A program made the translations under genes and the position numbers. The notes under the pieces are model-generated. The model worked only from the letters and a program-made list of their open reading frames with translations, did no database searches and was not told the DNA's origin. From Bacteroidaceae bacterium (GTDB lineage Bacteria > Bacteroidota > Bacteroidia > Bacteroidales > Bacteroidaceae), in assembly GCA_017524545.1 (NCBI GenBank), contig JAFXVN010000007.1, positions 1 through 54,170 on the forward strand: a DNA stretch of 54,170 nucleotides. The letters are read 5' to 3'. Below are positions 1-54,170 of the stretch, piece after piece. Every line of letters begins with the position of its first letter. Position 1 is the stretch's first letter.

Positions 1-498
1 AAGTGTAATAAGACATGTAAGGATGGTCGTATATTTGATGTACTGACAAAAGAATACATAGACCAATTATGGTCAGAGTCGATGTACTACTATAAACATG
101 ATCCAAACATGTATTTAGATATTCCACAAGAATTACAGGACACTTTTTCAAATACAATGAGAGAGTTTAAGACTTTTAATGATGATGTGGTAATAGATTA
201 TGTCAATAACATGTTAGAAAGGACATATCATCTAAACAGTAAAGGTGAGTTCAAATCTGAAATGGACTTTTATCAACAATATACAGAGAGTAAGGATTAT
301 GATAGTAACGTGAAAAGTAAGATTGTAAAGATTCCATTCTCTTATGTGAAGTATGTGTTGAAATCTGTTTATCATGAAGAACGTACAGGGTCATATATTG
401 ATATGGGTCTGGGTGACGAGTGGAAATATAAAACTATTCGTTATAATGGTTTTACATGTAAGGGATTTGAGAGACAGAATTGTAACCAAAATTTGTAA
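1..498 (+). CDS. Partial hypothetical protein (3' end) of an AT-rich mobile element
   Basis: The reading frame is open from base 1 to the TAA at 496-498, giving at least 165 residues, so the true start lies outside the window. A Met codon at 82 would give 138 aa, but the frame upstream of it is just as open and protein-like. The product is hydrophilic, rich in Asp, Lys, Tyr and Asn, with no signal peptide or membrane segment. I do not recognise a family. The low GC and the primase-like gene downstream suggest it belongs to a phage, plasmid or integrative element. A replication protein is possible from position, but no motif supports that. Confidence 0.6.
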   Translation, partial: KCNKTCKDGRIFDVLTKEYIDQLWSESMYYYKHDPNMYLDIPQELQDTFSNTMREFKTFNDDVVIDYVNNMLERTYHLNSKGEFKSEMDFYQQYTESKDYDSNVKSKIVKIPFSYVKYVLKSVYHEERTGSYIDMGLGDEWKYKTIRYNGFTCKGFERQNCNQNL

Positions 499-741
499 TT
501 GTAACTGAATACGAATGAGTTTAATTGGTTATAATACGTTCAAACACTCCAAAAAGTTAGGTGTAACTGGTTACGTAACCAGTTTTCGGTTACACTTAAC
601 TTGCTGGTATATACTATGTTGTAGTAGTTGTAACCATGTAACCAAGAAAATGTATGTTATTAAATAAAATATTAATCTTATATAAGAATATGTATTATAT
701 ATCGACATATGAAATTGCGGTTACATTGGTTACATGGTTAC
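482..741. repeat. Cluster of GTAACC/GGTTAC repeats upstream of the primase-like gene (possible origin or operator)
   Basis: The hexamer GTAACC or its complement GGTTAC occurs nine times between the two AT-rich genes: 482, 569, 575, 588, 630, 638, 719, 728 and 736. The copies at 630-645 and 726-741 form a perfect 16-bp inverted repeat. The copies at 569 and 575 form the centre of a perfect palindrome. The last three are spaced 8-9 bp in direct orientation, like short iterons. Position next to a primase-like gene suggests a replication origin or a binding array for an element-encoded regulator. This is inference. Confidence 0.55.
565..584. promoter_or_regulatory. Perfect 20-bp palindrome AACTGGTTACGTAACCAGTT
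   Basis: The sequence is its own exact reverse complement, centred on the ACGT at 573-576. It lies in the non-coding block between 498 and 789 and contains two of the GTAACC-type hexamers. A perfect palindrome of this length usually marks a dimeric protein binding site, such as an operator, initiator or resolution site. Which one cannot be told here. Confidence 0.6.
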
Positions 742-788
742 AAACTACAACTACTAAAATGACTTTAAATATATAATCAAAAGAAGAA

Positions 789-1775
789 ATGAAAATAACA
801 AATACAGAGATTGAAAACACCATGATAGGTGTTTACAAAAATGCAAAAACAACAAAGTATAGTGATATAGTTAGATTAAAAGACTTTCTAATATCACTAC
901 AAAACTATTGTAAAGATACTGTTTTAGAATTACGAGAAATCAGTGACGAACAACGACAAAAAGAGTATAAGATGAGTAATCTTTGTGGTGTGACTATATC
1001 TGCGTTGTTCGGAGAGTATAGGACATCAAATAACATCATCAAACATAATAACTTAATGTGTATAGATGTGGATGAAGAAGATAATAAAGTCTTGTTCTCA
1101 AAGTATGATATTGAGTATATCAAACAACAGATATTTAAATTGGACTTTGTTTATTGTGTATGTTTGAGTTGTAGAGGTAAGGGATTTTATTTCATTGTTC
1201 CTATACCAGACACAAAAGACATTGACATATACTATACATCTATGTATTACAAGTTAAAAAAGTTTGGTATCAATATCGACAAACATTGTAAGGACATAAC
1301 ACGAATAAGGTTTTGTAGTTATGACGAGAACATATTAATTAAACAGGATTGTGAGATAGAAGTGTTTGATGAAGTCAGTGAGGAACAAATCAATGAGAAA
1401 AGAATGGAACTTAAAAACACACAAAGACGTGTATCAAAGATAAGGTATAATACACACAATGAACAACTCAATTATTTAAGTCGGACTATTGACTATCTTA
1501 TAAGTAAAGGGTATGATACGGGTGAACACTGGGCAGAATGGGCAACGGTCGGTAAGTATCTGAAAACATTTGGTGAAGATGGTAGGATGATGTTTCACAG
1601 GTTGTCAGAAGTTTCAAGTGGTTATAAAGGATATGATGATGTTGAGAAGAATTGGAAACGATTTGAACAGTGTAAAACAGAAGATGAAGGGTTTGGAAAA
1701 TTCTATACGATGGTCAGAAATAAATATGGTCAGAATTGGAGAAAAGAGATGATGAAAAGTGAAAAAATAAAGTAA
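789..1775 (+). CDS. VirE-N (BT4734-like) / PriCT-2 primase-like replication protein
   Basis: The 328-aa protein has the layout of Bacteroidota mobile-element primase-like proteins. Residues about 20-190 match a BT4734-like VirE N-terminal domain, with the acidic strand LMCIDVDEEDN and the following SCRGKGFYFIVPI, which resemble the metal-binding and substrate loop of archaeo-eukaryotic-type primases. Residues about 220-310 (HWAEWATVGKYLKTFGEDGR, then WKRFEQC) resemble a PriCT-2 helical domain. It probably acts in replication of the element, and the helicase partner is not in the window. Start ATG 789 follows an A-rich AAAAGAAGAA leader. GC is far lower than in the chromosomal genes downstream. 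Family assignment is from motif memory, not a search. Confidence 0.7.
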   Translation: MKITNTEIENTMIGVYKNAKTTKYSDIVRLKDFLISLQNYCKDTVLELREISDEQRQKEYKMSNLCGVTISALFGEYRTSNNIIKHNNLMCIDVDEEDNKVLFSKYDIEYIKQQIFKLDFVYCVCLSCRGKGFYFIVPIPDTKDIDIYYTSMYYKLKKFGINIDKHCKDITRIRFCSYDENILIKQDCEIEVFDEVSEEQINEKRMELKNTQRRVSKIRYNTHNEQLNYLSRTIDYLISKGYDTGEHWAEWATVGKYLKTFGEDGRMMFHRLSEVSSGYKGYDDVEKNWKRFEQCKTEDEGFGKFYTMVRNKYGQNWRKEMMKSEKIK

Positions 1776-1785
1776 AAAATTACTC

Positions 1786-1826
1786 AATCTACCACACTAT
1801 TTGTTGAAACATTAGTGTGGTAGATT
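1786..1826. terminator. Hairpin after the primase-like gene
   Basis: A perfect 14-bp inverted repeat, AATCTACCACACTA at 1786-1799 against 1813-1826, with a 13-nt loop, begins 10 bases after the primase stop. No strong T-run follows, so it may be a terminator or an RNA-stabilising hairpin. Confidence 0.6.
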
Positions 1827-1842
1827 CTATATTATTATATAG

Positions 1843-2259
1843 ATGAGACACATAACAAATAGATGTTTAATTAGTATAATGACAAAAAATGATATAGATA
1901 AAATCATAAGTAAAAAAGGTCGTTGTGTAAAAGATACGTATTACGGTCTATGTATCAATGTTATGTCACAATTAGAAGACTGTGATAAAGACTATCTTGA
2001 AGAAAATAACATTGATGAAGATTTAATATCAATAGTATCTTATAATATAACATTCTTGTTCATGTCTGTTATTCTGGATAACTCAACTTTTTTTGAGGAA
2101 GAATTTGGTATAAATGAAAGAAACAGAAACAGGATAAGAAAAGACTTAAAAACAATGAATCATATTAAATACCCAGAAAAATATGATTTTCTTGATTTAT
2201 ATGATTATGAAGTACGATGTGTTGATGATTTAACACCAAAAAAAATATATTTTTTTTAA
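1843..2259 (+). CDS. Hypothetical protein of the AT-rich element
   Basis: This 138-aa acidic protein has no family I recognise. It is rich in Asp, Glu, Asn, Ile and Tyr, and lacks a signal peptide or convincing membrane helix. An internal Met at residue 13 (1879) is an equally likely start. The C-terminus is unusual (KKIYFF), encoded by A and T runs. It follows the hairpin at 1786-1826, so it is probably transcribed separately from the primase-like gene. Base composition matches the neighbouring mobile-element genes. Confidence 0.5.
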   Translation: MRHITNRCLISIMTKNDIDKIISKKGRCVKDTYYGLCINVMSQLEDCDKDYLEENNIDEDLISIVSYNITFLFMSVILDNSTFFEEEFGINERNRNRIRKDLKTMNHIKYPEKYDFLDLYDYEVRCVDDLTPKKIYFF

Positions 2260-2406
2260 AAAAATATGGTAAACATTACTAACTGTTATATTTGGGACTT
2301 GTATGTGATATTATCTTTTTATATTATAATTTATGTACTCTCTTTTCATATTAAGTCTTGAATATAACAGAATAGTAATGATTCTAAAAAATATCATAGT
2401 ATATAT

Positions 2407-2568
2407 ATGAAACGACTTAGACAGGCAATTAAAGAAGGTGTCAAATATGACAATCAAATAATGAAATCTATTGTAGAGAGATTAAAAGACACAAATGATG
2501 ATAAAACCAAACCAAACAATGATAAACCCATACAAACAGATAAAGAACCAATCAATGTAAAGGTCTAA
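2407..2568 (+). CDS. Small hypothetical basic protein (53 aa)
   Basis: ATG 2407 to TAA 2566-2568 encodes 53 residues beginning MKRLRQAIKEGVKYDNQIMK and ending in a Lys/Asn/Asp/Pro-rich tail. The N-terminal half could form an amphipathic helix and the tail looks disordered. No family is recognised. A strong terminator follows 22 bases later, which supports a real transcript. Codon usage is as AT-rich as the neighbours. Confidence 0.45.
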   Translation: MKRLRQAIKEGVKYDNQIMKSIVERLKDTNDDKTKPNNDKPIQTDKEPINVKV

Positions 2569-2590
2569 TAATTGTATAATGTGTTTCATT

Positions 2591-2625
2591 AACCGTATAG
2601 TCAATAACGATTATACGGTTTTTTT
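2591..2625 (+). terminator. Rho-independent terminator
   Basis: A 9-bp stem, AACCGTATA at 2591-2599 pairing with TATACGGTT at 2612-2620, has a 12-nt loop and is followed by a run of T. It closes the small gene ending at 2568. Confidence 0.8.
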
Positions 2626-2668
2626 GTTTGAATTTATAATAATATAAGGTATAGGTTAAGGACAATAA

Positions 2669-2841
2669 AAACGTCAAAAATCCGTTATTTATATAGTCGT
2701 AAATGACTTGAACTATAAACAGTTAGGAAAGTATGTACAATTCAAAGTGTTTGGTAATGAAACCTTTACGGCATTGTAAAATGTCGAGATGGAGATTTCG
2801 TAGTCATTCACGGACGTACAATAAAGTTCAAGTCATTATAA
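2669..2841 (+). pseudogene. Possible frameshifted small gene at the element end
   Basis: Two adjacent reading frames together look like one hydrophilic protein. The first frame reads NYKQLGKYVQFKVFGNETF before a stop near 2778-2780. The second continues as CRDGDFVVIHGRTIKFKSL to TAA 2839-2841. A single-base shift near 2775-2780 would join them. No clear ATG is present; TTG 2708 is a candidate. The last codons abut the comM fragment, so the end of the AT-rich element falls at about 2841. Support is weak. Confidence 0.25.
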
Positions 2842-3755
2842 TGATTGGTCCGCCGGGCAGCGGCAAAAGCATGTTGGCAAAGCGGCTGCCGAGCATCCTG
2901 CCACCCCTGTCGCTTCGCGAAAGCTTGGAGACGACGCAAATTCACTCCGTGGCAGGCAAGCTGAAGAACAACTGCTCGCTCATCGCCCAGCGTCCCTTCC
3001 GTGCGCCGCACCACACCATCTCGCAAGTGGCACTTGTTGGCGGAGGTGCCAACCCTCAGCCCGGCGAAATCAGCCTGGCACACAATGGTGTGCTTTTTGC
3101 CGATGAGTTGCCAGAGTTCCAGCGATCCGTTCTCGAAGTGTTGCGCCAGCCGCTTGAAGACCGCGTCATCAACATTTCGCGTGCCAAGTACGCCATCACC
3201 TACCCTTGTTCCTTTATGTTCATTGCCTCGATGAACCCCTGCCCCTGCGGCTACTACAATCACCCGGACAAGCACTGCTGCTGCACGCCCGGACAGATTG
3301 TAAAGTACCTGAACAAGATATCCGGCCCCCTACTCGACCGCATCGACATCCACTGCGAGATACAGCCCGTGCCCTTCGCCCAGCTCTCGCAGATGCAGCC
3401 GGGCGAGCCGAGTGCTGTCATACGAGAAAGAGTTATTAAGGCGCGGAAGATTCAGGAGGAGCGTTTTGCTCACCTCCCCCTCGGGGGAGGACGGGAGGGG
3501 GCTGTTCACTGCAATGCCCAGATGTCAGAGAAGATGCTCCATCAGTTTGCAGAACCCGATGCTGCATCAATGGACTTGCTTCGCATGGCAATGGAGCGCC
3601 TCAAGCTCTCAGCCCGTGCCTACAGCCGCATCCTAAAAGTCGCCCGTACCATCGCCGACCTCGCAGGCAGCGAAAAAATCCAGAGCCAGCATATTGGCGA
3701 AGCCATTGGCTACCGCAACCTCGACAGAAGTGATTGGGCTGAGAGGGGAATATAA
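2841..3755 (+). pseudogene. comM: 5'-truncated comM/yifB (Mg-chelatase-like AAA+ ATPase), fragment 1
   Basis: From codon 2841 the product reads MIGPPGSGKSMLAKRLPSIL, the Walker A of the YifB/ComM family. The rest of the Mg-chelatase core ([29 protein letters not shown]) and the C-terminal domain follow to the TAA at 3753-3755. ComM is a helicase used in natural transformation, usually about 510 aa; here the N-terminal ~200 residues are missing. The same frame stays open upstream to an ATG at 2733, but those 36 residues lie in AT-rich element DNA and look non-native. ATG 2841 could restart translation. An in-frame insertion LPLGGGREGA (about 3474-3505) matches a genomic repeat. Activity is unlikely without the N-terminal domain. 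Confidence 0.8.
3474..3502. repeat. CTCCCCC-GGGGGAG hairpin repeat inside comM fragment 1
   Basis: CTCCCCC, a 2-nt loop and GGGGGAG (3474-3489) are followed by GGGAGGGGGCT. The same unit occurs between genes at 37352-37380 and, more diverged, at 30107-30134, and in comM fragment 3 at about 19634. Here it is read in frame as LPLGGGREG between QEERFAH and VHCNAQM, where family members usually have a short link. Confidence 0.7.
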
Positions 3756-3797
3756 TTTAAGTTTTGGGAGTTATAAGATGGAGTTAAATAGAGATAA

Positions 3798-5777
<1,980 letters not shown>

Positions 5778-5888
5778 CTAAAAGACTGAAGTTTCGGAAG
5801 CTTTCAAATCCACGTGCCATGGTACAGGTATATTGCATTACTTGAACAGATACACAAAATTTACGACCACTAAAGTCATCGCATGTAT

Positions 5889-6071
5889 AGACATCCACTG
5901 CGAGATACAGCCCGTGCCAACAGCCGCATCCTCAAAGTCGCCCACACCATCGCCGACCTCGCAGGCAGCGAGCAAGTGCAGCCGATGCATATTGGCGAGG
6001 CCATTGGGTACAGAAACCTTGATAGAGGTGACTGGGCTGAAAGAGGGGTACATAAAAAAACGAAAGCATGA
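5889..6071 (+). pseudogene. comM: comM/yifB fragment 2, with internal deletion
   Basis: The sequence starts in the [10 protein letters not shown] codons and jumps directly to the [20 protein letters not shown] codons, then runs to the [13 protein letters not shown]-terminus. The jump falls exactly at an 11-bp repeat CAGCCCGTGCC that occurs twice in fragment 1 (3363-3373 and 3610-3620). Loss of the 247 bp between them changes the frame, so this copy cannot encode the domain. Its C-terminal part matches fragment 3 better than fragment 1. Confidence 0.85.
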
Positions 6072-6569
6072 AGTGTAAATGGATAATCCCAAATTGGTCA
6101 TTAAAAGTGCAATAATCCGTGTTCAAGCCTGTAATGGACTGAAAACAAGTTGTTTGAAAAGATAGATTTCTTATATTATAGTAGTCATTGGGAAACTCAA
6201 TTCACAAAAGCTTTGTCATCAAACAATTGCGAAAACAACCACGAAAAAAAGCCTTCCTAATGACCGATTTGGGTTATACCTCTCATCGTGGAGGAAGAAA
6301 TGGACGATGATAAGCAACTTTATTTTGACACCTAATTCCGTTAATGCTTATTAAGATATGCCGGCCAAGAGTGTTATTTTTTTATAAAAACACGGGGAGG
6401 GGTTGGGGATTTAACATTAACTCTGTATATTTGCGTTAAAATTCTAATAAAAATTATATCAAATAAATATTACCCTTTAAGAAAATAGAGTCTTCATCAT
6501 TCCTGGCGTATTTATTTCCCTTTTTGATATTAGACACTTGATATAATAAGGAAACAAATTTCGGAACGA
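6072..6569. other. AT-rich intergenic region upstream of the RiPP-like cluster
   Basis: About 500 bp without a convincing gene. It contains only short open frames, a likely promoter at 6403-6433, and AT-rich sequence unlike the flanking genes. No transposase, tRNA or clear inverted repeat was found. It probably holds the start of transcription for the downstream cluster and remnants of the insertion boundary. Confidence 0.5.
6403..6433 (+). promoter_or_regulatory. Bacteroidota-type promoter for the cluster
   Basis: TTG at 6403-6405, a 20-bp spacer and TATATTTG at 6426-6433 fit the Bacteroidota sigma consensus TTTG-N19-TAnnTTTG. It is the only good match upstream of the cluster and would give a leader of roughly 130-260 nt. 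Confidence 0.55.
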
Positions 6570-6686
6570 ATGATGAAGTTAAGAAAAAACACCTACCACA
6601 TTATTTCTAACTCAAAGCGTTTGTCTAACGGAGGATTTTCTATGCTGAAAAATTTATGCGAAGTTTTTTTAACATACTTTAGATAA
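6570..6686 (+). CDS. Possible small protein (38 aa) at the head of the cluster
   Basis: ATGATG at 6570 opens a 38-codon frame ending at TAA 6684-6686. The product is basic at the N-terminus (MMKLRKNTYHIISNSKRL) and has a short hydrophobic stretch near the end (MLKNLCEVFLTYF). It is in a different frame from the next gene, 14 bases on. It could be a small peptide, a leader peptide, or the displaced N-terminal part of the gene at 6701. No family is recognised. Confidence 0.3.
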   Translation: MMKLRKNTYHIISNSKRLSNGGFSMLKNLCEVFLTYFR

Positions 6687-6700
6687 CAACGCAAAAGTAT

Positions 6701-7042
6701 TTGGGCAATGTGAAAAAAAAGAACAAAAACGGACATTGGGGACGATGTCGAATTGCATCAGAATTTGTATATACATTTTGCAAGCTATTGCATTTGAAAG
6801 GAGACTTTAAAATTAATATAATACATCAAGTACTAGGGAATGATATTCGTCAACGCGGACATGCGTGGGTGACTTGTGATGACAAAGATTTGTTTCTGAC
6901 ACCAGCTTATCGCCCACATACGATGATTAAAATCGGCGAGAGTAAAAAATATCGTTATTGGATTTCTACTAAATATACCCACTTTATAAGAACAAAGGTT
7001 AAAAAGGATACAAGACACCTATTATGGCAAATTTATATTTAA
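6701..7042 (+). CDS. Transglutaminase-like protein resembling lasso-peptide B2 leader peptidases
   Basis: This 113-aa protein starts at TTG 6701 or GTG 6710, with no ATG nearby. It has a Cys in GRCRIAS (residue 16) and a His in RGHAWV (residue 54), followed by acidic residues at 60-63. That spacing and the HAWV motif resemble the Cys-His-Asp core of PF13471 (B2-type) peptidases, which remove leaders in lasso-peptide and some other RiPP pathways. It is short for the family, lacking the N-terminal helices, and may be truncated. Its end overlaps the next gene by 19 bp, suggesting co-translation. It is a candidate for cutting the precursor at 9265, because the exporter has no peptidase domain. 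Confidence 0.45.
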   Translation: MGNVKKKNKNGHWGRCRIASEFVYTFCKLLHLKGDFKINIIHQVLGNDIRQRGHAWVTCDDKDLFLTPAYRPHTMIKIGESKKYRYWISTKYTHFIRTKVKKDTRHLLWQIYI

Positions 7043-7968
7043 CACACCATTGTTATCGGGGTTGTCCTTTTTGTTTTGCACGCAAAGTTTTGGCACAAAG
7101 GAAGAACCGCGACGAAATCCTGACGATGGAGGACATCATTAGGCTGTTAGATCATTATCACAATGACTTCCATACAATTGGACTGCTGGGCGGAGAACCA
7201 TTCCTATACCCACACCTCGCAGAGGTAATCCAGTTGCTGCATGAGCGACATATTATGTGTAAGATCTTCACCAGTGCAACCGATCCGATGCCAAAGGAAG
7301 TGGAGGTATTTCCTGCCACGATGGACTACGTGAATTTTGTCGTTAATGTCGGAGAACGTTCTACCTACAAAGAGGATCAATTCCAGAACCTTGAACATTT
7401 CTTCGAGAAATTTCACGAGGTGATTGCCCTTTCGTTCACCATTTTCGACCTAAATGCTGACCCAACTTTCTTGTTCGACATGATTGACAAATATCATTTG
7501 AGCCGATCAATTCGGACAGGCATTGCCTTGCCTATCTATCAGGGTGGTAATAAGTATATCATGCCCAACGAATACAAGAAAGCCGGCGAGTACTTCATCC
7601 GATGCGTCGATCAGGCCGCAGCGCGGCAGATCAGCATGAACATGGACTGTGGCTTCCAAGCCTGTATGTTCAACGACGAGCAACGCGGCCACCTGCTGCG
7701 TCAGGGTACACAGATGGAGTTTGTCTGCGGTGCAGCCATCGATATCGGTCCCGGTCTGCAAGCCTGGAACTGCTTTCCGCTGTTCCAACTCGGCTATGTC
7801 AATGCATTGGATGCCGACAACGAGGAGAACCTCACCAGACTGCTGCACGAACAAGTAGCCAAAGAAATAGGTAGCGAGTATGGCGTACGTCCAAAATGTA
7901 AAGACTGTAAATTCCTCGCATGCGGTCTTTGCCAAGGCGGCTGCCGCAGTTTCAAATCAATCAAATAA
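7024..7968 (+). CDS. Radical SAM enzyme with C-terminal Cys clusters (rSAM 1)
   Basis: This 314-aa protein has the radical SAM motif CYRGCPFC (Cys10, Cys14, Cys17) almost at its start, followed by LLGGEPFLYP (GGEP 56-59) for SAM binding. The C-terminal third is Cys-rich: CGFQAC, FVCGAAIDIGPG, then CKDCKFLACGLCQGGC. That arrangement is typical of SPASM or twitch domains holding auxiliary Fe-S clusters. Such enzymes modify peptide side chains, for example by forming C-C, C-O or C-S cross-links. It has no N-terminal recognition domain, so the PqqD-like protein at 8964 probably supplies precursor binding. It resembles rSAM 2 in length and motif position, suggesting duplication. Substrate is inferred from the neighbouring precursor. 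Confidence 0.85.
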   Translation: MANLYLTHHCYRGCPFCFARKVLAQRKNRDEILTMEDIIRLLDHYHNDFHTIGLLGGEPFLYPHLAEVIQLLHERHIMCKIFTSATDPMPKEVEVFPATMDYVNFVVNVGERSTYKEDQFQNLEHFFEKFHEVIALSFTIFDLNADPTFLFDMIDKYHLSRSIRTGIALPIYQGGNKYIMPNEYKKAGEYFIRCVDQAAARQISMNMDCGFQACMFNDEQRGHLLRQGTQMEFVCGAAIDIGPGLQAWNCFPLFQLGYVNALDADNEENLTRLLHEQVAKEIGSEYGVRPKCKDCKFLACGLCQGGCRSFKSIK

Positions 7969-7977
7969 TAGAAAAAA

Positions 7978-8937
7978 ATGCCGAATCTCATGCTGACAAA
8001 TTACTGCAACTACAAATGCAGTTATTGTTTCGGAAAAGATATCATGTTTCCCAAGAGTCCGCGCCAGCTGATGACGCGTGACTGCTTCAACGGCATTGTC
8101 GATTGGGTGAAGGAAGGTCCCTCCGACCGCATCTTCCACCTCATGGGCGGCGAGCCCACGCTGAACCCAGACATCGATTGGATGGTGGCACGCCTGTTGG
8201 AAGAAGACATGAACATCCTCATCTTCTCCAATCTTGCCACGCCAGGTGCCGTAGAGTTAGCTTCGAAGATAGCCCATCTGCCGGTGAACTGGGTTGTTAA
8301 TGTGAACGATCCCGCCCACTGGAATACTGCACAGCGCAAAAACATCACAGCCGCCCTTGAGCTTCTGAGAGAACGCGCCTGCCTGACCTTCAATATCATG
8401 CCCGATAAGGATGACAATATGTGGGCTCTGGAATACACCCAAAAGTACCATCTGAACAACAACATCAAGGTAGGTTTCCTGCTCCCAACATACAACCAGA
8501 CCAATGTGGCTCTCGACGACGATGAATACACCGTCGTGGCCGCCAAGGTGACACGTCTGGCACTCGAAGCCGCTAAATTCGATATTCACCTCGACTACGA
8601 ATGTGGAATCCCCACCTGCGCTTTCACCGATGAGCAGTTGGGCATTTTATGGCGCTGCGGCTCACAGCTACAGTCGGGATGCCAGAGCCGTCTCGACATC
8701 ACTCCCGAGGGCGATGTCATCTACTGCCTTCCCTTGGCCACTTTAGGCTCCAAGCATTACACGGAGTTCGACTGCTACAACGATGCCTGCATCTGGTTTG
8801 AGCAACGCTTTGCCCCCTATCGTAAGCTAGGACGCCGTATCGAATGTGCCACCTGCAACCTGCACAACTCCATGTCCTGCAATGCCGGTTGTCTGGCCAA
8901 GAACCTGATTAATTGCAAAAATGTGAACCTGTCTTAA
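7978..8937 (+). CDS. Radical SAM enzyme with C-terminal Cys clusters (rSAM 2)
   Basis: This 319-aa paralogue of rSAM 1 begins 9 bp after it. The CNYKCSYC motif has its three Cys at residues 10, 14 and 17, exactly as in rSAM 1, and MGGEPTLNP follows. The C-terminal half has CGIPTC, the strand LDITPEGDVIYCLPL typical of SPASM domains, and CATCNLHNSMSCNAGC. The shared block F(N/T)DEQ.G.L...G before the SPASM region shows common ancestry with rSAM 1. It may act on a different position of the same peptide or work as a pair with rSAM 1. Clusters of this kind modify ribosomal peptides; that role here is inference from context. Confidence 0.85.
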   Translation: MPNLMLTNYCNYKCSYCFGKDIMFPKSPRQLMTRDCFNGIVDWVKEGPSDRIFHLMGGEPTLNPDIDWMVARLLEEDMNILIFSNLATPGAVELASKIAHLPVNWVVNVNDPAHWNTAQRKNITAALELLRERACLTFNIMPDKDDNMWALEYTQKYHLNNNIKVGFLLPTYNQTNVALDDDEYTVVAAKVTRLALEAAKFDIHLDYECGIPTCAFTDEQLGILWRCGSQLQSGCQSRLDITPEGDVIYCLPLATLGSKHYTEFDCYNDACIWFEQRFAPYRKLGRRIECATCNLHNSMSCNAGCLAKNLINCKNVNLS

Positions 8938-8963
8938 ATAAGGAAGTTAAATTGGATTTTATT

Positions 8964-9215
8964 ATGAAAGTACTTAACAATATCTCTTGGAAACAATTGA
9001 GTGACCGCGTGGTTGCCGTTGACACCAATAATGGTGACTACTACACTTTCAACGAGGTTGCCAGCACCATCTGGGTTGCTCTCAGTGAGGACAAGGCCAT
9101 CGAAGACATTGTGGCACAAATCATGGAGGAATACGACATTATCGATGCCGCCAAGGTGCGAAAAGATATCGACAGCCAACTTGCCCAGTGGCAGGAAATG
9201 AAACTCATCGCTTAA
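8964..9215 (+). CDS. PqqD-like RiPP recognition element (RRE) protein
   Basis: The chosen start is ATG 8964, giving 83 aa; a longer frame from 8913 overlaps rSAM 2 and lacks family-like sequence. The sequence follows the PqqD pattern: an N-terminal strand region (WKQLSDRVVAVDTNNGDYYT), FNEVASTIWVAL, then helices with DIVAQIMEEYDI and AAKVRKDIDSQL. PqqD-type proteins form a small winged fold that binds the leader of a RiPP precursor and presents it to radical SAM enzymes. It lies between rSAM 2 and the precursor gene, 49 bp upstream of the latter, as expected for a shared recognition subunit. Confidence 0.85.
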   Translation: MKVLNNISWKQLSDRVVAVDTNNGDYYTFNEVASTIWVALSEDKAIEDIVAQIMEEYDIIDAAKVRKDIDSQLAQWQEMKLIA

Positions 9216-9264
9216 CTCGCAGCACCCGTTGCTGCATCATCTATAATCTATAACAATAACAACA

Positions 9265-9432
9265 ATGAAACCCGTAAACAAAAAGTGCTATGCACAGCCG
9301 GAGACTGTCAAACACGCTTCCATGAACCTTGTGCAAGGTAGTAAGCTGTACTACACCACACTGTACACCAAGCTCTACTATACCACACTGTACACCAAGC
9401 TCTACTACACTACACTGTATTACTACCATTGA
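9265..9432 (+). CDS. Putative RiPP precursor with three Tyr/Thr-rich 9-residue core repeats
   Basis: ATG 9265 to TGA 9430-9432 encodes 55 aa. The first 26 residues look like a leader: basic start MKPVNKKCY, then QPETVKHASMNLVQGS. The rest is KLYYTTLYT, KLYYTTLYT, KLYYTTLYY, then YH. From Lys27 onward, 11 of 29 residues are Tyr and 8 are Thr. The three 27-nt repeats differ mostly at synonymous third positions (CTG/CTC, TAC/TAT, ACC/ACT), which argues that the peptide sequence is what is conserved. It follows the RRE gene and precedes a kinase gene by 6 bp, within a radical SAM cluster. I infer that it is the substrate. The only Cys (residue 8) is in the leader, so thioether chemistry on the core is excluded. 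Confidence 0.8.
   Translation: MKPVNKKCYAQPETVKHASMNLVQGSKLYYTTLYTKLYYTTLYTKLYYTTLYYYH
9343..9423 (+). repeat. Three tandem 27-bp repeats encoding the core units
   Basis: The units are 9343-9369, 9370-9396 and 9397-9423, each starting AAGCT and encoding KLYYTTLY plus Thr, Thr or Tyr. Unit 1 and unit 2 differ at two synonymous sites. Unit 3 differs by several synonymous changes and one Thr-to-Tyr change at the last codon. Confidence 0.9.
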
Positions 9433-9438
9433 TTCACC

Positions 9439-10443
9439 ATGGTAGCATATTCAGCGCATGTACAGCTGTCTGATATCATTGTCCGTTTTGAGAGTGATCG
9501 GGAGCGTGATATTTGTGAACTGAAGAGTTTCTTCAAATATCACCTCATTGATACCACTGATGAGAGCGACTGTACCGTAGTGTTGAAAAGACAAGCATCC
9601 TTTCACATGCCAAAGGATGCTGAGATGCTGTGGCAATCTCTACGCCACGGCGATGCGAAACCAGCTCGAAGGTTTGGACGACGACGCGTCAGCGTCCCTT
9701 CCAAGCTCAACACAAACGGCCTCGCCTCGTGTTATTATTCACGCGCCCGCGAAGAATACTATTATGGTCTGATGCTGGATCTGTCCTGGCTTTGCTACCA
9801 CCCGTTGGAGCATACCATCTATCACATTCTTCACCAACCTCCGCAGCGGAAGAACAAGGCTGTGGGCACCGAGGTGTCTAATCCGCTCAATGCCATGCCG
9901 CTGCTGATTCACGTCATCACCACCGTCCACGGCCGCTACCTGGCCCACGGCGCTGCCGTGGCCATCGACCACAAAGCCTCGTTGTTTCTCGGCAAGAGCG
10001 GCAGCGGCAAATCCACGTTAAGCACAGATCTCGCCCGACAGAAAGCCTCGTTCATGGGCGATGACCTGGTGCTTCTGTACACGAAGGATGGTGTGCCCAT
10101 GGTTGGCTCCCTGCTGCTGCAGGCGAAACTCTATATGGACAAGGCCGACGAGAAGAGCAGTGTCGATGTCCCCGCAGAGCTGCAGACCGACTACTGCCTC
10201 TCCGCCCCTCTGGAAGCCGTATATGCCGTACAACAGAATGGTCTGCCGATGTCCTCCGTGAAGCCACGCCCTGCCACAGAACTGCTGCAGCAGCTGATGG
10301 AAGCCTCCAATGGAATGATGATGCAGTACGACCGGCAACAGTGGCTCACCACCATGTACGCCATCAGCGAGCAGACACCCTACTACCTGCTTCATTATGG
10401 TGCCCGTTCCTCACTCACCACGTCACTCCTGAAAAACCGCTAA
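9439..10443 (+). CDS. HprK-like kinase 1
   Basis: This 334-aa protein has a C-terminal HPr-kinase-like fold. LAHGAAVAI (His170) precedes the P-loop GKSGSGKST (185-193), and MGDDLVLL (Asp208, Asp209) follows, matching the His, Walker A and ADD motifs of HprK-type kinases. The N-terminal ~140 residues are unassigned. Related stand-alone kinases occur in peptide clusters; in paeninodin-type lasso pathways they phosphorylate a precursor Ser. The gene begins 6 bp after the putative precursor, so translation is probably coupled. I infer phosphorylation of Thr, Tyr or Ser in the precursor, but no other substrate can be excluded. Confidence 0.75.
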   Translation: MVAYSAHVQLSDIIVRFESDRERDICELKSFFKYHLIDTTDESDCTVVLKRQASFHMPKDAEMLWQSLRHGDAKPARRFGRRRVSVPSKLNTNGLASCYYSRAREEYYYGLMLDLSWLCYHPLEHTIYHILHQPPQRKNKAVGTEVSNPLNAMPLLIHVITTVHGRYLAHGAAVAIDHKASLFLGKSGSGKSTLSTDLARQKASFMGDDLVLLYTKDGVPMVGSLLLQAKLYMDKADEKSSVDVPAELQTDYCLSAPLEAVYAVQQNGLPMSSVKPRPATELLQQLMEASNGMMMQYDRQQWLTTMYAISEQTPYYLLHYGARSSLTTSLLKNR

Positions 10444-10447
10444 CCCT

Positions 10448-11443
10448 ATGAATTCCTCCTCTTCTTTTGTGATGCAGATTGCAAATCTCTTCATCGAGAT
10501 CTGCGGTTTCGACGACGAGGAGTCAGTCTGCTTGGAGGAATTGAAACGTGTATTTCGCTATCACGAAGTGCAGGGAACCAAAGAATTTCACCATAGGATT
10601 ATCGTTTGTAAGCCAGATAAATACAATCTTCCGTCTAAAGCAGCACCACAATGGATAGCACCATGCCTGGGCGTAGCAGGAAGGATACCCAGCCGCAGGT
10701 CTTTTCTAGCTCGCGTCTTCGATAGGATCTTTGCCCGCCACGGGGTCAGACCCCTATTTGCCGGAACCTGTAATGTCCATTGCTACCGCGATGCAAACCG
10801 CCATACGGATTACTTCATTCCCGAGTATGGGGAGTGGCGCGTAGAGCACCACGCGGAAGAGCACATCACCTACGTCTATTCCGACAAGCCGCATCTCCAG
10901 TCCGACGGTCTCCCATCGATGCTACTCAATGTCATCGGGAGCCAGTACGGTTGCTATTTGGTCTTCGCCGCCTGCGTGGCCACCGACGAAGGAGCGCTGC
11001 TGCTGACAGGCAACAGCGGTGTAGGGAAATCCACGTTGTGCATGAAATACGTTCGCCAGGGTGCCGCCTACATGGGCGATGACCTGGTGCTGCTGTATCT
11101 CGACGGCGAGCGTGCGATGGCCGGTTCCCTGCTATTCCCGCTGAAGCACTACGCCGCCGGCGACCACCTCCACAAGCAACAGATGGATCCCCTCACCCTG
11201 TCGCCACATCGCCCGCCGCTGACGGCACCGCTGAAGGCCGTCTATCTGCTGCAGCGGGGCGAGGGCGCCGTGGATTCCGCGCCCCAGCGAATGCTCGGTG
11301 GGGAGATGCTTGGCATCCTACTCAAGCGAACGAACAGAGCTAACACGAATGCCGATGCCTTTCGTTTTGTCTCAACCCTGTCCGTTATCTGTGAAACTGT
11401 TCCTTGCTACCAACTGATTTTAGGCAACCATGACGAAGGATGA
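10448..11443 (+). CDS. HprK-like kinase 2 (paralogue with altered active-site His)
   Basis: This 331-aa protein is a paralogue of the preceding gene, 4 bp downstream. It shares the P-loop GNSGVGKST (188-196), MGDDLVLLY (Asp211, Asp212) and the downstream MAGSLLFPLKHY block. The HprK-type His found as His170 in kinase 1 is Phe173 here (YLVFAACVA aligned with YLAHGAAVA). It may have changed specificity, be a regulatory partner of kinase 1, or use different chemistry. The stop overlaps the start of the next gene, indicating one operon. Confidence 0.72.
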   Translation: MNSSSSFVMQIANLFIEICGFDDEESVCLEELKRVFRYHEVQGTKEFHHRIIVCKPDKYNLPSKAAPQWIAPCLGVAGRIPSRRSFLARVFDRIFARHGVRPLFAGTCNVHCYRDANRHTDYFIPEYGEWRVEHHAEEHITYVYSDKPHLQSDGLPSMLLNVIGSQYGCYLVFAACVATDEGALLLTGNSGVGKSTLCMKYVRQGAAYMGDDLVLLYLDGERAMAGSLLFPLKHYAAGDHLHKQQMDPLTLSPHRPPLTAPLKAVYLLQRGEGAVDSAPQRMLGGEMLGILLKRTNRANTNADAFRFVSTLSVICETVPCYQLILGNHDEG

Positions 11444-12818
11444 ACTACAAGCACTGCTGACTGGCCCCGACCTCATCTTCCGTCACGCGGCCATCGATGA
11501 TGTCGTCATGTCCTTCCCAGCACATGCCGACCTCTTCTTTGCCGCCTTCCACGAGGACGGCGCGTTGGCCAAGCAGTTGGCCGACGCTGCCCAGCAATGG
11601 ATGCCAGCGCTGCGCGAGGGCTACGATGACCTGTTGCCACCCTTTGCGTCGCCGGAGCGTTATACGACGTTTCTGTCGCTGGCAGCGTCCCATACGGTCT
11701 TCCTGCGTGAGATACACAAGGATCTCGCGCAGTTGGATTGTGCCGCAGCCCAACGTGCCATCGACACCCTGTGGTATTATTTCCCCGGCCTGCGAGGCGA
11801 TTTGCAGCGCAACGCCGCCTACCCGCAGCCCGAGGAACACCGCCAGCTGATGGTCTTCGTCACGGGCCAGTGCAACCTGCATTGTCCCTATTGCTTCTCC
11901 AAGGAGCTGCAGCGGTCCTCCATCTCTCAGACGGACATGCTCCGCATCCTGGCGTGGGCCGAGCGCTGCCATGTGCAGTCGCTGCTGCCGTGCGGCGGCG
12001 AGCCGCTGTTGTATGAGCACATGGATTGGCTCATGCGTGAGGTGGCAGCGCGCGGTCTGAAGATGTACTTCGCCACCAACCTGAGCGTTCCCCTGCCGGA
12101 GGCGATGCTGAGTAGCTGCCACGACGCCATCGGCCAGCTCCACGTGCATCTGACCGACGAGCTCTTCCGCAACCCGTCGCTGCTGTCTACGTTCCTCCAT
12201 AACCTACAGCTTTGTCGCGAGCATGGCATCGACATCATCCTGCGCGGCAACGTCTATGGCGGCGAGGCGCAGCAGCCCTACGACGAATGGTTCGGCATGG
12301 CCAAGGACTACGGCCTCGAAGCCCTCAACGTGGCCCTCACGATTCCCAGCCACACGGGCAGCAACCGCTTCGTCTCCTTCGAGGCGATGCAGGCGCTGAC
12401 GCCGCAGCTCCGCTACGTCTGGGAGCAGGGCCGCGAGCGCGATATCCGCGTCTCCATCGCCAAGCCCCTGCCGCTGTGCCTGTTCCCCGAGGAGATGGCC
12501 CTCGACATTCTCCGCCACGACTACAACGCCAGCTACTGCAATGTCGGCGAGGACAGCGGAATGCATAACCTGTCGCTATCTACCGACCTGCGCTTCTCGC
12601 CCTGCCTGGGCGTGGATGAGCCCAGCGTGCCGTTCGCCGACGACCTCTCGTGGGACACGCTCCGTAGCGTCTTCAGCCCCGCCGTCCGCGCGTTACAGTC
12701 GCAGCCGCTATTTGAGCGCTGCCAAGGCTGCTTCCTGTACCACCGCCGGCTCTGTCAGGGGGCGTGCCTGTCGTATAAACAAACCAGCAGAAATGGAGGT
12801 GTGCCATGCGCAGGATAA
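11430..12818 (+). CDS. Radical SAM/SPASM-type enzyme with extra N-terminal domain (rSAM 3)
   Basis: This 462-aa protein has an N-terminal helical region of about 140 residues of unknown type, then QCNLHCPYC (Cys148, Cys152, Cys155), LPCGGEPLLYE, and a Cys-rich end with YCNVGEDSG, RFSPCLGV and CQGCFLYHRRLCQGAC. The C-terminal pattern is that of SPASM auxiliary-cluster domains in peptide-modifying enzymes. The N-terminal extension may take the place of a recognition domain. The start overlaps the kinase 2 stop by 14 bp and the end overlaps rSAM 4 by 13 bp, so the genes are tightly coupled. GC is higher than at the cluster's 5' end. Confidence 0.85.
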   Translation: MTKDELQALLTGPDLIFRHAAIDDVVMSFPAHADLFFAAFHEDGALAKQLADAAQQWMPALREGYDDLLPPFASPERYTTFLSLAASHTVFLREIHKDLAQLDCAAAQRAIDTLWYYFPGLRGDLQRNAAYPQPEEHRQLMVFVTGQCNLHCPYCFSKELQRSSISQTDMLRILAWAERCHVQSLLPCGGEPLLYEHMDWLMREVAARGLKMYFATNLSVPLPEAMLSSCHDAIGQLHVHLTDELFRNPSLLSTFLHNLQLCREHGIDIILRGNVYGGEAQQPYDEWFGMAKDYGLEALNVALTIPSHTGSNRFVSFEAMQALTPQLRYVWEQGRERDIRVSIAKPLPLCLFPEEMALDILRHDYNASYCNVGEDSGMHNLSLSTDLRFSPCLGVDEPSVPFADDLSWDTLRSVFSPAVRALQSQPLFERCQGCFLYHRRLCQGACLSYKQTSRNGGVPCAG

Positions 12819-13825
12819 ATGACATCGTCCGTCGGTGGTGCCGCTCGCTGGACCGCAAATACCTGCGGCCGGGCTATGAGCCGCACCTGCCTGACCAGAT
12901 CAATATCGAGACGGCCAGCGTCTGCAACCTGCGCTGCTCCTGCTGTCCCCACGGCGCCGCCCGCAGTGCCATGCGCAAGCCGGGAATCATGAGCGTGGAG
13001 ACCTTCCGCCGCGTGCTCGACCATCTCGACATCCCCCTCAAGCACGCCTATCTGCACATGCATGGCGAGCCGTTCCTGAACCCCAACCTCCCGACCTTTG
13101 TGGAGGAGCTGACACAGCGGCAGATCACCGTCAGCCTCTACAGCAACTGCACTGCGGCCGACGAGGACAAGCTGAAGGCCATCCTGCCCCTGCGCCACGT
13201 CACCATGAACTTCTCCGCCGACCTGCTCGGACAGCAATACTACGAGTCCATCCGCGTAGGGGCACGCTACAGCGACACCCTCGACAAGCTGGACATCGTC
13301 AACGCCCTGTTCGCCCGCCACAACAGGTTCTTCAACATCACCATCGTCACCGACAGCGCCTTCGCCCCCCACGCCGACGATCTCTACGACCACTGCCAGC
13401 GCCTCTTCACACGCTATACCCAGCTCAACGGCATCCTTCTCGGCAGTCGTTTTCCTTGGCCACGTCTGCCATGGACAGGCAACCTCACCAACCATCTCTC
13501 AAAGGAGCGCCAGCGATGCAACCACGCCTTCGAAGGCCTCAGCATCCTATGGAACGGCAATGCCACGATGTGCAGCTTCGACTACACCGGCGAGTGTGTC
13601 GTGGGTTCCCTGCTCGACGCCACCTACACCCAAGTCTTCAACAACCCCGCCGCACGCCGCTTCCGCGCCCTCCACTGGCGACACCGCGACACCGCGCTCC
13701 CGCTCTGCAACGACTGCCTGCTGGACCGCTATGTGCCGTCGTCCGTGAAGCTGCATAGGGCGGGATTCCTCAAACAAGACAGACATGAAACCCAACAAAT
13801 CATCCAATCCCTCTTCCGGCATTGA
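12806..13825 (+). CDS. Radical SAM enzyme with SPASM-like C-terminus (rSAM 4)
   Basis: This 339-aa protein has VCNLRCSCC (Cys40, Cys44, Cys47; an additional Cys at 46) and LHMHGEPFLNP, a variant of GGEP with His-Gly. The C-terminal part has RCNHAFEGLSILWNGNATMC followed by a Cys pair (CNDC), as in SPASM enzymes. It is more distant from rSAM 1 and 2 and closer to general SPASM enzymes that act on peptides or small molecules. It overlaps both neighbours (rSAM 3 and the ABC exporter). A tailoring role on the peptide is inferred from this operon position. Confidence 0.82.
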   Translation: MRRINDIVRRWCRSLDRKYLRPGYEPHLPDQINIETASVCNLRCSCCPHGAARSAMRKPGIMSVETFRRVLDHLDIPLKHAYLHMHGEPFLNPNLPTFVEELTQRQITVSLYSNCTAADEDKLKAILPLRHVTMNFSADLLGQQYYESIRVGARYSDTLDKLDIVNALFARHNRFFNITIVTDSAFAPHADDLYDHCQRLFTRYTQLNGILLGSRFPWPRLPWTGNLTNHLSKERQRCNHAFEGLSILWNGNATMCSFDYTGECVVGSLLDATYTQVFNNPAARRFRALHWRHRDTALPLCNDCLLDRYVPSSVKLHRAGFLKQDRHETQQIIQSLFRH

Positions 13826-15500
13826 CAAGCTGTCCCTCGAGAGCCTCCTCCGCGAGTGGGGCATCCTGAAGTTCGCGTGGCAGATGGCCGAGCGCTACCA
13901 CCTACCCCTCTTCGTGGTGATGGTGCTGGAGATCCTCATCGGCATCCTCCCCGCCCTCGCCATCTACCTCTTCCAGGACGCCGTCAGCGGAGCCGGCCAC
14001 GATATCCTCAGCCTCGTCACCAAGGAGAACTTCATCTATATCATCCTCTTCCTCTTCGTCTATCTCCTGCTACAGAAGGGCATCAGCATCATCACCACCT
14101 ACGCCATCATCGATGTGGAGTACAATATCCGCATGCGCTACCTCTCCAAGATCATCGCCCTCTCCATCGAAGATATCTCCAAGAACCTGGACAGCCGCTC
14201 GGCCTTCAGTATGACGCGCGAGACCTCTATGACCAGCGGCCTCATCCCTATGGTCTACCGCTCCTTCTTGCAGGCTCCCGTGGCCATCGTCTCAGCCATC
14301 ATACTACTCCTCGTCATCTCACCCCGAATGCTCGCCGTTGTCACGGTCATGATGGTTGTCATTGTCAGCATCAGCTTGCTGCTACGCAGCCGTCTAAAGC
14401 AGTTCCACCGCGAGCAGTTCGATGCCACAAGTTCCCTTCTGCAGTATTTCAACGAATGGCTCTCGGGTCACCGTATCTTCCAGGTTTATGGCGCTGAGGG
14501 TTTCTACCAGCAGAAGATGACCTCCGCTTTCGACCAGATTGCCGATGTCAGCCGCCGCCACAAGCTATACAGCACCGCACAATCCATCCTCGTGGAGATC
14601 CTCACCTATGTCGCCGTCATCCTCTTCATTGTCTTCCTGGCCGACGGCCACGGCAGTATCTACATCGGCATCGTCATCTCCTTCCCTGCCATGATTCTCC
14701 TCATCCGCGGCGAGATCCTCAAGCTCGTCGGCGGCTACCAGCAGCTGGCCAACACCGAGAGCTCCATCTCCCGCCTCCAGCTCGTCCTGCAGATGCCAGA
14801 GCCTACGGACACAGGCTTCGAATGGAACGAACAAATCACTGCCGTAGACCTCCGCGACCTCTCCTATGCCTACGACGCGCAGGCGCCCATCCTCAGCCAT
14901 GCCAACCTACAGCTCGCACAAGGGCGTCTCAACGTCCTCACTGGTCCCAACGGCACCGGCAAGAGCACCACCATCAACCTCATCCTCGGTCTCTTCCGCC
15001 CACAGGAAGGAGCCGTCCTCTACAACGGCAAGGACATCCGCGACTACACCACCGCCACTCTTCTCTCCCAGTTCGCCATCGTCGAACAGGAACCTTTTGT
15101 TTTCCAAGGCACCCTCCTCGACAACATCACCCTCGGGCGCGACATCAATGAGGACACCATCCGCCGCTACCTCCATGACTTCGCCCTCGACTACCTCATG
15201 AACGATAACGGCGACCTTTCCCTAAAGATAGGTGCCAAAGGCCGCGCGCTCTCCTCCGGCGAAAAACAACGTCTAGCGCTCATACGCGCCCTCGCAGGCA
15301 GTCCCTCCGTCATCATCCTCGACGAGCCGACCAGCAACATCGACTACGCCTCCTCGGCCCTCATCCATAGTGTGATGCACAACCTCTCCGCCCACCATCT
15401 GGTCATCTGCGTCAGCCACGATCCAGCTATCACCGCCGACAATGATGCCAACACCTTCCATATAGAACATGGAAATTACCTACAACGCCACGCCCTCTGA
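13785..15500 (+). CDS. ABC exporter, fused membrane and ATPase domains, no peptidase domain
   Basis: This 571-aa protein has about six transmembrane helices between residues 35 and 330 and an ATPase domain after about 345. The ATPase shows Walker A GPNGTGKSTT (near 386), the Q-loop region VEQEPFVFQGT, the signature LSSGEKQRLAL and Walker B VIILDEPTSNID. It is a half-transporter that should work as a dimer. There is no N-terminal C39 peptidase, so leader removal must be done by another protein. The start lies inside the end of rSAM 4. Export of the modified peptide is the likely role. Confidence 0.88.
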   Translation: MKPNKSSNPSSGIDKLSLESLLREWGILKFAWQMAERYHLPLFVVMVLEILIGILPALAIYLFQDAVSGAGHDILSLVTKENFIYIILFLFVYLLLQKGISIITTYAIIDVEYNIRMRYLSKIIALSIEDISKNLDSRSAFSMTRETSMTSGLIPMVYRSFLQAPVAIVSAIILLLVISPRMLAVVTVMMVVIVSISLLLRSRLKQFHREQFDATSSLLQYFNEWLSGHRIFQVYGAEGFYQQKMTSAFDQIADVSRRHKLYSTAQSILVEILTYVAVILFIVFLADGHGSIYIGIVISFPAMILLIRGEILKLVGGYQQLANTESSISRLQLVLQMPEPTDTGFEWNEQITAVDLRDLSYAYDAQAPILSHANLQLAQGRLNVLTGPNGTGKSTTINLILGLFRPQEGAVLYNGKDIRDYTTATLLSQFAIVEQEPFVFQGTLLDNITLGRDINEDTIRRYLHDFALDYLMNDNGDLSLKIGAKGRALSSGEKQRLALIRALAGSPSVIILDEPTSNIDYASSALIHSVMHNLSAHHLVICVSHDPAITADNDANTFHIEHGNYLQRHAL

Positions 15501-15894
15501 CCTCCAGCAACAAGTGCATGCAACGCTCCTCCTCAAGACCTTCGACGCCCTCTGTGCCAAAGCCTGTAGACGTTTCACGCTCATGCCTTTGAAAAGGATC
15601 GACCTCGTCCACAGCTTCTATGCCGACACACTCGACCGCGAGTTCAAGGACTTCGACCAGCTCGTCCTGCCAACGAAACACACCACAGACTTTGTGACCA
15701 TGTTGCCACAAAACGGCTATCGACCCGAGTTCGCCTTTCCCATTGACCCAGTAGCCTTGGCCGAAAAGCTGATGGCCCCCAAACTCTCGTCCTCCTATTC
15801 TATGTGCATCTGTGCTTATGACTTCCTTCGGCCTGCTGCTGCACACGGCGCAATACCATATCGTTTCCACCGTCCATTGCTGTTAGCCCTATGA
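15469..15894 (+). CDS. Truncated NTP_transf_5-like protein
   Basis: This 141-aa protein resembles the first ~110 residues of the nucleotidyltransferase-like gene at 17456. MPLKRIDLVHSFYADTLDRE aligns with PLKGIDLLQTIYSERLDRP, and KDFDQ aligns with RDIDI. The acidic pair is kept but the Gly before Ile-Asp is Arg, and the remaining two thirds of the family domain are missing. The last 30 residues look unrelated, which suggests a frameshift or a fusion. It overlaps the ABC exporter end by 32 bp and the next gene by 4 bp. It may be a decayed copy or a small binding protein. Confidence 0.5.
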   Translation: MEITYNATPSDLQQQVHATLLLKTFDALCAKACRRFTLMPLKRIDLVHSFYADTLDREFKDFDQLVLPTKHTTDFVTMLPQNGYRPEFAFPIDPVALAEKLMAPKLSSSYSMCICAYDFLRPAAAHGAIPYRFHRPLLLAL

Positions 15895-16760
15895 AACATC
15901 GTATTGTTTGTTGCTGTATCTTTTTCGCAGCAGTCATCGCAGCCGTGACCTTATCTTCGTGTAAGGATGACAATGAGCCCCCAAAGCCCTACGAGGTACA
16001 ATACACCGACAACGCCATCCTCTTCACTGTCCGAGGAGCCACTTTCACGATGATTCGTGTGGAAGGCGGCACTTTCGAGATGGGTGCCACCAACGAACAG
16101 GGCCTTGACGACCCCGACAACAACGAATATCCCGTACACACGGTCACCCTCTCCTCTTTTTACATCTGCCAGACCGAGGTGACACAAGCGCTGTGGCAAG
16201 CCGTGATGAACGAGAACCCCTCTTTAATTCATGGCAAAAAAACATTACCTGTGGATTGCGTCAAATGGGACATGTGCCAGAACTTCATCGCCACCCTCAA
16301 CGAGATCCTGGAAAACCAGTTTGAATTCCGAATGCCCACCGAAGCCGAATGGGAGTTCGCGGCCCGTGGCGGAAACCATAGCCAAGGCTACAAATACGCG
16401 GGCAGCAATCGTGTGGACGAAGTGGCGTGGTATGATGCCAACTCCGATGCCAAGACACACCCCGTAGCCTCGAATAAACCCAACGAACTTGGGCTCTACG
16501 ATATGAGCGGTAACCTCTGGGAGTGGTGCTACGACTGGCAAGGATACTACCAGCCCTCCCCACAAACCAATCCCGACGGTCCCGACGAAGGCACACATCA
16601 TGTCATGCGCGGTGGCAGCTGGACCTATGATGCCACCTTCTGCCGTGTCAGCCGCCGTAATTATCTCTCCAGCGTCATCCGTGCCTCCAACTGTGGGCTA
16701 CGTCTCGCAATGACTTTTGACAGTCGTATTTTCATTGATTTGGATAGCTTATCTCAATAA
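15891..16760 (+). CDS. Lipoprotein with SUMF1/FGE-sulfatase-like domain
   Basis: The 289-aa product has a signal peptide with lipobox LSSC (Cys at about 24) and then a complete SUMF1-type domain: RVEGGTFEMGAT, TEVTQALWQAVM, FRMPTEAEWEFAARGG, NELGLYDMSGNLWEWCYDW, VMRGGSW and NCGLRLA. True formylglycine-generating enzymes need two C-terminal Cys; only a single Cys (DATFCRVSRR) lies in that region, so classic activity is doubtful. Many Bacteroidota have such lipoproteins of unknown role. It is coupled to the preceding gene by a 4-bp overlap, so it is probably in the cluster's transcript and acts outside the cytoplasm. Confidence 0.8.
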   Translation: MKHRIVCCCIFFAAVIAAVTLSSCKDDNEPPKPYEVQYTDNAILFTVRGATFTMIRVEGGTFEMGATNEQGLDDPDNNEYPVHTVTLSSFYICQTEVTQALWQAVMNENPSLIHGKKTLPVDCVKWDMCQNFIATLNEILENQFEFRMPTEAEWEFAARGGNHSQGYKYAGSNRVDEVAWYDANSDAKTHPVASNKPNELGLYDMSGNLWEWCYDWQGYYQPSPQTNPDGPDEGTHHVMRGGSWTYDATFCRVSRRNYLSSVIRASNCGLRLAMTFDSRIFIDLDSLSQ

Positions 16761-16785
16761 GCATTTGAGGTCATTCGCGCTTGGA

Positions 16786-17330
16786 TTATGCTGTATGTAA
16801 CCTGCGAAGTCGGATTTTTACTTGTCGTTGATTGCAAAAGGGGCTTAATATGAGTTGTTGCAGGTGTAGATGTTCAGCACATGGTGTCTGCCGGTGTTTT
16901 TGAGTACTTTGACCAGCTGGCTGTTCAGCTTCGAGGCCGTGTTGAAGTCGTAACACTTTCCAGTGTCGGAGGTATAGGCTGTGTTGGCTGTGGACAGCTG
17001 GGAAATCCCCCTCATGATGGTGTCTGAGCTGCATGTGCGCAGAGTGGGATGAAGCGAGAGATGGGGCATCAGGTGACTCATCACATCCTCCACACAGCCA
17101 CCACCACAGATGTAGACGCTTGACAACGCACCCGCAATCTCGCTGTACTGATAGTCGTATGACGTACAACGGAGACCCAGCACTTTGGCGATAACGGAGC
17201 CGACGTAACAGGAAAAAAGCTCTCTCTCATGAAAAATTCACGCAAAAGGAGTGATTTTCTCAGATTTTATGCTTACCTTTGCCTTGTCTTTGATAATTTT
17301 TACTTGTCTTGAAACGCAGCACTAAGATAA
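16786..17330 (-). mobile_element. Decayed, internally deleted IS1380-type insertion sequence
   Basis: On the minus strand, conceptual translation from about 17300 reads AKVSIKSEKITPF, a stop, then ELFSCYVGSVIAKVLGLRCT and SDTGKCYDFNTASKLN, the N-terminal part of an IS1380-type transposase. After VLKNTGR it switches to HHVLNIYTCNNSY and a stop, resembling the transposase C-terminus. So the catalytic middle is deleted and the frame is broken. Terminal inverted repeats could not be defined with confidence. It splits the first part of the cluster from the NTP_transf_5 and Stealth genes. The rest of the 16761-17455 gap shows no gene. Confidence 0.65.
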
Positions 17331-17455
17331 GTGAAAAATCTGACATGACAAAATCCATGGCAACTTTTTGTTACCCAGGAATTTACAAAGAAAGTTAAAC
17401 TAAAGTGCTGCGGATTTTAGGGAGAAATAATATCCTTATCAGTTTTTATACAATA

Positions 17456-18424
17456 ATGACACCTTTCGACAATACACATCCTTTCCACGATGCTGATTTG
17501 GCTCGTACATTACTTGTTCTCGACAATTACGAATGGATTAAACAGCAAGCAGCGGACATTGGAGTGAGTGTTATTCCTCTGAAAGGAATCGACCTGCTTC
17601 AGACAATCTATTCCGAAAGATTGGATCGTCCTGTGCGCGACATTGACATATTCTGTCGATGCGAGAAGGATTGTCTCCGATTGGTTGAGCGGTTATGTCA
17701 AAAGGAATATCATTTAGCGTTTCCCTTCTCCTTGTACCCAAAAGTGTTGGCAACAAAAAGAAAGGTCGTGCTGTTATCATGTAATCCTAACAAGGTGAAT
17801 ATCGACATTCATATGGCCTTTGTTACCAAGAATTTTTTCTCGCGAACCATCGGCTCCTTCAACGAGGATGCCTTGCATCGATGTACTGACAATTGCATGG
17901 AGGCGACAGACCGTTGGCTGTTTCTGGCTCAACATGCCGCTTTCCATGCCTTTTCCGACAGGAAGTGGATTCGTGACCTGTATCTTCTTTTCAACACTTT
18001 TAAGCCTGAACAGCAGGCAGTTTTGCGTGAAAAGGCACGGACCTATGGCTTTCGACGTGTGATGCTAGCAACAATCAACTGCGTCTTTATGCATGAAGAA
18101 TCGCTACAGAAGGAGCAGTTTTCTGCGTTTGATCTTTCTCATTCTGAAAGACGGGTTCTGCGATTCGTCAATAGTTTCCACCGGCCCTTCGGTCGCAGTC
18201 CTATAGATCGCCTCATCACCTCATACTGGGAATTTGTGTTCATAGACCATCGCATCGACCGATTCCGCATGTGGCAACAGCTGATGTTCCCTTCATCTGG
18301 CATACTTACCAACATGTATCGCATTCGCAGGCCTATTGCCTTCTGGTTCTACTATCCGCTAAATTTCCTCATTTCTGGATTTTCGAGTGTTTTCTTTTTG
18401 ATAATTTATTTGCTACGATCATGA
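17456..18424 (+). CDS. NTP_transf_5-like nucleotidyltransferase family protein
   Basis: ATG 17456 gives 322 aa; the open frame extends upstream to 17405, but that segment is short and not family-like. Motifs are PLKGIDLLQTIY (41-52) and RDIDIF (Asp62, Asp64), then DIHMAF and FLAQHAAFHAFSDRKWIRDL, as in the PF14907 family. Members of this family often sit in RiPP and surface-polysaccharide clusters, with role mostly unproven; nucleotidyl transfer to a peptide or sugar is suspected. The C-terminus is hydrophobic and may attach to the membrane (LNFLISGFSSVFFLIIYLL). GC is lower than in the core of the cluster, hinting at a separate origin. Confidence 0.7.
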   Translation: MTPFDNTHPFHDADLARTLLVLDNYEWIKQQAADIGVSVIPLKGIDLLQTIYSERLDRPVRDIDIFCRCEKDCLRLVERLCQKEYHLAFPFSLYPKVLATKRKVVLLSCNPNKVNIDIHMAFVTKNFFSRTIGSFNEDALHRCTDNCMEATDRWLFLAQHAAFHAFSDRKWIRDLYLLFNTFKPEQQAVLREKARTYGFRRVMLATINCVFMHEESLQKEQFSAFDLSHSERRVLRFVNSFHRPFGRSPIDRLITSYWEFVFIDHRIDRFRMWQQLMFPSSGILTNMYRIRRPIAFWFYYPLNFLISGFSSVFFLIIYLLRS

Positions 18425-18511
18425 ATGCTTTAGGTCTTCTCGTCTTGTTCAGCTTAGATATAGTACAGAATCGTTTTCCAATCCTTTGAACTGGCATCTT
18501 AGAAACACTTT

Positions 18512-19393
18512 ATGGACATAATAATAACATATGTCAATGGACTTGACCCTGAATGGCAGGCAGACTATGCTAACTATGCAGGGACAAATCAATCAATTAA
18601 GCGATACCGCGATTGGGGAACTTTGCCCTATTTGTTGCGTGGTATTGAGGAGTGCATACCCTTCGCTGAGAAAATTTTTCTTATCGTATCACGAGAAAGT
18701 CAGATTCCTGCATGGATTAACAGGTCTGCTGTTCATGTGGTGCTGCATCGCGATTTCATACCCGTGCAGTTCCTGCCAACCTTCAACAGTACGGCCATTG
18801 AAATGTTTATGCATAGAATCGAGGGGCTTTCGGAAGAGTTTATATATTTTAATGATGATTTTTTCCCATTGATGCCATGTTTGCCCACAGATTTTTTTCG
18901 TGATGGGAAGATAGCTGTTTGCATGAGACATCATTTGTGTACTTTCAAAAACATTTACCGAACTCATTCAAAACGGTCTGACCGATTAGCTCGTCATGCC
19001 GCAGGCCTCAAGGCTTTTGTTTCTTACGTTCGTCCTCAACACACCTGTGCTCCTATGCTAAAAACTATATGTGCGGAACTGTATGAACGTTGCTACGACG
19101 CCATTCTGTCATCTGTAACTCCCCTTAAAATTCGTGATAACTATAGTCAGTATATTTATACCGACTACGCTCACTTTACGGGACATACATTCAAGCAGGA
19201 AATGTCCAATCGTCATTTCTCCCTTTTAACCGCTTCCATCAAGAATATTACGGAATCGATAATTCATCCTACTAGCAAACTGATATGTATCAATGATGTG
19301 AATATGTCAAAAGAAAGGTTCTTGCGTTATCAGACATGTCTTCATAATGCTTTTCAAATGCGCTTCCCCAACAAGTCGCGTTATGAGAGATGA
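18512..19393 (+). CDS. Stealth-family sugar-phosphate transferase
   Basis: This 293-aa protein shows the conserved Stealth regions: IIITYVNGLDPEW (CR1), RYRDWGTLPYLLRGIEECIP and LPTFNSTAIEMFMHRIEGL with FIYFNDDFF (CR2), a less clear middle block, and LICINDVNMSKE (CR4). Stealth proteins transfer hexose-1-phosphate to make phosphodiester-linked capsule or wall polymers. Here it follows the NTP_transf_5-like gene in the same direction and has no capsule genes nearby. It may belong to a glycan remnant or act on the cluster's peptide product. The next recognisable sequence is comM fragment 3. Confidence 0.8.
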   Translation: MDIIITYVNGLDPEWQADYANYAGTNQSIKRYRDWGTLPYLLRGIEECIPFAEKIFLIVSRESQIPAWINRSAVHVVLHRDFIPVQFLPTFNSTAIEMFMHRIEGLSEEFIYFNDDFFPLMPCLPTDFFRDGKIAVCMRHHLCTFKNIYRTHSKRSDRLARHAAGLKAFVSYVRPQHTCAPMLKTICAELYERCYDAILSSVTPLKIRDNYSQYIYTDYAHFTGHTFKQEMSNRHFSLLTASIKNITESIIHPTSKLICINDVNMSKERFLRYQTCLHNAFQMRFPNKSRYER

Positions 19394-19440
19394 ATTTACT
19401 CAACAAACACAAAAATCAAAAAAGGTGAAAGAGATGAACA

Positions 19441-19914
19441 CCGCTCGAAGATCGCGTCATCAACATTTCGCGTACCAAGTACGCCATCACCTACCCTTGT
19501 TCCTTCATGTTCATTGCTCAATGAACCCCTGCCCTGCGGTTACTACAATCACCCTGACAAGCACTGCTGCTGCACGCCCGGACAGATTGTGATTATCAAA
19601 GCTCAGAAAATACAGGAAGAGCGGTTCGCTCACCTCCCCTCGGGGGAGGACGGGAGGGGGCTGTTCACTGCAATGCCCAGATGACGGAGAAGATGCTCCA
19701 CCAGTTCGCAGAACCCGATGCAGCCTCAATGGACCTCCTTCGCATGGCGATGGAACGTCTGAAGCTCTCAGCCTGTGCCTACAGTCGCATCCTCAAAGTC
19801 GCCCACACCATTGCCGACCTCGCAGGCAGCGAGCAAGTGCAGCCGATGCATATTGGCGAAGCCATTGGGTACAGAAACCTTGATAGAGGCGACTGGGCAG
19901 AGAGAGGTGCCTGA
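19441..19914 (+). pseudogene. comM: comM/yifB fragment 3, deleted and frameshifted
   Basis: The fragment begins at the LEDRVINISR codons, loses bases near 19518-19540 (SMNPCPCG region), and jumps from GQIV to KAQKIQEERFAH, skipping about 130 bp present in fragment 1. It carries the same CTCCCC-GGGGGAG repeat, one C shorter, which breaks the frame. Only the last 77 codons from 19681 (MTEKMLHQFAEPDAAS) are intact. It marks the right edge of the RiPP-like cluster. Confidence 0.85.
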
Positions 19915-19916
19915 AC

Positions 19917-22133
19917 TTATCGCAAGACTTTGCGGAAGGAGCCGTCGCTGGCTTTCATAAGATATAGACCGTGACGGGATGGGGCAGAGACCTGCTTGCC
20001 GTCCAGAGTCCAGTAGCTATTGTACATCATCCCTTGCCCGTTGTCCGTCGTACATTCTGAAATGCCTGTCCACCCGCCGGTGTGCACCTGAACGATGTTG
20101 GAACGCAACTCGCTGATGGCTTGTGTTAGCTGCTCGTTGGTAAGCTCGAGTTCGCTTAAATCCTTCAGATAGCCACGCTGATAGTAAAAGCGCAGGAAAT
20201 CCTTGGCTTCGTCGCTATATTGGCTGCCACTGAGCATTTCCTCTGCCATTGCACCGACCTGCTTGTATTCTGCCCAAAGCTCTGCATTGATGGCTATATT
20301 TTCCGAGGCGACATCGATGGCTTGCATGGCATTGTTGGCTTGCGACCGGGTGCTCGCTGTGGCGCTGTAGGCCGTGTTATAGGCTTCTTTGTAGCACTTG
20401 CTGACGGTCACGCCGGTATAGCTGAGTTTCCTCTTCCTCATTTCCACGAGCCATTGGCGATAGGAATCTGCCGTATTGCCATAGTATTTGAGGGTAAAGT
20501 CGTCGAAGACGCACCAATCCACGCCAGCCGCATTTTCCTTCCTGACACCGAACTTGAGCTTATGATTATAGACACCCGCGAAGATGACATTGTCATAAGC
20601 ATTCAGCGAGTGCATGTAATACTCGGCGGAAATCATGTCGTCGGGGGTGTAGTAGGTCGTAGTGCCGTTCTTGACGGCAATCTCCCGGCCCACGCCTCTT
20701 GCCCTTACCACGCTCTTCGAGAAGGGCGAGACGATTGGGAAGGTCAGCGTCTTCGTACCCGTCGTGGCATAGAGTCGGGCATTACGCAAAGCCGTGTCCC
20801 TCAAGCGGTAGTGGGCATTTGCCTCCTCTGCCTCGCCTGCGCGATAGAAGGCCTTGACACCGACAGCATAGACACCGTTGGGAAGGTCTATTATCGTCTG
20901 GTATGTGTCGAAATTCTTGTTGTAGTGTTCCGCATTTTCGTTTGGGTTCACGGCTCCAAAGTCATCACCCTCCCACCCTTGCAGCATATTGCTGTTGAAG
21001 CAAGGATTGACGATTCGGGCACTCATGTCAATGGGTTTGCGATAGGTGCCCGCGTTCTCCTCCACCTGGTACATGTCTTGCAGATAGCGAAAGTTGTTGG
21101 CGATGATGACATCCACGACCTCCTGCCCTCTCGTGTAATAGCCGTTGCTCGATTCCACGCCGACATAGTCCAAGAGGACAATACCCGTAGGGCCGGCCGT
21201 GTGTGACTCGTCGTTCAGATAGTCGATGATGGCGGCATTGGTATGGGCAGCATTGTCGCGATAGCCGTCGCTGGTCGATATTTCCTGGTCGATGATTAAG
21301 GGGATGTAGAGCCTCGACACCTTGGAGTAGGCAGAAGCAAAGTTATAGACCCAGACGATGTTCGATGCCGAGTTGGTGACATGCTTCGTGCTGAAATCGA
21401 GCATCTGCCGCACTGCATCCACTTTTCTATCCAAGTCCCCCTCTCTGTAAGACTCGGCAAAGTCCTGCATATAGAGCTTTGCGACATCGCCTGATGCTCC
21501 CACAATCTGGCCTCCCGTCTGTGCGTTCCAGTCTATTTGTCCCGTCCAGTTGCGGAAGAAACCGCCCACAGGCTTTTCTGCATACTCGTCGCGACTGAGC
21601 AGCAGTATTTTGCCGCGCATCTCCCTAACGGTAAGCGTGCTCTTGAACTCTACGAAGAAATCCTTCAGGTCGTCACGCCCCAGCAGTTCGAGCAGCCGTT
21701 CGCCGTAATTGCTTGCGTTGTCATCGCCGGCCGAGGCATGGAGCAGGTGTATGACGACGAACTCCGAAGGGTTCTCTATGAGCTTGTCGCGCAGGAAGTA
21801 GATGGCATTGTCGAAGCGCAACTTGGTGGGCATGATGCCGTGATTGACATTGATGTAGCCGTCTGCAACGGCAGGACGGAGGTCGAAGGCACGGATGCCC
21901 AAGTTCCATTGTTCCTCGAAGTTCCTGTCCTGCGTGCGGGCATACTTGTCGCCGAACGGCCCATAGACAGACGTGGTGACACCAGGGAAGCCATTGCCTG
22001 TACCCGAGTCGTGGCTGCCAGGAATGGAGAGTGTGGAAACGTATGCGTCGTCGGGCAGGCGGTACATCCAGTTGTCTGCCGAGGCTGACAGCGCGAGGGC
22101 GGAGAGTGCGAGAATTGCGAATATGTGTTTCAT
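19917..22133 (-). CDS. Secreted PI-PLC-like phosphodiesterase
   Basis: The start is taken at ATG 22133 (738 aa, signal peptide of about 19 residues). An upstream start at 22154 lies inside the predicted -7 promoter box. The N-terminal ~330 residues match the PI-PLC X domain: SIPGSHDSG (His41), LGIRAFDLRP and NVNHGIM (His98), the two catalytic His of the bacterial enzymes, which cleave phosphatidylinositol or related lipids by a cyclic phosphodiester. A beta-sandwich-like region and a helical part follow, and the end YWTLDGKQV...HGLYLMKASDG resembles a sorting-type tail. It is divergent from the DUF6055-like gene. Confidence 0.82.
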   Translation of the reverse strand: MKHIFAILALSALALSASADNWMYRLPDDAYVSTLSIPGSHDSGTGNGFPGVTTSVYGPFGDKYARTQDRNFEEQWNLGIRAFDLRPAVADGYINVNHGIMPTKLRFDNAIYFLRDKLIENPSEFVVIHLLHASAGDDNASNYGERLLELLGRDDLKDFFVEFKSTLTVREMRGKILLLSRDEYAEKPVGGFFRNWTGQIDWNAQTGGQIVGASGDVAKLYMQDFAESYREGDLDRKVDAVRQMLDFSTKHVTNSASNIVWVYNFASAYSKVSRLYIPLIIDQEISTSDGYRDNAAHTNAAIIDYLNDESHTAGPTGIVLLDYVGVESSNGYYTRGQEVVDVIIANNFRYLQDMYQVEENAGTYRKPIDMSARIVNPCFNSNMLQGWEGDDFGAVNPNENAEHYNKNFDTYQTIIDLPNGVYAVGVKAFYRAGEAEEANAHYRLRDTALRNARLYATTGTKTLTFPIVSPFSKSVVRARGVGREIAVKNGTTTYYTPDDMISAEYYMHSLNAYDNVIFAGVYNHKLKFGVRKENAAGVDWCVFDDFTLKYYGNTADSYRQWLVEMRKRKLSYTGVTVSKCYKEAYNTAYSATASTRSQANNAMQAIDVASENIAINAELWAEYKQVGAMAEEMLSGSQYSDEAKDFLRFYYQRGYLKDLSELELTNEQLTQAISELRSNIVQVHTGGWTGISECTTDNGQGMMYNSYWTLDGKQVSAPSRHGLYLMKASDGSFRKVLR

Positions 22134-22151
22134 ATTTCCTGTGTTTGGGTA

Positions 22152-22159
22152 CAAAGATA
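22152..22159 (-). promoter_or_regulatory. -7 box of the PI-PLC-like gene
   Basis: The minus strand reads TATCTTTG here, a perfect TAnnTTTG match. It lies 19 bp upstream of ATG 22133, giving a very short leader. No clear -33 box is seen. Confidence 0.5.
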
Positions 22160-22210
22160 TGAAAAGATTAAGGAATAGGGATTATGGAACAGGGATTTTT
22201 TGCATAAATA

Positions 22211-22242
22211 TTTGGTCAATAGAAAGAAATGTGCTACTTTTG
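22211..22242 (+). promoter_or_regulatory. Bacteroidota-type promoter of the DUF6055-like gene
   Basis: TTTG 22211-22214, a 20-bp spacer and TACTTTTG 22235-22242 fit the Bacteroidota consensus. The start codon at 22265 is 22 bp downstream. Confidence 0.7.
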
Positions 22243-22264
22243 CCGTGCAACAGACAATTATTAG

Positions 22265-24427
22265 ATGAAAAAAAGAACCATACTGCTGACACTTGCCTTT
22301 GCCATTCAAGCCCTTCAAGGCATCATGGCGCAGAAGATTGTCTATATCCCTGACAGTTGGCAATACGATGCGGCAACAGGGGAATACACAGAAGACGGCA
22401 ACAGCGAACTGCAATGGTCGATGAGCCGCAGCCGAGAGTCGGACAACTGCATCATCTTCTGGCAGAAAGGCTTCGGCAGCAATCCCAAGCAGGCTCCTTC
22501 GATAGGCGGAACGTCCATGACTTTCGACGCAGACGATGTGCTGAGGGTTGCGGAGGAATGCTACGACCTTAATGTCAACACGCTGGGCTTTTCGAGCAGC
22601 AACATGCTGGACAAGTACAAGGTTCTCATCCTGATGAATTACACTACGACATGGACTTGCTACGGCGGCGGCTACGACTACGAGTGCAGCGCACTTTGGC
22701 TCAATCCCGCTACCGTGAAGCCCGCAGGTCATTCGCTGGCACACGAGGTGGGACATTCCTTCCAATACATGTGCTATGCCGAGGCTGCCCACTACAATCA
22801 CACTTCCTCCACAACCATCGGGACAGGCTTCCACCTGCCCATCGGCAACGGGCAGGCCATCTGGGAGCAAACGGCTCAGTGGCAGGCCAACCAGAGCTAT
22901 CCTTCGCTCATGTTCAGCCAGAGCTATCCCCTCTTTGGCAGCAATGCCAACTATGCCTTCTCGCACGAATGGATGCGCTATCAGAGCTACTGGTTCCACT
23001 ATTACCTTTGCCAGCACTACGACGACATTACTACCATAGCACAAGTGTGGAGGCAACCCATGACGGGAGCGGTGGATTTCTGTCAGGCTCTGATGAAGCT
23101 GAAAGGGCTGACGGCCGAGGCGTTCTATCGCCTCTACTTCGACTATGCCCTGCATTGTGCCACATACGACTTCGATGCAGCTGCGCCCTATCGCGACGAC
23201 TACATCGGAAGGTTCGACTATCGCGCCGTGCAATTGGCGGAGAATAAGTATCAGGTGGCATACGCCAGCGCACCTCAAGGGACGGGATTCAACGTCGTGG
23301 AGCTTTCTGTTCCCGAGGCAGGCACGACCATCACCACGAAGTTCACCGCCCTCCAGCCCGGATGCGCCCTCGACGAAGCTGACCCCGCAGAATACAACAA
23401 CGGAAATGCTGGCACATGGCTCAGCGCGGGTGTAAGGAGGTACAACCGCATCAGCCCCATGGCACGCGGCTTCCGCATCGGATATGTGTTCCTGAAGAGC
23501 GACGGCACCCGAGAATACCAGAACGACGACATCGTTCATTGCAAAGGCACAACAGAAATGACAGAGGAAATTGCTGTGGCTGTTCCCGCCGGCACAAAAA
23601 GGATGTTCCTCGTTGTTGCCCCTGCCCTATCAACCTACATTCAGCACAAGTGGGACGAGGACATCAAGACCGACGACCAATGGCCTTATCAGTTCGAGCT
23701 TGAAGGCACGAGCGCAACCAGTGTCATCCCCTACATCAAGGAGCCAGACTTCGAGAAGGCCATCGACGGACGCGACATCGCCGACATCACCCTCACCTAC
23801 GACATCGTGCTGCCACCCACGTCCGGCCACGACGGAGTCTCTGTCTCGTTCTCTGGAAGTGCCCTCAACGCCCTTTGCACAGCATTCCAGATGGAAGGCG
23901 ACGAACTGTTTGGGCAAATCCTCCCGTACAGCAGCTCTCAGCCAAACGGCACCATCATGAACTATGCAGCCAGGGCCAACGGCAACCTGCAACGGGTGGG
24001 AAAAACAACAAATGGAGACTTCGGCCACTGGTTCAACGCCAGCGGGACAGCCATATCCTACGGCAGCAACTGCGTGGCTTTTGCCGAGTTCACGAAATCT
24101 AACAAGAGCGCCCTTGTCGGGCAGTACCCAAACGCCAACCAAAATGGCGCGAAACGTACCATACGCGAAGCGCTCCACTATAAGAAGGCCGACGGAAAGA
24201 CGGCCACCGCCTACCTCATCTTCAACATCACCTTCCAGTCGGGAGGGACGGCTCACGGCTATCTTGCTGACATAGACTACACCGCACCCGAACCCGACGG
24301 CATCAGGGAAATTAAAAATGAACAATTAAAAATTAAAGATGTCTGGTACGACCTCAGCGGACGCCAAATCGTAAATCGCAAATCACATGGCATTTACATC
24401 GTGGGAGGGAAAAAATTTGCAAACTAA
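22265..24427 (+). CDS. Secreted HExxH protein (DUF6055-like) with DUF4859-like C-terminus
   Basis: This 720-aa protein has a signal peptide ending near MAQ (residue 22). AHEVGHSFQY (His160, Glu161, His164) is a zinc-metallopeptidase HExxH motif within a DUF6055-like domain, with QAIWEQTAQWQA and WFHYYLCQHY nearby. The C-terminal third has GHWFNASGTAISYGSNCVAF, typical of DUF4859. The end, WYDLSGRQIVNRKSHGIYIVGGKK, split by a variable link, resembles a sorting or anchoring tail. The substrate is not known; proteins or glycoproteins are likely. A GH2 enzyme follows 12 bp downstream, suggesting shared transcription. Confidence 0.75.
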   Translation: MKKRTILLTLAFAIQALQGIMAQKIVYIPDSWQYDAATGEYTEDGNSELQWSMSRSRESDNCIIFWQKGFGSNPKQAPSIGGTSMTFDADDVLRVAEECYDLNVNTLGFSSSNMLDKYKVLILMNYTTTWTCYGGGYDYECSALWLNPATVKPAGHSLAHEVGHSFQYMCYAEAAHYNHTSSTTIGTGFHLPIGNGQAIWEQTAQWQANQSYPSLMFSQSYPLFGSNANYAFSHEWMRYQSYWFHYYLCQHYDDITTIAQVWRQPMTGAVDFCQALMKLKGLTAEAFYRLYFDYALHCATYDFDAAAPYRDDYIGRFDYRAVQLAENKYQVAYASAPQGTGFNVVELSVPEAGTTITTKFTALQPGCALDEADPAEYNNGNAGTWLSAGVRRYNRISPMARGFRIGYVFLKSDGTREYQNDDIVHCKGTTEMTEEIAVAVPAGTKRMFLVVAPALSTYIQHKWDEDIKTDDQWPYQFELEGTSATSVIPYIKEPDFEKAIDGRDIADITLTYDIVLPPTSGHDGVSVSFSGSALNALCTAFQMEGDELFGQILPYSSSQPNGTIMNYAARANGNLQRVGKTTNGDFGHWFNASGTAISYGSNCVAFAEFTKSNKSALVGQYPNANQNGAKRTIREALHYKKADGKTATAYLIFNITFQSGGTAHGYLADIDYTAPEPDGIREIKNEQLKIKDVWYDLSGRQIVNRKSHGIYIVGGKKFAN

Positions 24428-24439
24428 TCTAATATAACT

Positions 24440-26251
24440 ATGAACACAAAATCATTTCTCATGGCTTTTGCCTTCGCTGCGGCTATCGGCGCAAAGGCCC
24501 AGACGGAGGTAGCCGCTCCGCAGAATGTGTATGCCAGGCAGACTACATTGCTCAATGGCGAATGGAACTACTTTGTCGATTTGCAGGAACAGGGTTACTA
24601 TGACTATCGGATGAATCCGACGAACTGGGGCTACTTCATCAATGCGAAGATGAAAAAGCCGTCGGACTTGGTGGAGTATGACTTCGATGCCTCTCCGACG
24701 CTGCACGTGCCTGGCGACTGGAACACACAGTCGCAGGAGCTGTTCCTCTACGAGGGGACAATATGGATGAAGCGCGACTTTGACTATAAGCCTCGCGCTG
24801 GCAGGCGTGCGCTGCTGTACTTTGGTGCCGTCAACTATGAGTCTATCGTGTATGTCAACGGAAAGAAGGCTGGCCGCCATGTAGGTGGCTTCACACCGTT
24901 CTGCTACGATGTGACAGACCTGGTGAAGGAAGGAAAGAACTTCGTGATTGTCAAGATTGACAACAAGCGTCACAAGGACAATGTGCCGACGCTGATTTTC
25001 GACTGGTGGAACTATGGAGGCATCACGCGCGACGTCCTGCTGGTGGACGTCCCCGAGACATACGTGGAAGATTACTGTCTCGGACTCGACAAGGAGGCAG
25101 TGGGCAAGAAGCGCAACCTGAACTTCTCGCTGAAGCTGAACAAACCCGTGGCAGACCAAGAAGTGACGTTGAGCATCCCGGAACTGAAGATAAAGCAGAA
25201 GTTCACGACGAATGCCGAGGGAGAGATTGCAACTTGCCAGTTGTCTGTTGCCAGCTCGAAGCTTCAGCTTTGGTGTCCCGAAACGCCTAAGCTCTACGAT
25301 GTGGAACTGGAACTGGGCGACGAGGTCATCAAGGACCAGATTGGCTTCCGCACGATTGAGACGCGCGGCAAGCAACTGTTGCTGAACGGCAAGCCCATCT
25401 TCCTGAAAGGCGTTTGCTCGCACGAAGAGACGGCCTACACGAGCCGCAGATGCAACAGCGCGGAGGATGCGGACACGCTTTTGTCGTGGGCACGCTCGCT
25501 GGGCTGCAACTTCATCCGCCTTGCGCACTATCCTCATAATGAACATGCGGTGCGAGAGGCAGAGCGCCAAGGCTTCCTGCTATGGTCGGAGATTCCCGTC
25601 TATTGGACTATTTCGTGGCAAAACGAAGAGACCTACGCGAATGCTGAACGCCAGCTAAAGGACATGATTCGACGCGACCATAACCGCGCTGCCATCATCA
25701 TCTGGTCGTTGGCCAACGAAACACCCCACAGCGACGCACGCGACAAGTTCCTCGGACGTCTGGCAACGACGGCGAAGAGCCAGGACAACACCCGACTTAT
25801 CTCGATGGCAATGGAGGTGACGAGTGCATCAAACTATGTGAACCGCTTGCAGGACAACATGAACCAATACGTCGATGTGGTCAGCTTCAACCAATACATC
25901 GGCTGGTATCGCGACGTGAACGACGCGCCGAAGATGAAGTGGGAGATTCCCTACGAGAAGCCCGTTATCATTAGCGAGTTCGGTGGAGGCGCAAAGGCCG
26001 GCTATCACGGCGACAAGGGACAGCGCTGGACGGAAGAGTTCCAGGAGAACCTCTACCGCGAAAACCTCGCCATGCTGGAAAAGATAGAAGGTCTTGCCGG
26101 CACCTGCCCCTGGGTGTTGAAGGACTTCCGCTCGCCCCGTCGTCCGTTGCCCGGCATTCAGGACGGCTTCAACCGCAAGGGACTCTTCTCCGACCAAGGC
26201 AAACGAAAGAAAGCTTTCTACGTCTTGCGCGACTGGTACAAGAATAAATAG
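24440..26251 (+). CDS. Secreted GH2 glycosidase (beta-glucuronidase/beta-galactosidase type)
   Basis: This 603-aa protein has a signal peptide (to about residue 20) and the three GH2 core domains: a sugar-binding jelly roll (LNGEWNYFVDLQ, then LLYFGAVNYESIVYVNGKKA), an Ig-like domain and the barrel. The acid/base Glu is E427 in IIIWSLANE and the nucleophile is E513 in VIISEFGGG. The short length is closer to beta-glucuronidases than to LacZ, but substrate cannot be set by sequence alone. It probably shares the promoter of the DUF6055-like gene and ends at the terminator at 26267. Confidence 0.88.
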   Translation: MNTKSFLMAFAFAAAIGAKAQTEVAAPQNVYARQTTLLNGEWNYFVDLQEQGYYDYRMNPTNWGYFINAKMKKPSDLVEYDFDASPTLHVPGDWNTQSQELFLYEGTIWMKRDFDYKPRAGRRALLYFGAVNYESIVYVNGKKAGRHVGGFTPFCYDVTDLVKEGKNFVIVKIDNKRHKDNVPTLIFDWWNYGGITRDVLLVDVPETYVEDYCLGLDKEAVGKKRNLNFSLKLNKPVADQEVTLSIPELKIKQKFTTNAEGEIATCQLSVASSKLQLWCPETPKLYDVELELGDEVIKDQIGFRTIETRGKQLLLNGKPIFLKGVCSHEETAYTSRRCNSAEDADTLLSWARSLGCNFIRLAHYPHNEHAVREAERQGFLLWSEIPVYWTISWQNEETYANAERQLKDMIRRDHNRAAIIIWSLANETPHSDARDKFLGRLATTAKSQDNTRLISMAMEVTSASNYVNRLQDNMNQYVDVVSFNQYIGWYRDVNDAPKMKWEIPYEKPVIISEFGGGAKAGYHGDKGQRWTEEFQENLYRENLAMLEKIEGLAGTCPWVLKDFRSPRRPLPGIQDGFNRKGLFSDQGKRKKAFYVLRDWYKNK

Positions 26252-26266
26252 AATCACTCTACTAAG

Positions 26267-26303
26267 AATCAGCCCCACCCGATTTGCTCGGATGGGGCTG
26301 ATT
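26267..26303. terminator. Bidirectional terminator between convergent genes
   Basis: AATCAGCCCCA (26267-26277) pairs with TGGGGCTGATT (26293-26303), with an extra inner CCGA/TCGG pairing. It lies between the stops of the GH2 gene and the minus-strand gene at 26330 and can serve both. Confidence 0.8.
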
Positions 26304-26329
26304 TCGTATTCACTCAATCTCTTAGTTTC

Positions 26330-28525
26330 TTATTTCAGAACCACCTTGCCGCCTACGATGTTGATGCCTTTCTGCATCTTCTGGAGGCGCTGGCCTGCGA
26401 GGTTGTAGATAGCAGCGTCTTCCTTAGCGACATTCGGAGTGCTGATTGCGGTGATGACGTCGGAGTTGATGTAGGTGACGGAAATCGTCTTGATGCGTGC
26501 CTGCTTGGTCTCCTTGTTGGTCAGGGTGACGGTATTCAGCAGGTTCACTTTGTCCTCCCATGTCACAACGGTACCCTCAATCTCGGGCTCAACACCCAAC
26601 TGGTCTTCCCATGTCTGGGTGTAATCGGAAGTCGTGTTGAGGACAACCTTAACGATGGCATAGTCCTCGGGTACAGCCAGCTGGACATAGCTTGGCTCAG
26701 AGAGCACCTTTTCTGCCTCATCGCCTTCTCCCACTGTCTCGTACTTGCTGCCATAAATCTGGATATAGGTGCTGTTGCCGTATGCATTGTTGGTGGTGAG
26801 CGTAACGAGGTCGTCGCGCATAGCTGTGAAGCCAACGCCCTTCGCGCCGCTTTCTCCCTGGCCCTGGATGTCCTCATCGCTGAATGCAAAGACTGCGGTC
26901 TCGTAGCCTGCCTCCTTGACGGTAAGCGTGAAGCTCCTGCTGTCTGCCAGATAGGTCTCGGACTCAGCCACGTATGCTGTGATGGTGGTCGTGCCCTGTC
27001 CCACGAGGGTGATGTTGCCCTCTGCATCGATGGTAGCCACGGTCTCGTCGGAGCTTGAGTAGGTCACGGCACCGTCGGAGTTGGTGACAAACTGAGCGTT
27101 CACTTCGCCCCCAAGGTCAACAACCTGGCTCTCAACAATCCAAGAAGACTCAGGCAGAATCAGCGAGGTGAGCAGCTGGAACTCTTCTTCCGTGCGGGGA
27201 GCAATCTCCCACTTCTGCTTTGCCTTGTACCAGATGGCAACGCCCGTGGCATTGTAAGTCTTGCCGTCAACGAGAGTGGGCAGAGTGATGAACCTGTTGT
27301 AGGGGATGATTTCATTGTCGTCATCATCCACGAAGACACCCGCTGCTGCATTGTAGGTAACGCCCTCCAAAGTAATGAGGTTGCCCTGCATGTTCTTTTC
27401 GAGGTCAGAGATTGCGACTGTCAAAGGAATAGCGCCTTCGCCCTTCGTTACGGTCACGCCTGCGGTAGTAGCGGTGAGTCCGATAATCTCTGCGCATTCG
27501 TTGTAGAGTGTCAGAGTAATCTGTGCCGTACCCGTCAGGACATCACCCTGTTCAAAGCCGTGACCGCTCTGATAGAGCAGGACACCGTTCCTGCCGTCGG
27601 TAAAGTAAGCGTTCGCACCCGCAACACCCGTGCATATCCAATTGTTGAACTCAACGAGAGCAGGCTCTCTGGTTTCGGTTGCTGCTGCACAAAGCTCTGC
27701 GATGGAAGTTATGGCAGAGAGGAACTTGAACTCGGCAGAAGCAATGCTGCTGGCATTGTCGTCGTCGTTGTAAGCAATGGCCTTAACGGTGCAGGTGGAA
27801 GACAGCGTGAAGGGCGCTGTGTATTGTGTGCTTGCATCGGTTGGGTCTGTGCCGTCCAGCGTGTAGTAGATGGTATTGCCCTCGGAAGTAATCGTCACCT
27901 CCTGTGCTTCAACGAATGTTCCGCCATTGGGAGTGATGACTGGCTTTGCAACGACCACGTCACCGAGAGGTGCATAGAACTCGATGGAAGTCATATCCAA
28001 GCCGCCGTTGGTTGTCGTGGTGCTCGTCACGTTGATGGCAAACTTGTAGTAAGCATCGGTTGGCCACTCGGTGCCAAAGCCTGCATCGGGAACAAACTCC
28101 ACGCTGCCTGCTGTGCCCACTTCGATTGTGGGTGTGAGCTGCACCTGGTCCAGGATTGTTTCAAATTCGGCATCGCTGGCAACCGTCAGGGTCAAGCTGT
28201 TGATTGTGATTGTGTTTCTGCTCACGCCGTTGTGATTGAAGACAACACGGCAAATGGCACTTGCCATCGGTGTCTTTGCCGTAATGTAGCGGTCAACGCC
28301 GTCAAGGCTCTTGCCGCCGATACGCCAAATGCCACCGTCGAGGCTCTGGTTGCCCGGTGCATTCCAGGTCATGTCGCCGACGGTAACGTCTGCATAGTTG
28401 GCATAAGCATTGTGACTGCCTTTCACGGCATTCAGCGTGTAGAACAGTTCGTCATCTGCCCGCACATTTCCACATACGAAGAGGAACAGCACTGCGAGCA
28501 GGGAAAAGAGAGTAGTTTTTTTCAT
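26330..28525 (-). CDS. Secreted protein with chitobiase-C-like and Ig-like domains
   Basis: Start ATG 28525 gives 731 aa with a signal peptide (MKKTTLFSLLAVLFLFVCG). The same frame runs open to 29890, but that part covers another gene's antisense strand and precedes the signal peptide. Around residues 190-280 is a CHB_HEX_C-like domain (GGTFVEAQEVTITSEGNTIY, LDGTDPT). Near 500-560 is a BIG2-like Ig domain (VTYSSSDETVATIDAEGNIT). The end AAIYNLAGQRLQK...GINIVGGKVVLK is a sorting-like tail. No catalytic domain is seen. A carbohydrate-binding or surface structural role is plausible. Confidence 0.75.
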   Translation of the reverse strand: MKKTTLFSLLAVLFLFVCGNVRADDELFYTLNAVKGSHNAYANYADVTVGDMTWNAPGNQSLDGGIWRIGGKSLDGVDRYITAKTPMASAICRVVFNHNGVSRNTITINSLTLTVASDAEFETILDQVQLTPTIEVGTAGSVEFVPDAGFGTEWPTDAYYKFAINVTSTTTTNGGLDMTSIEFYAPLGDVVVAKPVITPNGGTFVEAQEVTITSEGNTIYYTLDGTDPTDASTQYTAPFTLSSTCTVKAIAYNDDDNASSIASAEFKFLSAITSIAELCAAATETREPALVEFNNWICTGVAGANAYFTDGRNGVLLYQSGHGFEQGDVLTGTAQITLTLYNECAEIIGLTATTAGVTVTKGEGAIPLTVAISDLEKNMQGNLITLEGVTYNAAAGVFVDDDDNEIIPYNRFITLPTLVDGKTYNATGVAIWYKAKQKWEIAPRTEEEFQLLTSLILPESSWIVESQVVDLGGEVNAQFVTNSDGAVTYSSSDETVATIDAEGNITLVGQGTTTITAYVAESETYLADSRSFTLTVKEAGYETAVFAFSDEDIQGQGESGAKGVGFTAMRDDLVTLTTNNAYGNSTYIQIYGSKYETVGEGDEAEKVLSEPSYVQLAVPEDYAIVKVVLNTTSDYTQTWEDQLGVEPEIEGTVVTWEDKVNLLNTVTLTNKETKQARIKTISVTYINSDVITAISTPNVAKEDAAIYNLAGQRLQKMQKGINIVGGKVVLK

Positions 28526-28566
28526 AAAGATTTGTGTTTGTTGTTGGTTACTATATTCTTTGCGCA

Positions 28567-28574
28567 CAAATATA
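28567..28574 (-). promoter_or_regulatory. -7 box upstream of the 28525 gene
   Basis: The minus strand reads TATATTTG, matching TAnnTTTG, 41 bp upstream of the start. A TTTG at 28591-28594 could be the -33 box, but the 16-bp spacing is short. Confidence 0.4.
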
Positions 28575-28627
28575 CAATTATTTATGTTAGCAAACGCACT
28601 TTTACATAATAAAAAAAGGAGAAAGGA

Positions 28628-28657
28628 TTGTTGTTTGACATAAAAGGCATAACTTTG
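28628..28657 (+). promoter_or_regulatory. Promoter of the membrane AraC-type regulator
   Basis: TTG 28628-28630, a 19-bp spacer and TAACTTTG 28650-28657 match the Bacteroidota consensus. The start codon at 28679 follows after 21 bp. Confidence 0.65.
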
Positions 28658-28678
28658 CAGGCATAAAAAGCAAATAAC

Positions 28679-29779
28679 ATGAGCGAAAACATTCTTTTTA
28701 TGACGCTTGGCGCTTCTGCCATTGTCCATTTTGTCATAAGTGCCGTGATGGCACTCTTCGCGCGTCACCGCGTACAGTACCTCTGTCTGGCATGGGTGAA
28801 CGGCATCTTTGGCTGCACGATGCTCACATTCACCTTCCTCAGCCAGACCATTGCTGCGGCCCAGCCCGGCATCCTTCATCCCGGTATGCTGCTGGCACTG
28901 CTCTGCGCCTGCTACCTGCAAAGCATCTATCCCCTCGACATCTCCATGCCGGGTTTCCTGCAATGGGAACGCATGTGGCGCTATGCAAGCCCCATCCTGC
29001 TGCTGCTCGCCATCTACTTCGGGGCGGCACTGCTGGGCAGCCGAATCGTGTATATCTACACCTTCGGCGAACTCATCGAGAACATCCTGAGCAGCGACAT
29101 CCTGATGCGCCTCTGTGCCTTGGGTCTGAGCATTTATTATATCGCGAACATCTTCATGCTGCCACGCCGCCTGGCACGCCATGCCAATGTGCCGGGCTAC
29201 CTGCTGGGCTATTGCTTCGCCATGGGGCTGTCGGTGGTCTTCTACACATACATTGCCATATTCTTTGACCTGACGCTCCTTGCCGTCTATATCGTCCTCT
29301 TCACCCTGCTTGACCTGTACCTCATGCTTCGCACACTCGAGACGATAGCACTGCAATTGCCGCGCCCCGTCATCAACGAAGTGGCCGAAGCCCCGGCAGA
29401 AGAGGGCAAGGAGGAAAAGGACCAGGAAGACTTCAACGAAGCCAACCTGTACCGCTTCCAGCGCATCAACTTCTGGATGCAGAAACATCGGGAAGAGTGG
29501 AAGGACAGCACCTTCGGGCGCGACCGCCTCTGTCAGGAGGTAGGCTACAACCGCCATCTTGTGCTGCAGAGCGTGCGCAGCCAGGGCTTCAACAATGTGC
29601 ACGACTACATTTGCAGCTTCCGCGTGGCGGAATTGAAGCACATGATTGATCGCGGCGAAGTGAAGACACTCAGCGACACCCTCGCCGCCGGCTTCGGCGC
29701 CACCCAAACCGTCCGTGCATGTTTCCTGAAGGTCGAAGGCATCACACTGGACGAATACCTGAAGCAAAAAGACCTGTGA
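28679..29779 (+). CDS. Integral-membrane AraC-family transcription regulator
   Basis: This 366-aa protein has about six or seven transmembrane helices in residues 5-220, an acidic linker (AEEGKEEKDQED), and a C-terminal AraC-type helix-turn-helix region (residues about 270-366): FGRDRLCQEVGYNRHLVLQS, then FNNVHDYICSFRVAELKHMI and LAAGFGATQTVRACF. It joins membrane sensing and DNA binding in one chain, with no kinase or receiver domain. It is divergent from the secreted gene at 26330-28525, which is a likely target. The stop TGA lies within the first copy of a 22-bp tandem repeat. Confidence 0.75.
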   Translation: MSENILFMTLGASAIVHFVISAVMALFARHRVQYLCLAWVNGIFGCTMLTFTFLSQTIAAAQPGILHPGMLLALLCACYLQSIYPLDISMPGFLQWERMWRYASPILLLLAIYFGAALLGSRIVYIYTFGELIENILSSDILMRLCALGLSIYYIANIFMLPRRLARHANVPGYLLGYCFAMGLSVVFYTYIAIFFDLTLLAVYIVLFTLLDLYLMLRTLETIALQLPRPVINEVAEAPAEEGKEEKDQEDFNEANLYRFQRINFWMQKHREEWKDSTFGRDRLCQEVGYNRHLVLQSVRSQGFNNVHDYICSFRVAELKHMIDRGEVKTLSDTLAAGFGATQTVRACFLKVEGITLDEYLKQKDL

Positions 29780-29816
29780 CCTTTTCTGGGCAGGCCTGTG
29801 ACCTTTTCCATGCAGG
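29773..29816. repeat. Two tandem 22-bp repeats over the regulator's stop codon
   Basis: 29773-29794 and 29795-29816 both begin CCTGTGACCTTTTC and end GCAGG, differing at three positions. The TGA stop of the regulator lies inside the first copy. Confidence 0.8.
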
Positions 29817-29826
29817 CTGTCCCAGT

Positions 29827-29889
29827 TTGTTTCGCATGGAGAAACAACTTGTTTCGCCCGTGAAACAAAGTGTTTCCGCGTGCGAAACA
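29827..29889. repeat. Three tandem stem-loops with TTGTTTC/GAAACAA arms
   Basis: Stem-loops at 29827-29847, 29849-29868 and 29871-29889 have arms TTGTTTC/GAAACAA (the third TGTTTC/GAAACA) and loops of 6-7 nt that differ in sequence. Arms conserved and loops variable suggests a repeated structural element. Confidence 0.75.
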
Positions 29890-29940
29890 ACTTTTTGTTG
29901 GTTTTTCATTTCACACGGAAATCACGGAAACCACGGAAAA

Positions 29941-29977
29941 GAAGCACGCTGTGCTTCCCTGCGAAGCATCGCTTCGC
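29941..29977. repeat. Two adjacent 7-bp hairpins
   Basis: GAAGCAC-GCT-GTGCTTC (29941-29957) and GCGAAGC-ATC-GCTTCGC (29961-29977) are perfect hairpins with 3-nt loops. They lie in the non-coding 29780-30139 stretch with CACGGAAA-type direct repeats just upstream (about 29910-29940). Confidence 0.7.
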
Positions 29978-30064
29978 CTTTCTGATTTCTGTGCTTTCTG
30001 TGTGAGAAAACATTGTGTAAGATAATTTTGTGTGAATTCGTGCAATTCGTGGGTAAAACATAAC

Positions 30065-30098
30065 AGAGGGTGTGTCCGCCTATTTGGACACACCCTCT
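30065..30098. terminator. Strong hairpin between convergent genes
   Basis: AGAGGGTGTGTCC (30065-30077) pairs perfectly with 30086-30098 across an 8-nt loop. It lies between the convergent regulator gene and the giant gene. T-runs are weak on both sides. Confidence 0.65.
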
Positions 30099-30106
30099 TT
30101 GTGTTC

Positions 30107-30134
30107 CCTCCCCTTTGGGGAGGGTTAGGGAGAG
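30107..30134. repeat. CTCCCC-GGGGAG repeat element
   Basis: CTCCCC-TTT-GGGGAG, then GGGAGAGGCT, is a diverged copy of the element at 37352-37380 and in the comM fragments. It lies 3' of a minus-strand gene and just outside its stop. Confidence 0.65.
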
Positions 30135-30139
30135 GCTTT

Positions 30140-33100
30140 TTATTGCTGTGCCATGATGTCGAGGATGGCAACGAAGTCGGCAATGTCAACCTTCTGGTCG
30201 CCGTTCAGGTCGGCAGCTGCGTCGTAGCCGCTGGCAGCCATGATGTCGAGAACAGATACTGCATCGGCAATGTCAACCTTGCCATCACCATTGAGGTCGC
30301 CCTCAATGCTGCCACCTACGCTGATGCCGTTGCCGGGAGTGACAACAACCTTGTTGTCGGTGGGAATAGTGTAGCGGCTGAAGGTCTCAGTGCTTGCAGA
30401 AGCAACATAGAGGTTGTCGGCATAGTCGAATGCCAAAGCCGTGATGCGGCTCTCGCCAACACTGAAGGTCTTCTTCGGGTTGAGGAAAATCTTGCCATTC
30501 TCCATAGGAACATAGTTGGTCTCGTAGAGAACAACCTTGCCATTGTCCGTAGGAATAGCGAGGAAGTTGCCATTGGAGGTGACAGCGATTCTGCCACCGA
30601 CAGTGGTGGAGCTGGTGTTGCTGTAGTCCTCGTTGCCCTCTGCATCGAAGTGCTTGATGGCAGGAATCTCGGCAGATACGTCGCTGCGACGCTGGATGTA
30701 CCAGAGACCGCCCTGACCGTCCTCGTAGATACCTACATCGACAGGAGACTTGGTGTAAACACCGTCGAGAGGCTCGAAGTTGGCAGAGGGAGCAGCTGTC
30801 CATTCGGTAGCAGTACCCAAGTTGTAGATAGAGCAGTTGTAGTCGGTGATGTTGTAGTCACCGTTGCTGCGCTGTGCACCCAGAACGTACATCTTCAGGT
30901 CTTCGCCCTGGCCGTCGAATGCCAAGCTGAGGGCCATGCGGTTCTGTTCTTCGTCGCCTACGTAGGTGATACCTGTCTGCTCGTCGAGTTCACCGCCAGT
31001 GAAGACAGGCTTCCAAGCCTCGTCGAGGTTCTCAGGATTGATTTCCCAAACAGAGCTGTTGCTGGTGCCGGAAGCACGAGCCACGAAGAGACGGCCGTCA
31101 TCGGTGAAGCGGAGGTCCTTGAGGTCGTACTTGTAGGTGCCTGCAATAACGAGAGGAGTCTCGCCCTGGATTGGGAGACCGCCGTAGAAACCGGGAGTGC
31201 CGTCGGCTGCGTTGATGGGCTGGAAGTCAGGATCGAACGCATAGATAGCACCAGGCTTTTGGCTGGACATGTAGCCTGTTTCGGGCTCTTCAGGATAAGA
31301 CTCGGCAATGAGTACCTGACCGAAGCCCTTGCTTGCAGGATTGTTGTTGATAGCCATACCATAGGGGCCCCAAACCTTCAGCGATTCGCCAACCTTGGAC
31401 ACTTCGAGTGAACCCTTGCCAGTCACAGCAATCTTGAAGTTGAGTGCTGTAGGCTCGCTTCCAAGTTCGCTTGCAGGAACAGTTACCTTGTGGGCGCCTG
31501 CTGTGAAGACTTCGTTGGAGACTGCGGTGTAAACCTGCTCTTCGCCATTGTAGAAGTTAACTTCAACGGCTTCAGCCTCTGCGTTGAGGTCGAAACTTAC
31601 GACAACATTGCTGCCTGCCAGTTTAGCATCGACATTATATGCAAAGGCATTGAGCTGGATGTTGGGCTTTTCGTTGATGTATCTGCCGGCATAGTAGTAA
31701 ACAGTAGGACCGTCGAACAGATGAGGTGTTGCATCCTCACCGATGGTCTGGAACCAATACGGATTCTCGCTTGAGCTGCCATTCAGCTTCCAAGCAATCT
31801 CACCGCTTGCCAGCTGATCGGCACTTACAAGTGTACCTTGCTGACCACGGAAGTACTGGGAAACAAAGACATTCGTTGCGCTGGCACCTGAACCACGTGC
31901 GATAGTCTGGGAGTTGTCGCCCTCTGCACCGACATTGATGTACTCGGAGGTAATCAGGGTGTTCTTAATCACAAGAGCTGAAGCAGCCCAACCTGCGACA
32001 CCACCAACATACCAGATGGGGCTTTCGCCTTCACCAATAAGCTGACAGTTGACGAGACAGTTGCTGATAAGGCTGTTTGCACTGCCGTTGTAACCAATCA
32101 AACCACCAGAAGAAGCATCGCCTGCGAGGTTAGAAGCAAAGTGCATGGCAACTTCAACCTGACAGTTATCGATGGTGCTCTTGCCGGACATATAACGTGT
32201 AACGGGACCAGAGAACTGATGGCTGGTATAGAATTCACCAGTCAGCTTGAGGTTCTTGACGGTAGCGTTCTGCAACTCGTAGAACATCGTAGCGGGATCG
32301 CCTTCCTGCATTCCAGAGAAGTATGTGTCTCTCATATAGACATTGGTAAGGGCATGACCCTGACCGTCGAACTCGCCGGCGAAGATGTGAACAGCGTTCT
32401 CATTCTTGTTGTGACCGATGGGCAGCATTGCAACACCTGTCAAATCAATGTCAGCCGTGAGCTTGGCCTTGGCATACTTGTCAACTTCGCTGGCAATGGT
32501 GCGATAAGTGGCAAACTGCTTGAGATTACCAACCAGATAGTAGCCGTCCTCGTCCTGTGTCGGAATAATCTCTGCAACAGCAGGATCAAGGTTCTTCAGC
32601 TTGGCAGCCTCTATAGCCTCTTCAGCGCTGAAAGTGCCATTCTGGTATGCATCGAAGATATCGTCATAGGCGTCATAGAGGATGTCTTGGTCGGCTTCGT
32701 TGATTACCGATTCACCAATCATGAACCAATCGCCAGTTTCCTCGTCTTTCTCCATCAATTCCAGATTGCCCCATTCGAAAGCCGTAATGGTTTCTGCAGC
32801 CTTGTAGAGTTGCACGTATGCCTGCTTGCCTACGTAGATGCCCTCGAAGGCCTCGGAGAACTTGGCTACGATAGCAGCCTTGGCCTCTGTGGTCTCTGCA
32901 CCATCAATCTCGGCAACAGCGTCTATAAGTGCATTCTTCAGTGCTTCGGGGTAGTTGGGAGCAGCTGCTGCGTTGTCATAGTCAAACTCATACTCGATGA
33001 TGGTCTGAGCACGAGCTGCCATGTTCTGCAGCACCTTGTCGAGAGCTTCGCCAGCCATAGCGTCCTCTGCCTCACCGCAGTAAACGACCTTGATGGCACT

Positions 33101-36100
33101 CCAGCCTGTCCAGTCGTTGCCGTAGTGTGTGCCTGGGTTCTTGATGCCGATGGTGAGCTTGCCGTCTTCGCCTACGTATGCCATGGTGTAAGCCTCGTAG
33201 CGGCCTGCCATTGCAGCAATAGCCATACCGGTCGGACCCTGCACAGCATAACCGAGGAGGGTTGCACCCACAGCATCTGCCTGATCTGCGCTGGTGGATT
33301 CGAAGTCGTCATAAATCTCAAAGTCGAAAGCGCTCTTGATGCTCAGGTTACAGTTCACACCGTCTTCTGCATCTTCAACCTTGACGTAGTCCTCGCAGGT
33401 AGCAGGGAAGTAGTTGAATGTGCCGTTTGCATAGATACCGGCAGCATAGTTGATGCTGTAACGGTTGTTGCTGGGACGGAAAGCAGCGTTGGTGCCAATG
33501 AGGTAGTAACCGGGCTTCATGCCTTCTACGGTCTGGTACATGTCGCCTTCGACATTCCATGCCTCAACACCACGGAAGGTGTTTTCTTCTCCATCCTGAA
33601 CACTGGCGAAGTCGTTGCAGAAAGCATCTGTCCAGCCTTCCTTACCCTTGCTGAAATCGCTGTTGGCAATCAGTGCGCTGACATCTGTGCCAGGCATGTA
33701 GCCACCGGTCATGGCAGCAGCAAGCCACCTGGTGACGCGCTCTGTCTCTGCCGCGATTTCTTCGGAAGTAGCAGTGTGATTCTCTATGATGTACTCGAAT
33801 GTACCGAGAGGATTCTCGTCGCTGGGCTCTCCTGCCTCATCAGCGAGATAAGCTTCCAGAGAGGTGCGGGCCTCACCCTCGAAGTCGGTGTGTTCTGCAA
33901 GATAAGCCTTGACTCTTTCGCACTCGGTGATGTAAGCCTGATAAATAGCTGCACTCTGTTCTACGAGAGCCTTTGCAGCATAGACAGCTTCAATGGCATC
34001 GGCAAAGGCCGGGATTGTCTCTGCTTCTGTCAGAGCATCAATCGTGCCACTCCATGCGTCAATCAGAGACTGAGTGGCAATGACGTTCTCGACAGCCTCT
34101 CTCTCGTAAACTTGAATATCATAGGCAACACCCTCAAGGTCAGCGTCGTCGAGTACAGAGAAGTACTGCTCTGCACCATAGATAACGATACCGTGCGTGT
34201 CGAATGGATAGGGGTGATCATCCTCGTCGAGGGTCTGGAACCATGCAGGTTCGCGGAACTGCTTTCCATTCAGGTTGTAGCAGAGCGCACCGCTCTCCAA
34301 ATCCTCAAGAGCAAGCGGGTTGACCCTGCGCCTTTCGTCGGCGGGGTTCTTGTGCTGCTGCTTGTTGTCGGCAACGCCGTCAATGTCTGCTTCGTAGCAG
34401 TTGATGACAGATGCACCGCCGCGTGTGAAGGAGTCGTTGGAGTAGATAGCCGACTGCGGCAGGTAAGAAGTACTCCAGCAGTTGATAACCTCGGAGGCTG
34501 TGCTTGAATAGCCGCACATAGCGCCGGACTCGCGACCGCCATAGATAGGACCCGTTGTCCAGCAGTTCTTGATGTGCAGGGTCATAGAGCCGCCCTGGTC
34601 AACACCGAGGATACCTGCAGCATTCTGGTTTGTAGTGGTTACGCTACCTGCATTGCCGACGTTCTCGATGTAAATGTCGCCGGCACCACTTGTACCACCG
34701 ATAACACCGCAGAAGGCGTTACCCTTGATTTCGCAGGTCTCGTCGAGAATGACGTTCTTGATGACAGCACCATTGCCGATAACACCAATCAGACCCTGGA
34801 AGTCTTTCTCACCCTGGATGACAAAGTTGCTGATGGTATGACCCTGGCCGTCGAAGGTGCCAACGTAAATCTCAGCAGGAACGAAACGCTCCATGTAGTC
34901 GCCCATATCGATGTCGTCGGTCAGCTTTACACAGGCATCTGAATGTGAGGAAGCATATACACTCCACCAAGCAAGCTGTGCACCGTTGCCAACCTCGAAC
35001 CAACCGTCAACAGGAGTCAGATAGTGCTCGTCCATATTACCGCAGTTTGTACACCAACCATCCACATAGTTGTGAGGAGGTATCAAGCCTGCACCTGAAG
35101 CATTGTTCGAGTAAGTGACATCGCTGCCGATAGGTGTGCCGTCGCAGGAGTAGTTTGCTGCAACAGAATAAACGAATGCGCCCTCCTTCTTGATAGGCAG
35201 AGGCTCTGGGTCTGTGCCAATCAGCTGGAAGAAGCGGTCTAAGCCGTTCTGCTTGCCGTTCAGGAAGAATGCAAGCTCACCGCTGGCAATACCTGCCTTG
35301 TTCTCGTAGTGGGTATATTTGTCATGGTCCGAAACAGAGTTACCGAAGATGGGATTAACGACATATACATTCTCAGCGACCACGTTGCCCGGATTACGGG
35401 CGAGGTTCTGGGAATTCTCCGTATCGTTGTCCAAAGTCTGGTCGCCGGCACCGACGATGTTACCAAGGATGGCACAATTCTTGAAATAGGTCTTTGCTGC
35501 AGTCCAACCAGCAAAGCCGCCGACACGTGCGCATCTTGCTCCGGCTTCCGAACCTGGCAGCGTAAAGGTACCTGCATAAATACAGTTCTCCACGGTCTTT
35601 TCCTGGTCACCCATCCAGCCGAAGAAGCCGCCGGCGGTGTTGTCGCCTACAACAGTAGAGGTGATGTCAACGTCGGAATAGACATTGCGAATCAAAGCAT
35701 TGCGGGCATTACCGCAGAGAGAGCCAGAACGTCCGTTGGCTGTCTGAATCGTGCCGTGCAGGATGAGGTTCTCAATGTTACCGTCCATCTCGGGGAACAG
35801 GGCAGCTTTCTCGCCAGGATTGACCATGCCGATGGTAAGGGTGTGACCGCCACCGTTGAAGTTGCCGTCAATCCAGTCGCTGGGGTTGAAGATATACTTA
35901 CCTTCTTCAGCAATGTAAGTGATGTCGTTCATCATCTTCATGTTGAGACGGAAGCCTTGAGCGATACGGTTCCAGCCTTCCACCTTGTCGATGTCCTCTT
36001 CAGTCCTCAGGAGGACAGCTCTGTCCTTTTTGTCGAACTTGTTGGGGTCGTCAAATTCAAATTCATGGAAGTCGAAGCAACCGCAGACGGAGCAGACGCC

Positions 36101-37141
36101 ATACTTGTCGAAGCTATGCGCTGTTGCAATTGCATTGCTTGGCGTGTTGCTAAAGGTCAGCTCGCCTTCTGACTTGCCGTCGCAATCAGTAGATGCGGAA
36201 GCATAGACCTGACCCTGGCCGAATGCCGCGGGAACAGGGAAGGGGTCGGTGCCAATCGTCTGAACCCAAGCGATACGGCTCTGGTCGTTGTTCAGCTGGT
36301 AGCAGATGCGGCCGTCGGCCAGCTCTTCGAGAGGCACAACGGTTGTAGCAACATTGTTGGTGCTACCCCAGTTGACGGTGACATAGTTGTTGTAGCAGGC
36401 ACCCTTGGGACGATTGGCGTACGGATTTGAATTGTAGGTCTCAACGTCAATGGCAGCCAAGTTGCCTGCGTTACGTGCGATGTTGTAGCTGGCACCAGAA
36501 GAATCGAAGGTGCTGCCATCGCTGACAACCAGACAGTTCACGATGTTGGTGCGCTTCTCAGCCCAACCAACGACACCGCCACAGTTCTGAGTGGTTTCGC
36601 CCATGATGGCAATCTTTGCCAGACAGTCCTCGACGGTACAACCGCCCATACCTACGGCAACGATACCGCCGTGGGTGGCATCGCCTGGCACGGAGCTGTT
36701 GATGGTCACATCAACGTAGCAGCCACGGATGATACCGTAGTTTCGTGCAACGAGACCTGCGGCAAATTTGCTGCTTGTGGTGATTGTACCCTCCACCTTC
36801 AGGTTCTGGATAACAGCACCAAAGCCGGTGTAGCGGAAAAGCGCGGCATTCACGTCTTCCGGGTACATGTTGATTTTGATGGTGTGTCCGGCACCCTCGA
36901 AGGTACCTTGGTACTTGTTGGCTTCCGTACCAATCATCGTACCATCGATGCCTCGGTCAATGTCGGCTGTCAGCACGGCATTGGCATAGACACTGCCATC
37001 ATTCACGAGCTGAGCGAACTCTTCCAAGTCCGCAGCCGAACCAATCTGATAGACACCATCCACTTCGGAAAGCGCCCATGCAGCTGTGGAGACAACGCTC
37101 AGAAGAGCGGTCATACACAGATTCAGTAGTTTTTTACTCAT
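30140..37141 (-). CDS. Giant secreted repeat protein with C-terminal dockerin (copy A)
   Basis: This 2333-aa protein has a signal peptide (MSKKLLNLCMTALLSVV..., cleaved near AWA). Most of it is repeated GLUG/beta-helix-like sequence: lines such as GTFEGAGHTIKINM, FDGQGHTISNFVI and GGVVGWAEK recur from residue ~30 to ~1750. Cys-bearing inserts (CSVCGCFDF, CTNCGN) resemble small metal-binding knuckles. A helical stretch lies near residues 1040-1130. A propeller-like region precedes the end (about 1950-2270). The C-terminus has two EF-hand-type dockerin repeats, DLNGDGKVDIADAVSVLDIM and DLNGDQKVDIADFVAILDIM. It is probably a surface adhesin or scaffold-bound protein; no catalytic motif is seen and no cohesin is in the window. 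Confidence 0.8.
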   Translation of the reverse strand: MSKKLLNLCMTALLSVVSTAAWALSEVDGVYQIGSAADLEEFAQLVNDGSVYANAVLTADIDRGIDGTMIGTEANKYQGTFEGAGHTIKINMYPEDVNAALFRYTGFGAVIQNLKVEGTITTSSKFAAGLVARNYGIIRGCYVDVTINSSVPGDATHGGIVAVGMGGCTVEDCLAKIAIMGETTQNCGGVVGWAEKRTNIVNCLVVSDGSTFDSSGASYNIARNAGNLAAIDVETYNSNPYANRPKGACYNNYVTVNWGSTNNVATTVVPLEELADGRICYQLNNDQSRIAWVQTIGTDPFPVPAAFGQGQVYASASTDCDGKSEGELTFSNTPSNAIATAHSFDKYGVCSVCGCFDFHEFEFDDPNKFDKKDRAVLLRTEEDIDKVEGWNRIAQGFRLNMKMMNDITYIAEEGKYIFNPSDWIDGNFNGGGHTLTIGMVNPGEKAALFPEMDGNIENLILHGTIQTANGRSGSLCGNARNALIRNVYSDVDITSTVVGDNTAGGFFGWMGDQEKTVENCIYAGTFTLPGSEAGARCARVGGFAGWTAAKTYFKNCAILGNIVGAGDQTLDNDTENSQNLARNPGNVVAENVYVVNPIFGNSVSDHDKYTHYENKAGIASGELAFFLNGKQNGLDRFFQLIGTDPEPLPIKKEGAFVYSVAANYSCDGTPIGSDVTYSNNASGAGLIPPHNYVDGWCTNCGNMDEHYLTPVDGWFEVGNGAQLAWWSVYASSHSDACVKLTDDIDMGDYMERFVPAEIYVGTFDGQGHTISNFVIQGEKDFQGLIGVIGNGAVIKNVILDETCEIKGNAFCGVIGGTSGAGDIYIENVGNAGSVTTTNQNAAGILGVDQGGSMTLHIKNCWTTGPIYGGRESGAMCGYSSTASEVINCWSTSYLPQSAIYSNDSFTRGGASVINCYEADIDGVADNKQQHKNPADERRRVNPLALEDLESGALCYNLNGKQFREPAWFQTLDEDDHPYPFDTHGIVIYGAEQYFSVLDDADLEGVAYDIQVYEREAVENVIATQSLIDAWSGTIDALTEAETIPAFADAIEAVYAAKALVEQSAAIYQAYITECERVKAYLAEHTDFEGEARTSLEAYLADEAGEPSDENPLGTFEYIIENHTATSEEIAAETERVTRWLAAAMTGGYMPGTDVSALIANSDFSKGKEGWTDAFCNDFASVQDGEENTFRGVEAWNVEGDMYQTVEGMKPGYYLIGTNAAFRPSNNRYSINYAAGIYANGTFNYFPATCEDYVKVEDAEDGVNCNLSIKSAFDFEIYDDFESTSADQADAVGATLLGYAVQGPTGMAIAAMAGRYEAYTMAYVGEDGKLTIGIKNPGTHYGNDWTGWSAIKVVYCGEAEDAMAGEALDKVLQNMAARAQTIIEYEFDYDNAAAAPNYPEALKNALIDAVAEIDGAETTEAKAAIVAKFSEAFEGIYVGKQAYVQLYKAAETITAFEWGNLELMEKDEETGDWFMIGESVINEADQDILYDAYDDIFDAYQNGTFSAEEAIEAAKLKNLDPAVAEIIPTQDEDGYYLVGNLKQFATYRTIASEVDKYAKAKLTADIDLTGVAMLPIGHNKNENAVHIFAGEFDGQGHALTNVYMRDTYFSGMQEGDPATMFYELQNATVKNLKLTGEFYTSHQFSGPVTRYMSGKSTIDNCQVEVAMHFASNLAGDASSGGLIGYNGSANSLISNCLVNCQLIGEGESPIWYVGGVAGWAASALVIKNTLITSEYINVGAEGDNSQTIARGSGASATNVFVSQYFRGQQGTLVSADQLASGEIAWKLNGSSSENPYWFQTIGEDATPHLFDGPTVYYYAGRYINEKPNIQLNAFAYNVDAKLAGSNVVVSFDLNAEAEAVEVNFYNGEEQVYTAVSNEVFTAGAHKVTVPASELGSEPTALNFKIAVTGKGSLEVSKVGESLKVWGPYGMAINNNPASKGFGQVLIAESYPEEPETGYMSSQKPGAIYAFDPDFQPINAADGTPGFYGGLPIQGETPLVIAGTYKYDLKDLRFTDDGRLFVARASGTSNSSVWEINPENLDEAWKPVFTGGELDEQTGITYVGDEEQNRMALSLAFDGQGEDLKMYVLGAQRSNGDYNITDYNCSIYNLGTATEWTAAPSANFEPLDGVYTKSPVDVGIYEDGQGGLWYIQRRSDVSAEIPAIKHFDAEGNEDYSNTSSTTVGGRIAVTSNGNFLAIPTDNGKVVLYETNYVPMENGKIFLNPKKTFSVGESRITALAFDYADNLYVASASTETFSRYTIPTDNKVVVTPGNGISVGGSIEGDLNGDGKVDIADAVSVLDIMAASGYDAAADLNGDQKVDIADFVAILDIMAQQ

Positions 37142-37215
37142 GGTTGATAAGTTTAGGTTAATAATTAAGGTTAATAATAGTTTTTTTTGTATGCTTTCAG
37201 ATACTGATTGCCAAG

Positions 37216-37246
37216 CAAAGTTAGGCTTTTTTTCCTTTGCCTCAAA
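37216..37246 (-). promoter_or_regulatory. Promoter of giant protein copy A
   Basis: On the minus strand TTTG (37243-37246), a 19-bp spacer and TAACTTTG (37216-37223) match the consensus, 75 bp upstream of the start. Confidence 0.75.
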
Positions 37247-37311
37247 ACATTTTGAAGTTTTTCTTTACATATAATAACATTTTTTTACTTCCATGCTATT
37301 TATTGTAATGC

Positions 37312-37343
37312 AAAAAGCCCCCTGCGGCTGTCCGCAGAGGGCT
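37312..37343 (-). terminator. Rho-independent terminator of giant protein copy B
   Basis: On the minus strand, AGCCCTCTGCGG, a 4-nt loop and CCGCAGGGGGCT are followed by TTTT. It lies 41 bp past the stop of the gene at 37385. Confidence 0.8.
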
Positions 37344-37351
37344 GTGAAGCA

Positions 37352-37380
37352 CTCCCCCAAAGGGGGAGCAGGGAGGGGGC
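37352..37380. repeat. CTCCCCC-GGGGGAG repeat element
   Basis: CTCCCCC-AAA-GGGGGAG (37352-37368) then GGGAGGGGGC. It is the closest intergenic relative of the unit embedded in the comM fragments. Confidence 0.75.
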
Positions 37381-37384
37381 TTGT

Positions 37385-40300
37385 TTATTGCTGTGCCATG
37401 ATGTCGAGGATAGCGACGAAGTCGGCAATGTCAACCTTCTGGTCGCCGTTCAGGTCGGCAGCTGCGTCGTAGCCGCTGGCAGCCATGATGTCGAGAACAG
37501 ACACTGCATCGGCAATGTCAACCTTGCCATCACCGTTGAGGTCGCCCTCAACACTGCCACCTTCGCTGATGCCGTTGCCGGGAGTTACAGCGAGGTTCTC
37601 GTTCCAGCTGGGGATGACGTAGCGGCTCAATGTCTTGCTGCCACTGGAAGCAACATAGAGGTTGCCTGCATAGTCGAATGCCAGACCGGTTACACTGCTC
37701 TCTGTGGTAGAGATGTTGTACTTCGGATCGAGGAAGATACTGCCGTTAGCCATAGGCACGTAGTTGGTCTCGTAGATGACCACCTTGCCACTGCCCATCG
37801 GGATAGCGAGATAAGCACCGTCGAAGGTGACAGCAATCTTACCACTGTACGTGTTGGTCGTGATGTTGCTGTAGTCCTCGTTGCCTTCTGCGTCGAAGTG
37901 CTTGATGGAAGGAATCTCTGCAGAACGTGTGCCTGCGTTCTGGATGAACCAGATACCGCCCTGGCCGTCCTCGCGGATGCCTACGTGTGTGGGAATGGCA
38001 GCGTACTTGCCTTCGAGAGGCTCGTAGATTGCAGAGGGAGCTGCAGCCCATTCCTTGGCAGTGCCGACGTTATAGACAGCGCAGTTGAAGGCTGTGGGAG
38101 CAGCCTCTTCCACACCACCCTGAGCACCGAGAACATACATCCTCAGGTTGTCACCCTCGCCTTCGAGAGCAAGGCTGACAGCGGGACGGTTCTGTTCATC
38201 TTCGCCAACGTATGTGATACCTGTTGCCTCGTCGAGTTCGCCACCCGTGAAGAAGGGCTTCCAAGCCTCGTTGAGGTCGTCGGGGTTAATCTCATATACA
38301 GAGCTGTTGCTGGTGCCGGAAGCACGGGCCACGAAGAGACGGCCGTCCTTAGAGAAGCGGAGGTCCTCGAGGTCGAGCTCGTACTCACCGAAGAGCTTGA
38401 GAGGTGTCTCGCCTGCAATGTCAAGACCGCCATAGTAGGAACCGACAGGCTCGAAGGCAGCGTCGAATGCGAAGAGCGCACCGGGAGTGCCGGTAGAGAA
38501 CATGTTGGCCTTATCCTCTGTGGGACGGCTCTCGGTAACAAGTACCTGACCGAAGCCTGCACTTGCAGGATTATTGTTGATGGCCAGACCGTAAGGAGAG
38601 TTGAACTTGTAGCTCTCGCCCACCTTGAGGACATCGAGAGAACCCTTGCCTGTGACAGCAACCTCATAGCTGAGTGCGGTTGCATCGGCGCCAAGTTTGC
38701 TGGCAGCGACGCTAATCTTGTGAGAGCCTGCTGTGAAGACTTCGTTGGAGACTGCGGTGTAAACCTTGTCCTCACCATCGTAGAAGTTAACAGCAACACT
38801 TTCTGCCTCTGCGTTGAGGTCGAAGCTTACAATAACAGTGCTGCCTGCCAGCTTAGCATCGACATTGTATGCGAAGGCATTGAGCTGGGGATTCGGCTGC
38901 TCGTTGATGTACTGACCGCCGTAGAAGTAAACCACTGCACCTTTGAAGAGCTGAGGAACAGTGTCGGTGCCGAGGGTCTGGAACCATACGGGAGCCTCGC
39001 TCTGGCTGCCGTTGAGCTTGTATGTGAGCTCACCGCTTACCAGCTGCTCTTCTGTAGCCTTTGTGCCGCCTGCCGTGCCGAACTGCTCTACATAGAAGAC
39101 ATTGCTTACTGTGCAGTTGTCCGGGTTACGGCTTACGGTGTAAGTGCTGCTTGAGCTTACAGTGCTGCCCTGAGAGAGAATCAAGGTGTTCTTGACGGTA
39201 GAAGCATTGGTTGACCAACCGATAACGCCACCGCAAGAGGTTGTTGCTTCACCGAACATCGGGCAGTTGACGAGACAGTTGCTGACAACAGTACCAGAAT
39301 CTTCGTTCACACCGATGATACCACCGTGTGTACCGTCGCCCTCAACGGTAGAGTACATCTTCACTGCCACGTCGCAGTTGTCGATAGTACATGTGCCGTA
39401 GGTCTTACCAACGATACCGGCGATGTACTTAGCGCCGCTGTAGTACTCACCTGTCAGCTTGAGGTTCTTGACGGTAGCACCGTCCATGCCGCCGAACAGA
39501 GCTGTACACTCTGAACCATGATTGATATAGACATTGTTGAGAGCATAGCCCTGACCATCGAACGTGCCAAGGAATTTGAAGTCTGTGGTGTTGATGGGCT
39601 CCATAGCGATGCCTGTCATGTCTATGTCGGCTGTGAGCTTTGCCTTGGCGCTATTGTCTGCATAAGAAGCAATAGCACGGAAGGCTGCAAGCTCCTTAGG
39701 AGTAGAGATGAGATAGAAGCCTTCCTCGTCCTTGGCAGGAAGAATGCTCATCACAACCTCGTCTGCCAAAGCAGCGGGAGCGAGAGCCTCTTCTGTGCTG
39801 TACTCGCCATAGAAGTATGCATCGTACATCGCATAATAGATCTCTGAGAGAGTCTGTGTCTCTTCGGAAGTGAAGATGGTCTCACCTGTTTCTATCCATT
39901 CTCCGCTTTCATCGTCCTTCTCAACCAATGCAAGGTTGCCCGATTCGATGCAACCGATACTTTCTGCAGTGTTAAAGAGTGCGATGTAAGCCTGCTTGCC
40001 CTCGTAGATTCTCTGGAAGATGTCCGAGAACGCAGCAGCGAGTTCTGCCTTGGCCTCAACAGTTCCTGCACCAGCCACCTGACCGACGATGTCAGAAAGT
40101 TCTTCCTTCAGTGCTTCGGGGAAGTTTGGACCTGCTGCAGCAGTCTCGTCGGCGGGTTCATAATCGAGGATGGTCTGGGCGCGTGCGCTCATGTTTTCGA
40201 GCACCTGGTCGAGAGCTTCACCAGCCTTTTCTTCGTCGTCGCCGCAGTAAACCACCTTAAGAGCACCCCAGCCTGTCCAGTCGTTACTGTACTTCGTGCC

Positions 40301-43300
40301 AGGATTCTTGATGCCGATGGTCAGCTTGCCATCCTCACCAACATAAGCGATGGTGTAAGCCTGATAGCGGCCTGCATTTGCAGCACAAGCCATACCGGTC
40401 TCGCCATGAACTGCATAGCCGATAAGTTCTGCACCGCCGTCAGCGTTTGTAGAGAAGTTGTCGTCGTAGATAGCAAGGTCGTGAGCGCCTGCACCTTCAA
40501 GGTTACAGTTAACCTGGTCAACAGCTTCCTCTACGGGAACAATATCCTCGACAACTGTGGGGAAGTAGTTGAAGATGCCGTTAGCATAGATACCTGCAGC
40601 ATAGTTGGTGCTGTAGCGGTTGTTGCTGGGACGGAAGGCGCCGTTGATGCCTACCAGATAGTAACCGGGACTCATGTTCTCGATGGTCTGGTACATGTCG
40701 CCTGTCTTATCCCAAGCCTCAACGCCACGAACGGTCTTGCCGTTTTCGTCCTTAATCTGGCCATAACCAGTGCAGAATGCATTCGTCCAATACTCCTTCT
40801 GCTTACTGAAGTCGTAGTTGGGAATCAATGTGCTGACATCTGTGCCAGGAACAACATCACCGGCGATGGCACTTGCGAGCCAAAGCTCAACACGCTCTGT
40901 CTCGGCTGCAATGTCCTCGGCAGAAGCAGTATGGTTTGTAACGATGAAGTCGTAGGTACCAAGCGGGTTCTCGTCGCTGGGCTCTGCATAATCTTCGAGG
41001 TAAACCTCGAGAGCTTCGCGAATTTCACCACCGAAGTCGGTGTGTTCCTCAAGATAAACCTTGATTTCTGCACATTTGTCAATGTAAGCCTGGTAAACAG
41101 CTGCATTCTCTGCAACTGCGGCCTTCTTTGCATTGACAGCGTCGATGGCATCGGCAAGTTCAATGATAGTGGTGGCATCGGTCAGAGCTTCGATGGCTTC
41201 CATGCAGTCGTCAAGTATTGTCTGAGTAGCAACTACGTCCTCGAGTTCATCTTCCTCGAAGCTCCTAATATCGCTTGCCACATCTGCCAGCTCATCCTCG
41301 TTGGATACAGAGAAGTACTGCTTGGCAGCATAGATAACTGTACCGTGAGAGGGGTCGGCGAAGGGATACTGATCCTCGCCAATCGTCTGGTACCAGTAAG
41401 AGGTGCGGAACTGTTCGCCGTTGGCCTTCCATGCCAGAGCACCGCTTGCAAAATCTTCCTCGCTGACAGTGGGTACCTGAGTACCATAGCGAGCATAGCA
41501 GTTGGTGAACTTGACATCGTCGGAGCCATAACGTGCGAAGTAGTGGGCATCGTCCTGAATGCCTTCTACGGAACCGACAGCGAAGCAGTTTGATACTTCG
41601 GCATAGCTACCGAGCCAGCCAGAGAACGAACCGTTCTCCTTCGGGCCATAGACGTTGCCGACCATGCCGCAGTTGTCGATGGTAACGTGGCAAGAGCTGC
41701 TCATCACGCAACCGAACACGCCGGAAGCATTGGGACCGCCGTTTGCCGTAACGTCGCCGCACATCATCACGCCCTTGATGACAACGTGACCAGCCCAAGG
41801 AGCTGTCATACCAACCAGGCCGATATAGCCACGGCCAAGGAGTGAGCAGCTCTCGTCGAGCACTACATTCTTAATATATACGCCCTCGGCTGCGCGTGCG
41901 TCAGCGTCGCTGATGCCGCCAAAGCCCTTAGTGGGCAAGCTGTTCATAACAGCAACGAGACCGACGCCGTTGCCATCAGGCTTATCAACATTGAAGTTGC
42001 TGATGGTGTGGAACTGGCCGTCGAAGTTGCCATAGAAGGGAGCACCTTCTGTACCTACGAGTGCCCAGTCTTCGCTATAGCCGTCCATGTCGATATCGGC
42101 TGTCAGCTTTGCACTGGCATCCAGATGCTTGGATGCATAGTGGCTCCACCAGAGGAGCTGTGCGCCTGTGCCGATTTCGTACCAGCCATCGACGGGAGTC
42201 AGGTAGTCTTCCTGAATGCTGCCGCAGACAGAGCAGAAGCCCTCTTCAAACTGGTGAGGAGGAATAAGACCTGCACCGGAAGGTGTGTTAGAGTAGGTGA
42301 CACTGGTGCCAATGGGAGTGCCGTCGCACTGGTATGCAGAAGAAACAGCATAGACGAGTGCACCTTCCTTCTTGATAGGCATGGGGAAGAGGTCAACGCC
42401 AATCTTCTGGTAGAAGCGCTCAACACCGCCCTGCATACCATTCAGGTAGTAAGCGAGCTGACCGCTCTCAACGCCTGCTTCGCCACCATCAAACTCCTTG
42501 AACTTGTCGGTGTCATCGAAGCCGAAGTCCTGAATGAACCAGACATTCTCGGAGGACACATTGCCTGGGTTACGGCTGACGTTCTTTGAGTCGCCGATGG
42601 CACCATTGAGGGTACCGATGAAGGCACAGTTAGTGAAGTAGGTCTGACCGGTAGCCCAGCCGCAGAATGCAGCGAGACACTCGGTGTTCTCCGTGCCGTT
42701 GATGTTACCTGCATAGATAACATTCTCAACGCGCGTCTTTGACTCGGACACGCCGATGATACCTGCAGAGGTGTTGTCGCCGGCGCGGCTTACATTAAGT
42801 TCGATGTCGGAGAAGACGTTGCGGATAATCACATTGTCGCTATAGGTATGAGAGGTGACGGAGCCAGCAAACTGTCCGCTTGTGGTAATCGAGCCGTGCA
42901 TGATGACATTCTCGAAGATGCCGGTGAACTTGGGGATGAAGGAGGCATTGTTGACCGTCATATCGGCGAGCTCGATGGTGAGTTCGTGACCCTGTCCGTT
43001 GAAGTTGCCGTCAACCCAGTTGGCATCGTTGAAGATAAGCTGATTCGATTCGGGTGCTACCTCGATGTCGTTGACCATCTTCATGTTGAGCTTGAAGCCA
43101 TCGCCTACGCGGTTCCAGCCTTCTGCCAGATAGACATCGGCCGCACTTGTCAACAGGACGGTTCTGTCTGTCGGGTCGAACCTGGTCGGGTCATCGAAGT
43201 CGAAGGCATCGAAGTTAAAGCAGCCGCAATTGGTGCAGATGCCGTACTTGTCGAACTGGTGTTTTGTTGCCACGTCGCGGCCTTCGTTCGAGAAGGTTAA

Positions 43301-44284
43301 ATCGACCACGCTCTTGCCGTCGCAATCGGTATTGCTGGAGGCATATACCTGACCCTCGCCGAATGCTGCTGGCACGGGGAATGGGTCGGTGCCAATGGTC
43401 TGAACCCAGTTAATCTTGCTCTGGTCGGTGTTCAGCTGATAGCAGATGCGGCCGTCGGCGAGATTGTCGTAGCTGACAACGGATGTACCGTTGTTGTTGC
43501 CCCACTGGTTGGTGACATAGTTGTTGAAGTTGGCACCGGCGGGACGGTTGGCATAGATGTCCTCATTGTACTTAGCCAAGTCGAACGTCCTCACGTTGCC
43601 TGCGTTACGGGCGATGTTGGCACTGCCGCCGTTGCTGATGTCGAGCGTGCTGCCATCGCTGATGACGAGGTTGTTCACCGCATTCATCGGATTGTCGAGC
43701 CAACCCACGAGGCCGCCGCAGTTCTGGGTGGTAGCACCCTTGATGACGAACTTGGAAAGGCAGTTCTCGATGAGGAGGCCACGGTTGCCGATAGCAACCA
43801 CGCCGCCATGTGTGGCATCGCCGGCGAAGGAGCTGTTCACGGTTACGTCAACGTAGCAACCGCGAATGACACCGGTACACCAGACAGCGATACCTGCGGC
43901 CAGTTTCTGGTCGGTGGTGATGGTACCCTGTACCTTCAGGTTTTGGACGATGGCATGCACACCGACGTTGCGGAAAAGTGCCGTACCCTGTTTGCCCTGA
44001 GAGTACAAATCGATTGTAATGGTGTGACCCTGGCCGTCGAATGTTCCCTGGAAGTCTTGGCCGTCGCGACCAATCATGGAAACATCACTGGCAGGCTTCA
44101 CTATGTCGGCCGTCAGGACGGCACAGGCATAGGGATTCTCACCATTCACGAGTTCTGCGAAGGCCACCAGGTCTTCGGCAGTACCAATCTGATAGACACC
44201 ATTCACTTCGGAAAGTGCCCATGCAGCTGTGGAGACAACGCTGAACAGCGCAGTCAGACACAGATTCAGTAGTTTTTTACTCAT
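37385..44284 (-). CDS. Giant secreted repeat protein with C-terminal dockerin (copy B)
   Basis: This 2299-aa protein is a paralogue of copy A in tandem and in the same direction. It shares the signal peptide (MSKKLLNLCLTALFSVV), the GLUG/beta-helix repeats (GTFDGQGHTITIDLY, GGLVGWLDN), the CTNCGCFNF and CSVCGS knuckles, the helical segment and the propeller-like region. The dockerin end is almost identical to copy A at DNA level, closer than the middle parts, which suggests recent gene conversion or strong constraint. It has its own promoter and terminator. Calcium-dependent dockerin folding and cell-surface display are family knowledge; the ligand is unknown. Confidence 0.8.
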   Translation of the reverse strand: MSKKLLNLCLTALFSVVSTAAWALSEVNGVYQIGTAEDLVAFAELVNGENPYACAVLTADIVKPASDVSMIGRDGQDFQGTFDGQGHTITIDLYSQGKQGTALFRNVGVHAIVQNLKVQGTITTDQKLAAGIAVWCTGVIRGCYVDVTVNSSFAGDATHGGVVAIGNRGLLIENCLSKFVIKGATTQNCGGLVGWLDNPMNAVNNLVISDGSTLDISNGGSANIARNAGNVRTFDLAKYNEDIYANRPAGANFNNYVTNQWGNNNGTSVVSYDNLADGRICYQLNTDQSKINWVQTIGTDPFPVPAAFGEGQVYASSNTDCDGKSVVDLTFSNEGRDVATKHQFDKYGICTNCGCFNFDAFDFDDPTRFDPTDRTVLLTSAADVYLAEGWNRVGDGFKLNMKMVNDIEVAPESNQLIFNDANWVDGNFNGQGHELTIELADMTVNNASFIPKFTGIFENVIMHGSITTSGQFAGSVTSHTYSDNVIIRNVFSDIELNVSRAGDNTSAGIIGVSESKTRVENVIYAGNINGTENTECLAAFCGWATGQTYFTNCAFIGTLNGAIGDSKNVSRNPGNVSSENVWFIQDFGFDDTDKFKEFDGGEAGVESGQLAYYLNGMQGGVERFYQKIGVDLFPMPIKKEGALVYAVSSAYQCDGTPIGTSVTYSNTPSGAGLIPPHQFEEGFCSVCGSIQEDYLTPVDGWYEIGTGAQLLWWSHYASKHLDASAKLTADIDMDGYSEDWALVGTEGAPFYGNFDGQFHTISNFNVDKPDGNGVGLVAVMNSLPTKGFGGISDADARAAEGVYIKNVVLDESCSLLGRGYIGLVGMTAPWAGHVVIKGVMMCGDVTANGGPNASGVFGCVMSSSCHVTIDNCGMVGNVYGPKENGSFSGWLGSYAEVSNCFAVGSVEGIQDDAHYFARYGSDDVKFTNCYARYGTQVPTVSEEDFASGALAWKANGEQFRTSYWYQTIGEDQYPFADPSHGTVIYAAKQYFSVSNEDELADVASDIRSFEEDELEDVVATQTILDDCMEAIEALTDATTIIELADAIDAVNAKKAAVAENAAVYQAYIDKCAEIKVYLEEHTDFGGEIREALEVYLEDYAEPSDENPLGTYDFIVTNHTASAEDIAAETERVELWLASAIAGDVVPGTDVSTLIPNYDFSKQKEYWTNAFCTGYGQIKDENGKTVRGVEAWDKTGDMYQTIENMSPGYYLVGINGAFRPSNNRYSTNYAAGIYANGIFNYFPTVVEDIVPVEEAVDQVNCNLEGAGAHDLAIYDDNFSTNADGGAELIGYAVHGETGMACAANAGRYQAYTIAYVGEDGKLTIGIKNPGTKYSNDWTGWGALKVVYCGDDEEKAGEALDQVLENMSARAQTILDYEPADETAAAGPNFPEALKEELSDIVGQVAGAGTVEAKAELAAAFSDIFQRIYEGKQAYIALFNTAESIGCIESGNLALVEKDDESGEWIETGETIFTSEETQTLSEIYYAMYDAYFYGEYSTEEALAPAALADEVVMSILPAKDEEGFYLISTPKELAAFRAIASYADNSAKAKLTADIDMTGIAMEPINTTDFKFLGTFDGQGYALNNVYINHGSECTALFGGMDGATVKNLKLTGEYYSGAKYIAGIVGKTYGTCTIDNCDVAVKMYSTVEGDGTHGGIIGVNEDSGTVVSNCLVNCPMFGEATTSCGGVIGWSTNASTVKNTLILSQGSTVSSSSTYTVSRNPDNCTVSNVFYVEQFGTAGGTKATEEQLVSGELTYKLNGSQSEAPVWFQTLGTDTVPQLFKGAVVYFYGGQYINEQPNPQLNAFAYNVDAKLAGSTVIVSFDLNAEAESVAVNFYDGEDKVYTAVSNEVFTAGSHKISVAASKLGADATALSYEVAVTGKGSLDVLKVGESYKFNSPYGLAINNNPASAGFGQVLVTESRPTEDKANMFSTGTPGALFAFDAAFEPVGSYYGGLDIAGETPLKLFGEYELDLEDLRFSKDGRLFVARASGTSNSSVYEINPDDLNEAWKPFFTGGELDEATGITYVGEDEQNRPAVSLALEGEGDNLRMYVLGAQGGVEEAAPTAFNCAVYNVGTAKEWAAAPSAIYEPLEGKYAAIPTHVGIREDGQGGIWFIQNAGTRSAEIPSIKHFDAEGNEDYSNITTNTYSGKIAVTFDGAYLAIPMGSGKVVIYETNYVPMANGSIFLDPKYNISTTESSVTGLAFDYAGNLYVASSGSKTLSRYVIPSWNENLAVTPGNGISEGGSVEGDLNGDGKVDIADAVSVLDIMAASGYDAAADLNGDQKVDIADFVAILDIMAQQ

Positions 44285-44358
44285 AAGATTGTGTTGTTTT
44301 GTTAATAAAAAAGGTTAATTGTATGTTTGTTTTTACACTATTATGGCAATTTGGATAG

Positions 44359-44389
44359 CAAAGTTAACCTTTTTTTCTTTTGCTTCAAA
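44359..44389 (-). promoter_or_regulatory. Promoter of giant protein copy B
   Basis: On the minus strand TTTG (44386-44389), a 19-bp spacer and TAACTTTG (44359-44366) repeat the layout and distance of the copy A promoter, 75 bp upstream of the start. Confidence 0.75.
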
Positions 44390-44449
44390 ACTTTTCACAC
44401 TTTTTCTTTAAGCGCGATGCACTTTTGACAAAAAAAACACACATATAAA

Positions 44450-44471
44450 CCCTTTGCCACAAGACAAAGGG
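44450..44471 (-). terminator. Weak hairpin after coaD
   Basis: CCCTTTG (44450-44456) pairs with CAAAGGG (44465-44471) across 8 nt, 17 bp past the coaD stop. There is no clear T-run. Confidence 0.4.
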
Positions 44472-44488
44472 GAAAAGGAAAGTGCATA

Positions 44489-44926
44489 CTAAGGCAAGAA
44501 CGACGAGATGTCGTGCCCGAAGTGCGCAAGCTCGCGACAAACCGAGCTGCTAAGGCTCGCTAACTGCGGAGAAGCAGGCAGCAGGATGGTCTCGATGCCC
44601 GTAAGCTGGCGGTTAACGTCCGCCATCTGCATCTCGTACTCAAAGTCAGCCGCGGTGCGCACGCCACGAATAATGGCAGCAGCACCAAGTTCCTTGGCAA
44701 AATCGACAGTCAGCCCTGTGTAGCTCTCCACTCTGACGCACGGCTCGTCCTTGTACAGTTTCCGAATGGCTTCAACACGCTCCTCGACAGACTTCCAGCC
44801 CGTCTTCTGCTCGTTATAGCCAACGGCGATAACGACCTCACCGAACAGCCCCAGCGCCCGCTTCACAATATCCGCGTGCCCCAACGTAAACGGGTCGAAA
44901 GACCCTGGATACAAAACTTTCTGCAT
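44489..44926 (-). CDS. coaD: Phosphopantetheine adenylyltransferase
   Basis: Start ATG 44926 gives 145 aa, a normal length for CoaD; the longer frame from 44959 overlaps the toxin gene. The family motifs are VLYPGSFDPFTLGHADI (nucleotide-binding H/TxGH) near the start, IIRGVRTAADFEYEMQMADV in the middle and LASLSSSVCRELA near the end. The enzyme transfers AMP from ATP to 4'-phosphopantetheine in coenzyme A synthesis and is essential in most bacteria. The start lies 1 nt after the toxin stop, so the two are translated together. Confidence 0.95.
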   Translation of the reverse strand: MQKVLYPGSFDPFTLGHADIVKRALGLFGEVVIAVGYNEQKTGWKSVEERVEAIRKLYKDEPCVRVESYTGLTVDFAKELGAAAIIRGVRTAADFEYEMQMADVNRQLTGIETILLPASPQLASLSSSVCRELAHFGHDISSFLP

Positions 44927-44927
44927 A

Positions 44928-45203
44928 TCAGAACAGATCAGAATGAGTACCCGTGTCAATCATAACAAGCAGCAACTCTGCATCGTGTTGTTCCCAAACG
45001 AGCAGCCAGTCGCCTTTTATATGACATTCCCACTTGCCTTTGTAGATGCCGGACAACTTATGAGGACGATATTGCGAGGGCAGCGAACCAGACTGCATGA
45101 GCAAGGAAATGACAATACGCAAGTCGTCCATTGGAAGACCTCGTTTCTTCATCCTCTCCACGCTCTTGTCGAAGCGTTTGGTCGTACGGACAGAATAGCT
45201 CAT
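44928..45203 (-). CDS. YafQ/RelE-type mRNA-interferase toxin
   Basis: The 91-aa protein has the YafQ-family pattern: KRFDKSVERMKKRGLPMDDL, HKLSGIYKGKWECHIKGDWL (His residues as in the active-site groove), VWEQHDAELLLVMIDTGTHSDLF. These toxins cleave mRNA in the ribosome A-site. Its antitoxin gene lies 2 bp upstream. The pair sits between parE and coaD. Confidence 0.9.
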   Translation of the reverse strand: MSYSVRTTKRFDKSVERMKKRGLPMDDLRIVISLLMQSGSLPSQYRPHKLSGIYKGKWECHIKGDWLLVWEQHDAELLLVMIDTGTHSDLF

Positions 45204-45205
45204 GA

Positions 45206-45421
45206 TTAAATGCCCAAGTGTTCAAACACTTCCTCCGGCGTGGAGAATGTATCACTCACGCGTCCTAAACGGACATCCTCTAATGCCTCGTCAATGCCTC
45301 TTTTCTTGGCAACACTCTTACGTTGCGGCAGAATCCTCACACCATCCAAAGCATTCAGAACCTTCCGAATGCTGCTCATGATGGCAGGGTTCTCTATCTG
45401 GATTGTCAAAGTGTTCGTCAT
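45206..45421 (-). CDS. Antitoxin of the YafQ-type pair
   Basis: The 71-aa protein has an N-terminal strand (TLTIQIENPAIMSSIRKVLN) and a C-terminal GIDEALEDVRLGRVSDTFST, then EEVFEHLGI, the tail shape seen in antitoxins that wrap YafQ/RelE toxins. The N-terminal part probably binds DNA and represses the pair. It starts 18 bp after the parE stop. Confidence 0.8.
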   Translation of the reverse strand: MTNTLTIQIENPAIMSSIRKVLNALDGVRILPQRKSVAKKRGIDEALEDVRLGRVSDTFSTPEEVFEHLGI

Positions 45422-45439
45422 ATTGTTGCTCTTTTGTTG

Positions 45440-47422
45440 TTATTCCGTTTCTTCGTTCGCCAGGTCTTCTTCTATGACAAGGTTGTCGATGATGAAGTTC
45501 TGGCGGTCCATAGTGTTGTCGCCCATGTAGAAATTCAGCAGCTCTGCCACTTGGTCGGACTTGTGGAGCGTCACCTGGTCGAGGCGGATGTCGGGGCCAA
45601 TGAAATTGCGGAACTCTTCGGGACTGATTTCGCCCAAGCCTTTGAAGCGCGTTATCTCAGGCTCTGGGCCGAGGTCGTCGATGGCTTGCTGGCGTTCTTC
45701 CTCCGAGTAGCAGTACTGCGTCACGAAGTCCTTCGAGAGGCTGAGGTGGCGTGGACGCTTGCCGTCGCTGTAGGCGGCACTGTCCTCGGCATTGTCGCGG
45801 GCGGCAAGCTCTGCCTCGATAGCGCTGAGCTTTGCCTTTCCTATCTTCGTCTTCCTGCCGCGCACGCGGAACAAAGGCGTCTGCAGGATAAAGACGTGCC
45901 CCTTCTTGACCAGCTCCGGGAAGAACTTCAGGAAGAAGGTAAGCATGAGGAGGCGGATGTGCATACCATCGTCGTCGGCATCGGTCGCCACAATGACCTT
46001 GTTGTAGCGCAAGCCGTCCAGCCCGTCCTCGATGTTGAGGGCCGCCTGCAAGAGGTTGAACTCCTCGTTCTCATAGACCACCTTCTTGGTGAGCTTGTAG
46101 CAGTTGAGAGGCTTGCCTCGCAGGGAGAAGACCGCCTGTGTGTTGACGTCGCGGCTCTTTGTGATGCTGCCGCTGGCGGAGTCACCCTCGGTAATGAAGA
46201 TGCTGCTCTCTTCCTGTAGCTCGCCCTTGGTGTCGGTCAGGTGTACGCGGCAGTCGCGCAGCTTGCGGTTGTGCAGGCTTGCCTTCTTCGACATCTCGCG
46301 GGCTTTCTTCGCCACACCTGCCATCTCTTTACGAAGCTTCTCGCTCTCCGCCACCTTCTGCAGGATGATGTCTGCCACATCGGTGTTCTTGTGCAGGTAG
46401 TTATCGACCTGTTCCTTGACGAAGTCGCCAATGAACTTGTCGATGGAGATGCCACCTTCCGGCTCTGTCGTGGTGCTGCCGAGCTTCACCTTCGTCTGGC
46501 TCTCGAAGAGCGGCTCCTGTATGTTGATGCTGATGGCAGCCACCATGCCGTTGCGGATGTCGGCATACTCATAGCTCTTGCCGCTGTAGTCCTTGATGAC
46601 CTCGGCAATGTACTTCTTGAAAGCCGCCTGATGCGTGCCGCCAAGAGTGGTGTTCTGTCCGTTGACGAAGGAGTAGTATTCCTCGCCGTTCTGCTTCGTA
46701 TGGGTGAAGGCAATCTCAATGTCCTCGCCACGAAGGTGTACGATGGGATAGAGCGGCTCGTAGTCCATGCGGTCGGAGAGGAGGTCGGAGAGTCCGTCGC
46801 GCGAGATGATGCGGCGGCCATTGAACATAACGGTGAGACCCGTGTTGAGGTAGGTGTAGTTGCGAAGCATCACCTCCACGAACTCCCCACGGAAGGCATA
46901 GTGCTTGAAGAGCGATGCGTCCGGCTCGAAGAAGACGGCTGTGCCGTTCTCGTCCTGCGTGGCCTCTGTGGTGTCGCTTTCAAGAATGCCTTTGCTGAAG
47001 ACGGCACGGCGTGTCTGCCCGTCGCGGAAGCTCTGCACCTCAAACCGTGTGCTCAAGGCGTTCACCGCCTTGAGTCCCACACCGTTCAGGCCGACACTCT
47101 TCTGGAAAGCCTTCGAGTCGTACTTGCCGCCCGTGTTAAGCATAGAGACCGCCTCGACGAGCTTGCCCAAGGGGATGCCGCGCCCGTAGTCGCGGACGCT
47201 GACGCGCAAATTGTCCTCTATATCGACCTCAATGCGCTTGCCGGCTCCCATCTTGAACTCATCGATGCTGTTATCGATGACCTCCTTGAGGAGCACATAG
47301 ATGCCATCCTCTGCCTGAGAGCCGTCGCTGAGACGCCCGATGTACATGCCAGGGCGCGTGCGGATGTGCTCCATGTCGGAGAGGTGGCGGATATTACCTT
47401 CGTCGTATTGTGCTGAATTCAT
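45440..47422 (-). CDS. parE: DNA topoisomerase IV (type IIA) subunit B
   Basis: The 660-aa protein has the GHKL ATPase motifs [32 protein letters not shown] and [20 protein letters not shown], the transducer domain, and the TOPRIM start [10 protein letters not shown] with DADDDGMHI. It lacks the insertion of many GyrB proteins, and the coaD neighbourhood is typical for parE in Bacteroidales. ParE with ParC unlinks daughter chromosomes. ParC is not in the window. Confidence 0.93.
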
Positions 47423-47440
47423 TGTTTATTCGTTATTGGG

Positions 47441-47467
47441 ACTATAGAGACTATAGAAACTATAGTG
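47441..47467. repeat. Three 9-bp tandem repeats ACTATAGnn
   Basis: ACTATAG at 47441, 47450 and 47459, each followed by two variable bases. They lie between the parE start and the end of the gene upstream, and overlap the latter's stop codon. Confidence 0.6.
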
Positions 47468-48611
47468 CTTTACAAAAGACTGCACGGCGCTTGTGGATGA
47501 CGCAATCGAGGTTCTTCCACTGCATCTGGCTTGCCTTGTTGTCTTCAAGCTGGGGATGTGTCTCCGCCCACTCGTAGCCACCACTGATGCCGTTCGGTAT
47601 CATGTCGGCAAAGAAGAGCGCGTTGGCTCCCTTGTCCTGATACTCGGGCAGGACACCCACCAGGAGCATGTCGAGTATCTGGTGCTTACGCTTGAACCAC
47701 AGTTCGCGGGCTATATACCACCAGCCGAAGGGGAAGAGCTTGCCTTTGGCTTTCTGCACAGCACGGCTCAAACTGGGAATACATACACCAACACCGATGA
47801 TTTCACCCTCAGCGTTCTCCACAACAGAGAGAAAGCGACGGTCTATCAGCATCAAGAAACGGTCTGCATACCAGTCCATTTGGTTCTCGTCGAGCGCACT
47901 GTAGCCATAGAGTTCTGCGTAAGCCCGATTGACAACGCCAAGCAACTTCTGCACATAACCGCCCTTCTTGATTTCCTTCTTGCTGTTGAAATGGCGGACG
48001 CGGAAGCCGTAGCGTTGCTGCGCTATCTGTGCCACGCGGAAGTATTTTGCGTTGTTCGCTTCGTGTTCACCCCTGGGGATGAACACCTTGCGCTCCACCC
48101 AGCCTGTTTCCTTCTCGAAGCCCAACTGGGCCAAATGCTGCGGATAATAGGGGTAGTTGTAGATGGTGCAAAGGGTGGAGAGCTGGTCGAAACCTTCAAT
48201 CAGCATACCTTCGGGGTCAAGGTCGGTGAAGCCGAGCGGCCCCACGATACGTGTCATGCCCTTCTTCCGCCCCCACTGCTCGACAGCATCGAGCAAGGCA
48301 CGGCTCACCTCAAGGTCGTCTATGAAGTCTATCCAGCCGAAACGCACCTCCTGACGATTCCAGCACTCGTTGGCACGTGTGTTGATGATCGCTGCCACAC
48401 GCCCCACGATACGCCCGTCCCGTCGAGCCAGGAAGAAGGCTGCTTCGCAGAAACAGAAAGCAGGGTTACAGCGGGCATCGAGTACCTCCAACGTATCTTC
48501 GAGCAAGTCTGGCACAGCATACGGACATTCCTTGTACAGCTCATAGTTGAAGCGCACAAATGCACGCATTTCCTTGGCTGAGGCTATCTGGCTGACTGTT
48601 ACATTAGTCAT
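47460..48611 (-). CDS. GNAT-like acetyltransferase family protein
   Basis: This 383-aa cytoplasmic protein is of a type common in Bacteroidota. The first half contains a GNAT-like core (AAFFLARRDGRIVGRVAAII, then VRFGWIDFID, and GPLGFTDLDPEGMLIEGFDQ), and the second half repeats such a fold (FLSVVENAEGEIIGVGVCIP, then MLLVGVLPEYQDKGANALFF). So it may hold two related domains. Substrate is not known. It lies upstream of parE in the same direction, 37 bp away. Confidence 0.7.
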   Translation of the reverse strand: MTNVTVSQIASAKEMRAFVRFNYELYKECPYAVPDLLEDTLEVLDARCNPAFCFCEAAFFLARRDGRIVGRVAAIINTRANECWNRQEVRFGWIDFIDDLEVSRALLDAVEQWGRKKGMTRIVGPLGFTDLDPEGMLIEGFDQLSTLCTIYNYPYYPQHLAQLGFEKETGWVERKVFIPRGEHEANNAKYFRVAQIAQQRYGFRVRHFNSKKEIKKGGYVQKLLGVVNRAYAELYGYSALDENQMDWYADRFLMLIDRRFLSVVENAEGEIIGVGVCIPSLSRAVQKAKGKLFPFGWWYIARELWFKRKHQILDMLLVGVLPEYQDKGANALFFADMIPNGISGGYEWAETHPQLEDNKASQMQWKNLDCVIHKRRAVFCKAL

Positions 48612-48646
48612 GTCGCGTTTTGTTCCTTTTATACATGTTTAGCGTG

Positions 48647-48654
48647 CAAAGATA
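48647..48654 (-). promoter_or_regulatory. -7 box of the GNAT-like gene
   Basis: The minus strand reads TATCTTTG, 35 bp upstream of ATG 48611. No clear -33 box is visible. Confidence 0.45.
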
Positions 48655-48715
48655 GCAATAATTATCGAGACTATTGCCCTTTCCTGCCCGAAAAATCTGC
48701 AAAAACGGCGTTATT

Positions 48716-51700
48716 TTATCGTTTAACCTCTTCCGCAAGGACATTGAACTCGGCTCCAGAAGCGAAGTCTGCACCGTTCTGGCTGGAGAGCGCAGTGAAA
48801 CGCAGGTAGCGGGCACGCTGCGGCTGGGGCAGCATCACCTTCTTCTCCTTCGACGAACCATCGAACTCGCCTTCGCTGACGGGGTCAGTCCAGTTCTTGC
48901 CGTCGGCACTGAGCTGCACGCGATAGCCCTTGATGTTACCGTTGGGGCTGCCATCCTGTCGAGGAAGGTAGCTGAAGCCCTTGATGAGCTTCTCCTCGCC
49001 GCAGTCGAAATCGACCCAGTGCGGGTACTTCGGCACGGTGATACTGTACATCGTGTGCCAGATGCTGCTCGGGTCGCCATCGACAAGGTTCTTGGCGTAG
49101 TCGCCGCCCGGGCCTTCCTCACTGCTTACATACACCACCTCGACAGGCACCTTCTCGATGCGCTCGAAGGTTGCTGCCGTCTGATTCTTCGGATAGGTCT
49201 TGTACCATGCAACCACCGTTCCACCCTCGCGCAAATCGAAGGGGCCGGTGTATTCCTGCTCTTTGCCCTTGCCTACCTTATAGCATATCTTATAGAGTTC
49301 CTTGAGGGTCTTGGGGTCTCCCGAAATGGTGACTTTGCCTGCCTTGTCTCTCAAGATGGCAACAGGACAAACCGGCCAAGCCCTGACAAGCGCACGCTTC
49401 GAGAGGTCGTCGCCTTTCGAGACGGGACGGATGATGAGCTTCATCTGATGCAAGGCCCCAAGCACCTGGTCGGGCTTCAACGGACCGCCTTGTCCGCAGC
49501 TGTTGCCGCCCAGTCCGTTCACCTTGCAGTCGAGGTGCAGATAGGTGCCGTCGCTCTTCGGAAGCTCGTGCGGATGGGCAGCCACAGTCATTTGCTGGGC
49601 ACTCCAAGGCAAAGCCGAGGTGCTCATCACTTCGTCGCCGCTGATGAACTGCAAGCCGCTGCCGCTCTCGTTTGTCAAGGCACACCAGCGCACATCCTCG
49701 CGATTGCCCATGCTCTGAGGCTTGGGGAAGTTCACGAACTGCTCCTGCACGGTGCTCTCATACAGTCCGATGAAGGAGCCTGTCTTGCGGTCGTTGTAGT
49801 TGTTCAAGGGGCCGCGTCCGTAGTAAGTGTATTGGCTGTACTGGACAGGCAGCTTCAGCTCGTAACCCAGTCGGGGCAGAGCCAAGTCGGGGTCGCTCGT
49901 GACAATGGTGCTTGCAAGGGCAACCGTGCCGTCGGGAAAGACTTCATAGGTCTGCATGGTCGTGAAGGAGCATGGTTCGCCCTCGCCTGCCGGCTCATCC
50001 ACACCTTCGTAGGGCTGACCGGCCTTGCCCGCACGACGCTTCGCGCCGCCAAAGCCCTTGGCCTGACTCTTGACAGTAAAGGTGACAAGCATCGAGCCAT
50101 CCACCTCCTTTTCTATGTTGGGCTTGCCTTGGGCCTGATGCTGCAGAGCGTACAATCCCTGGCGGAACCATTGGTCGCGAGCCCAGTTGTCGTTATCGAC
50201 AGGAGCACGGAAAGCGGACAACAGCAGAGGCGAATCCGAGAAGACGGTCTTGCCCTCATACTGCATCCCGCAAAGGCTGCCGGTCGCATTGTCGAAGGTG
50301 ACGGTGAAGCCCTTGCCGCTCACAATCGTCTTGTCGGCGTTCTTTGTCAGCGCCAGAGGCTCCTTTTTGTCGTAAGGAATCTCGGCATAATCGGTACTCT
50401 TGCGTGTGCTGCCAAGCTCCAACTGCTCGTCCATCTGCACATAGCCCATCTTTGCCCAAGGCATATCGGCTTTGAGTCGGAACTCCACATTCAGGAAGTA
50501 TTCGCCGCTCTCGCTCATATCGACGGGGCAGAGGGCACGTTGTTTCTGGCGCGGCTGAAGGTTCTCGTGCAAGGAGATGGGTATCTCCTTCACCTTCTTG
50601 CCGTCCTTGACGAGGCACGCCACGATGTCGTAAGTGTTGGTGTATATTGGCTCGAAGTAGTTCTTGTTGAAGATGGTGATGTCGGCAACTGTCCTGCCAT
50701 TCTTCTCCTCGACATCCTTCAGGGTCACACCGACATTCTGATAGACCTTCTTCACCTCGAAGTATTGCGGCTTGGGGGAGAAGTCGGGCAGCAGGATGCC
50801 GTTCATGCAGAACATGCCGTCGTTGGGCCAGTCGCCGTGGTCGCCGCCATAGCCCATGTACTTGATGCCGTCCTTCGTATAGGTGTCAATGGCCTGGTCC
50901 ACCCAGTCCCAAATGGCACCGCCACAGAAGAGGTTCGTGCTCTCCATTGCCTCCCAGTAATCCACGAGGTTGCCCAACGAGTTGCCCATCGAATGAGCGT
51001 ATTCCGAGATATGATAGGGGTACTTGATGCCCTTTCTCATCTCCTTTGCGGCATAGCGCACCCAATCGACACTTGGATATTGGTTCGAGCCCATATCCAC
51101 GATGTCGTTGTTGCGCTCGTACTGAACGGGACGGCTCGTGTCGAAACTCTTAATGGCATTGTAGGCTGCCACGAAGTTCTCGCCGGGGCCAGCCTCGTTG
51201 CCCAAGCTCCAGATGACGATGCAGGGATAGTTGATGTGGCTGTGCACCATCTCCATGTTCCTTGCCACATGCGCTGCCCGCCACTCTGCCGGATGCGAAA
51301 GGCTCTCCTGACCATAGTAATACTCATGGCTCTCTATGTTGGCCTCATCCTCAAGGTAGAGACCGTACTTGTCTGCAAGATAATAGAAGTAAGGGTCGTT
51401 GCTGTAGTGCGAGAGACGGACATGGTTGATGTTGCCTCGCTTCATTATCATCACCTCCTCTGTCATCTGTTCGCGCGTGATGGCGTGGCCTGTAGTGAGG
51501 TTCGTCTCGTGGCGGTTCACGCCCTTCAACTTCACGGGCTTGCCATTGACATAGAAGTAGCGGCCTGCCAAGCCGAACTCATCGTCCTTTGCCTCTGTGT
51601 CGCGTATCTCTACGGTGCGGATGCCGAAGTAGGTGGAAGTGCAGTCCAGAAGCCGCCCCTTCTTGTCCTTCAGCTCTGCCACAAGGACATAGCGATGGGG

Positions 51701-52792
51701 AGCCTCGGCGCTCCATAGGCGGGGATTAGAGAAGAGTGTGGTCGCCTTTACCTCTGCCGTTGCGCCTTTATCCATCTTCTCAAAAGGCGAGGCGTCTATT
51801 GTCTGCTGGTGGACGCAACCGCTTGTCTCGTCGGTATAGAGCTTGACAGGATAGATGCTGTAGGTCATCTTCATGCCCTTCTGTGCCTTATCCGTAAGGT
51901 TACTCAGCTTGTAGTCGATGCTGAGAGTGGCATTCTCGCCAAGCTGTGTAGTGCGCACCACCAAATCATTAATTTGCACCTTCGGGAAGGCAGTCAGGTA
52001 GGTGCTGCGGAAGATGCCGGGCAGACGGAACATGTCCTGCGCCTCGAGGAAAGAGCCGTCGCTATTGCGATAAACCTCCACGGCAACGATATTCTCACCT
52101 TCTTTCAGATATTCCGTGATGTCGAAGCGTGCCGTGTTGCGACTGTTCTTGCTGAAGCCGATGTAACGACCGTTAATCCAGAGATAGAAGAAGCTGTCCA
52201 CGCCATCGAAGTTGAGGACAATCTGCCTGCCCTTCCATTCAGCAGGCATGGTGAAGGTGCGGCGGTAAGAACCTACCTCGTTGCGATACTTGTAGGTCGT
52301 CCATCGCTGGTCCTTCGGCTCGCGCATCACGCCCTCGCGCCAGTCGTCCTTCTTCACTTCGTGGTAGAAGATGACAGGCTGGTTGACGTAGATAGGCACG
52401 CCATACTTCATCTCGCCATGCTTGCCAAGTCCCTGGACGTTCCAACAGCCAGGCACTTTGATGTCGTCCCACCCCTTTATATCGAAGGAAGTGTCGGCAA
52501 AGCCCTTGGGCCTCTGCTCGGGGTTGGGCGACCAACGGAACTTCCATGTTCCGTCGAGACTCTGATAGTATTTGCTGCCTTCGGGCAATACAGAGCGTGC
52601 CGCCTCTGCATCGGCAAAGGGGAAGATATGGGCACGAGGCTGGAGCTTGTTCAGCGAGAGCTTTTCAGGACTTTGCCACTCGGTGCCGTCGGGTGCCGAA
52701 GCCTGCTTGTAGAGAAAGCCCTGAAGGGCATCATCGGCACTGGCACAGAAGGCAAGTGCAGAAAGAAGGATGGTTGTGAGGAAGGTTTTCAT
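48716..52792 (-). CDS. Large secreted GH2 beta-galactosidase with discoidin-like C-terminus
   Basis: This 1358-aa protein has a signal peptide (MKTFLTTILLSALAFCASA) and full LacZ-type architecture: sugar-binding domain (YQSLDGTWKFRWSPNPEQRP), Ig-like domains, TIM barrel with acid/base E533 in IVIWSLGNEAGPG and nucleophile E597 in HISEYAHSMGNS, and a small-chain-like domain (ALPWSAQQM). The last ~140 residues (YAKNLVDGDPSSIWHTMY, HWVDFDCGEEKLI, RYLRFTALSSQNG) form an F5/8 type C (discoidin) carbohydrate-binding domain. It likely removes beta-galactose from plant or host glycans. The PfkB kinase gene lies 15 bp upstream in the same direction, so they form an operon. Confidence 0.9.
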   Translation of the reverse strand: MKTFLTTILLSALAFCASADDALQGFLYKQASAPDGTEWQSPEKLSLNKLQPRAHIFPFADAEAARSVLPEGSKYYQSLDGTWKFRWSPNPEQRPKGFADTSFDIKGWDDIKVPGCWNVQGLGKHGEMKYGVPIYVNQPVIFYHEVKKDDWREGVMREPKDQRWTTYKYRNEVGSYRRTFTMPAEWKGRQIVLNFDGVDSFFYLWINGRYIGFSKNSRNTARFDITEYLKEGENIVAVEVYRNSDGSFLEAQDMFRLPGIFRSTYLTAFPKVQINDLVVRTTQLGENATLSIDYKLSNLTDKAQKGMKMTYSIYPVKLYTDETSGCVHQQTIDASPFEKMDKGATAEVKATTLFSNPRLWSAEAPHRYVLVAELKDKKGRLLDCTSTYFGIRTVEIRDTEAKDDEFGLAGRYFYVNGKPVKLKGVNRHETNLTTGHAITREQMTEEVMIMKRGNINHVRLSHYSNDPYFYYLADKYGLYLEDEANIESHEYYYGQESLSHPAEWRAAHVARNMEMVHSHINYPCIVIWSLGNEAGPGENFVAAYNAIKSFDTSRPVQYERNNDIVDMGSNQYPSVDWVRYAAKEMRKGIKYPYHISEYAHSMGNSLGNLVDYWEAMESTNLFCGGAIWDWVDQAIDTYTKDGIKYMGYGGDHGDWPNDGMFCMNGILLPDFSPKPQYFEVKKVYQNVGVTLKDVEEKNGRTVADITIFNKNYFEPIYTNTYDIVACLVKDGKKVKEIPISLHENLQPRQKQRALCPVDMSESGEYFLNVEFRLKADMPWAKMGYVQMDEQLELGSTRKSTDYAEIPYDKKEPLALTKNADKTIVSGKGFTVTFDNATGSLCGMQYEGKTVFSDSPLLLSAFRAPVDNDNWARDQWFRQGLYALQHQAQGKPNIEKEVDGSMLVTFTVKSQAKGFGGAKRRAGKAGQPYEGVDEPAGEGEPCSFTTMQTYEVFPDGTVALASTIVTSDPDLALPRLGYELKLPVQYSQYTYYGRGPLNNYNDRKTGSFIGLYESTVQEQFVNFPKPQSMGNREDVRWCALTNESGSGLQFISGDEVMSTSALPWSAQQMTVAAHPHELPKSDGTYLHLDCKVNGLGGNSCGQGGPLKPDQVLGALHQMKLIIRPVSKGDDLSKRALVRAWPVCPVAILRDKAGKVTISGDPKTLKELYKICYKVGKGKEQEYTGPFDLREGGTVVAWYKTYPKNQTAATFERIEKVPVEVVYVSSEEGPGGDYAKNLVDGDPSSIWHTMYSITVPKYPHWVDFDCGEEKLIKGFSYLPRQDGSPNGNIKGYRVQLSADGKNWTDPVSEGEFDGSSKEKKVMLPQPQRARYLRFTALSSQNGADFASGAEFNVLAEEVKR

Positions 52793-52807
52793 GGGAAGAA
52801 TGGGTGT

Positions 52808-53728
52808 TTATGGGAATAATGGGCTTATATAGTTCTCTGTGCTGCGGCAGGTTTCGCCGGCGAAGCGGCAGGCTGTATCGACAAGGCGCTGCCAAGTGTC
52901 GCGACCAGCATGGGACAAGTCTTCGGGCATGATGCCTTCCCATACTATGGCACAGGCGAAGCCGGCATTGAAGCTGTCACCCGCGCCAACGGTGCTCACC
53001 ACATTGTCGATAGGCGGTGCCTGGAAGTCGATGCACCCCACAGGAGTGCAGACCATGATTTGCCCCGCACCCGCCGTACAGATGAGGAGCGGGCAATACT
53101 GGCTGATATACATATTATATATATAACGCGCGTCGCGCGAGGCAAACAGCACTTCGAAGTCGTCGGCACTGCCTCTTACAATTGTGCTCTGGCGGAAGTT
53201 CTCCAGAATAGCAGGCATAAGGGACTCGCGTTCGTCCTGATGGTTGCGGCGGAAGTTGAGGTCGTAATAGACAACGGCATCCGCTTGGGCTGCACGCTCC
53301 TGCAACTGCTTTATCAGAGGACGCATACCGGCACACACCGAATAGTGGGAGCCATAGAGAAGCACATCGCCGCGTTTCATTTCAGGCAACGTCCAGGACG
53401 ATGCGATATGAGGCGGTGTTTTATAGAAAAGATAGTTAGCGTCGCAGTTCTCACCGAGGAAAGCAAGGCTGATGGCACTCTTCTCGCCCTCTCGCAACTG
53501 GAAGTGTTCGGTGCCGACACCATTCGCTTGCAGGAAGTCCACCGTCTGCCGTCCCACGATGTCCGCGCCAGTATAGCCGACAAATGTACAGGGCACTCCA
53601 GCTCGCCCCACGCTGATGATGCTGTTGAAGCTGCTGCCGCCCGGCACTGCCGCTACAGGCTGTCCGTTGCGGAAGAGGATGTCCAAAACAGATTCGCCTA
53701 CACCGACGACTTTCCTTGCGTTTTCCAT
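52808..53728 (-). CDS. PfkB-family carbohydrate kinase (fructokinase-like)
   Basis: ATG 53728 (306 aa) is preferred over 53752, because the latter lies within the predicted -7 box at 53750-53757. Motifs are VVGVGESVLDI, VPGGSSFNSI (sugar site), YTGADIVG, and the catalytic loop TVGAGDSFNAGFACAI with the base Asp. This family phosphorylates fructose, ribose or similar sugars. The 15-bp gap to the GH2 gene suggests they serve one sugar-use pathway. Confidence 0.85.
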   Translation of the reverse strand: MENARKVVGVGESVLDILFRNGQPVAAVPGGSSFNSIISVGRAGVPCTFVGYTGADIVGRQTVDFLQANGVGTEHFQLREGEKSAISLAFLGENCDANYLFYKTPPHIASSWTLPEMKRGDVLLYGSHYSVCAGMRPLIKQLQERAAQADAVVYYDLNFRRNHQDERESLMPAILENFRQSTIVRGSADDFEVLFASRDARYIYNMYISQYCPLLICTAGAGQIMVCTPVGCIDFQAPPIDNVVSTVGAGDSFNAGFACAIVWEGIMPEDLSHAGRDTWQRLVDTACRFAGETCRSTENYISPLFP

Positions 53729-53749
53729 TTGCTTGTCACTTACAGAGCA

Positions 53750-53757
53750 CAAAGATA
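53750..53757 (-). promoter_or_regulatory. -7 box of the kinase/GH2 operon
   Basis: The minus strand reads TATCTTTG, 21 bp upstream of ATG 53728. It supports that start. Confidence 0.5.
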
Positions 53758-53859
53758 CGAAAAATCACCTTCCCACACAAATGTCTTCGCACTTTTCTGT
53801 CTTGCTTTGTGTTAAATCATGCGCCTTCGCACCTTTTGTGTAAAATAAAGCTTCGTTTT

Positions 53860-53891
53860 TTTGTGTGTTTTATGTTTTTGTTTTAACTTTG
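53860..53891 (+). promoter_or_regulatory. Promoter of the HTH gene
   Basis: TTTG 53860-53863, a 20-bp spacer and TAACTTTG 53884-53891 match the Bacteroidota consensus; ATG 53916 follows after 24 bp. Confidence 0.75.
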
Positions 53892-53915
53892 CACTCACAA
53901 CAAAAACAAAAGGAT

Positions 53916-54170
53916 ATGACAGTAGAGGAAAAGATTTCGATTCTGGTGGAGCGTTATTGCCGCAACCGCTCGCACCTCGCCGACATGATTGGCATTTCGC
54001 CCCAGGCCGTCAACAACTGGGTCTATCGCGACCACATTCCCCGTCGCGGCATCGAAGCCATTTTAGCACGGTTCCCACAAGTTGAGCGCGAATGGCTGCG
54101 TGGAAGCAGTGCGCCGCTGTCTTCCGGCCCACTGCCACTGCCGGAAGAGGAAGAAGAGGAGGAAGACGAG
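53916..54170 (+). CDS. Partial HTH (CI-repressor-like) protein
   Basis: ATG 53916 opens a frame that runs off the window after 85 codons. Residues 1-62 form a helix-turn-helix domain (SHLADMIGISPQAVNNWVYR, then IPRRGIEAILARFPQVEREW), as in Bacteroidota CI-like or LexA-like regulators. A Pro-rich link and an acidic run (EEEEEEEDE) follow. The C-terminal part is missing, so a peptidase-type domain cannot be checked. It is divergent from the kinase/GH2 operon. Confidence 0.7.
   Translation, partial: MTVEEKISILVERYCRNRSHLADMIGISPQAVNNWVYRDHIPRRGIEAILARFPQVEREWLRGSSAPLSSGPLPLPEEEEEEEDE

Follow-up and report, generated by a model that had tools for sequence, protein, structure and literature searches.

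A Leu-Tyr-rich precursor peptide beside PqqD-type and radical SAM genes in a Bacteroidaceae contig: a probable RiPP pathway

Bacterial peptides that are built from repeated short units may be modified unit after unit by the enzymes encoded next to them. In the contig analysed here (the window, 54,170 nucleotides from a Bacteroidaceae bacterium) an ORF of 55 residues containing three near-identical repeats lies among genes for a PqqD-type RiPP recognition element (RRE), radical SAM enzymes and HprK-like kinases, which raises the question of whether it encodes a genuine precursor and what its neighbours might do to it. An earlier note had proposed that the ORF is an overlooked precursor with a PqqD-like partner, in which each 9-residue repeat, KLYYTTLYT, is a unit of modification kept by selection. 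Taken as a whole this reading was partly supported: the precursor, the selection on the peptide, the PqqD partner and a varying number of units all stood, but the 9-residue repeat did not hold as a general unit.

The short ORF, its relatives and its leader

The ORF translates as MKPVNKKCYAQPETVKHASMNLVQGSKLYYTTLYTKLYYTTLYTKLYYTTLYYYH and is present in a single copy in its own genome. The codon changes reported among its 27-nt units (CTG/CTC, TAC/TAT, ACC/ACT) were borne out on inspection. Copies 2 and 3 have 93% and 81% nucleotide identity to copy 1; units 1 and 2 are the same nonapeptide, separated by two synonymous changes, and unit 3 has three such changes relative to unit 1 and Tyr in place of Thr at residue 9, which leaves eight of the nine positions constant, as described before. 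A direct count also gave 19 Tyr or Thr among the 29 residues that begin at Lys27, as had been stated.

Relatives were gathered through the second radical SAM enzyme (rSAM2). In a genus-level search it was matched in 5 of 139 genomes, its own included, and the other four matches comprised three strong ones (57, 84 and 97% identity) and a weak one (34% over 77 residues). Of the precursors of the three strong relatives, one had three similar units with a small insertion, another had other linkers, and another had a single LYYTT unit. A species-level genome collection was then scanned with a four-sequence rSAM2 alignment, giving 28 loci, of which 23 were Bacteroidales (50-97% identity) and carried taxon labels such as Prevotellaceae, Muribaculaceae, Rikenellaceae, Tannerella and Odoribacteraceae, among others; deer or water buffalo was named for six of them. 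The remaining five (L044-L048; 24-35% identity, not Bacteroidales) were left out, and no precursor was found in them by motif. The related loci are from metagenome or uncultured assemblies and were taken with at most 10 kb of flank on each side, and counts of 24 below refer to the window plus the 23 Bacteroidales loci. All 23 had a homologous short ORF beside PqqD, a conservation that bears out the idea of a real precursor. Since the loci were gathered through rSAM2 alone, precursors lacking this enzyme would escape.

The gene family is rare in the genome samples searched. A profile built from the 24 precursors matched 3 of 399 genomes sampled from the family, 2 of 393 from the order and 1 of 395 from the phylum, its own genome being in each sample, and the first, four-sequence profile matched 2 of the 399. 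The third family match (L056, E 0.001) had no precursor or cluster in its 3.1 kb sequence. Some further matches repeated known precursors, that of L037 in L049 and L055 (genome G467) and that of L034 in L050 (G641). The three genus relatives were not among the family-sample matches, though the profile detects them when targeted; it recovers 5 of 5 known genomes, a partly circular figure as their sequences are in the profile. When the 24 precursors were scanned with NCBIfam, one member only had a match, to an unrelated family (0.029).

Eight leader residues (Y, P, T, H, V, Q, G and S) were invariant in the 24 sequences, forming a YxxPxT motif and then VQGS, with His at Tyr+8 and the Ser of VQGS at Tyr+17 in every case, and a variable N-terminal extension. 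NLVQGS may mark the leader end, as first suggested. The PqqD-like partner was present at all 23 loci, in agreement with the earlier note. Compared with the PDB at E<=0.1, its profile had four matches, TbiB1 (4.5e-13), PbaB1 (1.6e-07), TfuB1 (3e-05) and, weakly, LppB (0.026), all of which are treated as lasso or LPP RREs in the available text of the LPP paper, where [Y/W]xxP is given as the motif bound by these RREs (PMC13381572). Lasso PqqD models were matched by all 24 PqqD proteins at E<=0.001, with the window copy under the model cut-offs. The same text reports that Asp70 of LppB is hydrogen-bonded to the leader Tyr (PMC13381572); from the aligned sequences we infer that it corresponds to Asp68 of the window protein, a position occupied by Asp in 23 of 24 members and by Glu in L024. 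The position aligned with the Phe that divides the LppB pocket was not Phe in the 24 proteins. As far as its sequence goes the leader is lasso/LPP-like, and recognition by the RRE through YxxP is very probable.

Leu-Tyr units and selection on the core

The core unit seen most often in the family was a pentad resembling LYxTT. The exact KLYYTTLYT was found only in the window and in its closest relative, L021, and the 8-mer KLYYTTLY also in L022 and L043, so that the 9-residue repeat, sound in the window, failed as a family-wide unit; the window 9-mer is itself one LYYTT-type pentad plus a four-residue piece. As a general unit it was rejected, since the commonest LY spacing across the family was 5 and several cores were irregular. 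In the 21 distinct cores, Tyr came directly after 82 of 84 Leu residues and His after the other two, against a shuffled mean of 34 LY, and 40 of the 61 steps from one LY pair to the next measured 5 residues, against a shuffled mean of 1.5; none of 5000 shuffles attained the observed LY count or the observed spacing count. This near-strict pairing points to the Leu-aromatic pair as the likely modification site. In composition these cores were 42% Tyr, 18% Leu, 17% Thr and 7% Ser. Pentads run head to tail in L033 after the first Gly (LYYTT/LYYTT/LYYTS/LYYTT/LYYSR) and in L038 after the first Thr (LYSTT/LYSTT/LYSGG/LYYTS/LYYYY). A strict unit rule was poorly fitted, because L024, L037, L039 and L041 have irregular cores and because only 48 of the 66 LY pairs with two preceding core residues have nothing but T, S, V or G there, leaving 18 without such a pair ahead of them. 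The comparison of homologues confirmed that the unit number differs, with 2 to 6 LY or LH per core.

Most cores (14 of the 21) end in YYYH (8) or YYYY (6). Cores ending in Arg or Lys occurred only at loci in which the third radical SAM enzyme (rSAM3) went undetected (3 of 4 distinct cores vs 0 of 17; Fisher 0.003, post hoc), an association that is a lead only, because related loci are not independent. A C-terminal His was seen only together with rSAM3 (10 of 17 vs 0 of 4 distinct cores; Fisher 0.09, post hoc).

The claim that selection acts on the peptide held: purifying selection was evident in the core, and L034 and L035 give the clearest case. These two encode an identical 23-residue core, their 17 differences in it all being synonymous (pS 1.02 vs pN 0), and their leaders differ by 13.5 synonymous and 5.5 nonsynonymous changes. 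The window and L021 differ by 6 synonymous and no nonsynonymous changes over 28 alignable core codons, the site where T faces YSS being excluded, and by 3 synonymous and 1 nonsynonymous changes in the leader. The core was less constrained between L027 and L029 (6.5 synonymous, 4.5 nonsynonymous over 16 codons), and the precursors of L026, L028 and L030 are nearly identical, giving little information on selection. The synonymous excess supports both coding and core constraint, and on these comparisons the ORF is almost certainly a genuine RiPP precursor.

The gene set and a proposed pathway

Twelve genes of the window, from the transglutaminase-like to the FGE-type gene, share one orientation and either overlap or lie no more than 49 nt apart (Table 1). 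Gene counts were made by tblastn with the window proteins and a few proteins of relatives over the 23 loci.

Table 1. Features of the precursor locus, with database matches and occurrence among the 23 related loci
Feature	Position	Strand	Remarks
Transglutaminase-like small protein	6710-7042	+	GTG start at 6710 chosen by us; candidate leader peptidase, lasso B2-like
Radical SAM enzyme 1 (rSAM1), C-terminal Cys cluster	7024-7968	+	Pfam Radical_SAM 1.3e-13; 23/23 loci
Radical SAM enzyme 2 (rSAM2), search bait	7978-8937	+	Pfam Radical_SAM 8e-11; 23/23 loci
PqqD-type RiPP recognition element, lasso B1-like	8964-9215	+	Pfam PqqD 1.7e-14
Precursor peptide ORF	9265-9432	+	ATG to TGA; YxxPxT..H and VQGS in leader, Leu-Tyr units in core
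Three 27-nt direct repeats	9343-9369, 9370-9396, 9397-9423	+	Each one LYYTT pentad plus a second LY
HprK-like kinase A	9439-10443	+	Hpr_kinase_C 8e-05, under gathering score; 23/23 loci
HprK-like kinase B, second copy	10448-11443	+	Hpr_kinase_C 3e-06, under gathering score; 4/23 loci
Radical SAM enzyme 3 (rSAM3), N-terminal extension and C-terminal Cys cluster	11430-12818	+	Radical_SAM 8.5e-07, just above gathering score
Radical SAM/SPASM enzyme 4 (rSAM4)	12806-13825	+	Radical_SAM 3.7e-12, SPASM 6.2e-10; 23/23 loci
MsbA-like ABC exporter, no matched peptidase domain	13785-15500	+	19/23 loci
NTP_transf_5-type nucleotidyltransferase, shortened in window assembly	15469-15894	+	141 aa; Pfam NTP_transf_5 0.033

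All four radical SAM proteins of the window have CxxxCxxC. Eight further Cys residues of rSAM2 were invariant over 24 sequences in a SPASM-like arrangement, with no match to the Pfam SPASM model, and the nearest solved relative of its profile was 8vpo (8.2e-09), which is among the structures used in checking RRE models in the available text of PMC12710340. In seven loci (L026-L030, L032, L033) rSAM2 lies downstream of rSAM4. rSAM3 was found in 17 of the 23 loci and not in L026, L028, L030, L033, L040 or L043. rSAM1 was aligned in 4 sequences and rSAM3 in the window plus 16 of the 17 loci (L038 out).

A transglutaminase-like homologue was found in 22 of the 23 loci, the 23rd being at a contig edge. 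Cys, Asn and GHAW were invariant in the 19 aligned proteins (the window and 18 of the 22 loci, with L026, L028, L030 and L034 out and three starts set by us), three of which, the window copy not among them, matched Transglut_core3 at E<=0.01; the profile had no convincing solved relative in the PDB (best 0.27). An apparent fusion of this protein to rSAM1 in L026, L028 and L030 (a 425-aa reading) was rejected, as a stop lies just ahead of rSAM1. The kinase P-loop and GDD were invariant in 18 aligned proteins, namely both window copies and 16 of the 23 loci (L030, L031, L034-L037 and L041 out). Sequences were omitted from the transglutaminase-like, kinase and rSAM3 alignments for truncated or merged ends, and L030 as near-identical to copies that were in. 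The exporter was not found at 4 of the 23 loci, and no peptidase domain was matched in the 4 exporters scanned out of 20. An NTP_transf_5 relative was found in all 23 loci; that of L021 has 333 aa (1.9e-22).

Several other features were observed in or near these loci. A second NTP_transf_5 gene lies downstream in the window at 17405-18424. An FGE-sulfatase-domain protein (15891-16760) was found, like kinase B, in 4 of the 23 loci, those closest to the window. A DUF6056 protein lies near the cluster in six of the 23 loci (L020 at 6674-8188, on the same contig as L032, and L024, L026, L028, L030 and L033). Upstream in the window, a ComM/YifB-like (Mg_chelatase) piece (2733-3755) and a duplicate of its C-terminal end (5883-6071) stand on either side of a gene (3828-5777) whose product has sialate acetylesterase and esterase domains. 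Two adjoining very long ORFs on the minus strand (30140-37141 and 37385-44284; 2333 and 2299 aa) had no Pfam match at E<=1e-5. The exact pattern that we take to be the Bacteroidetes-type promoter had six matches in the window and none near the cluster; the promoter scan gave 12 against 9.0 expected and the terminator scan 6 against 9.8 expected.

The reading that we favour, with a probability of roughly three in four for the pathway as a whole, is that the ORF encodes the precursor of a radical-SAM-modified RiPP made on a chassis of the lasso/LPP type. The PqqD protein would bind the leader through YxxPxT, and rSAM1, rSAM2 and rSAM4, with rSAM3 where present, would then modify the Tyr-rich core, the Leu-aromatic pairs within the pentads being the most likely sites. 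The core would be modified repeatedly, probably by carbon-carbon or ether cross-linking. Cyclophane and Arg-Tyr radical SAM RiPPs, in which an aromatic residue is a cross-link partner, are the model for this chemistry. That the radical SAM enzymes act on the core is very likely; that the cross-links run through the Leu-Tyr unit is a more tentative proposal. As for processivity, TvgB is described in the available text of PMC9062424 as a single radical SAM enzyme that modifies successive repeats.

The later steps would fall to the other conserved proteins. The transglutaminase-like Cys/His protein would cut off the leader, possibly just ahead of QGS; lasso leader peptidases contain a transglutaminase-like domain, according to the available text of PMC10885120, and the window protein is probably the leader protease. 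The HprK-like kinase would phosphorylate a residue with a hydroxyl group, the invariant VQGS Ser being the likeliest target. A leader ending at Val would make this Ser residue 3, as in LPP. LppK is reported to put several phosphates on Ser3 of the LPP core, with none detected when Thr or Tyr stood there (PMC13381572, available text), and by analogy we give an even chance to action of the kinase on the invariant Ser, whose invariance could equally reflect protease recognition. The NTP_transf_5 enzyme may put a sugar on the phosphate added by the kinase, as in pseudomycoidin, where the available text describes a kinase and a nucleotidyltransferase that yield a phosphorylated, hexosylated C-terminal Ser (PMC8498205). 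This action is uncertain, because deletion of lppN was without effect in the host used and LppK was inactive on the Thr and Tyr variants (PMC13381572, available text). The finished product would be exported by the MsbA-like transporter.

Other readings and known systems

An LPP-like linear polyphosphorylated peptide, in which phosphorylation of the invariant Ser would be the main event and the radical SAM changes minor or directed at a partner (a sugar, for instance), is improbable. In its favour, the RRE, HprK-like kinase, NTP transferase and MsbA-like exporter are common to LPP clusters, the leader Y, P and H are spaced as in the LPP consensus, and rSAM3 is dispensable. Against it, rSAM1 and rSAM4 were found in all 23 loci (as was rSAM2, which served as bait), and radical SAM enzymes are unmentioned in the main text of the LPP paper, where the C termini of LPP precursors are described as highly variable (PMC13381572), in contrast to the Leu-Tyr pairs kept here. 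The archaeal-type SpI peptidase was also not found in the own genome (TIGR02228, 0 matches in an assembly 92% complete; control positive in 8 of 14).

A multi-core precursor, each repeat being excised as a small peptide or a Tyr-derived cofactor as modelled on multi-core RiPPs and PQQ/mycofactocin, would account for near-identical repeats in varying number and for the Lys ahead of each window 9-mer. It is quite improbable given that no constant inter-unit residue was found, that the head-to-tail pentads of L033 and L038 have no Lys, and that some family members are irregular. The extreme Tyr content of the cores would suit a largely unmodified peptide, either a self-assembling Tyr/Thr-rich beta fibre or a surface or metal-binding peptide, but three or four radical SAM genes accompany the precursor in all 23 loci, and we regard this reading as very improbable.

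A lasso peptide with unusual tailoring would agree with the lasso-like RRE, the transglutaminase-like protein, the kinase and the nucleotidyltransferase. The ring acceptor of lasso peptides is Asp or Glu at core position 7-9, and it is missing here, because the 21 distinct cores have no Asp and only two Glu, none of these in the window core. No Asn_synthase-type cyclase (PF00733) was found on the window contig; a search of the own genome gave three matches, on other contigs only (C73 and C74), and a cyclase working from another contig is excluded by the core sequence only. A macrolactam lasso peptide is thus largely refuted at this locus and extremely improbable. A chance or non-coding repeat, for which the shortness of the ORF and the overlapping antisense ORF (9241-9429) might speak, is refuted: homologues adjoin PqqD in 23 of 23 loci, the core is constrained with mostly synonymous divergence, and the antisense frames of L034 and L035 have stops or many amino-acid changes, so that the antisense frame is not the conserved one there.

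For the radical-SAM-modified RiPP that we prefer, what recurs in all 23 loci is a short precursor with a conserved leader and a distinct core beside radical SAM genes. Known radical SAM systems differ from it in their details. Bacteroidales GG-leader radical SAM RiPPs (Fernandez-Cantos et al. 2023; PMC10352776, available text) come from the same order and are likewise radical SAM based, but have GG-motif leaders and peptidase-containing transporters, whereas no GG cleavage motif was present in the leaders of the 24 precursors, whose conserved stretch ends in VQGS. The TvgA/TvgB poly-cyclopropylglycine pathway (PMC9062424, available text) has a repeat-built precursor modified repeat by repeat in turn, but its TVGG repeats are modified at Val, the gene set is another and there are no Leu-Tyr units. 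Among the best 25 families per protein, the maturase models scored the window enzymes under their cut-offs; the SynChlorMet ScmC, ScmD, ScmE and ScmF models gave the window proteins 22.2 bits at most, the cut-offs being 100 to 400, although the ScmD model was matched by 14 of the 24 PqqD members at E<=0.001. We assign the cluster to radical SAM RiPPs on a lasso/LPP chassis because the window contig has no cyclase, SpI was not found in the own genome, the leaders have no GG motif and the four exporters scanned no peptidase domain, and the window proteins did not reach the SynChlorMet cut-offs.

No description of such a cluster was found in a literature search that covered open-licence PubMed Central only, so an earlier description is possible. 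A new RiPP class, in which radical SAM enzymes replace the cyclase or SpI on this chassis and SPASM-type enzymes join Leu to the neighbouring Tyr or His along the pentad chain, giving a Leu-Tyr(His) ladder with a phosphate or phosphosugar on an N-terminal Ser (QGS), is a speculative and rather unlikely extension; if true, it would combine radical cross-linking with peptide polyphosphorylation, and no such hybrid came up in the searches made here. The family provides 21 distinct natural cores that share a single Leu-aromatic rule, on which the enzymes' substrate logic can be tested directly.

LPP clusters (Popov et al. 2026; PMC13381572, available text) share the discrete RRE, the HprK-like kinase, the NTP transferase and the MsbA-like exporter, all of which the window has, although its NTP gene is shortened and a paralogue lies downstream, and also a leader with YxxP, His at Tyr+8 and a Ser downstream of the motif. 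Of the consensus YxxPxVLxHQxIxFETxxS the Y, P and H spacing was matched and the remainder was not kept (Ser at +17 vs +18), and LPP uses SpI, whereas the window cluster has a transglutaminase-like protein, radical SAM genes and Leu-Tyr cores. The lasso peptides paeninodin and pseudomycoidin (PMC8498205, available text) share a B1-type RRE, a transglutaminase-type B2 protein, an HprK kinase, a nucleotidyltransferase and an ABC exporter; unlike these, the window contig is without the macrolactam cyclase, a C-terminal Ser is absent from all 21 distinct cores, and radical SAM enzymes are added. If the favoured reading is true, RRE/kinase/nucleotidyltransferase systems of the lasso and LPP kind would here be joined with radical SAM peptide chemistry.
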